DNA of 64,000 nt from Liolophura sinensis. Taxonomy: Eukaryota > Mollusca > Polyplacophora > Chitonida > Chitonidae. The stretch is from the NCBI RefSeq assembly GCF_032854445.1, contig NC_088301.1, forward strand, positions 53,493,187-53,557,186, in the 5' to 3' direction. Shown one piece after another: positions 1 to 64,000 of this stretch. Each line of letters starts with the position of its first letter. Within the stretch, counting starts at the first letter, position 1. The notes under the pieces were generated by a model. It was not told where the DNA came from. It saw nothing but the letters and a program-made list of their open reading frames with translations, and ran no database searches. The translations under genes were made by a program, and so were the position numbers.

Positions 1-894
1 TCCAGCATAACTATATGGTATCTTGCTGCAGATGGCTTATATTTAGCTTTCTTTACAACTTGTGCTTGACATACTATGTGTATCGTCACAGTGATTATAT
101 AAACACTTGGAACCAAAAAAAAAACATATCGACAGACTAAATCATAATATTTGCATGAAATGTTGAAGGAACATTATGTAAGGAATATTGGTCTGACAGT
201 TATTTAATAGGCTATAGGCTAAATAAAATTTATTTTTTTACAGAATTTCGTAATATCAATAAACTATGTGTTTTGTCTTCATGGAATACTTTTAACACAG
301 AAAACTATTGCTTTTCATATTCTGGTGGAAGCCATAACTTTGAACATTACTCTTTTTCAGTTATACAGCTTGTAATATGAAGCTTTGTCTTGTGTAATGT
401 GATGTTACCAAATGATGCCCCTCTTTTTTGTTAAATGAATAACACTCTTTTGAGCGTTCAAAATGTCGGTCGATCTGAAAGTTAGAAAGTTCCAATTAAT
501 CCTCTAATGTAATACAACTTAGTGTTTTATCTCGACCGCACAGTGTTCTGTACAATTTAGACTGAAGATGTAGCGTAATGAAAGACTATTTTGTGGTAAT
601 ACCATGGTTTACTTGTTGTTAATGTCATGATGGCGCTCAAAAGAGACGAGATTGTCGGTCAGCGCATCTATATATAATTGTTTCTTCGGTCTAAAAATAT
701 ATGTAGCTTTCGTCCATATATACCTTGTATTAAGTACCGAGTTGCCATTCCCCATATCAGTGCAAAAAGTGACAAATTTCCTGGTATACGAGCTACCCCG
801 GGGTAGTTTTCCTCTGCTAACACGTACTTTTTTATGAGCTTAAAAGGAATCAATTGGTAGAATATTAAAACTGATTCCTTGTTATCAATTTCAG
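1..894. other. Intron or flank of the upstream globin gene
   Basis: No exon was recognised here. The sequence is AT-rich and ends in a pyrimidine-rich stretch and TTTCAG immediately before the globin exon at 895, so at least its right part should be the second intron of that gene. Open frames of about 61 codons on both strands near 652-853 overlap each other, resemble no family and look like chance. Confidence 0.5.
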
Positions 895-1020
895 AAAGTT
901 GGTGATTTGCTTGTGTCGTTCTTGAAGGAGAGGCTCGGAGGAAAGTTTACAGGGGATATGGAAGGTGCCTGGAGAGCCGTCTGGCCAATCATTGTCGAAG
1001 GCCTGAAGGCTGGGATGTAA
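895..1020 (+). CDS. Globin, 3'-terminal exon only (upstream paralogue)
   Basis: This exon encodes the last 41 residues of a globin and a TAA stop. It starts in phase 0 after a TTTCAG acceptor, which is the conserved G7.0 globin intron position. It covers the end of helix G and helix H. It matches the last exon of the complete globin at 18,232-18,360 in start phase, in length (42 against 43 codons with stop) and in residues: the GGxFT/GGAYT turn, a Trp in the middle of helix H and the closing IIVxGxKAG motif. The rest of the gene lies left of the window, because no B-E helix exon was seen in bases 1-894. It is transcribed in the same direction as the downstream globin, so the two form a tandem pair about 14 kb apart. 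The haem-ligand residues lie in the missing exons, so function can only be inferred from the paralogue. The 41-residue ORF is below usual gene-finder limits and would be easy to miss. Confidence 0.85.
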   Translation, partial: KVGDLLVSFLKERLGGKFTGDMEGAWRAVWPIIVEGLKAGM

Positions 1021-1403
1021 TTTCCGGTTCATGACCTCAAATGTTTCTCCGCCACAATACAACCTGCCATGGATGGACCCTGAAGTAAATATCGTGAACA
1101 TCGGGCGCGTTACGCCGTAGATGATTCCACTTGGAATAAACGCATTGAGACGTATTGGGTCAGAGTCCAAGACTCTTAGTAGATTTTTGCTACAAGTAGG
1201 AATTCTCTAAAAAGAAAGACGCGCCATCTTCCCTGTGCCCAGAACTATTTGTTGCCCAATTTTGCAGTTTGTCAAGGGAGGTCGCATCGAAAGAAATCAT
1301 TTGACAACATGAGAAGGAAATGCCTACAAAGTGTCAAACACATCGTTCACATTCTAATGTTTTACCTAAACCAGACACACATTAAGCTGTTAACAAAAAT
1401 AAA
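1021..1403 (+). other. Probable 3' UTR of upstream globin
   Basis: This is non-coding sequence after the globin stop. The first AATAAA hexamer downstream lies at 1398-1403 in an A-rich stretch and is the best candidate polyadenylation signal. The UTR length would be like that of the paralogue (about 575 bases). Position is inferred only. Confidence 0.4.
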
Positions 1404-2477
1404 AAAATAATTCAGGTGCATTCAGTCTAGCTAAATGAATTGTTTAAGGAATGGGCCTAACCGTTTGTAAGATGTAAATAACAAGATGACATACAAAATA
1501 TTAGTTTAAAGCGGAGTATCTGCATGCAGCGGTCTGAGTATTGGTCACAATTAGTCCTGAAACAAGACCGAAATCAGTGTATAAGATTTACCTACAGATG
1601 AGCCGGCTTGTAGATAGGTGTGCTTTGAGAAGACCTTTTGAAATGCTTAATGCCCTAATATATATATATACGCGTACATATAATTTCACGCTACAATAAT
1701 ATAAATTTTACGCACACGTTTATAAACCAACTTTGTTGTATTTTAATACTTTAATACTAACAACCTGGATAAGTAGCAGTGACAATAAAGGTACTAGACA
1801 AAACCTCCAAGAAAACGTGTTCCAGTGTTGTATGCTTTCTTGGTTATCACAAATTCCAATTCAATGGCAGGAGAATAAGTTAAAGCGGGAACTGCAACAT
1901 CATTCGAAGATAACTCGCACAATACTTCAGGATACAGCCCAATAACTTACGCTTAATATAATTGATTACCATGGTGTTACATTCATGTGGTGACTTATCA
2001 GTGTATTACCATAGCCATTGCTATGGTTCCAAAACGCGTTTGGGTAACTCATCGCATTGGCATATACGTCGTTATACCCCGTGAAGGTCTCATTTTCCCA
2101 ACCCTTTGCCTTTTTCGCAGAAGGTTCTTGACTCCCCAAATTATAAGTAGTATGCCTATCTACGGGTTAACATCTCGGCAATGTTTTCCGTTGTGGATGG
2201 GTCAAGATTAGTGTATTGGGCATACAATTTCAATGAGGCCACAGGATACTGTTATATGACACATTGATTCAGCTTTAGAATACTTTGTGATATAACAGAG
2301 TAAGGATTGAAATAAAAGAGTCACAACTGCCGAAGGGTCGGGCTCTATATCGGTTTTGAAAGGGGCATTTCTAGATTCCCCTTTCTCACTGTTCATTGAG
2401 CCTGTTTTCCAGAATGTTCGTCGACGACCACTTATTTTCCACCTACATGTATACAGCGTGCAAACATGTACATCACA

Positions 2478-2645
2478 CGTTGGAAAGTTCGTCACTTACC
2501 TAGCACAGGTCGGTGGTTTACTCTGGGAACTCCTATAAAACTGACTGTTATCGTTTAACTGAAAAATTCTTGAGCATGGCGTTAACCAACAATGAATTAT
2601 TACATATTGATGTATTTTCTAATAGGGCTAACTCCTTAAATAAAT
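2478..2645 (+). mobile_element. SINE family B copy, truncated
   Basis: The 3' part of a SINE. Recognisable pieces are AAAGTTCGTCACTTACC, AGGTCGGTGGTTTACTC, ATAAAACTGAC and the shared tail core CTGAAAAATTCTTGAGCATG followed by GCGTTAACCAACAAT. The same order occurs at 3335-3470 and 19,840-19,995 and, reversed, at 23,095-23,215. No tRNA-like head is left. Confidence 0.7.
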
Positions 2646-3334
2646 ATATCATTATAATATATATATATATAATCAATTAAACTTATGTAACATATATTTT
2701 AGTGTACACAGACACTTGGTTTATATATGCTTGGTTTATGCTTGGACCATGCTTCCCCAAGCGTTATGTCAGGCTGCCCTTTGAGATAATAGCTGGACCA
2801 TGTACATGTGGAACGGGTAAGAGACTCGAGACGACCGTCCACTGCTGGATCCATTGAATAGTTTACAATGTGCATGAAAGGTTCCCGTGTATCCTTCTTA
2901 ACCTAGCGGAAGCGACCAAGGTTGACGTGATAGGCAGGGGAAGGACAGCCTTGAACCTAATGTCTGCACCATATCCTTAGTTTTTCTCCAGACTACCTTC
3001 CGTTTAACTAGGCCCTATATAGCACACCTGACAGCTCCTCCATCCCTCGAGCGGTCACGAAGTTTCATCAGGCTGCATTGCAAGTAGTAATAAAATCAAC
3101 GCAGGACATCTATTCCAACATGCGACCTAAAACTGTGTTATGTGTACGTGACTAAATGCGCTTTATAACAAAGTACAGGCTTAATTATGCACTTTAAACC
3201 TTGGATGCGCATAAAATTAAAAACATCCTAATATGAGCAGAAAAACCAATACATTCCCGTACATTCCTGTATAGTGTGTACACGTGTAGCTATATACATG
3301 TGACATCCTATATCAGTGCATGTTTCTATTGCGG

Positions 3335-3470
3335 ATTTAAGTCAGGAGGATGTTCAGGTACTTGGCGAAGGTCGGTGGTATACTTCGGGCGCTCCGGTTT
3401 CCTACACCTAAAAACCTGGTTGCCAGTATACAAGTGAAAAATTCTTGAATCTATGCGTCGAATAAGACAT
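3335..3470 (+). mobile_element. SINE family B copy, diverged
   Basis: It carries GGCGAAGGTCGGTGGTATAC, then GCGCTCCGGTTTCC and AAGTGAAAAATTCTTGAAT, in the order seen in the other family B copies. The tail is decayed and lacks the AAATAAAT run. Confidence 0.65.
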
Positions 3471-3667
3471 TCTGATAACAGCCGCCAACCAAAATGGACG
3501 TTCAAGGTTAAAAATCGCAAGGTCAATTCCCTAAACCATGTATAATACAATCAAAGAATTAAGAAAGTATATGAAGTACGAAAACAGGGCGGAACCATGC
3601 AAAAAGAAGCAGTCAGCAGTTTTCAATGAAGTTGGAAGGAAGCACAGGGTTAAACATCAAATATCAA

Positions 3668-3852
3668 TGACCGAGTCATTATACTGATATGGGCCAACCA
3701 TTCGTTGCACTATCCCCTTCATGCTGAACGCCGAGCGAGAAAGTTACAATTTCCACTTTTAAGGACTTAGGTGTGACTCGACCAAGGTTTGAACCTCGAC
3801 CTACCGCCCCCCGAAGTGGACCTGCTACCAACTGTGCCATTGGGGCCAATGT
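3668..3852 (-). mobile_element. SINE family C copy with tRNA-like head
   Basis: Read on the - strand, the right end starts with a tRNA-like head. TGGCACAGTTGGTAGC is a good pol III A box, and GAGGTTCAAACCT about 40 bases later is a good B box. The body then runs left through CTTAGGTGTGACTCGACC-type sequence (as read on +) to about 3668. It matches the longer copy at 25,987-26,312. The 3' tail half is missing. Confidence 0.7.
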
Positions 3853-4699
3853 GAAGAAAATATGTGATTATGGAGAAATTTGATAGATTTGATTCTCCTG
3901 AGAGATGTCATTATCATCGGTTGGAATTCGCGTTTATACTACATATTATCATGTATAACTTGGTGTAGGATTTAACTCCTTTGCCACAGAAACTGATTTT
4001 ACCACATTTTATACTCTCAGTAAAGCGCATGTATTAAAAATATAAGATGGTACGCGTGTACAAAAGTATTCAAGCGGTTCTTTCAGAAGGAAAACAGAAC
4101 AATCGTACTCAGCCTTGCCAATAACATTCATAACTCATCAGACCAGTAATGCATGTCTTGATTATAATTAATATTAATTTATACTGCTCAAAATCACTCC
4201 AGTTTACTGTATTCAAAGACATATGCATCTTTATATTTGGCATGAACGGTGACCGCATTGGCGCATCATACGCCTTTTTCTGTTCAACATAGCATGGGCG
4301 TTAAATGTTATGAGGCAAGTATACAAAAACACTAAAAATGCTACAGACGTGATTTTTTTTTCTCTCTTCCACTTGGTTAGTATTGTTTGTGTGCTTCGTC
4401 TATTGTTAAGAAATGCCAGACACCGAAGAATACATTGTCTGTCCCTGGTTAAGCTCGCAACATGTGTGCTGCAAATGTTGAGGTTACATGTGAGGATGTA
4501 TATGTACTTAAATTTTTGTACAGTCTTTTCTTTATGTAGTTAAAGCTGTATAAAGTTGTTAAGAGCTCTGACATACACTGAACGACTTCCATATCGCACT
4601 TGGTCACAATTAGTTTAATATCCCATTGTAATTTACAAGCTGCTGTGATGCATTTATTACTGGGAGTTATTACTGAGAAGATGTTCCAGCAACCTGTTA

Positions 4700-4816
4700 T
4701 TTTCTCCCTGGCTTTGCCCGTTTTCCTCCCACCATAATGCTGGTCACCGTCGTATCAGTGAAATATTCTTGAGGACGGCGTAAAACACCAAATAAATATA
4801 AATATCAAATAAATAA
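4700..4816 (+). mobile_element. SINE family A copy, 3' part
   Basis: It contains GTTTTCCTCCCACCATAATG, then a copy of the shared core ending CTTGAGGACGGCGTAAAACA, and an A/T-rich AAATAAAT tail. The tRNA-like head is absent. It is the same family as the fuller copy at 63,315-63,570. Confidence 0.75.
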
Positions 4817-5613
4817 ATTGAAAATTCATATGAAAATTAAACCCTGATTAATATGATAACTATAAAAAATAAACATTTAGCCACTTAATCTGCTTATTAT
4901 TGGATTCATGTTTAACGTTGTACTCATATACTTTCACATAGTACATGTGCATTTCAAATACATGAAGACGCGGCATCAGTTACATGCACTCTGTATATAT
5001 GCATGCAGTGTCAATTTGTATGGCAGTAGCGCAATTCAACTCATCTATTAAAACCTCAACCAGTGAACACAGAAAGCTAAAATTTTCAATTAAAAAATTT
5101 CTGTAACTTGTTGAATTGTACTGCACAGTACATTTAACATGCACTAGCTAAAACACTTTACATGCATTGACTTAGATACTACGTGCATTTTGTACCACAA
5201 CAGCGGTTGTCGACCCAATTCTACATGTCAGTGCTAATTATATTGACAGGAGACAATTTATGCATGTTTTTTTTATCTAGAACAACGGCTTCGCCTCCAT
5301 TTGAACTCCTGTAAAATACTCAGGCTGTTGTATAAGTCGTGTGTTTTAGATTGCTCTGTTAACACTATTCAAGTAAAGGTTGTATCCTAACGGTAACAGT
5401 AGCTTTGAAAATGTTCCATGCTTCACTCGTGTTATATGTAACAATTGCATGTGTCCCACAGGAGCCGGTTTCGTGAAGCGCACATACCACGCCAAGGTAT
5501 GTTTTAGAGCTATGAAGTGCACTTAGCTAAGGGCTATTTAACACAAAGTACGCTTCATGAAACCAACCCCAGCCCTTTAAGTGTTAAATGCAGCACTTAT
5601 AAGACTTATAACA

Positions 5614-6680
5614 TCAACGTGTGGCCCATGCCATGCAATGTAAATTGTAATGAATGTTACATATGGCTTACATCTAAAGTGGTAACGGGTGGCCCACGCC
5701 ATGCAATATAAATTGTAGTGAACGTCACACATGACATACATCTATAGCGCTAACGGGTGGCCCACGCCATGCAATGTAAATTGTAGTGAATGTGACAAAT
5801 GGCATACATCTATAGCGGTAACAGGTGGCCCACGTCATGCAATGTAAATTGTAGTGAATGTAACACATGGCATACATCTACATCGGTAACGTGTGCCCAC
5901 GTCATGCAATGTAAATTGTAGTGAATGTGACACATGTCATACATCTATAGCGGTAACGGGTGGCACACGCCATGCAATGTAAATTGTAGTGAATGTGACA
6001 CATGGCATACATCTATAGTGGTAACGTGCGCCCACGCCATGCAATGTAAATTGTAGTGAATGTGACACATGGTATATGTCTATATCGGTAACGTCAAGAG
6101 CAGATTACGTAGTGTAAATTGTAGTGAATGTGACACATGGCATACATCTATAGTGGTAACGTGCGCCCACGCCATGCAATGTAAATTGTAGTGAATGTGA
6201 CACATGGTATATATCTATATCGGTAACATGAAGAGCAGATTACGTAGTGTAAATTGTAGTGAATGTGACACATGGCATACATCTATAGCGGTAATGGGTG
6301 GCCCACGCCATGCAATGTAAATTGTAGTGAATGTGACACATGGCATACATCTATAGCGGTAACGGGTGGCCCACGCCATGCAATGTAAATTGTAGTGAAT
6401 GTGACACATGGCATACATCGATAGGGGTAACGGGTGGCCCACGTCATGCAATGTAAATTGTAGTGAATGTGACACATGGCATACATCTATAGCGGTAACG
6501 TGTAGAGCAGATTACGTAGTGTAAGTTGTAGTGAATGTGACACATGGCATACATCTATAGTGGTAACGTGTAGAGCAGATTACGTAGTGTAAGTTGTAGT
6601 GAATATGACACATGGCATACATCTATAGCGGTAATGTGTAGAGCAGATTACGTAGTGTAAGTTGTAGTGAATGTGACATA
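5614..6680. repeat. 68-bp satellite array, 16 units, two unit types
   Basis: Sixteen tandem units start at 5614, 5682, 5750, 5818, 5886, 5953, 6021, 6088, 6156, 6223, 6291, 6359, 6427, 6495, 6563 and 6631, with a period of 68 (sometimes 67). Every unit carries TTGTAGTGAATGTGACACAT and CATACATCTATA with few changes. The first 30 bases come in two types: one with CCCACGCCATGCAATG, the other with AGAGCAGATTACGTAGTG (units at 6088, 6223, 6495, 6563 and 6631). A two-unit block of 135 bp is itself duplicated (6021-6155 and 6156-6290). The first units are the most diverged, as expected for an array edge. Because 68 is not a multiple of three, the open frames through it on the - strand rotate and are not genes. 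Confidence 0.95.
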
Positions 6681-7714
6681 TGGAAGCTTGTAATGTCAAT
6701 TGTACAGAATATATCACACGAATATGCTGAATATAGCACTAACAATGAACTGCATCACACTATAAGTAGGGTAAGTTATACCAGTTGGATATTATACACA
6801 TGCTGTGTGTTCAGTAAAAGAGTTACATCTTGTTGCACTGCTCTGGTGTGCGTCATTTTGTTAACCAAAACTGAATAACCTGCTATTCAGTCTTCTCGTG
6901 GTTTAGTTTCAAAAGCTTTTTTACCACGTGTAATGTATTTGCAACTGCAGAGCAGTGACGCCCTATCCTATATCACGCAATGGAGATCACCCTGGCTACA
7001 GCAAGAATATTTCATTTATTTACCTCCACTCATAAAACTAACGGACATAAGACAAGTGAACAGTTAAGCAAGAATTGGTGGCAGGCAAGTGCTCCTTAAA
7101 GAACGTTACAGTGAACAAACGGTGCACACGTCGGACTTAAAATACAAACATCTTAATCACTTGATAGTGATAGGATGTCTTATAAAAGAGAAAGCCTTAA
7201 CCTGTAGGCAGGTTTGCCATGCAGACGGCAATCTGAGCACTTTCCGCGAATAAGTTATACGTCGTTGAATCATCACAAAATAAACAAGCGTAAAAGTTAC
7301 ATGTAAAAGATGTATGTAATACATAAATTTGTCAGAACATTTACACCAATCACTGCCTTGTCCGGAGAAATGCATGTAGCAGCTGTATATAACATACAAT
7401 GATGCTATACCATTTGAGAACAATACCTGCGTGACGTATCTGGCACTCCACAGTAGCAGAGCACGTGTTTTACACCACACATGCTGTGAATCGCACATGT
7501 TGTAGAGTAAACATGTTGAACAACGCAAATGTATCTGCATGCGTCCTAAGTTATTATGACCGAGGCTGTGTGGAAACCATTTTAAGGTCTGCAAAACAAT
7601 GTAACATCAATAATGTGACATATCTCAGATTTTCTCATTTGAATCAGCACACTGTCCTGATATGTTACATATAGGCCTATACATTAAAATATGTACTTCA
7701 CTTGATTTATCCTG
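6681..7714. other. Intergenic, nothing recognised
   Basis: No exon, repeat or RNA gene recognised. A 145-codon - strand ORF (7157-7594) overlaps a + strand ORF, has no family resemblance and is rich in Cys, His and Tyr as chance translations of AT-rich DNA often are. I treat it as spurious. Confidence 0.5.
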
Positions 7715-7975
7715 CTATTTATGAATTATTTGATTGGTGTTTTACGTCGTACTCATGAATATTTCACTTATACGACGGCGGCCAGCATTTTGGTGGGAGG
7801 AACCGGGCAGAGCCACGGGGAATCCCACGACCATCCACAGGTTGTGGCAGACCTTCTCACGTACAGCTGGAGAGGAGGCCAGCATGAGCGACCGCACGGG
7901 TGGGAATCTCCTGGGTGCTTGCGCCGCGCTGGCGTGCTCATACCCTCGGCCACGGAGGCTCCCGATATATGTTTT
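7715..7975 (-). mobile_element. SINE family A copy, near full length
   Basis: On + the copy begins with TTATTTGATTGGTGTTTTAC (reverse of the 3' tail). It continues through the core GAATATTTCACTTATACGAC, GGCGGCCAGCATT and GGTGGGAGGAACCGGGCAGA, and reaches a tRNA-like head near 7900-7965 ending GCCACGGAGGCTCC. It is about 250 bases long and one of the three most complete family A copies here. Confidence 0.85.
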
Positions 7976-8039
7976 TCCTTTATTTATTTGATGGTATTTT
8001 AGACCTCACACACGTAACTCTGACGATAATGTTTTGAGT

Positions 8040-8350
8040 GGAGCTAACAGGCGTACGATTCAGTTTTCCGGACTTTTTCAAAAGGCTTCAGTCATCGATT
8101 ATATTGAAAACTTGGTACAAGGCTTTACCAAGACAAATTATGGGTTAAGTTAGAGTTTCGGACCGTTTCACCCATTTCGGCAGTCATGGCCGTTTTGCCC
8201 CTGTTTTTAGACGTTTTTCTAAAACGGTTCATCACATTGAATTGAAACTTAGTACGTACTTTGATCCTGGCGTGTTACAGAATTTGGGACCGTTTCGATC
8301 ATTTTCAACAAAATCATGGCGGTTTTGTTCTTTTACGGACTTTTGGATAG
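8040..8350. repeat. Two-unit direct repeat, period about 130 bp
   Basis: Two diverged copies of one unit follow each other. GGACCGTTTC occurs at about 8160 and 8287, and TCATGGCCGTTTTG at 8184 is matched by TCATGGCGGTTTTG at 8314. ATTGAAAAC/ATTGAAAC plus TTGGTAC/TTAGTAC repeat at the corresponding earlier positions. No coding sense was found. It may be a piece of a longer dispersed repeat. Confidence 0.6.
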
Positions 8351-8469
8351 CTATTATTCTGACGTCGCAAACCAGCAGGAGACATGTTTTAAAATAAATA
8401 CTTTCAGAATTCTTGTGCTGCAAGTGTATAGTACTTTGATGGTTCCTATCTATAATAGATTAGTGAAAA

Positions 8470-8835
8470 ATTGAAGATGGTTCTCGCAAAAATAAAATAA
8501 CATATTCTATATTTATAGATTAATATGTATATATAAAAAATAATATATAATTTATTTTATATTTATATTTTATATCGCCCTGGTGAACATGGAAATTTTG
8601 TAACCCACATCGAACCATTATGCAGCATGTGATTATATCACACTATTTATGTTCTCATTTTAAAGTTATGCTGAAGGTAAACTTGTGAAATCGCAGGCAC
8701 ACTCGAGGTGTAGGTTCAATCCTGGTTGTGTAGATTTTTCCGCTCTCAGTAATGGCGATAATTGCTCGAATTGTCATCGTACATGAGAAAATTCTTCAGT
8801 ATGATTTAGACTAACAATAAGGTGAACAAATAAAT
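8470..8835 (+). repeat. AT-rich simple sequence and a decayed SINE
   Basis: Bases 8480-8580 are almost pure A/T in TATAT/TTTAT strings. Bases about 8690-8835 look like an old SINE: TGTAGGTTCAATCCTGGT is B-box-like, and GAGAAAATTCTTCAGTATG followed by an ACAATAAGGTGAACAAATAAAT tail matches the shared SINE core and tail in order. Confidence 0.5.
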
Positions 8836-10639
8836 GAAGTGAAGCTGCATAATAATTTGTAAATATCAATGTAGGGTCTGTGTATTTTATTATTATAATG
8901 CAGTTCACATGATTCTTTTTCTTTCTTTATTTTTTTTTAACTAACCTGTATCACAACAGTGTTAGGCAAACCCATATCGACTAAACTGTACAGCCCTCGG
9001 CACGTCTTTTAATATAATGAACATGACAATGTCTCCCGGCATTATTAAATTCAACCAAAGATGGGTCAATAAAGTGCTCAAACTTGTGTTGCACAAATAT
9101 GTAACGTCGATATCACGTGCATACCCTTTATCAAGTAATCAATGTAGTATAAAGTATCAGGTAATGTATTAACGTCTGCTCTAAATGAGTTGACATCTGT
9201 CGTGAAAGTGGCCACGTCAGACACCTGAGGACATTCAGCCAGTGGGTCAGTGGGTCAGACTTTAGGTGGAGTTTTCTGTGATAAGGTAAATTATCCTGCA
9301 TACTATAAGAAACTACGTGCTGCAACATCTTACGGACGACTCACGTGTCATTATCAAGGTCAGGTGACTCATAAAGGACTGAAAACAGCATTTACCTGAA
9401 GAGTCAGTGAGGCAATATAATAAGCAGTGTATAGTGATACTTAGGTTATCCGACAAAATTCCAAAGAAAAAAGGCGCTGATTACGTGAACAAAAACAGTT
9501 CTTTGTCCCGTATATACCTGGAGAATGGTGTCACATATCCATGTATATATGTTGTGTATATCTACAACTCTGAACTCTTTTTAAAAAATTCCTTCGTGTC
9601 TTTTATACAGTCGTGTTTTATGCGTCTGTTAATACATTTATAGAACCCATCTGATACATACTGTATATTTTAAGTGTATTCTGTCTGGTGTGTATTTCAA
9701 AGCATTCGATGTACGTAAAGCTTAAAGTAATCTATTCAAAAGCATATTGTTGATGTAACTGCACAACGGTAGGTGAAGTTATCAAAGAAACAGTTCACTG
9801 ACACAGTTTCATGACCATTGTAGGCTATTTATTCCGAATTCAATGCTCAATTTTCAATGATGCTAGATTTCCGTGGGGACCTGTCAAACGCAGCAGGACC
9901 TGGAATTCATTTTATTGACGTAAATGTTCCTTCCCCTTATCATGCTCATCACGATGACGTGACATTAAAGGCATTACTGATGTCGTACTGAAACTGATAC
10001 TTTGTAACGGCGTACACCTTACCCTACAATCCATTCTTGACGTAGCATTGGCTAGCGGTCCTGCTTCACACTAGCGCCACCTCACGGGATTAAAAAATGC
10101 CGCCTCCCCATTATATTCCACCCATGATGATGATTACATGCATAGCTCACCATGATATGTTCACTTTACGGAAGTAAAGTATATTCTCTATCCCAATAGT
10201 TACTGGTACGATTGATCGTATGTTGATCACTCGATCGTTTGTTCTGACTGTTCAGTTAAAACCAGCCTTGGTGTGACTCCTGATGCTGTTATTCGTGTAA
10301 TAATTTAACATGTTTACATTTTGAATACAAGAATCATGCATGCCCTGCAGTTCAGTTATGGAACTAGAATTCGGCCCAAACCTGAAACACTGCAAGAAAT
10401 CGTTCGTCTCTATTCCAACAACGCCTATCCCAAATCGTTCAGGTTTTAAAGATCTTACACAAGAAAAAAAGGTGTGAAAAGATATATGCATTAGCGAATT
10501 TCAACCAAACAAAGACAGTCAACAAAAATTATGATAAATCTTTTCTACATCATCACTACTCTGGATTGAATAATAAAAATTGCATGTCAGATGTTGGTAA
10601 ATTCATTTTGTAAATTCAATGAAGTGCATAGATCGAGCT
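8836..10639. other. Intergenic, nothing recognised
   Basis: No exon, SINE, RNA gene or clear repeat recognised in this stretch on either strand. Short ORFs of 65-79 codons do not resemble known families. Confidence 0.5.
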
Positions 10640-10870
10640 TGTAACTGGGAGCAGCAGGGTTTAGTCGTCCGGGAGCAACCGTGAGATCCAGTTCAGGGCT
10701 TTGACGACTGGGAACAACGAGGTGCAACAGGGTTTTGGGAACCGGAAGCAATTAGGAACAACAGTGCTTTGGCGACTGGAAGCAACTAGGAGCATCAGGG
10801 CAGTGGCGACTAGAATCAACTGGGAGCAACAGGTAGCAACTGGAAGCAATTGACAGCATCCCATCGGTGT
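10640..10870. repeat. Degenerate GGGAGCAAC/TGGCGACTGG minisatellite
   Basis: Imperfect tandem copies of roughly GGGAGCAACAGGG joined to GACGACTGGGA or GGCGACTGGAA, for example GGCGACTGGAAGCAACTAGG and GCGACTAGAATCAACTGGGA. Units vary from about 13 to 35 bases. The purine-rich strand is +. It generates the overlapping - strand ORFs of 63 and 85 codons, which are Cys/Leu/Pro-rich repeat translations and not genes. Confidence 0.75.
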
Positions 10871-12559
10871 TGGTGTTAAAAAGTCTGTTTGCGCTGGCTT
10901 GCACGGACAACTGTTCACTCAACAGTTGCTTGTAGTTGAACACGTTCTACTTTTTGCGATCGAATCATTCAGTTAATTCCAGATCTACGCGTGTTTTCAC
11001 ACAGTTTGCCCACTATCACACTACAGGTAGGCCTACCACAGAGGCCTACTTGGCGCTCAGCACTGAGAAGTTAGAGCCAGGAAACAGGACTGGTCGGTCC
11101 GGTGTCAGAATTATGTGACTGGGTGAGGTGTCATGCCTGGTGTCTTCGGCATGATACTTCATTGGCGACATCACTTAGGTGGCATGGGCTCGCCCTGTCA
11201 CAAGAAGTTACGGTGTAAAGGACACACAACTAATGACTCGTCGCGGTCCAATGGATGAAAAAATTAAGTGCGATGTAAAACGCAAAGCATACACAACAGG
11301 TCACATGACAGTTACTTTGGTACGTCAGAGCTCAGAGATGCCGGCTGTCGTAGTCGACCTCATATTTATTTAATCAAGCTAGCGATGTCAGACATCATCT
11401 ACCTCGACTTAATGAGCCATATTAACTGTTCAAAGCCCTGAACTTTCATTACTAATTATGCATGATTCATTTTCCAGTCAGATTCTACCTTAGCTATTGA
11501 CGCTGACAGAATGTTCAAATCAACATGAGATGTGCCTGTAGTGAGAAGTAGATCTACCTGTATATGCGGTGTATTGAGCAAATCTATTTCACACTAGATG
11601 TAGTCTAGAAGTGCTAGCGCAAAAAAATAACTCCCTGCACATCGACGTGTAAAGGGTTATCATGGGTACAGTCATTTTGAAGCAAAGTAGGATTGATAGA
11701 AATTAGTGGCGAAACAAGAACAGCGTGGCTACATCGATCGGCTGTTCGGCCTCTTTCGCTATCACCGGTAGTTTTTCATTATTGAAGTGATGTCATAGCT
11801 CCACTGAGGAAATCATCAGCACACTCTTCAATCACGTGAGTAGAGCACTGGAGATGAAAACAACCCAGATTTAAGCCAGGCGAGATATACCATGAATATG
11901 GTCTGAATAATGTCTTAATGTGCCTAACCTTTATATATGATAATTTCATTGTCCTTTAAACTTTAGAAATCCGCAAAAATCAGCATTTCGCCCATTAGCT
12001 CCATGTTATTTATCACCTCCTGGTCCTTGCGAGGAACACGGATGCTCAAGAGCTATGAATTGCCTGATAGCATAGTGACTTTCCGCTGCCTGTTGGTTTC
12101 AATAAAAGCACATTGATCAATGTTCATAACACTGCTTATTGCTGTTCTATAATGTTGTGTGAAGGAATAAATCGGATCCGAATGTACAGATATTTGCTTC
12201 GAAAAAGGAAAATTACAGACTTATAGGGAAAGATCAGTTACTGGCTGGAAATGCCCTGGCGAAAGTACGCGGGCCGCAGTGCGATCGGCTGTAGAAAGAG
12301 TAAGTTTCTGAAGACTTTCATACGTACATTAATTGATTACGTATCAACATTGATTAAGTATCAACCTTGTTGACAGGAACATGTGTCGGTCTACGTTTAC
12401 CGAAACTGAATTTGGTCAGATACCGCTACAAATCCTCATGATGCTCATAGTTTTCTTAAGCTTTGTCAACTTGGACTCATACGCAATTGGACAATCAGAC
12501 AATAACTGTCACCCTGCCTGTCACTCCTATATTTTTTGTCAAGTGGAACATCTCGATGA
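10871..12559. other. Intergenic, nothing firm
   Basis: No gene recognised. A locally GC-richer patch at about 12,240-12,300 has splice-like flanks (CTACAG on the - strand and GAGTAAGT on the + strand), but the translations do not match any family I know. Confidence 0.4.
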
Positions 12560-12680
12560 TGTTTCCCTCCCTATCCTCCCGGCTCTGCCCAGTTTCCTCA
12601 TACCATGATTCTGACTGCTCTCTATAAATGAAATATTCTTGAGTACGACGTATAAAACCAATCAAATAAATAAATAAATT
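12560..12680 (+). mobile_element. SINE family A copy, 3' part
   Basis: CCCGGCTCTGCCCAGTTTCC, ACCATGATTCTGAC, then the core AATGAAATATTCTTGAGTAC, then ACCAATCAAATAAATAAAT. The head is missing. Confidence 0.75.
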
Positions 12681-14739
12681 GACGAATTCCAGGTCTAATC
12701 ACACATGTACTTCATACTCTGGCACAAATGTATGGTATAAGACCATATTTAGATAAAAATTGAAGGTCCTAACACCAAACATCACAGGTGGCATTGTGGC
12801 CGTGCATGTGAGAGGAACATCTAAACCTGACAGCTTTCAAGTATAAATGAAAGAAATTGAATGAAAAACAAACTTTTTATTTATAAACCATCATTCAAAC
12901 TGTGGTTTAGATTACTTGGTAGTTTTTATAGAGCTTGATAAGATTGGGCGCGCAACAGTTTGGTCGCCCAAACGTTTCCCGGAACTAGATTCCATGGCTG
13001 TACATGTATAGCCCTGTATACCTCCAAGTCAGAGTTAATGTAGATACCCAGGAGCAGGGATAATTAACATCGTTATTATTACGTATCCAGATGTGTGTAA
13101 GGAAACCGAACGTTTATACCAGTATTTTGTGTAGGAACTTTTTCTTCACCTATTACTAGGTCAACATATATAACCATTAAATGCTGGTATAGTATACTCG
13201 TAGAGGAGTATGCTCCTAAATTTGCTTGAAAGCGAACGTCGTGAAGCATCTAGATCATCACGCCATACTGTATGCCATTTAGTTGGCTTATGAGGTTGGT
13301 TAGAGGTCTACATAATGTGTTTGCGTATAGACCCTACTGTATAGGCCTATGTACATGTATGCATCCTGACCTTTCCGTAACAGCCGCGTATATGTATGTA
13401 TATGTATACATATACCTGCGATTTTATTATCTAACATCAAACTTGAAAGATCAAGAATTTACACCTATACAGGCAAAATATAGTTGAATAAAGCACAGTT
13501 TAAAATTTCTGCATTTTACATTTAACATGCAGGTTTGTTGATTGAATTATCAGGTAGCAGCAGCAGAATTAAAGTAAGTTAATTCAATGACACGTAAGTG
13601 CCCAATATATGACTAAGCTAGATGCACATGCAGCTTGTGCTAATCAGCTATGCAAGGTTAAAGAAAATAAAATGCTCTTTTTGTTTTGCTTTCACATCAT
13701 CGAAAATGCCTGTTGTATGAGTGTACAGCCTCTTGAAAATTTATGGGTAAAGTATACATGATTTTAAATATTTTTCCGTGTATGTCAGTTGTATATCTCG
13801 ATCCGTAGGACAAGAAACTCTCGTTCTCTGCCTTTCACTGATATAATTATTACAAAACAGGTACATTTGCACCTGTTTCAGGCCACTATGTACTGATATC
13901 TGTGAACATATGAACTAGGGTGTATTGGTCTATATCGGCAAATACCGAAAGCTTCCCGGGACAATCTTCACGAAGGGCAAATTAGATATCTAGTTGGCAA
14001 AGTACATCCATCGAGAACCTTGTTATGTTTTCATTCACAATAGTAGTTCAGTGTTCCAGATATAGTATAATTGTCTATAGGATTCCGCGGGCACGACACG
14101 TCTACCAGGGGCGGATGAGAGTTCAGGCACGTAAACCAGGCCAGTAACTTCATTGACGGGGCGAAAAATCACACGAACTTGTAGGTTAAGGGCAACTTAA
14201 ACTTAGTGACGCTCAGATCACTGACGTCGCTATTTCCACGCCCCCTCCCCCTCCCCCAATCAGATGTATCTCGGACCACATACTCTCCTCCTCTGTCTGA
14301 ACTTGCACAAAATGTTTACATTGTTAATAATAAATTGTTTTTACCGAAAACGGTTTGTAATGCTCCAGTGAAGAGGACTCTGGGAAATTCTGCAAATTTG
14401 CCCCTTGTCAATCATTAACGCGTAAGTGATATCCTCAAATTTTATAGGATACAAAAGTTGATGGGAGGAGCTAAGTGGCCCTTCAAAAGATGAGTTTTCG
14501 CCTCTTCAACCTCACTTCTCGACACAACATCAAACACTTTTGTTTCTACATTTGAGTTGGATAGCCAGATATTCAGGTAGGGTGGATGCCCATTGTCATA
14601 CTTCATGTGATGAATCTCTTATTTATTAGATGGCTCACGGTTTTTCACATAATTTTATTCTGTTTGTCTGTTACACATTTATGTATTTAGCACTGGCATT
14701 CAGTTATGTGACTATTCATGCATTGCCAGCTCGGAATCC
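12681..14739. other. Intergenic upstream of the complete globin
   Basis: No exon recognised. A TATATGTATG/TATACATATA simple stretch occurs near 13,388-13,412. Any distal globin control elements would lie here, but I cannot identify one from sequence alone. Confidence 0.4.
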
Positions 14740-15101
14740 AGCCACCCACGTGGTTTTAAAGTGTGCTCGTTTGATGCGGAGAGAATAGACACTGGTTTTC
14801 ATGTTTTCACAGTGGATTGAATTATTTCTGTTGTTAATTTATTTTGGATTAAGTTTACTTTAAGGTGAGTTTAATTCTTTCTGCTACTGGCTTGTTTTTG
14901 ATTAAGTTTGCCGAGGAACCATGGATTATTCAATTTTATACCAGCAAGTTTTGAAGGGAGTAAGGATGACGCGACTCTAATTGAATGAATCTGTTGAGTA
15001 ATTTGACAACGGGTATAATTTAGATGCTTCCATTGTAAAAACAGTAAATGCTTTGATTATTGAATACTCAGCATAATTCTAATGTAACTTTTCCAGACAG
15101 A
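14740..15101 (+). promoter_or_regulatory. Possible promoter and 5' UTR of the globin gene
   Basis: TTCCAG sits six bases before the globin ATG and could be a 3' splice site of a 5' UTR intron. A strong donor-like TAAG/GTGAGT lies at 14,861-14,870 and could close a leader exon. Both are guesses from consensus. RNA reads would settle whether transcription starts near 14,800 or just before 15,102. Confidence 0.3.
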
Positions 15102-18100
15102 ATGGGTATTAGCGCCGACCAAGCCAAAGCTCTGAAGGACTGCATAGCCGTAGTGGCCCAGAACCCTGATGGAAATGGGAAGGCTCTCTTCATCAAGTAA
15201 GCCCTTTTTACCCGATTATTTTGTCATCTATATATTTTGTACCCTGCTGTCAGCGATGTGTGACGATTGCGGAGCATCACTGTGTAACACATTTACAGTG
15301 GTATAAATGGCCCGTAGAATGGCTCTGCTAAGACTATCAGTTTCTATCGCTAAGCGTTTCCAGTTGATCCATTGGCTGCTCGGTGAAGGTACGTGCCAGC
15401 TACGTACAGCTGTATAACGTCTGCTGAGTGCCTCTCTTAACTCTCACCAGGTGATGTACAGGAATCACGTCACATTTGCGCACACCGGTCGGAACTCCGC
15501 TATATATGTTTGTCTTGACTGGACCTTTTTGTTCTGATGACATATACATGCACTTTGCTCAAAAACGCAAGACAAATAAGGGTTTCTTTGTTGTCTTCGC
15601 ATTCGCATCTCTTTTATCAGGTAAACTATACGCTTCCAGTAAGTTGCGATAAGTGACCTATGTATACTACAGACTGTACTGTCGATCTAAGTATACAATA
15701 TGGTTTATGGCTTGCTTCTTGTATCGTTTGGCATGAGTAGATAAGTTATCCCACTGTGAGAAAAGAACAAAAGTTTTGTTTAACTGTCCAGAGTCGAACT
15801 CTCACCTCTAGTGAATTGTGACATTTTCTCGTCCCCGCGGAAGCTTCCCAGACCTCTGTTATTTACTCGCTCTGGGTATACAGGGGATGTAAACCAGAAT
15901 ACAGCAGTGGAGAAATGCCTGTGAAACCCCTAATCTTAACACGCAGCTATTAATACTTCAGCAACGTGATTTACACGTGTTTTTCCTAGCTATCGCCGTT
16001 TATCTATCCATGGACCGGCGACACGCTGTTATGTGAATAATGAACTTTGTCAACAGGAAGAATTTTTTTTTAAATATTAGAACCGCCTTTTCAAGTATTT
16101 TAAAGAGAAACAGAGCGCGGAACACAGTTTCTTTACTAAGTTGACACCCTAGTAACACGGTAATGGTTCCAGGCATCGTCGATTCAGGCAAGACCAATTA
16201 GCAGGTAAATCACTTTAGAGGTCCTTTCACCGAGTCATGTACTGAGCCTGAGCTGACAAAGAGTTAACTGAATCTCAAGCTTGGACCATGCAGGACGTGT
16301 CATGGTAAGAATTTGGCCAAGTCATTGTGGAGGAGTTAACACCTGAACGCTATGCACTTACCAATAAGCCAAGCCAAATAGACGCGAATGGTTACTGGTT
16401 TCTCTGTTCGGCGGTGTAAAACAGACAGGTTACACAAACTCGACACATTTTTGCAGAAATCATGATAGTGTGATGGTTTATGACAAGAACTCGGGACACT
16501 GTTTGTGTATTCGTAACACTCCACAGGAGCATTCAATCATCGATGAACCTTCCAGACATGAAACATGTTACATGAGCACGTCCGCGACGTGATTACATAC
16601 GACATGGTGTTTGGATGTGTCGTTTGTTTTATTTTTGTTGATAATAATCATGTATACAGCCCTGTTAATGTGTCGTTCGTTAGCAACAGCCCTGGGTGGT
16701 CACTAATAAATTCGCGCTAATCTGTATCACAGGCAGTGGGCGAGTTCCTCTTACACACGTAAACCAAGGTCACTTCGCTGACATTTAAAACGGAACCTGA
16801 GAACGCGACACTGGGCATATAGCTTAAGGCAAGATCGTGCACCTTCGTCTGGTACATAAAACGCTATGGCACTCACGGGAGGAGAAAGAGTTTCATCATC
16901 GCTTTCGTAAAACCAACTTCCTCTGTAACACTAGCTAAACTGGACTGTCATATATTTCCTTTTAAACAGTAACAAATAATTAATCGGCGTGGGTTTTAGT
17001 CATGTTATAAAGCGATCGAAGCACTTCTTCGCACACTTTCAGATCAGTGTATGTGGCTAGTGTTAAAATAATTCCCTACTGATACCTTCCAAGTAGCCCT
17101 CCACAACTGGTTTTCGGAGTCATTTTTCATGGTTCATTCAACCATTTGGTTTTTATAGAAAACTTCATATACTTTGTTACTTTGGAATCTCCCATTATGT
17201 GTTTGCTCGCTCGCCCATGCATGACCAGCGAGTTAAGTTGTCACGTAAATACGGGAATAGACACAGGAGACTACCCACTATCTGTTAAATCCATATGAAC
17301 TTAATATTATATACATAATATAATTGAAAATATTTTGGTTAAAAGCCTACAAGTATACACGCAACATTTAGGATGGGAAGTACACTGCAAGTGTATGACC
17401 TTACATATTATATTACAATAGGTACATAACTCAGATTTTCAATTCTTAGTCATACGCCATCGTTGCCTGCGTCTTCTTTATGCAACCACTAGGGACGGTT
17501 CGGTGACTTTGCTAACCAAGATCTGTGTGAAGTTCTGACGTCATCAATTTTACCGACACGTCTGCTGTGGTTTAATAAAGAAGTTCTACCCTTGTTACAG
17601 AATGTTCGAAATGAACCCCGGTTGGGTGGAAAAGTTCCCAGCCTGGAAGGGGAAATCTTTGGACGAGATCAAGGCATCCGACAAGATCACAAACCACGGA
17701 GGCAAGGTTATCAACGAGTTGGCCAACTGGATCAACAACATCGACAGTGCCTCCGGTATCCTGAAGTCGCAAGGTACCGCCCACAAGGGCCGATCTATCG
17801 GCATCGAATACTTCGAGGTAATCGGGATTTCCCACAAAGAATTTGGTTTTTTGTCTATAGATTGTCCAGTATAGGGCTAAATCTAATATAGTTAAGTGAC
17901 ACGTAAATATGTCGGCCTATATGCACCATATGATTTTTGTCTTGGAAATCAGACGTAATGATCCGTCCGGTACATTCACACTATGTACAGTGACTTTGCT
18001 AGACGCACAGGCCACCAGTGTGTTTGCACTGGGCGTACACTAGCGGCTGGTTTAAAAGACAGATATATTGTCATACACAAAAAACGTTACTATTATGCTT

Positions 18101-18360
18101 TCGATCTTAGATAATTCTGTAAACTCTTTCGACTGTGCGATGTCTACAACTTTATTGTTTTGTATTTAATCCAGAAGTACTTAGTAACGCTTTTGCACAA
18201 CTGCCTAAAGTATTGTTCGTGTTTCCTTCAGAATGTTTTGCCCGTCATTGATGCTACATTCGCTCAGCAGATGGGTGGAGCCTACACAGCCGCCATGAAG
18301 GATGCGTTGAAGGCCGCCTGGACAGGAGTTATCGTTCCTGGCATGAAGGCCGGATATTAA
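15102..18360 (+). CDS. Globin, complete three-exon gene
   Basis: Coding exons are 15,102-15,196, 17,601-17,817 and 18,232-18,360, giving 146 residues, a normal intracellular globin length. There is no signal peptide. The introns fall in phase 2 and phase 0 at the classic globin positions B12.2 and G7.0. By eye alignment to Lucina haemoglobin I and the Cerebratulus mini-globin, the haem pocket is B10 Phe30, CD1 Phe44, distal E7 His64, E11 Val68 and proximal F8 His93 (in AHKGRS). This predicts a hexa- or pentacoordinate haem able to bind oxygen. An oddity is that helix A lacks the usual Trp at A12; Cys14 lies there (LKDCIAVVA). The start was chosen because the ATG opens the N-terminal helix directly and is in frame with the splice. 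A tandem paralogue lies upstream (895-1020). The role (oxygen store, nerve or muscle globin) cannot be told from sequence. Confidence 0.93.
15197..17600 (+). other. Globin intron 1 (B12.2)
   Basis: A 2.4-kb intron from GTAAGC to TTACAG. I see no SINE, RNA gene or second coding sequence inside it. A 2.4-kb first intron is long next to the 414-base second intron, so it is the likeliest place inside the gene for control elements, but none was identified. Confidence 0.8.
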
Positions 18361-18950
18361 GATGAAGGTGGTAGTACCATTCCGCCATCAGGCGGCACCA
18401 TAGACAAATTGTGAAGAGTTGCTTTAGATTAACTCTTTGGCTTTCAATGTGCAAGAATTGTGGTTATGAAAAATGCAATGACCAATGGGCAATTACTTTG
18501 CTTTTAAACTGTGAGGCGTGACTTGGTGCGATCGTGTTGAAAAATGATGTATTTCAATGCAGACGTGGTTAAGAGTGGAATCCGCCATACCACCCTTCTT
18601 GTGCACTAGCTCTGATGTCTTGTCCGTCGATCATCACAGTGCTGTGAGAAACCCCACTACTGGCTCACCAGCCACACACCTAAGACCGGCGCCCTATGTG
18701 TCATCACACAACTATACTCTGTAGTGTCACAGAGACGTTTTAATGAACCTTTCTCCATATATGTAGCGTAGGCAACATAAGCATCTTAACCAGAAGCTAT
18801 GCAATACAAACACTGACACAGAGACAGGGACATTTTCAGTCCAATTTACTAACGAAACATTAGCTGATATCCAATAAGTATTATGTCTGCACCTGCCCGC
18901 GTGTCACTGTGGTGGAATGCCTGTATGTAAATAAAGGATTTTATTACATA
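18361..18950 (+). other. Globin 3' UTR with polyadenylation signal
   Basis: About 575 bases of non-coding sequence lie between the TAA stop and an AATAAA at 18,930-18,935. Cleavage is expected some 10-30 bases further on. No repeat is present in this stretch. Confidence 0.65.
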
Positions 18951-19502
18951 ATGGACCATTCGTTTTTTTTATTCCTGCTAAATGATCTATTATTTGAATT
19001 AGTCAGGTGATAAAGGTGGTAGACTGAACAGAATGGACTGTCTTTGTCGGTTCGACTGTGGCAGCCGATTACAGGTTTTCATGTTATAGTACATAGGAAA
19101 ATACAGAGACAAGACATCATCAAGTTTCCTGACCCAGTACCGTATTGTGGCAGATATACAATAAGAACGCATGCAAGGTTCCTCACATGCATGTACAACC
19201 AGCTCACTCCAAGTCTCCCTCTCGGCTGACTTCTTCATGTCACTGCCCAATACTTACTATTGTAGGTGTGAATACACGGAAACATATAGTTCCGTATTTA
19301 AATACATGGATCAAGATGGATCAATGGTATCACAAGGCCTACAAAACAGAAACAAATACAAGTATCACCAAGAAGGAAAAACTGACACCGACAGACCGGC
19401 GATATCTGGCTGCTAGTTACACAAAACTTGTAAACACAGTCCTTCAACACTTTAAACCGTCACGGTTTTATTCTAACTGCTTTTATTATAACTGTTCAAA
19501 TT

Positions 19503-19612
19503 GTATTTATTTATTTATTTATTTAGTGTTTTACGCCGTACTCAAGAATATTTCACCTATACAACAGCCCGGTGGAAACCCACGACCATCCGCAGGTTGC
19601 TGCATGACCAGT
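19503..19612 (-). mobile_element. SINE family A copy, internally deleted
   Basis: On + it begins with a TATTTATTTATTTATTTA tail, then GTGTTTTACGCCGTACTCAA and GAATATTTCACCTATACAAC. It then jumps directly to CCCGGTGGAAACCCACGACC and CATCCGCAGGTTGCTG, so the CCAGCATTATGG segment is missing. Head absent. Confidence 0.8.
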
Positions 19613-19839
19613 TCAAATTGTAACAAACCCAAATGACACCATGCCTCTAATTGGATTAAGTAAATAAATCGGTCGAAGACGCCCATATTGCCATTTTCGC
19701 ATTGTGGCGTTCGTTCAAGACCATTTGCATTCCATAAAGAGGGAGCATATCGCCTATCTTAGCTCTGAGATCGATTGGCCATGTTCCCAGTTTCGCCTCG
19801 ACATCGTATTTCTGAGACTAACATGCCTAACATGTAGGA

Positions 19840-19995
19840 AAGTTCGTGAGTAACTTGCCAAAGGTCCTTGGCTTACGCTGGGCAAACCGGTATTCTTCCC
19901 CCATAAAACTGACCGCCATAGTATATAGGTTAGAAGTTCTTGAATATGACGCTAAGAAACAATGAAAAAACTAAGTGACTAAATGAATAAATAAC
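19840..19995 (+). mobile_element. SINE family B copy
   Basis: AAAGTTCGTGAGTAACTTGC, CATAAAACTGACCGCCAT, then TAGAAGTTCTTGAATATGAC and a weak AATGAATAAAT tail. The order matches the copies at 2478 and 3335. Confidence 0.7.
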
Positions 19996-20274
19996 GATTT
20001 ACAATCAGAATGTCCGGATTTATCATAGCATTTTGAACTAAATTTTCGCGAACAAACAAACAGGGCAGGGCATGAAAAAAATACACAATCCACTGGGGAA
20101 ACCCGACCTAACCCTTGAAAGGTTTAGCTTAAAAAATAGTAGTAATTCACAATGTGATTAACATTTAACATTTTATACAAAACTGAAAACTATTTCTTAA
20201 TTATTGTTTACAGTTAAGTTGACATTTAGATGATTCTGGGTGACACATGTTTGGCCCTATATTGGTGCACCGGA

Positions 20275-20420
20275 CGTACGTCAGCAACGTGCGGATGGCC
20301 GTGGGTTTCCCTCAAGATCAGTCCAGTTTCCTCCCACCACAATACTGCATGGCCGCCGTCGTATAAGTGAAATATTCTTGACTACGCCGTAAAACATCAT
20401 TCAAATAAATAAACAAATAT
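20275..20420 (+). mobile_element. SINE family A copy, 3' half
   Basis: GTGGGTTTCCC, then CCAGTTTCCTCCCACCACAA, GGCCGCCGTCGTATAAGTG, AAATATTCTTGACTACGCCG and TCAAATAAATAAACAAATA. Well preserved. The head is missing. Confidence 0.8.
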
Positions 20421-23094
20421 ACTGGACCAGATATCCTGAATGTTTTAAGTTCGTTTAAATTAGTGCATTGCTCGTTGAAAATAAGTTTCACCTGTCTCCT
20501 GGTGTAGGCGTACATGACATCCTTCATCGTACAGTATAGCCTAGTAATTAAGTATGTGCATATAAAAGGGAAGGAATTGTGACGTTGTAGTATCATAATT
20601 TGCTGAATACGCAAGTTTTTGAATACTTATTCCACAATTGCATGAATTTTGTTGTGTCAACAGCAAGTGTGACATTTACAGGCTGATCGGTTCTTGAGAA
20701 GATGGAAAGACATAAATGCGGTGATTCAAAATATATAGTTACACGCGCAACACGTGCTGTACTATTTCTTTTAGAACAGCCACTACACCATTGCACGGAT
20801 AATGGCTGATGTGGTGTTCAGTTTAAATCTTAACTCCTAGTAATTATTTTCTTATACACGCATCTAACCCAGCACCAGCTATATAGTTGCCAGTGTATTA
20901 GCGGAAAATTGACAATATTTCTTAAAGTTTCGAAGCATATAGTGGGTAATTCAGTTTCTCTGTAAAGTCTACTGGCCGGTTACATTTTAATTTTCTTAAA
21001 AGCAATAGACAGTTGACTAGGATTTTTGAGAATTGCGTGTTAGCCAGTAGCTGTTTAGATTTAACGACGATGAGCACAAACGACACAACTCTGATATAGT
21101 ACGTATGTGTTATTTATTATGTAAATTGCAATGGTTTGTTTTCGTTCGTGTTTACCCGGACATACATCATACTCTCTTCAATACACGGCTGCACATATAA
21201 ATGCTGATTCGATCGAAATTGTCACTTAAAAAGTGGCGGTATAGCCTACAGCACAAACTGGTATGTTGAAAACTGGCTGTGACCACTACATGCTCTTCAA
21301 AGTGTAGCGACCTCTTGAATATGGCACCTAATCTATAGAAAAGTAATCTCCAGAGAGCCTGTTCTGTTATATGACTGACAATCGACAGTGGATAAGCATA
21401 CGTAGCCGATTAAGAAATTTACACAAAACATCGTAGTCAGCGAAGTATCTTAATCAGAGTTCAGGCTGTCAACGGGTATATATAAATAAATCCAAACAAA
21501 TTATCCAGTTATAGGATAAGCTATTTTTTGAAGATTGGAGGTCGTGTCTGTAGATGCCAAATAGCCAGATTTGTCATATGTGTTGGTGTTTGTATCACAA
21601 TGCCAGAGGCTAAGGTTAAAGCAAATGTCAAGTTTATTGCAAAAACAAAAACAGCTATCGCAAACATACAACTCACGGAACCTTGCAAAAGTCTAGTGTC
21701 ATACCTGATGATAACAATAAACTCTTACGCCACGCCAAGCATGCCAAAAGTGTGGGGTAAAGGCCACGGAACTGGAAATGTTTGATCGCCGGCATAAACC
21801 ACGCGTCCGGCTTATTGGATCCAAGTTGGATTGACTAGTGTTACGTGGGGTATTCGTTTGTGGTCTCATTCCAAAACGACAAAGCATGCATTTGAGCATT
21901 CTTGCTCCTCGTGCCTTTTGGGATAAACTATGACTGAACTGATCAATATATATAAAGTTTAGAGGAAACACTCAACTGATACACGTTTGCTACATTAAGG
22001 CCACAATCAATTAAACAAATACATACGCATAAAACAAGCTCAGTTTTACACATCAAGATTTGGGCCCAGTTTCACAAGGTGGGGGTATGTTTTATCGTAC
22101 ATTTGTCGTACGATATTCTGTACGTGACTATTACTGTATCATTGTTCTATATGTGCGATTATCGTAGATGTAAGACATCTTTGTTAAAAGGAACCCTAGG
22201 TGCTGTTCTCAGTTCTGAAGAAAGCAATATCTGGAATATTGATATACCACTCCAGTTGGTACAAGTACTTGTTTAGAAAACTGGGACTACAAAAGTGCAA
22301 GATTTGAAAAATTTCTGTATAAGTGATAAACCTGTTGTGATGTAAATGAAAACTGAATTTATATGAACCACAGCTCTACAATTTTGTAGGACTTGTATTT
22401 ATAGGCCTACATGTACGTGCTCATATTACTGGTTTGTAATTCATGATCGTGCTAAAACATACATTGAAGAGAAACATCCACATTATCCTTGAAGCGTGCC
22501 GTCGTGAAGGTTCCATCATTTATATACATCCATAATTTTTATCTGAAGATTTCTTTTGTTGTTGTTGATTTTTTTTTATTTATTTATTTATTTTTTGCAT
22601 TTGTCTTGTACACGTACGCAAGGGGGTTTCTTACACTAAGGTTCGTAATTTGCAATTAGCAACCATATATAAATGCCATCAATAATGCTCGCACATGGGT
22701 ACCTAGGTTTGCTAACAGCCGTATATATACATGACCACGAGCGACATGGTATCGTTGAAGACAAGATGACCCGATTACACCCTGTATTTCCAGATGCGTT
22801 CCATATACAGGGCGAACACAGTAAATGTTACACGAGTCTTTACCCAGAACAGACGTTTCGGTTTCCGGCTTGTATTTTGACAGCTTTGTCGCGTCGCATA
22901 ATTCGACTCAACAGCACGAGATTCAGTGTGGATTTCGAATTAAGGGTTCCATGCATGCGGTGTTCAGAAAGACCATCGTTTCAATGTATAAAGGTTATAC
23001 GTGGGTTAAATTTGCTTTTATATATACCACCGTGATTAAATGTAAGTATATGCGAGTAGCGGATTAACTGATATGTATCCTTTTATTATTTCGT
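20421..23094. other. Intergenic, nothing recognised
   Basis: No exon or SINE recognised. A TTGTTG/TTTATT low-complexity stretch lies near 22,558-22,602. The longest ORF (22,673-23,035, +, 120 codons) has no family resemblance and is overlapped by a second 80-codon frame. Confidence 0.5.
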
Positions 23095-23215
23095 TCGCGT
23101 TCAATGCTATATTCAAGAATTTTCACTTCCTATAAGATGGCAGTCAGCTTTATAGGTGAAGTAAACTTGGGCACGTTTCTGATGAACTTTCCCACGTGTA
23201 GCGTAAACTTAGCAG
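23095..23215 (-). mobile_element. SINE family B copy, reversed
   Basis: On +: TTCAATGCTATATTCAAGAA, TTTTCACTTCCTATAAGATG, GCAGTCAGCTTTATAGGTG and AACTTTCCCACGTGTA. This is the reverse of the family B order seen at 2478 and 19,840. Confidence 0.65.
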
Positions 23216-23869
23216 TATTTCTCCCTATACTTAATACCCTGCATGCTTGAAACTTCTGCCGATGTTTACTTCAACGCACCAAATTTCTCTCACACACAAA
23301 GAGTTGGTCTTTGGATTGGGGAGGAAAGGGTGGGGGTGGGGTGACAGACTACAGACACAATCAACATTTCTTGGCCCGAGAAAGACAGATATTTTTAGTA
23401 TTAGCCTGAGTTGCTTGCACATGGAAACGTGGTACAGAGGCCGTATCAAAGTTGTCAAGCATGCAACCAGACCGCTCTTGTTTTAGGGACTGTACCTGAA
23501 CCGTCCGTCATGGTGTCTGGACATTTTCACCAACAGGCTAATGTCCCACATGTTAGTGAACCACAGGGTGTGGTGGGTAAGAGGGTATGGGGATTGCAGA
23601 TTTAGTGACTGCAAAGGGGTACTGAACACTGCAAGTAAATGGAGGTTTAATTGCGGTCTGAGGCTATACTACAGACGTAAACCTTTCGACCTCTAATGGA
23701 GATACACGTGGCCCTGTTATGTTAAGCCGCGTTACTAAGGATCTCTGCATCCTCGTGCAGATCTGTATTCGTTAGGGGTCTGTTGGGAATATTTTACATT
23801 ATCAACTGAAACAAATGTTTCGGCAGTGATCGGTTTCACGAAGCGATTTCAGCCTTCATTCTAAAATAT
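23216..23869. other. Intergenic, nothing recognised
   Basis: A GGGGAGGAAAGGGTGGGGGTG purine-rich patch lies near 23,319-23,341. No gene recognised; the ORFs at 23,231-23,605 overlap on both strands and lack similarity. Confidence 0.45.
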
Positions 23870-23948
23870 ATTTATTTATATACTTATTTATTTGATTGGT
23901 GTTTTACGCCGTGCTCAAGATTATTTCACCTATACGACGGCGGCCTCT
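23870..23948 (-). mobile_element. SINE family A tail fragment
   Basis: TTATTTATTTGATTGGTG, TTTTACGCCGTGCTCAAG, ATTATTTCACCTATACGACG then GCGGCC. Only the 3' end of the element (about 80 bases) is present. Confidence 0.8.
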
Positions 23949-24559
23949 AAAATACAATGCATTACTCTATATATCGGCCTCCATATATGTAAACTGAGCG
24001 GAATATTTGGGAATATGGGTCTGAGTTGTTTGTTATACATAGCTCTCACTTGGATGTGTAGTTGAATAGTACACCTCAGCATTGATTAGTTACTTTTAGA
24101 TGGAAAAACAGCTCAGCCAATGAAATGGAATGTCAATGTTTCTCATCTATTACTGTTGATGTCTCTCTTTGAAAGATGCTAGAATAAATTTACGTGACTG
24201 TTCCTACCACCAATGAACTGCGGGAAAAAACGGCCATCGAGTACAAGCCCAGCCCTACCTCTTATCGAGAAGAGACAAAGCGGAATGAACGTTTATGCCT
24301 TAATGCCCCTTAAGCGATATTGCAGCCATACTGTGGCAACCATAGGCAAGCAAAGTATACACGAATCATGAGTTATCCATCGAAACAGGCATTTATCAAA
24401 ATCAACTTCCTAGCATCCTCATGTGCATCCGTTGGAATCCGGTCACTTGATTATGTAAATTTGGTTCATGTAAAACAAAAGCAGTGATGGATACCTATGT
24501 CAACAAATCAAACAAATAATACCAAAAACAACGCAATTTGACAGTTCATCAACTTGGAC
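23949..24559. other. Intergenic between the SINE and the PBRM1 3' end
   Basis: No exon or repeat recognised. The PBRM1 transcript may end anywhere from here to about 25,000 because no unambiguous - strand polyadenylation signal was found. Confidence 0.4.
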
Positions 24560-25330
24560 AATTTAATAACATAAAATGCTGAACACATAGCAAAACAATC
24601 ATCAACACAAAACATGATTTTTTTTCACATTCTAATTTTGTAACCTGCATGTTGTAGGTAAATAAATGCTGTGAAATGTTCAAATGAACCTAGACAATAT
24701 AGGGTACATTTCAGAACTGGATACTTTCGGCTCTTTACCACATGGGAAAATGGAATTGGCTGTATTTAGTGTACTTTAAATGCAAATCTACTGTACCATA
24801 TTCACCTACTCAACTTTCTATCATTTCAATAATGATCGCACACAATATTATACATGTAGTATACATCAGTATTTCCGCTTAACCCTCTGCTAAAAAGCAC
24901 ACTTACATGTACAATCACTACACAACCGTATATAAACATTCACTTCCAAACAAGATACAGAAATGAATAAGTTACTATAATCAGATGATGTACAGTGTGT
25001 CTGTATTACATGGGTATAAATTTCACCAGTAAAACTCAACACAATAATGCTGCTGCTGATACACACAGTCACCTGTTCAGTGAAAACTAATGCATGATAT
25101 CTAAGATGTATGGTAAATAGATGGGGCAGTGACTTGGAACAGGAATAGGAGTTCAGTGGCAGTGCACAGACATCTGAAACTAGTTTGAATGCTTAGATAA
25201 CCAACTAATGAACTATAATCATTAAATAACACATAATTTAAGCTGGTCCAAACACAATACGTGCAGCACAAGGCTGAGCAAAGAAGTGATCACACTCATG
25301 AGTCATCAATGTGAGATGTGCATGTGCTTC
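24560..25330 (-). other. Probable PBRM1 3' UTR
   Basis: This AT-rich sequence lies downstream of the split stop codon and is free of SINEs. An ATTAAA-type hexamer on the - strand lies at about 24,562-24,567 and is one candidate polyadenylation signal. The true end is unknown. Short ORFs on the - strand (for example 24,890-25,072) have no family resemblance. Confidence 0.4.
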
Positions 25331-25332
25331 TC
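25331..25332 (-). CDS. PBRM1: PBRM1 terminal exon: last two bases of the split stop
   Basis: The acceptor CTGTTTCCTTTCAG is excellent and is followed by GAGAAGCAC. Joined to the T at 26,348 it gives TGA. Everything after it is 3' UTR. Without this splice the frame stays open for 51 more residues. Confidence 0.75.
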
Positions 25333-28300
25333 CTGAAAGGAAACAGAACAATGAAGTAGTGTCACATGCTATGTTAACCAACCATAAGTACATTATTACA
25401 TATAAGGTGGGAGGACTGAGGTATTTTGAGTCATCCTGTCTGCATGTTATGTACATTATTAATTGAACACCTCCTTACATCTATATATGAAGGAAGTCAC
25501 AAGTCATTAAGATCAATACGCTCAGAGTAATTTATGGAGAAACATCACCATGTCTGACCAATTTTCTTTTAAGTACCTCAGGCTGAGAAGTTTTCAGCCT
25601 CCCCTCATACACATTTATGTATATATTGCAACTTAACATTTTTCCTTCCCTGCGATTATTACATGGAATAAAATTTGTGTAAATATTTTTAATTTTAAAC
25701 CACAAATAAGAGCTTGAAAATAATAAACTATATATCCAAAAAGTCCTGGACACTTCATTGTCAAAATCAGTCAGCAAAATGTTCCACATACATATACTTC
25801 AGCCATTATTCTGGTGGTATGTAACATTGTCTTTCTCATCTATTTATTTATCTGATTGGAGCTGTACACCACATGGTGAATATTTCACTTGTACAACCAT
25901 GGTCAGCATTATGGTGGGAGGAAACCAAGCAGAGCCAACGTACGACCGAACACTGTTTTGTTCTCACCACATGAACAGTAGAGTTGAGTGAGTGAGTGCT
26001 TGGGGTTTAACGTCATACTCAACAATTTTTCAGTCATATGACGACGAAGGAATCTTTAGGGTGCATGTACGTGTAATGTGCCTCCTTGTAGCAGGACGGA
26101 TTTCCACCGCTCTTTTATTTAGTGCCGCTTCACTGAGACGACTTACCGAAGGCAAGTAAGCCGCCCCACCCGAGCCATTATACTGATACGGGTCAACCAG
26201 TCGTTGCACTATCCCCTCCATGCTGAACGCCAAGCAAGGAAGTTACAACTTCCTCTTTTAAAGTCTTAGGTGTGACTCGATCAAGGATTGATTCTGGATC
26301 TACCGGTCCCGAAGCGGAAGAAATTTCCCATGAAGTTTGTAACTTACACAGCTGATCAAAGGAGAGTGTACGTTGTACATTAAGGGTGTCCTTCATCATG
26401 AGATCTCTGAGTGCCCAAAGAGCTGTTACTACACTGTCGTGATAACCTGCACCCTGCCCCAGCCATTGGGTTGGTAACTGGGTAGTGCTCTTAGGCTGGG
26501 TGTTCTCCTGAGTGGCTGTGAGTGAACGCTCAAAGTCTCCAACAGTGCGGCTCTCTGAATTCAAACTCTCAATGTACCTACAATCAACAGGAATGTAAGT
26601 ATTCAGCAACTTATGTCATCAAATAACTCAAAGCTTCATCTGAAAGTACTGATTAACAAGTGCTCGAGTACTAAAAGTTTGCAACAAATTATGAAACTGC
26701 TTCAGAATCAACAGCATTAAATATGCAATATTCACCAATGTAATGGTGTAGTCTAAAAACTACAGATAAATGCCAATTTCCGTCAACATGTACATTGCTG
26801 AATTCAAGTAGACTTCAGTCATTTGAAACAAACTGGTATAATATAGGTGCACAAAAGTGAGAAAATCCATGGGAAATCAGTTCAGCTCTGATCTCACATT
26901 GCCAAAAAAAAAAATTTCCAATTCATATGCAATTTGAATTTATTTTCCCCATATAACGAAACCAGTGTAAACTATAGGTAAATGGGTCGATTTTGGTACT
27001 TAGTATTCACAGACATACCTGATGTATGCTTCGGAATGCAGGAGTCTTTGGGTCCTTGGAGGAACACTGACAAACATAGGAGACGGGGGTCGAGGTGGCG
27101 CAGGTGGAGGTAGATGCTGACCTGTTAATATCAGAACTTATTATATGAACAGATAAATGCATAAGTTGTTGTACTGAGATAAAGGGGTGAGATACATTAC
27201 CAAAACTACACATATATTTCACTGAATTAATGGCAAACAATTAATACAAGGTGCGGCTATAACAGTAATATAGCTTTGTACAATATATCTGAACTAACAG
27301 TGCATAATATCTCTTAATATAAATATGATCTCATGTTCGAGAATGCCAATCAGATTTAACTTATGGAAACAACATCTGCTTCTCCACCAATAGGGAAATT
27401 TCACACCAAAACCTCTGCAATAAATTGGTCGCTTGGTAAAAAGTTTGTTAGTTTATTAGTGAGGGTATATAATTGGTATATAATGTTAATTCCCAAATAA
27501 TAAAAGACCATACAATACTGCTTTTAAGCAATGTACATATCCAAGTGGAAATTCATAAGATCTAATCAAAGAACTAGTTATTTATACATGTGTACAGGTG
27601 TTTCAGGAGAAAATGCCTGAAGTAAACCACACTGACGAAGTACGTGTACCTGAGAAACTTTGCAGCAGAAAGCCACAGTTGTACCAGTCAGAGCTGGGGT
27701 TGGGCATGTAAACTCATTGGTCAAAGGCCAATATGAGGCAGCAGAAGAGTGACATATAGTTTAAGGGCAAGGTAACCATTATGTAGATTTTAAGAAGAAA
27801 ACTTAATCATCTTTTAACAGTACACATATTTCACTGAAAAACAAAGATGTCCATCTTAGATCAAGATTGCACTAGACTGTAAAGAATGGTAAACACACTC
27901 AGGTTCTTGCAATATTGGTAAAACTCTGGAAAATGATTCATGACACACAAAAATAAGTCTTTTACATTTGTGGATTATTTGGCAAGGGTGGGGGGGGGGG
28001 GTTAATAAAATGTATACTTAATGATGAATACTTGAAATGGTTTAATAGTGAACACAGTAATACAGAAGAAAACCAAACACAAAGCAACAGTGAGATGAAA
28101 ATTTGCTGCGTTTTACCTCATTCTAAAGAAATCAATAAGGAAACACAGCAAATTGTACAAAACACCTTGTCCAATCAAAAGAATGAGTTGGAATTTAAAC
28201 CATGCAGTATTAAAGTATAATGTACACAGCTTGAATATATATTAGGCAACAGTTTTAATGAAGTAATAATTCTTCATTGCCTTTGGAGATCAACCATGTT

Positions 28301-31300
28301 TCAAAAATTACAACAAAATATTTATACTGGCAAAACTGTCATTGATCTTAACAAAAGAGTCCAATATATTGACCTTGGACAAGATGGTGTAGGTTAAAGT
28401 GAGTACCTGAGTTTGAAAGAGAGGTCGGTGCAGTTGTCAAATAGTGAGACGGTACACAGTTCACACCAATAGGACCACCACCATAGGGAAAGGTTAGTGG
28501 GGGGACCATAGCCATAGTGGGGGTGGACATGCCAGCAAGAGGGGAAGGGCACATACCAGGATAGAACCCTGGGGACATAGTGGGGTGGGGAGCTGAGGGG
28601 ATCTGTGTTAACGGAGTCTGGCCAGGCTGTGGACATGCCCCGCCCTGCTGCATGCCATACTGATGAGACGGGTGGAGCCTGGCGATACCTGGCGGCACCC
28701 CTCGCACGATAGACTGTGGGGGCAGGGCTTGTGTCTGACCTTGCAACAGAACGGACAGAAAAACCAGAGATAAACAACAGAAAACACATAGCATGCAACA
28801 CACGTTCCCCCAAGTACCCAGGTACACTACATTGTACCACTACAACAATACATCCTCATGCCATTCAAGGAAATACAATGCAGTTGTAAGTCTATACTTC
28901 AAAATACACATTTCTTCAAGTCAAATTAAAAGATAATGCAAAACAGAAATATTCATACTGCAAATACTACGTGAGCTGCATGTCAGACTACAATGCTTAT
29001 AGCCCTACAAAGTACAACAACAACATTCAGCAGGCCAACATTCAAACAATATTTATGCAAGACAACAAATGAAATACTTTATTTTTTGAATTTCATTGAA
29101 CCTATTAGAAAATAAATAAACAACAAACACATTGTTCAACTTGTGGGTTTTCAGCAGGTCTCTATACTCTCTGCTTCCGTAGATTTTTTATTATTATTAT
29201 CACAAGTATATCCACATATCTGTCCTTCCCCTTTGGGAAATGGTATGCCTGCATGCCGACAGGAAGACTAGTAGCAGGAATGCTTACAATATAGGTCAGT
29301 GTTTCTCTTTTTTTTTCTTGTCTTTAAAACACCTAGTAAAGTCACAGTAAAAATTGAATACTTTTCAGATTTTTACAAATATCAAATTATTTTGCAATCC
29401 ATGTAGTCACTGTTCCGTTTAAAGCTTATATGTATATGAAGCATTTTAGTCTGACACTTGCTCCCTCTCACCTTGGCTAACAGGTGCTCCCATCATTGGG
29501 CGCATGCCAGGGTATTGGGGATAACCCTGCTGGTGTGGTGGGTACCCGTGAGGCGGGTAGCCTGGTGGTGGTGGGTACCCATGTTGACCGGGGTACCCTG
29601 GAGACTGGTACCCAGGGGGATATGGGCCCACATGGCCAGGTGCATAGCCTGAAGTATACCCTCCTGCAGGAAAGCGGGGTATTTCCAACAGTTATTACGT
29701 TGTATTTCAATATCTTTCCGTTTCAGTGCTTATGGTTTGACTTAAAATAAAACAACAACTTTACAGACAACACAGACGCTGATATCTACTGAGAAGGTAA
29801 CAGCATCATGCAAATGATACAACACTTAGCTTCAAACATACAGACACATAATCCATGCTGCGCTGCTAACATCTAAAGCTGCTTTTTACCTTACAGTTGA
29901 AAACAAAAACAACAGCATCACAATGGCAAAGAGAAATAAAAACTGACCAGGGTGTCTACACATAAAAGGACTAAAAAAAAAAGGGTAAGTGATTGGCTTC
30001 TTTTCAAAACAAACATCCCATCTCTCAAAACAGATCATCTCCACAGAATAATGCTAGATGGGGTATAACAGTGAAGCCAAAATAAATGTTCATAAATAAA
30101 TGGGACTGTCTTATTAAGACTGTTCATAATGCAAAGATACCAGATGAAAGTCAAGAACAAAATGCCCAAGAATGCCTAGTGATCAAAATGCTGACCACAA
30201 CCCTGAGACCTGCTTTAGCAATGCCCCACACTTCCTAGAAGTGTCCTATCAAATGCCCCCAGTGACCTTCCAGCTGTGGCGGCCCATGCCAGACAAAAGT
30301 ACGCTTTATAACAGACTAGCAAGAGCTCATGCAGAAAACTGAAGGGAAATACCTTTCTGCTGACTCTTCTTCTTGCCCTCACTATACCCACCTGGAGTCG
30401 CGGGGCGGCTGTTGGCCCCAGGGGACATGCTACGACCATAATCAGACCACGGGCTTTGAGAACGATTCTGATTTAGGGACTCATTAAATGCCCGGTCAGC
30501 TTCCTGCTGCTTAGCTGCTTGCTCCTCTGCAAGTCGCTTTGCCTTTTCTTCATAACGCTCCTTGTCTTCTTTGCTAAGACTTCGCCACTTAAAAAAAACA
30601 ACAAAAAAAAAACACCAATATCAGTTTAATTTCAAAGGGAGAAAAGAAAGAGTTCTGTGAACTCAGAGTTGCTGAGCACCACAATTAAAGAAGAAACATA
30701 CCTTAGTTCCAACAATTCTACTGATGTCCCCAAAGGAAGAGTCTGGGTTTTCCTGCTGGCACGTTTTGCGTATCTCTCCAGCAAAGACAATGTATCCACT
30801 TGGCACACGTTTAACAACACTTTTCTGTGAACAAAATAAAGAGAATAACGTAAAGCTATTGAAGGAGAGGTGAACTTGTTATTGTCTGAATTACTGATCA
30901 CTGATTGGTGCAGATTGTACTTCCGGTTATTATCGGCCACAGTCTTCAGAATACCGTCCAATATTGTTCCTTTCCCTATACCTTCCCATGTTATCTTTCA
31001 TTTCATCATCTGATGTGAGTTATGGGCCCGAATGTGTGCAGTCTCGCATAACCTTTACGAAAGTAACAAAAGAAAACCGTGCACAGGGAGTTCAGAAGTA
31101 AGAACATCAGAGCAGTAATTTATACCTTCTTGACAGACTTCTCAGGCTGTGGGGTCTGAGGTTCCTCTATGGAGACGCTGGTTGTGTCTGCAGGGGGTTC
31201 GCTGACGGTGTCTGGGATGATCTCCATCTCGACATACGGCTCCTCGGCTGACGCCTTGGCTAGTAAAGGAGACGGCTCCTGCTGTAAACAGCAACATCTC

Positions 31301-34300
31301 CTCAGGTGAAGCAATCTTATTTATCTCCTGAAATTTTATCACCTCATTTTGCTCGTTGCTTGTTCGATTATGGTTTATTTCAATTGTATCATAATATTAT
31401 ATTAGACTGTATACATAATACTTAAAATATCTTTACACACAAGAACAAAAGCTGCAGCACTTTCTCTTTGAAGCAGTTACATCTACAATGAGTGACAGAA
31501 TGCTAACACTGTCTCACCTTCCTGGGGACAACAGGTTTCTTGAAGAAATACACCTCATCATCTGTCACTTTGGGAGATAGCGTGCATTTCTGCTAACACA
31601 AGAATAACATGACAAAGGTTTCAGACAAGCATACGTGTATAAACGAAACAGGATGACTAATTTTAGATGTTTTTGTGATACTGGTATATTAATATTTTCT
31701 CAACCATCAACGAGTAAGATTTAGATATGTATATGCTTAATGCTCTTAAACAAATTGCACTTACCATACCTTCTCAACAATTACAGACACTGGCTAACTG
31801 AGACACATTGAAAGTAAGCGGGCCGATGGTACAAATCTCCAGTGAACCGCTTACAGCGGGTGATATTGACATGCAGGCTAGACAAGCTGGAATACACGCC
31901 TACCCTGCCATATAAAGCCAGCCTTTCCTGACATCTTGCAACTCAAGATGTCATTTTTCAGTATTACACGCTTGTTTAGAAAAAAAACAACAAAAATATT
32001 GATACCTGTTGAATATTGATACATCAACATAGCGAAAATATTTTCCTACCCAAAACTCTCACCACGCTGCTTTCCTGGCTGTGTCTTCTAAACTATACTA
32101 TCCGATATTTGAAATCGATGGTTATGTCACATTATTTAAAGGGGAACATTAAACACCCCACTGCATTAGGCATTATACCTGCAGGATTGTCTTGAATCTA
32201 CTGATCGCTTGGCTTCCTCCCCAGGGCTTGTTTGATCACTGAGTTCACAAAGATGCCTTAGAAATGTGTATAAAACACCTGAAGCACGCACGTCTGACTT
32301 GTAGGTAAACTTCCCTTATATTACTGACCATGGGAACATGACATAAATCTGACAGCTGAGTCAGCTGAGATGCACCCTTTTTAGATTAATTTAAAAAGAG
32401 ATAGTATGTAAACATATTACCACCGGTATTTCAAGAAAAAGTTAGTAGTGCACGTACATTCATGTAAATGTCATTAAATTAGCTAAACCGGACTTTATAC
32501 TTTTATTACGTACCAGATGACCTTGAGAGAATATTGATCCCTGAGTATATATGTGTTGCTGTGAAAAGTATCTCTAATTTGACAGAAAGTATATAAGCAA
32601 TGTTCAAATGCTTATATCCAACTGAAAAGATGAAAAGGCCTGATTTCCAAGTTCCCAGATGAGAATACAAACCGTGTGGATTTCATCTGCCACCCGCAGG
32701 TCTGGGAGGCTCTGGAAAGTAATTTCCAGGTGCAAGATCACACATATATGTTCTGTGTCCTAATACATGTCTATGGTAAAGAGAAGAACTTTCATGTGTA
32801 TTTATCTACCAATCAATCTAAAGGTGTGCTCAAAGTTACGAATGATGCAGAGTATGACACGGTCTCAGTAAATACATTCTTCAATTAAACTTAAGTATCT
32901 TGACAAACTCTTCAGCTGGCTTTAGAAGTAATTACCAGATGACAAACTCATAACAAAAAGCATGATTCAAATATTATGGAAATTCAGAGCTTGTATGTAT
33001 CCCACTGACTATATTTTAAAGCAGCTTTCCCAAATTATTGACAGGCCTTCAGGTACTTTTATTGGTGAATGAAAGACTAATTACTGTGACAAAACTTTTG
33101 AACCAGGTTTTAATGTGGCAATAAAAGCTTTTAATTCACGGGAAGAAGGGCTTGATCAGCAGGAGTCCTCAACACAAGCATGTGCTTTATCCAGATGGTA
33201 AGTTCAAGTTTCAGCCAATGTATTAAAAGTATGAGAGAGGTGGCAACTACTCAGTGAAGGAACAGTGTCCAAATGCCTGGCTCACAGTATCAGACGAGTC
33301 CACCAAGCAACATCACTAGGGGTTACAAACGACACAAAGGTAGTTATTATTGGATTTCTCTCCAAAATTTCTACTTCTTACTGCATTTGACATTGCAAAC
33401 TATGTTAGTATTTTTTCTTTTCACATCCTGACATTCATCACGACATTCATCAGTCCATCCCTGCCTCTTACAACTGTTCAATGGAAAAATGTGAATGGTT
33501 CTCGGCCCCTTCCTCTCTTGCCAAGATGGTATGGCTCACTGTCACTGATTGACTACCGGTAATCCCCTCCTCCCCATAGAGAGATTACTACTTAAGACAA
33601 CATCCCTAGCAAGGCACTATGGTATACAGTTCTGAAAATGCGTTGGTAATTATTGAGAAGGTAGTGTATCTCCATAAAAAAATTCTATTATTAGTCACTG
33701 AAAAGAGAGTATGAATAGAACTACACTTCACGAGCTCAAGAATCAACAAACCTTAAAACCTTGGCAAGCTTGCGTATGCTCTTTTCTGCTTCCAGATATT
33801 TGGATTCACAAATATAAACATCATGTTCAGGGATTTCAATAATACGACCTATGAATGAAGAACAGGTTATATATACAAAATATTTAAATATATAAATATA
33901 TATATATATATACACACACATATACATTTAAGAAATATCAGTATAAACTATTATTAAAACATACAACTAAGTAATAATGCTGAAGCTTTACATCATAGAA
34001 GGAGCTGAGGAGAAATGTTATCCATTCAGTTTTTTGTAATTCGTTTCGATAGACGCAATCTTTTTTTTTCTGTTACACACAGATAGACAATAACATCTGG
34101 CAAAAAATCAGGAACTAAGCAGTCACCTACTTTATGACCTATAATACCTTCAATGCCTCAGGTCCGCCTTATTTCCAAATACTAAGCAACTGATGCTATG
34201 GACTTTCTGAGATGTTTAATTTCTGAGAAGTTTAACCAGCCAAAGACACCAGACATGAGACCCCACTCAATCACATTATACTGACACCATGCCAACTAAT

Positions 34301-37300
34301 CCTGTTTCCTCCCCCTAAAGTTTCAGTGTTGATTACCAAGCAAGGCAGCTATAAGTACTATTTTTAATGTCTTTGGTATGATCCGACCCGGGTTTGATCC
34401 CAGGTCGCACTACTTTGATGTGGACCAATAGGCCACCAATGCAGTCCAACAGGAATGATCTCAAACTGTACATACATTCTACAATGAATAGGCACCTATG
34501 TATTTTGAGACACTAGACAACACAGGCTGTGGGATCAAAGGTTCGCTCTACTTACAGCTGAGATACTCCTTAATGTGCTGCACGGAACATTTTCCCATAA
34601 TGCTGTGCATGGGATTGGTGTCTTCTATTGAGCTGAGGAACACCTCACGTTTAAAGAAGAGTCGTGTGGGAGCATGTTCTACCTCCACAGGACGAACAAA
34701 CCAAGGGCCACAAAAGTAGGGATTACCACTGAAATAAAATCAATCACTCCATAATCAACATTTGTTTTTCTGACATTTAGCATCATTTTTCACTGAATTT
34801 AATATTCTATCAGCATTTTAAATTTGAACAAATGATGAAATCATTAGTAAATGTAGAACAGCAGCAGAACGAGAGATAAGAGATGGTAATAAGAGTACTT
34901 AAAAGTGAAAAAATTAACACCAATTATTTTTGGAAGAATGTACTTACCTTTGGTCAGTCCATATCTTGTCAATTCTGGCTATCAAAGGCCTGTCTTCACT
35001 AGATCTGACATACACACTGTCACCTAATATAAAAACCAGGCATAGGTATAATACATCAGAGCACACAGTAATAAAAAAAAGGTAACATTACACAAAGAAA
35101 ACCGAGACATCCTGCACTTAAAAGTTGAAGTGACATTTACTGCATGTAATTCTATATCTGTCAAAATATAGAAGAAACCAATATTAAAATTAAAATGTAA
35201 CCGGGTATAAATGACTACGTAAATTACTTATTCAACAGTCCTTAACTGCAATATTATACCAAAACGGGAATACGACTAGAATACCCTCGGTACATCATTC
35301 TTCAGAAGCGAGATTTCAATGACGTCAGAAAGAAGTGAAAACATGCCACTGCCTACTGATACATTTCTGAACTGGTCCTTTGTGTTCAAATCATTTATGT
35401 GTATATTAAGTGTAAACTACATTACCTATTTTGAACGCTCCTGCAGGAATGTTATACTGTTCGTAATATGTAAGCCCATCCTCAGTTGTGTTTGCAGTCT
35501 CAGAGAGCACATTCTATAAAACAAGGTCCAATTACACATTTGCAAATGCAGAGCTTAATAAAGCTGTCATGAGATAAACTTTCTGAAGTCCAAAGACACT
35601 GTAATTCATTTTCAGAGATGATATTATCAAGTTTTTTTAACAAAATTTTAATAAATTCTTATTTTTCAAATATATATTGAAACTCATCTTTCTTTGAATA
35701 AGGAAATAATGAGTGTCATGAAACATTACAAATTTAAATTGAAGAAATGTCACGTTACAACCATGCAAAAGTGTTTCTTACAATTCTGACTTTATCCAGG
35801 ATGTGTGTTTCCCCATCATCCAGTTCATCTTTTTCTTCCAACTTGCCCTTCTCAGCAAACACAGATGCTACTCGCACCGGGACAAGGGGCAAATCACGGG
35901 GCAAGATCTTCACATTATCATTACGAGGCACTTGCCAAATCTACAACCACAAAAGGAAAATGATTTTGCTATAGATCATTCAGGTTAATAGCAGGCTTAA
36001 CTGCTGAGACACTTGGGTCCTGTAATCTTATATATACTTGTCATAGTCCAGTTGTTTAGTCTAATTTTACACTTCAGCAATGATGCTCTACTGGCAGTGT
36101 TTTATCATTCATACCACATTACTGCACACTGTTTTTTTTTTTTTAACTTACCTTTATTTTCTTGAATGCCTTGTGCCTGGCATTGTAACGGAATTCACTC
36201 ACATACACATCTTTGTCTTCAAATCCCTGTTGACATGTAAAGAGAAAACAAATTTAATTTCGAAAGGATACTTATGCAATAAATGTTCCCTTTCCAGTCT
36301 GAGTTATCATCATAATAGCTATGTCATAATTTTGATGAAAATGAACGAAACTGTCCAACATACTTGAAATGTATTCCTTCATGGTGAAGTAACATGCCAA
36401 CTTTATATTTTGTATCATACACCCTCCAGAAAACTTCTTTAGCAGATAGATCCATGGAGGACGTGTAAACTTACAGACTGCACAATAAACCTTGTTAGGC
36501 CAATTACATTACAGTCATCTATCCATAATACAGTCTTTTGTACTGTAACAGTTAGGTAAGCAACTTTGTTGTACACTCATAACATACCTCTGGTTTCTGC
36601 TTGAAGTAATCCTTCACAAACATAACATAGCACTTGCCAAGAACATGGCTTAAGGGAACTTGAGTAAAGAAGTCACTCTTGAACACTTCCTGGAAATGAT
36701 AAAATTCCAAACACTGACAGCCATTCATAATCTAGTAATCTAACAATACATATAATCATGTAAAAAACATTATTTAATTCAACAGTTACTCATCAGGCAA
36801 GACCTATAATCTTATTGGAAGGTTGTCAATATTATTTGAAGGATGATATGAATGTCACATGTATTTGACCTCTGTTCTTATGATAAGATTCATATGGCAA
36901 GTACAGGTACAACATAGGTTAAAATGGCCTGCGCATGTAAGGCTCATCAGCCCTTTCCTTGGCACTAAGCTAGTTAGAGTCCTAATTATAGGGACCAAAG
37001 CTACTCTGCTTTACAAGTGCCTTCCTGAAGGCATATTGTAGTGAGCTGATCAGTTCCTTCTCGTTACAGATTTGAAATCTACACACAACTGATCATCATA
37101 ATGTCCTGCATTTCATCACACAAGTTAAACCCTTCTGAAAATGGATGTCCTCGTCAAATCACTAGACTACCTTTTCCAGAAACTTCCTCGTAGCTAAGTG
37201 ATAGGTTTCATTGGGTCTGTAAAACCAGTTTCCATAGAGCATCTGGTCGTCGTTCGCATCCTTGTACAGTCTCTCTATACACAGTATGTGTGGCTCCAAA

Positions 37301-40300
37301 CTTTTCTCCCTGAATAAAGCAACACTTTAGGTGTGGAGACCAATGTTGAATACGGTGGAAGTAATATGGACATATTATATCAAGAGTACATTTTCAATGC
37401 AGCTATTAGGTCATCTATATCTTGAACAAATAATTTTGTGGCTGCACAAAATATTACACTGAATGTAAACCACGGGTAATTGTTACCATAAATGTGCATA
37501 TTTATTCACTAGAAGTGCACGGACCCTATTGATATAAATTATAATTATGTATCACAATTTAAGGTGAGTTTAAGAAAACAATTGCTTATAAGATTTTAAA
37601 TGATATATACTTTCTGGTACAACAGATCTCTGAAGATTAAGAAAACAGTTCTTACAGGGAAAGAGTAAATGTTCAATGCCAACTGTTATTTATTCTTTCA
37701 GCATGAATATCAATTTAGGTCAAAGACCAAGTCATGAAAAACTTTACCTTGGTTCCACATAAACAAAGTCCCCAACATGGAATGTCTGTTCTTTGAAGCT
37801 AACATAGTCTTCCCCATCTTCCTGAGGTTGCTGCAATATAATGACATCAAGAGTGTTTGATAAAATTGAAAGTAATGAAACATTTTCCTGAAGCTTACTA
37901 ATAATAACTTTATATATAACAACAGAATGATCTATAGTTCACATGACCAAAATAAGTTTAACCTCACTTCTACTTCATTCACAACTGCAACAATCTATAA
38001 CTATATAATATTCAAAGAAATGATTTTTGAAGCAGTTGAGTGCTAATTTGTTTGACATAATTATAATTACACTGTACATGTAGCAACCACATGCCACAGA
38101 TTATGGATTCCCTCTCAAAGCATCATAAACATGATGTAAAATTTCTTTCCTTGACAAAAAAGAAAACAAAAAAGCCAACAAACTATTCATTTATGCATCA
38201 GTTAAATTATGTACTGATGTTTTAATGTTGTAAATTACCGCATTTTGCACCCCTTGCTTTTCATCCATTTCCTCAGCTTGTTTTTTCTTTTCCTCATCTT
38301 CCCGCTGTTCCTTTGGCAACTTGTCCCTCTTTTCTACATCCAGGGCCGTCTGCAGGTGCTTCTCTGTGTAGCTGAGGGCAGGTGTTAGCAGAATCTCACC
38401 ATTCTTGCACATCTCGTCACGCTGCTTGATGAAGAACATCTGCATCTCCAGTGCATCCTCATACACCTTTACAGGTAAAAATGTCAAAATGTTACATCTG
38501 TTTATACCTGATCACAGGTAACACATCTCATGTAAACAACGTTTCACTATGAAAATCATCTACATGCCAAACAAAACCTATCCATTATCTAGGGGTATAA
38601 CAATTACCAAACTACATTAGAAAACTTTCATAAAAGATACAAACTTAAAAGTGAAGTCTGTATATTTTAAAATTCTTCACAGATGTGAACATCTTTCATA
38701 TATATTATAATCATTTTTTCTTTAACAGAGAACAGAACCTCTTCTTTTCAATACCAAATACCTTAATGACCTAACACTTTGCCCACAAAAGTGCATTTTT
38801 AAAGGCAAATAAATGTCACAATTATTTTTGTTGCTGAAATTTACAATTTTACAGTAGAATATCTCATATTCCAAGCAAATCTTGAAATACCTTTCTAAAA
38901 TTAACAGAACACTCAGAATCAGGAAAAATGGGCAAGTCAGTCATGGACGAAATTTATGATCATTTAAGGTATCAAAAATTAATATTACTTGGGACTGAGT
39001 CATATTATTTCTGCAGTTAGGGAAACAAGTTTAGAAAGGCTGTAATAAGGACATACCTGCGAATCTGTCCGACTGAGCCTACGTGCCCTCTCAAACACCT
39101 TAAACATATCTTCTTGGAATCGATCCACTCTGCGATACCGACCCTACAAAAACAAAGGCCCCAGAGGAAGGGCAGAACATTCAGCCAAAAGCAAGTGTAA
39201 TGGAACACTGTAGAGTGCAAATGGAACAAAATTTAATAGGTCATATCTGCAGATTGCTTACCTTGTCTAAGTTCCTCTTTATCTGATCAAATGTCAATGG
39301 TTTCCTGAAAACATTGGAAAATTATCCATTTTGAAATCCAGGTTCAATATATCACACATTCTTATCATATGACTGAACAACCAAAAAAAAAAAATTAATA
39401 AATAAAGAAAATGTTCAAATGAACAGCCAATCCACAATGATTTTTTTCTTCACTCCAGTTACAACATTTGAGACATTTACCAGCTGTGATTAAACAAACC
39501 TAGGGCCTACTGTGATAAATATTAAAACAAACTTCATGACAAACCCACAGCAGAAACAGTGACAGCAGGATTTGAGCCTGTGAACTCATTAGTCAATTAA
39601 GGGCCTAACAGTCGCAGCCAGTACCTCCTGTCTTTATATCTGTAAAACACAACTAATTAGAACACAAAGAGTTACCCACCCTGATTTCAATTCTTCTTCC
39701 TCCTCTTCTGGATCTTTCTCAGGGATTTCTGCAAATGAGTCGCTATAGCAACGACCTTCCTCATCCTGGAAACAAATCAATGTCATGTACATGTAGGCCA
39801 TAGTTTGACAGTCTTCCCTGATCACGGTATTAAGATCAACATACACATGAAATATGCCATAGCAATAAGGAAGCATTGAGAAGAGCTTTCTACATGTCAG
39901 AGAGGAAATATATAACTTTTTAAAGAATTTGTAAAGAGAGTTGTCTTGAACCGTGTTGGGCATTTACCAGCTTTCTTTTAGACTTTCAGAGATCTTTAGA
40001 TTGCTCAGTTAATACATATTTCACCTGAAGATTATAGGTGGCAATGAAGAGGTTTGTCATCAGCTCTTGTACTATGGCCCGCACATCAGGAACTTCATTG
40101 CCATTTCCATCTGACGTCAGCTCTGCCTTTTTCTCCAAGCAGATCCGTTGTAACGTCAGAGCATCCTACAAGTAAAATTTAAGGCATACGGCATTTGTCA
40201 CCAAGCAATATGATTCATGGGAGAGCTAAAATATAATTATTAACAAACTCTTTTAGCCATCTTCTTTCTCAAATGACGTATCTTGATGCAAAAAACACAA

Positions 40301-43300
40301 AAATTTAGTATGACAGACATACTTGTAACAACAGACTACAGTAGGTACCGTTAATATATCTTCAATGAAGACGGGTTGACGGAGGAGACTGTTCTGTAAG
40401 CAGAGTCAGTGTTTAATGGCTAATATTATTGTTACACATGCATTTGAAATACCTTGTAGATAAGCGAGTCTGGTTCATTGTATTTGCAGGCATTGTCAAA
40501 CATCTGGACAAAATCTGCCACCATGTCCTCTACTGTTTCATACTGGTTACCAGACATGCGCTGCTGCACACGCTGCATATCAACAGGCTTCTTAATCACT
40601 TCATAATAATCTGGATAATCCTGCAGGAATCAGACAAGAGATTAAACACTATGTGTAAAATGAATACTTTTTAAGCAAGGAGATCTGCTAATTTGATTAC
40701 TAAAACGAAAATAGAACATGCACTACTTCATGTAATTGTAGTGTTCGACAAATCACATTTTTTGAATTTGGTAGATAAATGAGACTTTATTTTCATTTCC
40801 AAGTGTCGATTTCATATCAGCGTTGCTTCAAGAGTGAACACTACAAGGACAAATGTCAAAAAATCGTGGTTAAAACACAATTTGCTTAAATATTATCAAA
40901 AATTTCATGTGGCACTCCACTCATTTCTTTCTTTTTAATTAAGGCAAAACCAAAGGAAATTTGATTCACCAGCAAAGACTTACACTCTTAAGTGGCAGTT
41001 TGATGAATGGTGTGGACAAAAGTCTTCCTCTTGAGTCAGTGTAATCCTTTATTGTGTTGTAGAGTTCTGTCAGTTTCTGACACAGAGGGGAGACTGGTTT
41101 CACTTTTGGTTTGCTGAAGAAAAAAAAAACATGAATATTTGTAAACTGCACAAATACAAGTGAAATATGAGCCAAATTATTTATTTATTTGATTGGTGTT
41201 TTACACCGTACTCAAGAATATTTCACTTATGCGACAGCGGCCAGCATTATGGTGAAAGAAAAACGGGCAGAGCCCAGGGGGGACCCACGACAATCCCCAG
41301 GTTGCTGGAAGGCCTTCCCACTTACGAACGGAGAGGACGACAGCATGACCTGGACTTGAACTCACAGAGTATGAGCCAATTATAATGTTCTCTGTTCATG
41401 GTCACAAAGTACAAAAAAAAAAAACACCAAGAAGAAATTAATGTCCACAATAACTTTGAAAGCAAAACCTCAAAATGAACTTCCCTAATTTGACAAAATA
41501 AATATGGTATAAATTAATGACTGAACCATGGAAGTGGACATTTTCAAGACAACATAGATTTTCTTTCTACCTCTTGGAGGCAGACCTCTTTGGGGAATCA
41601 AATGCTGGATTCATGGCCTTCCACTTGTTTTTGATGACTTTCTCCAGTGTCTCCGCATCCTGATAGACCAGTGAGTCTTCTTCATTGTAATGCCGGGCAT
41701 TGTTAAACAACAGTTCAAAGTCAGAAAGCACTTGTTGCTCTGTGGTGTACTGAAAAAATAATAAAATAAAATTTAGTTCGAAGCACTTGAACTGAAAATT
41801 AAAGACAAAATCATTCCATTGTTTGTTGGAGTTGTTTTTACAACTTTATTACAGTTATTTATATATCTACAAACAGGTTCAACAAAGTGGCTGAGGAAAA
41901 GAAAATGGGGAAAGAAAAAAAAAAAAAAAAGACCCTAGATCAACTCTATGCAGCTTCTTTTGTTTTGGTTTATAAAATGACCTTCCTAACAGAGCCCTTG
42001 ACCCGATGACAAAAACTAAGGCTGATGAAACCATAATTATCCCCTTTTCTCAGCTTAAAACTCTCACATAAATTAAACTTTGATAAGGTGACGCCAATTT
42101 CATTTTGTGTTTTACAGAGCAGCCAACACTAAAAAAAAATCCAAAAATGGAATAAAAATAAAATTCTTGGGTTTTTTTTTTATGAAATTGCTGTTTTTCA
42201 AGGCTTTCCATTCTCGTAAAGTATGTCTTCAGGAGGAAAAATTGCTGGGATACTCCAAATTTTCCACAAATTTGATGACTTTTAAGTTGTATTGTTATAA
42301 CTCCCTCTGACATTGAAAAAGTACTGCCCACAAAACAACAGTTTGAATTGGTGGTGTGGCCTAACCACAGTAAATGTGACAGTACATGTTAAATTCTGAG
42401 AGTCAAAATTAACTAATGTGGTTGAGTAAAGATATTAATGAAATACCACAAATACTGCAACCATGTGGGAAGCTGTACAAGCCAGTTCAGAAAACAGTTT
42501 AATAGACAAAGATGGCTTTAGCAGATCAGAGCACACAGCAAACAGTATTTTGCACAAAAACAGCAAAACAATGAAACAAACAACAACAAACAAATAACCA
42601 GCAGAACCACATAAATAACTAGGAGCTTCATCCTTAATTCACGATGCCTTTAAAAATGAAGCAAAGTGTATACCAGTTTGGAGATTAAACGCAGGGTACC
42701 TGTATTAAAGATGTCCTACATCTGAAAGGTAAAAAGAATTTAGTCACAGATGAACAGCTGCTTTGACTGTGGACCTCAAACCCTTCCACATTACCTTGTC
42801 ATTTTTTATCCTCTGATCAATCATGTTCATGTCGATGGGCTGGGAAATGACTTGGTAATAGTCTGGGTAGTCTTTCTTCAGAGGTAACATCATAAAGATG
42901 TCACGTAGAGGGCGCCCATTACTGTCCTGCAAATGAGGTCAGTCAAAGGTTATCACTCGTTACTATCATTACGACACCTGGGGATTGTATCCTGACTTTT
43001 ACTAAATTTACCATTTTATATATATTACACACATGTTCTATACTAAGACCCTAAAATAATTTCTTACATTTATAAAGTTAATTTAAGGCTGATGTAAACA
43101 TTAAATACAAATTATACATCAAAGTAACTGGCCTTATACTTCAAATGCAATTCACAAGAACACAGAAAATAAATTTAATAATGTATAAAAAACAATTGTG
43201 GTAAGCAGATTGTGCATTGAAAACAACAAAATTTTAGGTAATGCTAAGTAAGTAATGCTACATGTAAGTATAGGAATAAACAACACAGCAAGTCTTTAAA

Positions 43301-46300
43301 ATTCATAATGCCCATCAATCCTACACGTTTAAGGTAGTGATTAATGAAAAAAGTAGTACTCACTGTGTAGTCAAAAACAGCTTTGTACAGCATTATCATT
43401 CTCTTCTTCATGGAATCCTCAAAGCCCTTTTTCACCGGTGTTTTCTTCTTCTCCTCAACAACAGATTTTCGGTTTTTGTTGGATTTGAGCTTAAAGCTAC
43501 TACTTGTAGATTCATCTTCATCCCAGGAATCACGCTCTAGCTTATGCTGAATCAACAATCAACAACCATGGGAAAGTTTTTAAACCATTTTTTTTTTAAA
43601 GTATTCTCACGTCTTACTGATAAACTATCAACAATATACAAACAATGTTTAATCACATAAATGGTAGCAATGGAAAACATTGGTCGCCTAAAACAGTTTG
43701 GTCAAAGCATTGTAGTCATTTGTATTTTTCTGCAATATATCACAGGTTCTAAAGAGCTAGGTCAAAAATATTTCAGAGAACTAGGAAGCAATGGTGTGTT
43801 TCACACAGCTTGGAACCAACTGACCTGTAACCACATCCAAATCCTTTGTAAGAATCATAGCAATAGTCAGCATCAGTACTACTGAACATAAAAGACTTCA
43901 CAGGTAGGTAAAATACCTCCTTTCGGCTATTAAACCAAAGAAGCAAGAAACCATAAGACTATCTAGCCAGGCTCAGAAGACAATGCAGTAATCATCCGCC
44001 CGAAAAAATCACCAGAACTTCATGTAGAACAAAACAAGCAGACAGGCACAGGGAAGAGAACAGAAATAAGAGTGGTTAATGCTAAGACAGTCAATATAAA
44101 CAAAAAAATACAGCCTATTTTCTACTTGAAGAAACCAAACTTTCATGTCATCCTGCACAAGCACCTGCTGTTGTGAGAGACTTTATTCATTCACTGCATA
44201 GGAAAATCAACCAGAACATACATAAACAACAAAACTGCATCTGCCAGCTAAATCAAATTAAAAAAAATGTTCATCCCAGTAAACTGATCTTAGTACATGT
44301 GCATGCCCATGATTCCAACTGCTTCGACCATAAGGTCCAACAGTTCAACACAAATAAATCAATAAAGGACAATGCCTTAATATCATCAACAGTCAATATA
44401 CATGTAACCCTATTGTTAAAACATCCAAATAATTTAGTGGTGCACATTGCGTCACACATACAAGTTATTTGTGTAGTAACTTGATTGACACACCACAAAT
44501 CCTTATTTCACCAGCAAAAAAAACTGCAACAGGCTGTATGTCTGGCCACATTATCTACTAACTGAACAAGCAGTCTCGAAGTACTGCAAAAGCAAAAGCT
44601 CTACACCACTGGTTTGAGACGTCAAAATAATAGAAACACATTTCAATTTCTAAAAGTGTGGCTAACTGTAGAAGTCCATAACATGATATAAACGCATATA
44701 ATTTTGTCAAAAATGGATGAAATGTCTCTATACTACAGCTTAATCTGTAACTTGTCATGGTGAAGCCCTGTACCAAATTTCGATTTAATATGATGATGTC
44801 TTGTAAAAAAAATAAACCCAGAAATCTAGAAATGTCCGAAGAAGAGAGCCAAATGGCCATAATTAAAGTGAACGAAATGACCAGAAACATGAACTACATG
44901 CAGGTCTGTAACTTGTCATGGTGAGACCATGTGCCAAGTTTCAATACAATACAAAAACCATTATGTAAGAAAAAGCTTGAAAAACAGATTCATGGCCAAC
45001 ACACAGATGACGTGTAAGCCTACAGAGCCTCTGGTAGAAGACTACTAAAACATTATACTGTTTAATGTGTCCAGTAGTGATAATCTGTTACAGTACCGAG
45101 TGTTGCTAGTATAATGAAAAGAAATTTACAAAAGTGGCCAAAGTTTCCTTGTACTGCCATATTGTTTTCATTAAGCCTTATAATCATATTATACATTTTA
45201 AACAAAAATAGTAAGATATGACCAAAACTCAACTGGACTAAATTCCTTCTGGGTAATGGACAAATAACCAGAGAACTATGATCATCCAAATAAACATTGG
45301 CGGGACAAGTGATCACTGGTTATCAGTAACATCTCAGCTTCTTCTTTCACTGTACGTTTCTCACATTAGGCATGAAATCGCTGACAAACCACTTCATAAT
45401 TCTCATCATAATACTGCTTACAGACGTCATTTCTTTGGGAAAAGCACATTTTTGACAGAATTCTGCAAAGGACATTAAGATTATTTTGGAAGATCACTCA
45501 TTCATGGAGAGCCCTTACATGTCTCCCAAAAATAAAGAAAATCATGGATAGGACGCTTTTAGAGGGGTAGACTCTGATTAACTGGAGTGAAAGATGGGCA
45601 ATTCCAGGCTTTACCTATTGTAAGCTAACTTTTGGTTTGGGCAGATTTATTCAAGCGTAGCCAAGGCAGCAGGGATTAACACAGGAAACCCTATGTCCAC
45701 TGTCACCCAATTAGTGCCAATTCTGAATCCCTTTATATTTGGACCAATTAGTGTCTGTAACTAAACAGCAATCTACAGGCTAAGGGTTTGAGCTAAATGT
45801 ACTCTGAAATACACAGTCAATGCATGAAATCACGCTCTCAGGCACGCTTAAGTCTGATAACATCAACTACATGGGTACTGAGTAACTATATGGTGTCAGT
45901 AATGCTCTCACAAGCGGGCATGAAGGTTACTGACCACATATTTCTGTTTTTCATCACTTAGTAACCGTGTAATAAATTTATCCCCTGCATGGAAGAGAAG
46001 ACCCTCAACAAGACTGAAACTTGTTTCTTCAAAAACAAACTAATTCAACAGTAATTTCCTGTCATGTCGAGGAAAGCCAAAGTGCTAGGGGATCTAGGAT
46101 CTTACATTTGCTACTGATGGTGTTGCATCAACTATCCTTTATGATACTGTGATACTTGTCTCATTGTCACATCACATCGCAACTGTTACAGCATGATGTT
46201 GTCCCCACCACTGTGTCTTAGGAGGCATACACCTGCGGCTATAGGGTATGTTAGCATACATGTCCCCTCCACCCCCAAACCCACCAATAGTTCAATCTAG

Positions 46301-49300
46301 GTTCTTAAATGTATGGAATATCTGCAGAAATGTTTACCTGTTAGTTTATTTCCACGAGTCTAACTGATAACTGTCATGCTGAAACACACTATCCTTCTCA
46401 AGCAGGGAACAGCCACACATACATGTAGTTGTGTGCGAAACAAAAACTTAGGAAGTAAAAAATAAATCAGAAACTGCTTTACAACAGGATAACAAAAAAA
46501 AACAGTAGTAGAGGATAAATGCAGGTAAACATTTATCACACTTCATACATGTAGTAGCTCTACAGCGAGCCACTAAATTCAATACAACCTTGGGCAAGTA
46601 AAGTACACTACCTAAATCAGGCTTGTCTGAACAGATGAAATGTACCAAGTTTGCTGGTTAGGGTACAAAGTCCAAGCTCCTATAACCATGACAACTAGAC
46701 TGCTCCCATACATTACAGAACACTCTAACAATACAATAATACTGTTTCATTCCAAGAGGTGCATTTTAAAGATATCCCATCTAAAGCTAAACTTTAAAAC
46801 TGAAAAACAGAGATCAAAATTGCATGCTGGCTATAAACCAACCAACCAACCAAAAAAAAAAATCTGAATTTAATGGTTTGAGGATTGTGCTCTTATTCAA
46901 TTCAAATCTGATTTCATGAATATGAAGAACTATTGGGAAGATATGCTGTACTATATGTTTGTATGTTTAAACCACACTGCTGTTAAGCACACACTGGTTT
47001 ATTTTGAGGCGCAGTTCTGACAGAAATGCTACAGATCAGGCAGGATAAACATTTACTCACCACCAAGGGACAGTCATAGATGGGAGGTAATTCCTCCAAA
47101 GGGAAGTCCTAGAATGACGGCATATAGGAATTTGGAAGGGAAAATTAAATATTCAACATAACTCTGCGGCTTAACAAATTATATATCATGATGAATAAAA
47201 ATTAAGAAAATAAAACTTTACTGTGCACAAGAAAACATAATACTCAAAAATAAATTTTGAAAAAAAAAAAAATAATAAATCCATTAGAGTCTCTTTTTTT
47301 CTGTGTTTTCATACTAGCGAATTAAGTATCATTTATCAAACATGTCAAAATATTGTAAAATAATAATGGAATAAAACGTTTTACAACACAACAGATTACA
47401 ACACACTTTGGTTAACAACATAATGGTGTAAATTTGGAAACTCAAAATGATCTCAGGCAAGTGGTTTAACCAAAAATTTTGCACCAAAAACATGAATTAC
47501 ATTAATTACTGGGATCCATGAGTTGTGACAGACATCTTGTCTTTACCTACATAAGGGAATTAGGTAATGGCAAATGAAAAGAGCCTGAGACTATCCACAA
47601 AGCACAGGTGGTAGTATTTAAATACACAGGTGACCACAGCAATGTAGTACACCGACACAATATGGCAAACCAACATGAACCACAACATGCTGTTAAACCC
47701 ATCATACAACATCAAATCACACATTTCTACTGATCTGCANNNNNNNNNNNNNNNNNNNNNNNNNNNNNNNNNNNNNNNNNNNNNNNNNNNNNNNNNNNNN
47801 NNNNNNNNNNNNNNNNNNNNNNNNNNNNNNNNNNNNNNNNNNNNNNNNNNNNNNNNNNNNNNNNNNNNNNNNNNNNNNNNNNNNNNNNNNNNNNNNNNNN
47901 NNNNNNNNNNNNNNNNNNNNNNNNNNNNNNNNNNNNNNNTTACACAGAATGCTTGAACTAAAAATCATCCAGAACAGTTTATGTTGCAAGGTATAGAATG
48001 AATACTGCTAAACCTCTCTGAATAGATTACTGACAGTTACATTCAACTGGAAACCCATCAAATCAAAGATGAAGTGCTATTAACATATCCAGACAATGGT
48101 TCTGTGCAACTTTAACTCAGGATTAGGTTCACTTCACAAATCTTCCCTCAGATGTTCTACAATTTCACACCCACACATGTATTCAGGAAATGTTATCTGG
48201 TGTCAACACAAATGTGTCGTAACATTACTGAATTAGTAAAACAGCATTCCAATAGCTTGTCAAAAGCCAAATAATACTCGGAAAAAATCTGTGGTCAACA
48301 AATGTTACCCATAAAATTATGTGTTTGTTGAACTGAAAATCATAATGCTTTACATCAATTACGCTCTCCAGTTATCTGCAAAACATTTTCCAATACAAAG
48401 TTCCATTTTGAAAGTTTTGTTGTAAGAGCACTGTTACTATGTGTGTACCAAAAAACATTTATGTAGCAATTACAACCGCACGACTGTACCACAAATATTC
48501 CCTCTAATCTAATTCTTCAACAATATCTGCATGCATCATTTTAGAATGATTAAATTGATTTTTTAATATTTGAAGATTTGAATTAGACCAACTTTGGCAA
48601 TTTATGTTCAAAATTATGTAATGAACATCCTGATACATACAGATAACACAAAAAATCATTACTATAATATAAAAAAACTCATACATTAGTGCCCACTGAA
48701 AACAGATATACATTATGTAGTTACTCTGCATAGAAAAAAAATAAAAATAAAATACATGTATATTTTTTCAATTGTTAAAAATGCAAAGGCACACTCAACA
48801 GATAGCACACCACAATAGTAAAAGATGGTTAGCGATTCGAAGCCAACACGTGATAGTGACTTATAAAAATCAAAACAATTTACACGTAGTTCTTTCACAT
48901 AATTACGCTTCATGTACATGTATAAGTACAGTACAACACACACATAACTTCACAGCAGCAACAGTTTCATAAATATCAATCTTGAACCCAAAAAGAACAT
49001 AGCGGGTTGCAGATTCCCTTTATTCTATGAGTGTCATGCTATAAATTATGTTGTCAAGATGACATTACAGTATTCAATCAAACACAAAATCAGAAGACAT
49101 TAAATGGAAAAACCGAAGTGCATTAGACATACACACACAGCAAAATAATTGAAGATGTTACATACCTTGACATCAAACTTTTCTAATTCCTTCTTCTTTT
49201 CACGCATGGCCTTCTGGAGGATATGTGCATCCTATAAAGAGCAAAACAGCCTTTACAAATTATCGATACAGAAAAATCTCCTTAATAGCTTACTGCTTAA

Positions 49301-52300
49301 GATTTCTTATGTCTATATTTTTAGATGTACTTATACGTTTTTTATTCATGATGGCCATAATATTTAAGGTAGTGAGCTCAGAGGGTTAGTCAGTGATATA
49401 ATCTAGGAAAGCATGGTAACATCCCTAATGCAGCATGTGAATATCAGTAGGTCATTTATTTCATTGTTGTTTAATGTCACACTCCAGAATTTTTTTACAC
49501 AACAACGCCAGGTAAAAGTCATAAAGCCAGTATTTGTAGCTGAGTGTGGCTGATAAAGTTTTTAATACCTGCTTTCTGACAACTAAGCTAGCAGGATAGG
49601 GGCAAATATTTACAAAAGCATAAGAACACAATGCAGTTCTCACCTTATACAACCTGGAGCCATCTTGGTTGTACTGCTTAGCATTTTCAAATACCAAATC
49701 AAAGTCAGCTGCTAATTCATCCAAATTGGCATACTGGTTATGCTGTAACAAAGCAAAAACAAAAAAATAAAAACCATAAAAATAAACCTTGCACAATGCA
49801 ATAAAACATCGCTTGAAGAGATCGTATGTTTACAAGGGGAGCCCTGGGCCCAATGACCATGAAAAATAATTCAACTACGAGTTCTTCTGCATGACCAAGT
49901 GTAATGTGTGGTATAGATTTTATGAAAATTGCTCAAAGAATTCAAGAAATACCATGTTTACAAGCCTGTAACAGGACAGGCAGACGGACCAACTTTAATG
50001 AGGTTTTTAAAGTGGAAATAGTTAAAATAATATTTTTTTAAATGTAGTTTACATGCTTACAAAACAAAAATACTGTGTGTAGGGAACATTTAGTATGAAA
50101 ACAAAGGCATTGGGGTTCTCCTTTGAGGGTGCATGCTGTATAAGTCTAGTCCAACTGACTATAAAGATTCAAGAAGCAGAGTGTTCACAAAGATGTGGAC
50201 AGACAGACAGACAGGAGCAGAGTGGTATATCAATATTTTAGGTCAATTTTTTAAGTCAAGCTTGTAAACTGCATATACATAAGACCAGAAATGCATCTTG
50301 CAAATGTATTCAAGAATTTCTTTAAAGCTTACCAATCAAGAAATATTTATATTTATATATCAGACTGGCCTACAGTCCTCAAGACTACTACATTTATTTA
50401 ACAGCAATAAGATTCAAGGTTGGAGGAATCACAGCTCAGGAAGTATACAGAAAATAGATATTTATAGATAAAAGTAAACAGAAACTTCATCTACCTTTAG
50501 CTTTTTCCTGACATTGAAAATGGACATTGGATTTTTAATTTCTTCATAGTAATCTGAATAAAATCTGAAAGACAAAATTTGAAATAAATAAAAATGTAAC
50601 AACGAAATGCAAGGAGAAAATTGTGAAATTAAATGTGTGTTGTTCTGAACAAACACATTCCCTAATTTACTATCCAGCATGGACATGTATGATCACAAAT
50701 TTATATTTCTTTTCGTAAATCTGTACATTTGTAAATGTGCAGAACTTACACAAAACTCATCTTTCAATGCAAAAAAAAAACATTTAGCTTTTAAACAAAG
50801 TTGGGAATACTCCTGTATCTGGAGATAAGTTGCAACCTAATTTACTGAAATAGAACAAAAGTACAACAAAACAATTTTACACAGATACATCTAGTAATTC
50901 CCCCATAACCTCACCTTCGGCTGGGCAGCTTCAGAAATGGTTCAGACAGAACTGTTCCTAGGTTAGTTTTGTGGTTTTTCACAAAAGTGAACAGGGCCCA
51001 GTTTAGGTTTTCTTCCTCAGACACAGTTGTCTCTCCACCAGAATCCTCTTCATATTCCACTAAACTGTCACTGGTTTCTGCAACTGGAGGTAAGTCAGGC
51101 TCTTCTTCAGATGCATACTTCAGTGCTGCCACCACAGCAGACAAACGCTGACCACTATTCCTTTCCCTCGTCCTGGAATTTATCAAATCCGCAGCATCGT
51201 AAAGTACCACATGCTATGTCCTAAATGATTTTAACATGACAGTAATGCTAGGTTATCACTATCTCCACCATCCAACCACTCATATGTCGAATTAGATTGG
51301 AAGAAGGCAACCATCCATTCAAGGATAAAAAGGGTATTGCTCAAATTTCACACCTATATACGTAAGCCTGTGAGGGTAAAACAATTGTGCCTGACTACAA
51401 AACAGGCTTCCCTGTACTGGCCACTTGTCTAGCTTGGTGGGAGAATGACATGAGGCAGCTCGTTCTCAAGAATGGGGAGGCTAGGGAAGCTCATTAGGAG
51501 GGTGTCACTAAAAATTATTTAATCTTAAAAACTATACTGCAAACTAAATAAATTATGTTAAGAATGACAGTTTCTAAATTATTTCTTGGAGTATTTGAAG
51601 GGAAGTGAAGTACAGCAGTCATGTGATGTGCACTTCTATCATAACGACCCACTGCCCCCATAATTCTGGGTGCCATAAGTGAAATATTCATGAGTACAGT
51701 GTAGAACACCAATCAAACAAATAAATAAATTAAAGCTCACTGTTATCATACTATGTCAGAAAAATCTCTGCATATGTTGGTGGGGTTATGTTAAAATTGT
51801 TGGGAAAGGCTGTGTGCAATTTGATAGGAAGCATAAACAAAGTTTGCTCAGGTGACAACAAAGTACAAGAGGTTTGACCTAACCGATAATATGAAAGGCC
51901 TGATTTTCGGATATCCACCAGGATTCGCTTGGAAATTGTAGAGGGAAAGTGTGAGTATACATATCGAAGGACCTATTATCCACCACACATTAACCACGTA
52001 CATTTCATGCAGCCCAGGGACAGGTATTCCTCAATCCCTGAGACAACATGACGTCTAGCCTAATAATGTCTGCAGAATTGCCAACATGTAATCCATATAT
52101 GAATAATGCAGTAATCTATAACTAATTCCAGACTGCAGGACAACCACTTCATATTTATTTTAGAAATTATTAGCAGATAACAAACACACAAGGCTTGGTA
52201 TGAGTAGATACTGACACCTAGTTATAATCTTAAATATGCCGAAAACTTTTAATCATCAAGAAGCAGGGGACATCAGCAGGAGTCATCAACATCTTTTTGA

Positions 52301-55300
52301 CAGCCTGGGCCACATCCCAAGTCTCAAGGCTGGATATAACATTTTCCATTAAATGACTTAAATATTCTTTATTAGATCTCCAGCTAAGATTTGCCCAAAT
52401 CTGGACAAAAGCCTGTTGTACAGTCTAGAGGTCGTTTTTTTTACAAAACCTCCAGGGCTACTACAGGACCGAGCACGACTCAACACACGTGTACATAGGC
52501 CTGCCAACCTTTTTAACAAGGGCCTACATTCAGTATGGCTGACCACATATTCAGGCCTAATTATTTGGTATCACTGGACTTGGGAATATCTTCAAAATAT
52601 GTACGTGTAAAACTTAACCTTTCTTGGGGAAAGCTTTCATGAGTGGAGCCACTGTAGTTGTTTCTTCGGATTTGTTATCCAGTGTACACTCGCACTAGTA
52701 GCCGTTTTATCGATCTCTGGTTTACACAACGATGTTTAAATGTATCACTTCCTTTAAATCATTTAAACCGAATGGGCAAATCAAAGGTGTAGTTTAGATT
52801 TGTTTTGTGGAGAAAAAAAAAAAATGCAGCAATGCAAATGATTTATGGGGACGGTCTTCAAGACAAACATATATACTAAATTGACATATATACTTTCAAA
52901 TCTGAACAATATCAAAATGTGACTGACCTAATCCTTTCACTAGTTTTCATTGCTCCAGATCGTTTGTGGTCCAGTTCAATCTTCTTTGTACTAATCACTT
53001 TCTTCAGTGAAACAGCATCCTGAAAAAGTTAAATAGACTGAATTTTTATTCCAAAGTCAACACAATTCCAACTCAGGATATATCAAAGTTAAACCTAAAA
53101 ATTTAGTTCAGCAGAATTAATGTTAATGAGTTTATAATTGAATGAGCTGCAACATATGATACTAAAAATTTAAGCATACCTTATATATCTGTGACCCGGG
53201 CTCATTGAAAGACTTGGCATTTTTCACCATCAGCAGAAGATCTCTCTCAAGTTCATCCAAACTACCATACTGACTTCCTTGGATCTTTTCAGCAATCATT
53301 TTGAGATCTATTGGATCCTTAATAACTTTGTAATACTCTGGGTAGTTCTGCACAGAAGCCCACAAAACATAAAAACATAATCAAGTGACACTTTTCATAA
53401 AACAAAAACATAAGTCTAACAAACAAAAATCTATTCTAGATGAATGAATCGAATTACTTAATACTTACTTTGAATTGCTTGACAAATACAACGCAATGCT
53501 TCTTTGTACAAACACTTTAAAAAGTCAGCTCAACAGAACATTAATCTGTCTTAAATATTTAAAAGAAATGCTTGCCACATTCCACAATCATGTCCACAAG
53601 CCAGGACGCATCCACTCACAGTTCGGCCTGGTAAGAGTTGAAACATTGGGCTGAGTTCTCTACCACCTTCTTTTGCTGTCATGACTGCCGAAAACAGCTC
53701 TTCCAAATCACACTCATCATCTTCAGTAAGTGGCTGGGACACACCAGAAGCAGATGCATCATCCTAAAACCAACATCGATATATGGCTAAATAAACTGAA
53801 GGTAACTAATGCTATCCATCTAACAGTGTCAATCACTCTGCAAGTAAATGATTACTTCAGAGGTTCATCATTACAGGTGGACTGGTTTACTTGGTTTACT
53901 TTACGTGCAATGGTTTACTTACAGAAGGAATGGTTTACTTTCAGGTGAAACATTGGGCTGATTACAATTACAGGTTTAATAGTTTACTTTAATACAGGTG
54001 TACTGATTTAATTATGTGTGGTTTACTTATAAGAGCAATGGTTTACTTTTATGTTGTTTACAAACACAAAGAATAATTATCTGACAGTTCTAAAAATGGC
54101 TCCTACTGATCATTTAGAGTAAATAAAGTAATCCTTTAAATTAAAAACTCTCATGAAGGAGTTGGGAGGTACCACCTGTAGAAAATGTAATAGCTTTATA
54201 ATAAGCTATAAGGAACAGGTACATCAGTTGCCATACCTGAGCTTCATCAGCTGATTCGGCCTCCATCTCTTCTGACCGGGTTCGCATCGAGCGTGAAGCC
54301 CCTGACTCCACAGGAGCACCATCACCAAATGCTTCAGCAAGCAAACTATTTTTTGTGCTGTAGTAGAGCTCAGCCAATTCTACTGCATCCTTGTACTCAT
54401 GGCTGTTTTTCTGAATGTCAGAAATAAATTACTAAATATCACATCTCTTTTTTTTTTTGTTCTGATGAAACAGTATGAAGTTAAGAAAGGTATTAAAATG
54501 TACACACGCATGTAAGTATAATTTCACACTTACTTTATAGTATGCCTTGGCATTAGTGATCATGAGCTCTATGTCTCCTGTCAGTTGATCAATTTCCTCA
54601 TATTCATCTGTCTTTAACTTCTGCTGTATTCTCAGAAGGTCAATAGGTGTTGTAACAACATCATAATAATCTGCTGCAGACCTGATATTAAAGACAATTA
54701 TAAATCATCACTGTCATTTAAAAATCTTGATAAGCTCTTTCTGATTTTGCCCCTTACACAAATTGAAAAAATGTGCTTTTTCCCATGGTTAACTACAACA
54801 GTAACTTTGGGTTCAGTATTAATACCATATTTAAAAATCATTGAACATTTTTTTATTAATATTTTCTCCACAAGTTTCTTGAACCTTAAAATTGACATTA
54901 ACTACTAACTTTCACCAAGTCTATCTTTCTCAACCAAATTTTGACTGAAAATTTTTCAGAAAAAGGGCAACTGTATAAATGCCATGTTGGACTACCATGA
55001 ACGTAAAAGAAATTTAATATGTACTTTTGTAAACCATAGTAAAATCATGATTCATCACATAGCATTCACAAAAAACAAAACACACACACTTTATATTGTT
55101 GTCTTACCTTCTTTTGGGTACCCTTATGAACGTCTCACATAGTAGTCTACCATCTTCTGTTTTGTGATTTCTTATAGTATCATACAGTTCCTGAATTATT
55201 TCAATCTATTGAAAAACAAAATGCTTATATTTAGTCTAAGACAAAATTATTGCAACACTTTAAAATTTGGATTTATACTTATTGATTGCCAAAAATAATT

Positions 55301-55851
55301 CATTCTAAGAGGGTGTTGGTATACCTAGGTTCTGCAATAATGTATATGCAATAATAAATGATGTGTGAAATGACAAAAGAAAGAATAAATAACAATTATT
55401 TCATGTAGAAGTGTAAATATGTAAATACAGTCTTATGGTGAGTAAGACTTTCAGCAAATATTCAAAGAAATGTTAATAACATTATTTGACACACAAAATG
55501 TCACATCATAAAACCTGCTCAGTATCCAAAGATCATAATTACAGGTTTTGTTAGAGAAGTGTTAGCAAAAAATTTAGGACAGTCTAGCAGAGCTACCAGT
55601 TAGAAATGTGTACAGTTAATCCAAACATGCACCAGGTAACACAAACAAATGATTTTTTTATCCTTTCAAGTTTGTAGTTCAATGTTTATATTGCTTGGTA
55701 CATGCCAAGTATCAAAGTTCAACACTACCTTACATACCGGATCATACTGTGCTGATTTCTTCCTTTTCTTGACCATGGGAACACTGTTTGATGTATCCGA
55801 GTCTTCCAGACGACCATCAGGCAAAGAATTACGTTTACGTTTGGAAGGCAT
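25331..55851 (-). CDS. PBRM1: Polybromo-1 (BAF180), complete coding gene
   Basis: This is the chromatin-targeting subunit of the PBAF SWI/SNF remodeller and acts in the nucleus. I joined 39 coding exons (listed by domain below) plus a terminal exon that supplies the last two bases of the stop. All junctions have GT-AG ends and matching phases, and the sum is 5,247 nt or 1,748 residues, against about 1,690 in human. Order: basic N-terminus, bromodomains 1-6, BAH1, BAH2, HMG box, a Gly-Tyr-Pro tract, a Pro-rich tract and a C-terminal block ending DTLN plus ten residues, exactly as far as human. The start is the ATG at 55,849-55,851, where MPSKRKR parallels human MGSKRRR. The first in-frame codon further up this exon that could be read as a start is GTG, so it was not used. 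A 200-N gap lies in one intron and might hide a phase-0 exon. GNL3 lies head to head with it. Confidence 0.95.
25838..25945 (-). mobile_element. SINE family A copy in the last PBRM1 neighbourhood
   Basis: TATTTATTTATCTGATTGGA, GTGAATATTTCACTTGTACA, GGTCAGCATTATGGTGGGAG and GAAACCAAGCAGAGCC. It lies within the last PBRM1 intron (25,333-26,347), reversed, next to a family C element. Confidence 0.8.
25987..26312 (-). mobile_element. SINE family C copy, long, in the last PBRM1 intron
   Basis: On + it starts GTGAGTGAGTGCTTGGGGTT, then TAACGTCATACTCAACAATT, TTTCAGTCATATGACGACGA, a middle with GCCATTATACTGATACGGGT and CCCTCCATGCTGAACGCCAA, and ends GGTCCCGAAGCGGA. The pol III A-box half of the head seen at 3850 is cut off. 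The boundary is only about 36 bases from the PBRM1 splice donor at 26,347. Confidence 0.85.
26348..27121 (-). CDS. PBRM1: PBRM1 C-terminal conserved exons
   Basis: Exons 27,019-27,121 and 26,348-26,577 (residues 1638-1748). PRTQRLLHSEAYIR, YIESLNSES, LPTQWL, VVTALWALRDLMMKDTLN match the human C-terminus step by step. The coding part ends with CTG T at 26,348 before a strong GTAAGT donor. The terminal exon begins GA, so T/GA makes the stop. Ten residues follow DTLN, exactly as in human. Confidence 0.9.
27690..27740. repeat. SINE remnant in PBRM1 intron
   Basis: GTAAACTCATTGGTCAAAGG resembles GTGAACTCATTAGTCAATTA at about 39,578. Both carry a degenerate B-box-like run next to it. Short and decayed. 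Confidence 0.35.
28407..28739 (-). CDS. PBRM1: PBRM1 proline-rich exon
   Basis: Residues 1527-1637, rich in Pro, Gly, Met, Thr and Ser (for example GMSTPTMAMVPPLTFPYGG). Phase 1 on both sides, so this exon or the GYP exon could be skipped without frame loss. Position and composition match the human Pro-rich region. Confidence 0.88.
29472..29663 (-). CDS. PBRM1: PBRM1 Gly-Tyr-Pro repeat exon
   Basis: Residues 1463-1526. A low-complexity tract of GYPP, GYQSPGYPG, GYPPPPGYPPHG and QQGYPQYPG units, with almost no charge. Phase 1 on both sides. Human PBRM1 has a Pro/Met/Gly-rich stretch here but not this regular GYP pattern. It resembles phase-separating, prion-like tracts; that role is inference only. 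Confidence 0.88.
29664..30352 (-). other. PBRM1 intron between GYP and HMG exons
   Basis: No repeat or RNA gene recognised. The intron starts at the G/GTATTT or G/GTGGGT donor of the HMG exon. Confidence 0.6.
30353..30824 (-). CDS. PBRM1: PBRM1 HMG-box exons
   Basis: Exons 30,702-30,824 and 30,392-30,587 (residues 1357-1462). SGYIVFAGEIRKT, SSFGDISRIVGTKWR and YEEKAKRLAEEQAAKQQ match the human HMG box, a DNA/nucleosome-binding module. The second exon continues into a Ser/Pro-rich tail (SPGANSRPATP). Two phase-1 donors are possible: G/GTGGGT after 30,392 and G/GTATTT after 30,353. The second adds 13 residues (GYSEGKKKSQQ core). Confidence 0.93.
31126..31281 (-). CDS. PBRM1: PBRM1 acidic linker exon before the HMG box
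   Basis: Residues 1305-1356. EPSPLLAK is shared with human; the rest is Glu/Pro/Thr-rich. The acceptor is CAG/CAG, so Gln1305 may be optional. Phase 0 on both sides. Confidence 0.88.
31518..35940 (-). CDS. PBRM1: PBRM1 BAH domain 2 exons
   Basis: Exons 35,782-35,940, 35,426-35,513, 34,948-35,023, 34,556-34,728, 33,760-33,848 and 31,518-31,589 (residues 1086-1304). The first exon is the BAH1-BAH2 linker (PVRVASVFAEKGK). YVRSSEDRPLIARIDKIW, CGPWFVRPVEVEHAPTR, KREVFLSS, IMGKCSVQHIKEYLS and DVYICESKYLEA mark BAH2. The donor at 33,759 is weak (AAG/GTTTTA), and a second GT nine bases further is out of phase. The last exon's acceptor is a tandem NAGNAG. Confidence 0.92.
31590..33759 (-). other. PBRM1 intron within BAH2, 2.2 kb
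   Basis: No coding exon recognised. A perfect 10-base inverted repeat with a 5-base loop lies at 31,929-31,953. The rest is unremarkable AT-rich sequence. Confidence 0.6.
33885..33925. repeat. AT/AC microsatellite
   Basis: A run of TATATATATATATATA followed by ACACACACATATACAT in a PBRM1 intron. Confidence 0.85.
34255..34450 (-). mobile_element. Old SINE family C copy in PBRM1 intron
   Basis: CATTATACTGACACCATG, ACCAAGCAAGGCAGCTATAA, TGGTATGATCCGACCCGGGT and TTGATCCCAGG keep the order of the family C body at 26,170-26,300. Strongly diverged. Confidence 0.5.
36152..37830 (-). CDS. PBRM1: PBRM1 BAH domain 1 exons
   Basis: Exons 37,748-37,830, 37,171-37,309, 36,588-36,689 and 36,152-36,226 (residues 953-1085). 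Landmarks are FHVGDFVYVEP, ILCIERLYKD, NWFYRPNETYHLATRKFLEK, EVFKSDFF, LGKCYVMFVKDYF and VYVSEFRYN. All are BAH signatures shared with human BAH1. The domain mediates protein contacts in PBAF (known of the family). Confidence 0.95.
38239..40165 (-). CDS. PBRM1: PBRM1 bromodomain 6 exons and charged helix
   Basis: Exons 40,025-40,165, 39,680-39,765, 39,262-39,304, 39,057-39,143 and 38,239-38,466 (residues 758-952). DEEGRCYSDSFAEIP and RYRRVDRFQEDMF match human BD6 closely. An EEEEEEL stretch is inserted in the ZA loop. The anchoring Asn position reads Ser (RARRLSRTDSQ), so BD6 is atypical. KNGEILLTPALSYTEKHLQ and a Lys/Glu-rich helix follow. Confidence 0.93.
39535..39630. repeat. SINE remnant in PBRM1 intron
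   Basis: CAGGATTTGAGCCTGTGAAC is a reversed B-box-like sequence, next to GGGCCTAACAGTCGCAG. Too decayed to assign to a family. Confidence 0.35.
40453..41113 (-). CDS. PBRM1: PBRM1 bromodomain 5 exons
   Basis: Exons 40,984-41,113 and 40,453-40,620 (residues 658-757). LCQKLTELYNTIKDYTD is helix Z, DYPDYYEVIKKPVDMQRVQ is the ZA loop, and DNACKYNEPDSLIYK carries the anchoring Asn. This is the most conserved bromodomain in the protein by eye. Confidence 0.95.
41178..41376 (-). mobile_element. SINE family A copy in PBRM1 intron
   Basis: TTATTTATTTGATTGGTGTT, TTACACCGTACTCAAGAATA, TTTCACTTATGCGACAGCGG, CCAGCATTATGGTGAAAG, GGACCCACGACAATCC and GGACTTGAACTCACAG (reversed B box). It nearly reaches the head. 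The intron is between the BD4 and BD5 exons. Confidence 0.85.
41571..43546 (-). CDS. PBRM1: PBRM1 bromodomain 4 exons
   Basis: Exons 43,364-43,546, 42,795-42,926 and 41,571-41,749 (residues 494-658). A Ser- and Lys-rich linker precedes KKRMIMLYKAVFDYT (helix Z). DYPDYYQVISQPIDMNMID is the ZA loop, and NNARHYNEEDSLVYQ holds the anchoring Asn. The third exon ends in a basic linker (SPKRSASK). Confidence 0.94.
43547..47060 (-). other. PBRM1 intron between BD4 and the 16-codon exon, 3.5 kb
   Basis: No exon recognised. It contains two diverged copies of TCTGTAACTTGTCATGGTGA (44,749 and 44,905), each followed by a CTGTACCAA/TGTGCCAAG-TTTC stretch; this looks like an old dispersed repeat. ORFs of up to 110 codons here show no family resemblance. 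Confidence 0.6.
47061..47108 (-). CDS. PBRM1: PBRM1 16-codon exon in the BD3-BD4 linker
   Basis: A phase-0, 48-nt exon with CTAG acceptor and GTG/GTGAGT donor. It encodes an acidic, Pro-rich peptide (DFPLEELPPIYDCPLV). Human PBRM1 has no obvious counterpart. Its size, symmetric phase and position between two very long introns make it a likely cassette exon. Confidence 0.75.
47740..47939. other. Assembly gap of 200 N
   Basis: Exactly 200 N in the PBRM1 intron between the 16-codon exon and BD3. The round number suggests a gap of unknown true size. Open frames drawn across it are artefacts. A missing phase-0 exon cannot be excluded. Confidence 1.
49166..51172 (-). CDS. PBRM1: PBRM1 bromodomain 3 exons with preceding acidic linker
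   Basis: Exons 50,915-51,172, 50,495-50,564, 49,644-49,742 and 49,166-49,231 (residues 313-477). The first exon starts with GQRLSAVVAALKYASEEE, a BD2-BD3 linker motif shared with human (GGRLSAITMALQYGS), and runs into helix Z (LFTFVKNHK). SDYYEEIKNPMS is the ZA loop and ENAKQYNQDGSRLYK holds the anchoring Asn. The last exon ends the domain in a Lys/Glu-rich helix. Confidence 0.92.
49448..49520 (-). mobile_element. SINE tail fragment in PBRM1 intron
   Basis: TCATTTATTTCATTGTTGTT, TAATGTCACACTCCAGAATT and TTTTTACACAACAACGCCAG align with the reversed SINE tail and core, with many changes. Confidence 0.5.
51173..52927 (-). other. PBRM1 intron between BD2 linker and BD3 exons
   Basis: 1.75 kb. 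Apart from the SINE fragment at 51,655 I recognise nothing. No exon needed: the flanking phases (2 and 2) agree. Confidence 0.6.
51655..51736 (+). mobile_element. SINE family A tail fragment in PBRM1 intron
   Basis: CCCCATAATTCTGGGTGCCA, TAAGTGAAATATTCATGAGT, ACAGTGTAGAACACCAATCA and AACAAATAAATAAAT. Confidence 0.8.
52928..53019 (-). CDS. PBRM1: PBRM1 end of bromodomain 2 and linker
   Basis: Residues 283-313. DAVSLKKVISTKK is the end of helix C, followed by a basic linker. Phase 2 at the donor (AG/GTCAGT). Confidence 0.9.
53180..53763 (-). CDS. PBRM1: PBRM1 bromodomain 2 exons
   Basis: Exons 53,620-53,763 and 53,180-53,347 (residues 179-282). LEELFSAVMTAK opens helix Z, NYPEYYKVIKDPIDLKMIA is the ZA loop, and KNAKSFNEPGSQIYK holds the anchoring Asn. 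The splice falls between GRT and NYPEYY. The domain is completed by the next exon (DAVSLKK). Confidence 0.93.
53860..54060. repeat. Scattered TGGTTTACTT repeats in PBRM1 intron
   Basis: ATGGTTTACTT or close variants (CTGGTTTACTT, TTGGTTTACTT, GTGGTTTACTT, ATAGTTTACTT) occur about eight times in 200 bases, some preceded by ACAGGTG. Spacing is irregular. Confidence 0.7.
54237..55205 (-). CDS. PBRM1: PBRM1 bromodomain 1 exons
   Basis: Exons 55,108-55,205, 54,534-54,681 and 54,237-54,410 (residues 39-178). They carry QELYDTIRNHK (helix Z), GRLLCETFIRVPKR (ZA start), ADYYDVVTTPIDL (ZA loop) and ITNAKAYYK (helix B). The acetyl-lysine-anchoring Asn position has Tyr (AYYK), as in human BD1, so this module is atypical. 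The third exon ends in an acidic Ser-rich linker (MEAESADEAQ). Confidence 0.93.
55738..55851 (-). CDS. PBRM1: PBRM1 exon 1 coding: basic N-terminal tail
   Basis: Residues 1-38, phase 0 end. Two basic clusters, SKRKR and KKRKK, are likely nuclear localisation signals. Acidic and Ser/Thr residues lie between them (EDSDTSNS). The exon begins with untranslated GGTGGAGGAAATC after a CTAG acceptor. The donor is CCG/GTATGT. Confidence 0.9.
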
Positions 55852-56244
55852 GATTTCCTCCACCCTAGAATGATAACGTAATGATTATAATTGCAATTCC
55901 TTAACACCATCTACTTTATACAAAAGTCATTTTAAGATACACAAACTGGTGCTATGGAAAGGCAGTTGGAAGAGGCAGTAGCCTCATGTTGGGAGCACCT
56001 TGCATGAACATGGTTATATCGAACTATGTGCTTCCACTAAGCTAATCCACTAAGTCCTTTCCATATAAAACCTTTGGTTGCACAAGAGGAGTTGTAGTGA
56101 CAGCCCCTACAGTAGGCAACTTAGCAAAGTTTCTCAAGAAAATAATTACTTCAATATAAAAACAACAGTTTACAGAAGCTACAGAAAGTGACAATAGCTT
56201 TCTATACCTTATAACTGAAATCTAAATGCTAGTAAGATGATTAC

Positions 56245-56287
56245 CCTTTATCAGACATCAAACAGCAATTTTTTTCACCATGGAATT
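56245..56287 (-). other. Possible PBRM1 5' UTR exon with a 7-codon uORF
   Basis: A TTTTCAG acceptor and a G/GTAATC donor bound 43 bases that lead into the 5' UTR of coding exon 1. It holds ATG GTG AAA and so on up to TGA (56,281 down to 56,258), a 7-codon upstream ORF. Assignment rests on splice consensus only. Confidence 0.4.
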
Positions 56288-57013
56288 CTGAAAACAAAAG
56301 AATAAATCATTTTTAAAAAAAGAGTGAATCACAAGATACATTTTAGTCCAGTTAGAAGCCTCACTGATTGTATTCATTACACCATAAAAACGTGGTTAGT
56401 AGCATGAATTCAGAATACTATCTGTTCAATGCAAAATAACATTAGTCCCAAACAAAATCAAGTAGTTGTCTATCTTCTCTTGTGATTAATCAGTGGTGCA
56501 GGTTTCTCTACTGTTGAACGTGAAATTATACACACAGTTGGCGAGCCAAAAACAAAACTGCCAACCATGGTTTAAGGGCGAATTCTGAACACCTTAAAAT
56601 CAATATCAGTCCCATTTTTGGAGCAAAACCCCATGAATTATTAAAACAGTCGTAAGGCGAAGGATTAGGACTTGTCCAATTTTCGTTACTTATGTTTGCC
56701 ATGCTGAAGACATGCTCAATTACAAAAAAAAAAAAACGGATCTTCTTCTACTACCCAAAACCATGCACAAATGTCAAAAGTTAAACAATATGAATCACGA
56801 TACAGGTGTAAATACAATTTGATGTTTTAGTTTCCTCAGCACATACTCCATAAATAATCCTTCCGGCGTTGTTGTTGTGCTGGTGAAGAAACAAAGGCCA
56901 CAGGAATGCAACACTGTAGCTACCTACACAGAATGCACACGTTGAGCTAAATAATCAGATACTATCAAATATACAACAAAAGCTTATAAACTTCATTAGA
57001 TAAAATGATGGTA

Positions 57014-57357
57014 CCTACTGCAGTGGATAAACAAAAAGCACGCCGAGTTTGAAAACAAATTTATGTCTGCTCTCCATTCGAGATCACGCGACTTTCTACG
57101 TGATCCTACGGTACCGAGACAAGGCTCGTGTCTAGGTGGGCGCCATCAGGGCATCAGGGCAGTGATTTCCTTCAAAATTTTAGAATAATTGTTGATAGAG
57201 GAGTATCAGATATTTAATAAGTATTTTCAGATTCCGTGAGTCTCTATCAATGGTTTACAAGTAAAGCACTGCCTGCATCTAAATTAATCAAAAACACCCA
57301 AAATAAAAACTGAACTATTTACTCACGTATTAGCTAATGAATATTAAGTTATTCAAT
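57014..57357 (-). promoter_or_regulatory. Probable PBRM1 first exon and promoter side
   Basis: GC-richer than its surroundings. On the - strand a donor-like CTGCAGTAG/GTACC (57,014 region) could close a leader exon running up to about 57,145. CGAGATCACGCG at 57,079-57,090 recurs on the GNL3 side at 57,917-57,928. No TATA seen on this strand. Confidence 0.4.
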
Positions 57358-57642
57358 ATGGGGGCGCCCACGAAAGACGGCATGAAACGTGATTTGGAAG
57401 AAGTGATCGCGTATGACAAGGCAAGCGGTGGCTTTTGTGCAGAGTTAAAGGCAAAGCAGGTCAACGCTCTTCGTACAGCATACAAGCAACAAGATGTCAT
57501 TGCAATCTAATCGACTGAATATGGTAACAGTCTTGTATATCAGCTTATGCCCTAAGTCATCCAGCGTCGAGAACACAGTGAAGAACGCACGATAACTATT
57601 CTTGTATCTCCGCTGAATTCTGTTATGCAAAATAATTTGTGG
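57358..57642 (+). pseudogene. Decayed RecQ-like DNA helicase fragment
   Basis: A single reading frame starting at ATG 57,358 gives 50 codons and stops at TAA 57,508. The frame then continues with helicase-like sense past two stops. ELKAKQVNALRTAYKQQDV matches the motif 0 region of RecQ-type helicases. The next segment, STEYGNSLVYQLMP after the stop, sits where the Walker A (LPTGxGKS) belongs, with Lys changed to Asn. ILVSPLNSVM at about 57,598-57,627 is the motif Ia segment. Stops at 57,508 and 57,553 and the lost P-loop Lys mean no active enzyme. It is only the first part of a helicase domain; I see no motif II (DEAH). It lies in the intergenic space between PBRM1 and GNL3. Likely a fragment of a transposed or retrocopied gene. 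Confidence 0.7.
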
Positions 57643-58017
57643 TAATTGTGTAAATATATCTGAATTGCTATGGTTCAACATGAGCGCGGGCAGAGATGAC
57701 AATAATACCCACGAACGCCTGTAAATATCGCACTGGTTAACAGTTCCGTAAGTTCGCCATCACGTGCTGTTGTTTATATAAGGGGAAAGTAGTCATCTCA
57801 GATCAGGTGACGTAATGCCCGAGCGTCGCTTTCGACGTCACTGTTGTAAAAAGTATGGCGATCTCAACGGAGGCAGTGTAGGTACATCTCTATTTTAGAA
57901 TGTTCTGCTTTCAAAACGAGATCACGCGTGCTGGTACGAGAATCTATCATCAGAAAGCTACCAGCCATTGCTCGTACGTTTACCAGAATATATCCACGTG
58001 CGCCAAATGAAAACATC
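57643..58017 (+). promoter_or_regulatory. GNL3 promoter and 5' UTR
   Basis: TATATAAGG at 57,775-57,783 is TATA-like. CRE-like TGACGTAA lies at 57,808-57,815 and GACGTCA at 57,834-57,840. CACGTG E-boxes lie at 57,761-57,766 and 57,995-58,000, the second only 17 bases before the GNL3 ATG. A 8-codon uORF lies at 57,855-57,881, and a 5-codon one (ATG 58,007) overlaps the start. Vertebrate GNL3 is a MYC target (known), so the E-boxes are plausible, but this is inference. Confidence 0.5.
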
Positions 58018-60875
58018 ATGGTGAAACAATTTTTCAGTAAGTTGTGTGTTGAAATGTTTATATGCCATGCAGTGTTAGCACAAGGAATCATATCACAATA
58101 AGTTCTAGCGTCAAGCTGCCAATGATGACCACTTTTTAAAGGAAAGTGGTGTTTTATGACAACCACCAGAAAGTTGGATGTGAAACATATTAGTGAATTA
58201 TATGGGGTCCAGGTTTCGTATAAAATATTTATAAGGCATATTTTCAGTGCATCAGATTTAGGTAATATCTTAATTATAGTCAGGCATGAAAAATAGTAGT
58301 CACTTGCCTCGTTTGACAGCGTATAAAGTGTTATGCAATGACACTCTTTTCTATTGTACAAGCATTTTTATATGAATCTCAAATAGATTTCCTCACTAGA
58401 AGTGTATATTTCGTCCTACCACCTTGTAGGCAGAGGGGTAGCCTGAGATTGCATGTGAGTTATATTTTGGCAGAGTGCACTTCCTTTAAAAACTGATGAA
58501 ATTGCTGTTTAGTTTGTCATTGCCGATTTATCCAAAGCACAACATCAATCAGTCACGATCAAGGCCACATGAAACATTCTTGCAAATGGCATAACACACC
58601 AATCAGTCAGTCAGAAGAAAAATTTTAAATTTTTCACTTCAACTAAAGAGGTAAATATTGATAGTTGTGTTTCAGAGAAAATTCATAAATAGTCATGTTC
58701 AAATGTACACAAGATATGCTTCATTTTTTTTTTATTTTTTAACTTTTAAAACAAGCGCACACTTTTACTTCTAAAACATTACTGATGCTGTGGTCATTTC
58801 CCTTACAGAAAAGAAAAGTAAAAGACAGTCAACAAGACAGAGATGCAAGATAGAGAAAAAGGTAAAATCATGTGGTTTTTGTTTGAAGCAATAAGTTTTT
58901 AAGACTTTGTCTTTCAGGCAGTGGAATTCCCACAATTTTGCTGCTTTTGATGCTGTTTATGTTTGTTTGTAAAAAATAAGATATCAAGGGATTACTTTTG
59001 ACGTTGAAGTCTTGACAGTATCTGCCAGGTTGAATTGACTGGTTAGTTCCTCTTCTCTCTTCCTGGTCAGCATTTGTCTGATTCTTGAAATCACTGTGAA
59101 GGTATGTTCTGGCTTTAACTTACCATTTTATCACGATTCAGGTGCGAGAGCACAACAGGAAAGTAAAGAAAGAGGATAAAAAGAAAGGACGTAAAAGTAA
59201 GTATCATGTCAGTGAAATTATACCCTCCCAATTCCATAAGTTTTTACATTTGTGTTGAGTTCAAAAGTGAAGTAAAGCCTCATTATAAAATTATGGAAAG
59301 TGAAAGCACTGTGTGATTTTGATGATCTGTAAGCTTGTGTCAGTTAATTTATATCTTACTTAAAGGATACATGAACAGGAGCTATAGAAACAAAGTGTTG
59401 ACAAGGTGACATGTACACAGATATTGCGTGTCTTTTGCCCAACACTGCCCCCTTCCCCCACGTTCATCTGCTCCCCATAACTGCGCCCCTATTCGGCCAG
59501 ACCCGTTCAATCTGTCCCCCTCAGAGTTTAAACAGGGATCACCGTTGACATTGCCGCTGCAAGCTACTTAATTTTCGGACTGACCGCTGGGGCCTGAAGA
59601 AAACTGTACTTTGAAGCCATATTGACCCTCCAAAGTGAAAGTGAAAAAATTAGTTTTGTAGTGTTATTGTATGTTATTACACATGGTAATCTGCACATTA
59701 AGAAATAAAACCAAAGCGTTTCATGTATCCTTAAAGAATTACTTCAGTGAAGGAGTTTAGAGTTTGAACTCTTTTTGTCGTTAAAGCAGTCCTGCTGCAT
59801 CTTGTGACTTGTGAAAAAGGCAACATTAATTGACATTAGTTAACTGATCACTTAATATCTCATCATGTGAAACACCATGTTACAGTAAATGTGATCAGTA
59901 ATAGTTGCCTAACATTTTTGACAGATCAAATGGTACAGTAAGACTATTTTTTAACTTTATTCATGAAAGTGTTTGAACTTGACACTCCCCAGTTATGGGG
60001 GGTGATGACAACAGCACACACCAAATAAACCCGACCACTGATTCACCTTGTACAATCCTAGCAACTTTTTGGCACAAAGCAACAGCCAACCAAGCTCCAA
60101 GATTAATTGTCTACATACTCTGAGACAGTCTCTGATTGCCAGGACTTGTTTAATTCATTGTGGAATGTCCTGTTTACAAGTAGATGTAGATACATGGAAT
60201 ATGGTCATCGTATTGAGATTGTGCAGAAATTGATTTAATCTGGTCCCACTTACATAAAGTTTTGTGAATAAGTAAGTTGTAATTTTTCTTTGTAATCATT
60301 TTATAGGAGTATTACCCAGGTTGATAAAAAAATACAGTGTAAAGTTGGTGCCTTTGCATCATTATCCTGGTACATGTGTATTTTCTCTTTGTGATGTTCT
60401 TTTTCATTTTTTTATGTAAACATATGTTGTGAAATCAATGTCTTAAAAATGCTTTTAACATGCTTTTATTTTTAACAAGGAAAGTCAAAAGACCCTGGTG
60501 TTCCAAACAGTTTACCATTTAAGGAATCTATTCTGAAGGAAGCTGAGGATAGAAAGAAACGAGTAAGTAACTCACCAGCAGGTTTCCTGGGCCATGGGTA
60601 ACTTGTAACCTATCCAGTTTAATCTAGCCTCACATTTACCCTCAGTATCAGCCATATAATCATATGTTGGTGTATTACTGAAATACACACCAATCTCAAA
60701 CGATAGACAAGTTTTCTTAAAGAGAATGTTTGTTTTTACTTCACAGATTCAGGAAGAACAAGAACGAGCAAAAGCAAGACGAAAAAAACAGAGAGAGAAG
60801 ATAATGGACAAAAAGAGGAACTTGGCAAGCCTGACACAAGATGCACAGAGGCGTGGCGCAGCTTTTGATAGGAAG
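58018..60875 (+). CDS. GNL3: GNL3 N-terminal basic domain, exons 1-5
   Basis: Residues 1-113. [35 protein letters not shown] and [20 protein letters not shown] match the GN3L_Grn1 nucleolar domain, which carries nucleolar localisation signals. A Lys/Arg/Glu/Gln-rich coiled-coil-like helix follows ([17 protein letters not shown]). Introns of 772, 280, 1,283 and 184 bases separate the exons. The longest (59,197-60,479) holds no recognisable element. Confidence 0.9.
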
Positions 60876-63800
60876 GTAACCTTTTTAATAAAATGTTGCA
60901 TTATATTAGCTGCCTCAGTTTCCTTAAGCTTGCACCAACCAACTGGTATCTGACCACTCAGGTTACAGGTTCAATTCCTGCTGTCACTGGTTTTGCTGTG
61001 GCTGAGTCAAGAGATTTGTCAGATAACCATAGGGGCCAATTAATCTTTTTCCACCTCTCTTGTTAAATTAACAAATTTTATTTCTGTCTCATCTTTTAAA
61101 AAATAAAAGTGAATTGTTTTGCCTTTGTATGTATCTGTATAAGGTGAGAGCCAGTATTGAGTAATTAACTTTAAAGAATAAATAAAACTCATATGATTTG
61201 GCCTAACATATAAAAGTATAACACAAGGTTATCAGTTTTCTTCTTTGGGCGTAAAAATGGCTTTAAACCACAGTTTTCGTAAGACCCCAGTGGTCAGTTC
61301 GAAAAATAAGTAGCCTGCTGTGGTGATGTCAACAGTGATAACTCAGATCAACTTTGTTGGGTGTAGAACCCAAATTGGGGGTGCTTGGCTGGTTCTGCAT
61401 TCCCAATATGTTCATCAATGATCTCATTTCCAAATGATTTCTAACCATTGATGGAATATATGCATAAAATATATAGATTTAAGAAATACGAAGTATGCCT
61501 CAAAAATGAAAAAAAAAATATCATTTTTTTGGCAAATCTTTCTCCATGTTCCTTGAAAACCATGATCTTCGTTTAATAGTGTACCTTTTCATGTATCCTG
61601 TAATGCATAACTGAAAACGAATACTGGGTCTCAAGTTACATGTAGGTCAAGCCAGACAACTTGACAATGATAGTGCTGCGTTGCTAACCAGTCAATATGA
61701 AGGGTATATGAAGTTCTGACCAACATTTCATGTTATACTATAACTAGGTAAGTTATCATGTCTGATGCCTTTGGAGTTGCACTCCAGTGATCTCCAGTGT
61801 TTAAATAAAAGAAATATTCAGTGATACTCTTTCTGTGTATCTCAGACATCTATGAAGAAAGATGCCGGATCACAACATATTGATGGAAAAGCTGTAGAAG
61901 GGTCTCTCAAAGCATTTTATAAGGAATTTAAAAAGGTAGGCTTTTCCATAGCAGTGATTTGGGTTTGAATTTTATTTAAAATGTTCTTTTTAATAGAATC
62001 CAAATCAAATTGGTATCTTATTTACAAAGAAAGATATTGTAATTCATCTGATAGAGCTTTTTTTCTGCCAACTTTAAAATCTGAATCAAAAATAGAATAG
62101 ACAGAATAGATGTTTAGTGAATAACACATAACTGTTTCACAGTATTTCACTATGATTGTTTTGTGTGTTTTTAAACATCCTTAATCCATATCATGATTAG
62201 TAGAGGTGACCCTAAATGCTCTTTTGCACATCATATAGCCTCTCTGCAGTGTGACTAAACTTACCTGATTCTTATTGCAGCTTCATGTTATACCATGATT
62301 TTGTTTGGTGTTTACTTTGCAAGGTTGTTGACTCGGGTGATGTCATTCTGGAAGTTCTGGATGCCAGGGACCCTCAGGGAAGCAGATGCCAGGAAGTAGA
62401 AGAAGCAGTGTTCAATGCTGGCACTAATAAAAAACTGGTTCTTGTACTCAATAAAATAGGTAAGAAATATTCACATAAATTGAATGACAGTGTGTACTTC
62501 TGGCTATGCCAGACTCTGTTGCACTGTGGCTAAGTAATTATAAATGTCACATTAAATAAATTTAAGCTCATTTTTCTGGTATCATTTACTTCATTACAGC
62601 ATTCAGTTTGAAAGGCCTACATGAAATTGATGCACTTTACACGAAAAAAATTGTGTGCTTTAGTCATAGTTTAGGAATACCCATAATTAATTTATTTGGA
62701 GATAAGTAAATTGTAATGTAGTTATTTACTTGTGCAAATGTATTGTTCATTTAAATACTAGCGATTTCACAACCTACATGTACCCGTGAATAAGGTATGG
62801 AGTACATGTATGGTTATAGTTTTTACATCTTGTGTCATATGTGTCAGTAATTAATAAGTTTGTGTAAAAAAAAAATTTAAAACAAGTTTTTCATTAAAAT
62901 CAGATGTGTAATTTAATGTGCCCACAGGTAACTGACAGTTTAATTTAAAATCAGAACTTCTATTGTTTTCCTTTTGTCTGTCCATATTAAGATTTGGTTC
63001 CAAGAGAGAATGTTGAGGCTTGGTTGAAGTATTTGCGAAATGAGTGCCCAACTGTAGCCTTTAAGGCTTGTACCCAGACACAGAATGAAAACTTGGTAAG
63101 ACTACTACTGTTATTTACATATTATTGACAAGAACATTGTACATGTATACCTTAAACAAGAAAAACCAACCAAATAAATACATGTCTAAATAAATTATGT
63201 AAATACATAAAATTTGTCTTTATTTAAGTTATTTTTTACAACCTATTTATTTGAAGTCGTTCTCACATTAGGTCATTACCCGTGGTACTTGTAGCTTTTT
63301 CCTTTTTGGCTAATGAGGCCACCATGGCTGTTGGGGTAAGCATGGCACGATGACCCAGGAGCCTCTTACCAATTAGGTCGCTGTGAGTTCAAGCTGAGTT
63401 CATAGTGGCTTACTCTGGGAAGTCTGCCACTAACCTGCAGATGGTCGTCAGTTTCCTCCAGGCTGTGCTGGGTTTCCTTCGACCATAATGCTGGCCGCTG
63501 TCATATAAGTGAAATGTTCTTGAAATGGGGTGAAACACCAATCAAATGAATAAATAAATAATGACCTAGAATGCCAATTTTGATTGACGACTGCATGCCA
63601 ATGTCTGTCTCATACAACGCATAGATACATTGGGGACTTGGAAGGCAAAGCAATGTTCCATGCTGGGTTGTTTGAGAACCACGTAGGTGGATAGCACATT
63701 TTCCTGTATCTGACTTCAAAAATAGATAAACAGATGGCTTTGGTCAAGGGATGAGAATTATGGAGCTGATTTTATAATAACATTGCTATAAACACCAAGT

Positions 63801-63988
63801 GGATGCCTCCCTGTGTAAAAGTGACTGGCACTGACTGTTTCAGTCTCGCACTAAGGTGCCCCTGGATCTTGCCAGTGACGACCTGAGAAAGTCCAGCAGA
63901 TGTCTTGGGGCAGACATGTTGATGAAGCTGCTGGGCAATTACTGCAGAAATGCTGACATTAAAACCACAATACGTGTTGGTGTTGTAG
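58018..63988 (+). CDS. GNL3: Nucleostemin (GNL3), first nine exons, runs off window
   Basis: A nucleolar, circularly permuted GTPase of the YlqF/YawG group needed for ribosome biogenesis and cell proliferation. Exons: 58,018-58,036, 58,809-58,861, 59,142-59,196, 60,480-60,562, 60,747-60,875, 61,846-61,935, 62,324-62,459, 62,992-63,095 and 63,844-63,988 (271 residues). All have GT-AG ends and matching phases. The N-terminus has the same length as human to the KIxKK motif (residue 24). G4 (NKID, 186-189) comes before the G1 motif, the hallmark of circular permutation. The last exon ends at VGVVG, just before FPNVGKSS, which must be on the next exon. The gene is head to head with PBRM1. The 19-nt first exon was chosen by phase and length, and is the least certain part. 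Confidence 0.93.
60876..61845 (+). other. GNL3 intron 5, with SINE remnant
   Basis: CAGGTTACAGGTTCAATTCC (about 60,959-60,978) is B-box-like and may be a SINE remnant up to about 61,070. The rest of the 970-base intron shows nothing. Confidence 0.4.
61846..63988 (+). CDS. GNL3: GNL3 permuted GTPase domain, exons 6-9
   Basis: Residues 114-271. [19 protein letters not shown] leads into LDARDP (156-160), then LVLVLNKID (G4), then TVAFKACTQ (G5 region), then [20 protein letters not shown] and VGVVG. The intermediate exon junction splits the Asp of NKID (G/AT). In the DxxLVPR and LGNYCR stretches it resembles human GNL3L more than GNL3, while its N-terminus resembles GNL3. Confidence 0.93.
63315..63570 (+). 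mobile_element. SINE family A copy, near full length, in GNL3 intron 8
   Basis: The tRNA-like head starts TGGCTGTTGGGGTAAGCATG (degenerate A box) and has a B-box-like GTGAGTTCAAGCTGAG 60 bases on. The body follows (GTTTCCTCCAGGCTGTGCTG), then GGCCGCTGTCATATAAGTGA, AATGTTCTTGAAATGGGGTG and an ACACCAATCAAATGAATAAATAAATAA tail in order. About 250 bases. Confidence 0.85.
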
Positions 63989-64000
63989 GTAAGAGCTCTG

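Follow-up and report, generated by a model that had tools for sequence, protein, structure and literature searches.

A head-to-head PBRM1-GNL3 gene pair in a chiton genome, with a probable common open region over both 5' ends

In the chiton Liolophura sinensis, the genes for polybromo-1 (PBRM1) and the nucleostemin-family GTPase GNL3 are adjacent, protein-coding and on opposite strands, with their 5' ends facing each other. Our overall reading, to which we assign a probability of roughly 60%, is that they form an ancient divergent pair, in which separate core promoters would lie within one open region. PBRM1 is a chromatin remodeller and GNL3 a ribosome-assembly GTPase, and both are used in growing cells. 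The stretch analysed here, referred to as the window, comprises 64,000 nucleotides, within which the start codons of PBRM1 (minus strand, 55,851) and GNL3 (plus strand, 58,018) lie at positions 2,167 bp apart, separated by 2,166 uninterrupted bases.

Identity of the two genes

The coding region of PBRM1 occupies 26,193-55,851 on the minus strand, counted from the ATG to an approximate 3' limit set by the open reading frame that carries the C-terminal match (26,193-26,615). The minus-strand model joins seven spliced exons from 55,851 down to 52,928 and encodes 312 amino acids; the part from residue 3 to 303 can be aligned to residues 3-292 of the solved polybromo-1 chain 7y8r_U (E 5.8e-130), covering bromodomains 1-2. 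Exon pieces from further along the gene, picked out by eye in the lists of open reading frames, match the same chain in order at residues 552-824 and 874-946 (E 8.7e-173), corresponding to bromodomains 4-6; the first 60 residues of this query, which hold the pieces of bromodomain 3, are in no reported alignment. Bromodomain 3 itself gives a Pfam match on one open reading frame, below the cut-off (E 0.0019), and the HMG box a weak one (E 0.0057). For the C-terminus, the piece at 26.2-26.6 kb gives a match to residues 1519-1594 of 1597 (E 6.2e-10). Tandem bromodomains in polybromo order, together with the polybromo C-terminus, thus identify the gene as a PBRM1 orthologue. A search with a bromodomain exon among prokaryote genome contigs gave 119 pattern matches, none of them confirmed.

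GNL3 runs on the plus strand from 58,018 to 64,000, where it leaves the window at its 3' side. Seven exons (58,018-62,459) encode 188 residues, to which an eighth exon, beginning at 62,992, contributes a further 35, giving 223 amino acids in total. Residues 5-220 align with residues 5-212 of the GNL3 chain 8fkp_NB (E 1.5e-53), and the alignment of both the N-terminal basic region and the G4 motif, which is split across the exons at 62,459 and 62,992, identifies the gene as a GNL3 orthologue. In the circularly permuted GTPase domain expected of GNL3, G4 precedes G1; here the apparent start of G1 was placed by eye at about 63.98 kb, and the remaining GTPase domain lies beyond the window. Among viral contigs, 43 pattern matches to the GNL3 model were found and none was confirmed.

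The N-termini of both models match solved chains, so that the two start codons can be regarded as sound. The first coding exons lie at 55,738-55,851 (PBRM1) and 58,018-58,036 (GNL3), each placed by exon model and N-terminal alignment. The initial annotation had described the genes as head to head with about 2.2 kb between their start codons; gene identities, orientation and distance are all borne out, and the span of 55,738-58,036 that it gave takes in the first coding exon of each gene and the interval between them. The window also holds a dispersed SINE-like repeat of a kind known from molluscs, and a globin whose best match among solved structures is Aplysia myoglobin; both fit a molluscan genome.

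A CpG-normal segment over the interval

The two gene bodies are depleted of CpG, with observed/expected ratios of 0.34 over 26,200-55,851 (PBRM1) and 0.30 over 58,060-64,000 (GNL3). Between them lies a CpG-normal segment (56,648-58,002; ratio 1.07, 59 CpG), which spans the GNL3-proximal 1.35 kb of the interval; no stronger segment of this kind occurs in 40 kb. Its score of 39.2 compares with a maximum of 25.5 among 500 block shuffles. Because of the CpG loss in their bodies, both genes are probably body-methylated, and they may be broadly expressed. Passages on oyster describe methylation that climbs sharply past the start site and promoters that are generally without it (PMC4378273), and CpG-poor genes have, in part of another paper, been associated with housekeeping functions (PMC2996979). 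The single segment supports, at the level of base composition, one unmethylated region that would hold both promoters. CpG-normal sequence also prevails over positions 1-23,000 (ratio 0.83), so that the segment could be merely untranscribed DNA.

Motifs of kinds found in promoters occur in the interval at the level of consensus only: two CACGTG E-boxes (57,761-57,766 and 57,995-58,000), two CRE-like sites, among them TGACGTAA at 57,808-57,815 on the plus strand, and three copies of the YY1-like core ATGGCG (57,141-57,146 and 57,755-57,760 on the minus strand, 57,855-57,860 on the plus strand). These matches are few and partly a consequence of CpG content, and for this reason they are not counted as evidence for a shared promoter. 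A looser TATA pattern is not enriched in the interval (3 of the 120 matches in the window), and neither GC-box nor NRF1 consensus sites are found there.

A helicase relic and a duplicated segment

Within the CpG-normal segment, 285 bp on the plus strand (57,358-57,642) resemble the first part of a RecQ-family helicase domain. The match to NCBIfam TIGR00614 (E 1.1e-6, 27.7 bits, profile positions 11-67 of 470) is far under the cut-off of 219.8, that to Pfam DEAD (E 0.0091) is likewise below its cut-off, two stops lie in frame and the Walker A lysine is missing by eye. An intact RecQ helicase domain with Walker A is thus not found at 57,358-57,642, and by its sequence the fragment is a relic and no working member of the family. 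The relic is flanked by two copies of a 43-bp direct repeat (57,066-57,108 and 57,904-57,946, plus strand), 838 bp apart and identical at 31 of 43 positions. For inverted repeats joining the two flanks, the score is at chance level, being attained in 235 of 300 shuffles, and a literature search for the repeat sequence found no match. Neither the relic nor the repeat was mentioned in the initial annotation.

These features bear on its suggestion of a shared, constrained promoter. The part of that suggestion which concerns a common open region is backed by the single CpG-normal segment, but a shared, constrained promoter is more than the findings bear out. The relic and the 43-bp duplication make a compact core promoter under sequence constraint less likely in the interval, except if transcription of PBRM1 begins between the relic and GNL3. 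Conservation of gene order does not by itself show constraint.

Where transcription may start

The distance between start codons is not that between promoters, since PBRM1 may well carry an untranslated first exon. The sequence directly upstream of its ATG (55,852-56,849) is as CpG-poor as the gene body (ratio 0.36), and 21 minus-strand ATGs lie within 55,865-56,850, features more in keeping with an intron than with a leader; on the same grounds an unspliced PBRM1 leader was considered less likely and set aside. A weak candidate for a 5'-UTR intron spans 55,865-56,923 on the minus strand, between a donor with exon end at 56,924 (5.8, the highest minus-strand donor score in the interval) and an acceptor with an exon from 55,864 (4.0). 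A score of 4.0 is reached by 891 of the 7,166 AG sites scanned, and leave-one-out scores of known acceptors range from -1.7 to 7.1. Acceptors further upstream score higher, at 55,910 (4.9) and at 56,106 and 56,056 (4.1 each).

Upstream of GNL3, TATATAAG (57,775-57,782, plus strand; four occurrences in the whole window on both strands) is a candidate, if ambiguous, TATA box, which would place the initiation of GNL3 at about 57,805. As a plus-strand splice acceptor, with an exon from 57,783, this position scores 9.4, and it may instead be the end of a GNL3 leader intron; another possible leader intron is given by a donor at 57,852 (7.3) and an acceptor at 57,987 (5.7). Splice and TATA signals are thus ambiguous, and the start sites that they suggest are candidates.

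Interpretation and alternatives

The mechanism that we favour combines these elements as follows. PBRM1 and the single invertebrate GNL3 form a genuine divergent pair of orthologous genes, and their order would most likely stem from the common bilaterian ancestor. Both 5' ends would lie inside one CpG-rich, unmethylated and probably nucleosome-depleted region of about 1.35 kb (56.65-58.0 kb). GNL3 would probably start near 57.8 kb, unless a spliced leader is present, and PBRM1 within the island at about 57.0-57.8 kb, its untranslated exon then being spliced to the ATG exon. The distance between start sites would then probably be a few hundred bp, each gene having its own core promoter in a common open chromatin domain in place of one tight core, and the helicase relic and small duplication would have arrived between or alongside them. 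A more specific history strikes us as rather unlikely: an ancestral bidirectional promoter of a bilaterian-age pair, pulled apart in place by helicase-derived sequence and by a local duplication, so that one copy of a promoter segment now lies at either end, with the genes still linked and each holding its own core promoter.

Persistence of the ancestral order by chance in slowly rearranging genomes, with no functional coupling, is a reading that we hold possible, if less than even. It overlaps with the favoured mechanism, which does not need constraint, and it is consistent with the insertion and duplication tolerated in the interval; in passages of a comparative paper, co-regulation fails to explain the retention of divergent pairs (PMC3403606). 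Against it, a lone CpG-normal segment over both 5' ends would presumably make breaks costly to both genes. We consider it rather unlikely that the pair shares a tight bidirectional core promoter, kept under sequence constraint and used by both genes, with PBRM1 starting at about 57.7-57.8 kb near GNL3 and the relic lying in its leader or first intron. The minus-strand ATGGCG at 57,755-57,760 does adjoin the E-box and TATA-like motifs that precede GNL3, the 100-bp bins richest in CpG are those of 57,700-57,999 (6, 8 and 7), and a minus-strand GTGAGT donor-like site with exon end at 57,327 scores 4.0. However, the splice scan of the interval found no strong donor for such a leader, and the relic and duplication mark part of the interval as unconstrained.

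The two remaining explanations concern the pair itself. An independent meeting of PBRM1 and GNL3 in the chiton lineage and in the vertebrates is one that we regard as highly improbable: by our rough estimate, it is very unlikely that two specific genes among some 20,000 should twice come to lie head to head by chance. Slightly less probable still is an erroneous join of the two genes: one 200-N gap in the window points to a scaffolded assembly, but this sole run of N (47,740-47,939) lies inside PBRM1, the 16 kb around the junction of the pair are free of gaps, and two intact gene starts would give a CpG profile such as is seen. A blastn search of the interval against the window (E up to 0.01) found no second copy.

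An ancestral origin would make the pair one more deep regulatory linkage, between a chromatin remodeller and a ribosome-assembly GTPase. The relic makes the interval a natural experiment on the degree of disruption that a divergent promoter can withstand. The linkage, if true, would also be positional evidence that vertebrate nucleostemin, and not GNL3L, sits at the ancestral GNL3 locus, and conserved position beside PBRM1 would be independent support on GNL3 ancestry, with the caveat that after whole-genome duplication both copies are positional heirs until their neighbours are compared. Passages of a study of the family describe invertebrate GNL3 as present in one copy, orthologous to the vertebrate genes nucleostemin and GNL3L (PMC9449814); the terms "synteny" and "adjacent" do not occur in its main text.

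Comparison with known systems

With human GNL3, the chiton protein shares an alignable N-terminal basic region and G4 (NKxD) motif, although the window covers the gene only to about its midpoint. We take the human pair at 3p21.1 to be in head-to-head order, with start sites presumably within about 100 bp; the proposed age of the pair depends on this order. Passages in the literature place human PBRM1 and GNL3 at one 3p21 locus, and those that name both genes were found to hold no description of them as divergent or promoter-sharing. No other human neighbour gene was recognised in the window (open reading frames by eye, Pfam on ten pieces). SNORD69 is listed at the human locus in one such passage, whereas here no snoRNA exceeds its gathering score; the three RNA-family matches in the window are all far below theirs, and no tRNA genes are present. 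The pair is not known to be retained in fly or worm, where the GNL3 gene of the worm is K01C8.9.

In passages on human bidirectional pairs, the defining distance between start sites is below 1,000 bp (PMC12672016; neither PBRM1 nor GNL3 is named in the main text), and part of the comparative paper sets the same limit of 1 kb for divergent pairs (PMC3403606). The CpG segment and the splice scan suggest a PBRM1 start that is closer to GNL3 than the 2,167 bp between start codons, without fixing its position. Unlike animal bidirectional promoters in general, the chiton interval places the start codons 2.2 kb apart, contains a helicase relic and a duplicated segment and lacks the GC-box consensus, which passages on sponge report as the commonest promoter motif (PMC4773876). 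In amphioxus, 372 putatively ancestral bidirectional promoters are described, and bidirectional promoters are generally enriched in housekeeping genes, according to part of that study (PMC6292497). The TATA-, YY1- and E-box-like sites of the chiton interval are of kinds named in passages of the amphioxus and sponge papers (PMC6292497; PMC4773876), and with the bidirectional promoters of human, amphioxus and sponge the chiton pair has in common the adjacent divergent genes and the CpG-normal region between them.

A divergent PBRM1–GNL3 pair

The initial annotation had placed PBRM1 and GNL3 head to head, and this arrangement, together with its coordinates, is confirmed by the N-terminal alignments of both genes. 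The seven-exon model of PBRM1 on the minus strand (start codon at 55,851) aligns from its residue 3 with residue 3 of the 1,597-residue polybromo-1 chain 7y8r_U, and the GNL3 model on the plus strand (start codon at 58,018; seven exons plus the first stretch of exon 8) pairs with the solved GNL3 chain 8fkp_NB from residue 5 onward in both sequences. The start codons lie 2,167 bp apart. Further matches of the GNL3 model were to chains named GTPase grn1 and NUG1. Downstream pieces of PBRM1, picked by eye out of lists of open reading frames, match the polybromo-1 chain in order (residues 552–824, then 874–946), and the final piece, at 26.2–26.6 kb, aligns to its C-terminus; the bromodomain-3 pieces at the front of this downstream query appeared in none of the reported polybromo-1 alignments. 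The sole run of Ns in the window (47,740–47,939) lies within PBRM1.

CpG landscape and start sites

Most CpG is gone from both gene bodies (observed/expected ratio 0.34 in PBRM1 and 0.30 in the in-window part of GNL3), but not from much of the gap between the two start codons. In 2-kb bins the ratio drops sharply near 24 kb, close to the PBRM1 3' end, from 0.75–0.95 to 0.23–0.50, and beyond this point only the bin 56,001–58,000 is normal (0.86). A maximal-segment scan of 24,001–64,000 yielded one dominant CpG-normal segment at 56,648–58,002 (59 CpG, ratio 1.07, score 39.2); the runner-up scored 14.3, and the maximum over 500 shuffles of 100-bp blocks was 25.5. By the rule reported for oyster, in which methylation rises sharply after the start site (PMC4378273), both transcription starts would fall inside this segment. 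Toward PBRM1 the segment stops some 0.8 kb short of the ATG, on its upstream side, and the intervening 55,852–56,849 is as CpG-poor as the PBRM1 body (0.36); since 55,865–56,850 furthermore carries 21 minus-strand ATGs, this stretch appears intron-like.

Splice signals for an untranslated first exon of PBRM1 fit only loosely. The top minus-strand donor within the gap ends an exon at 56,924 (score 5.8), the acceptor preceding the ATG exon scores 4.0, a value equalled or exceeded by 891 of the 7,166 AG sites in the window, and three acceptor sites farther upstream score 4.9, 4.1 and 4.1. For GNL3, the candidate TATA site TATATAAG (57,775–57,782, plus strand), with a CRE-like site directly downstream, would put the start near 57,805. 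The same spot doubles as a splice acceptor (score 9.4), and a leader intron at 57,853–57,986 is a possible alternative; a looser TATA pattern showed no enrichment in the gap (3 of the 120 occurrences in the window). Given these loose PBRM1 and ambiguous GNL3 signals, the start sites are positions that we infer. The likely GNL3 leader (57,815–58,017, plus strand) contains four upstream ATGs with reading frames of 27, 8, 36 and 5 codons, possibly a means of translational control.

A helicase relic and a duplication within the gap

Midway along the gap, at 57,358–57,642 on the plus strand, the translation reads as the opening portion of a helicase domain of the RecQ family, an identity expected from translation by eye prior to the profile and chain searches. 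It matches NCBIfam TIGR00614 (E 1.1e-6, 27.7 bits, far under the whole-protein cut-off of 219.8), its sole Pfam match at E<=1 is DEAD (E 0.0091, under the cut-off), and the three matches to solved chains at E<=1 include KLLA0B09372p as the best (E 0.21) and WRN helicase (E 1). As the frame holds two stop codons and, by eye, lacks the Walker A lysine, we regard this sequence as a relic; no second copy was found elsewhere within the 64-kb window. Its flanks alone (56,850–57,349 and 57,650–58,050) have a CpG ratio of 1.08.

The relic is bracketed by a 43-bp direct repeat, one copy per side and 838 bp apart (57,066–57,108 and 57,904–57,946; 31/43 identical, blastn E 2e-4), whose score no shuffle reached (0 of 300 for the two flanks, 0 of 200 for the CpG-normal segment, 0 of 100 for the gap as a whole). 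The stretch between the two start codons has therefore tolerated both foreign sequence and a duplication.

One open region or one core promoter

We favour, with a probability of roughly 0.6, an old divergent pair in which two core promoters would share one unmethylated and probably open region. The initial annotation had proposed a shared, constrained promoter, which is partly supported: the single CpG-normal segment speaks for promoters sharing a region, while the inserted relic and the duplication count against a compact core under sequence constraint, except if PBRM1 transcription begins between the relic and GNL3. A tight core promoter common to both genes is unlikely. That the pair has been kept neutrally, by mere persistence, is a somewhat stronger contender, though still the lesser prospect beside two promoters in one open region. 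The weights given to these readings exceed one in sum because the rivals partly overlap the favoured one.

Other features of the window

A dispersed SINE-like repeat, which resembles a repeat of mollusc genomes, occurs at 7,700–7,960, 41,178–41,348, 63,422–63,560 and other places, with 11 matching pieces in the window beyond the query copy and none in the PBRM1–GNL3 gap. A globin gene (17,539–17,874, plus strand; Pfam Globin E 2.6e-11), with a likely next exon, by eye, at about 18.2–18.36 kb, best matches the myoglobin chain 1dm1 (E 8.5e-6), followed by 1x46, 2fam and 1mba; 1dm1, 2fam and 1mba are Aplysia myoglobin. With this repeat and these globin matches, attributing the DNA to a probable mollusc is reasonable, though short of proof. 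Unlike PBRM1 and GNL3, it sits in CpG-normal DNA. A tandem array of 15.8 copies of a 68-bp unit occupies 5,616–6,683.

Possible conservation of the pair

The human PBRM1 and GNL3 genes are apparently also head to head; papers on human 3p21 list both at one locus. No relative was found among the viral and prokaryote contigs scanned. The literature points both ways. A human study that set out from 1,399 divergent pairs lists 66 that are conserved in the fly and 50 in the worm; its main text names neither PBRM1 nor GNL3 (PMC12672016). Should the pair turn out to be ancestral, it would gain in interest, since its position would speak to which of the two, nucleostemin or GNL3L, has inherited the place of the invertebrate GNL3 (PMC9449814).
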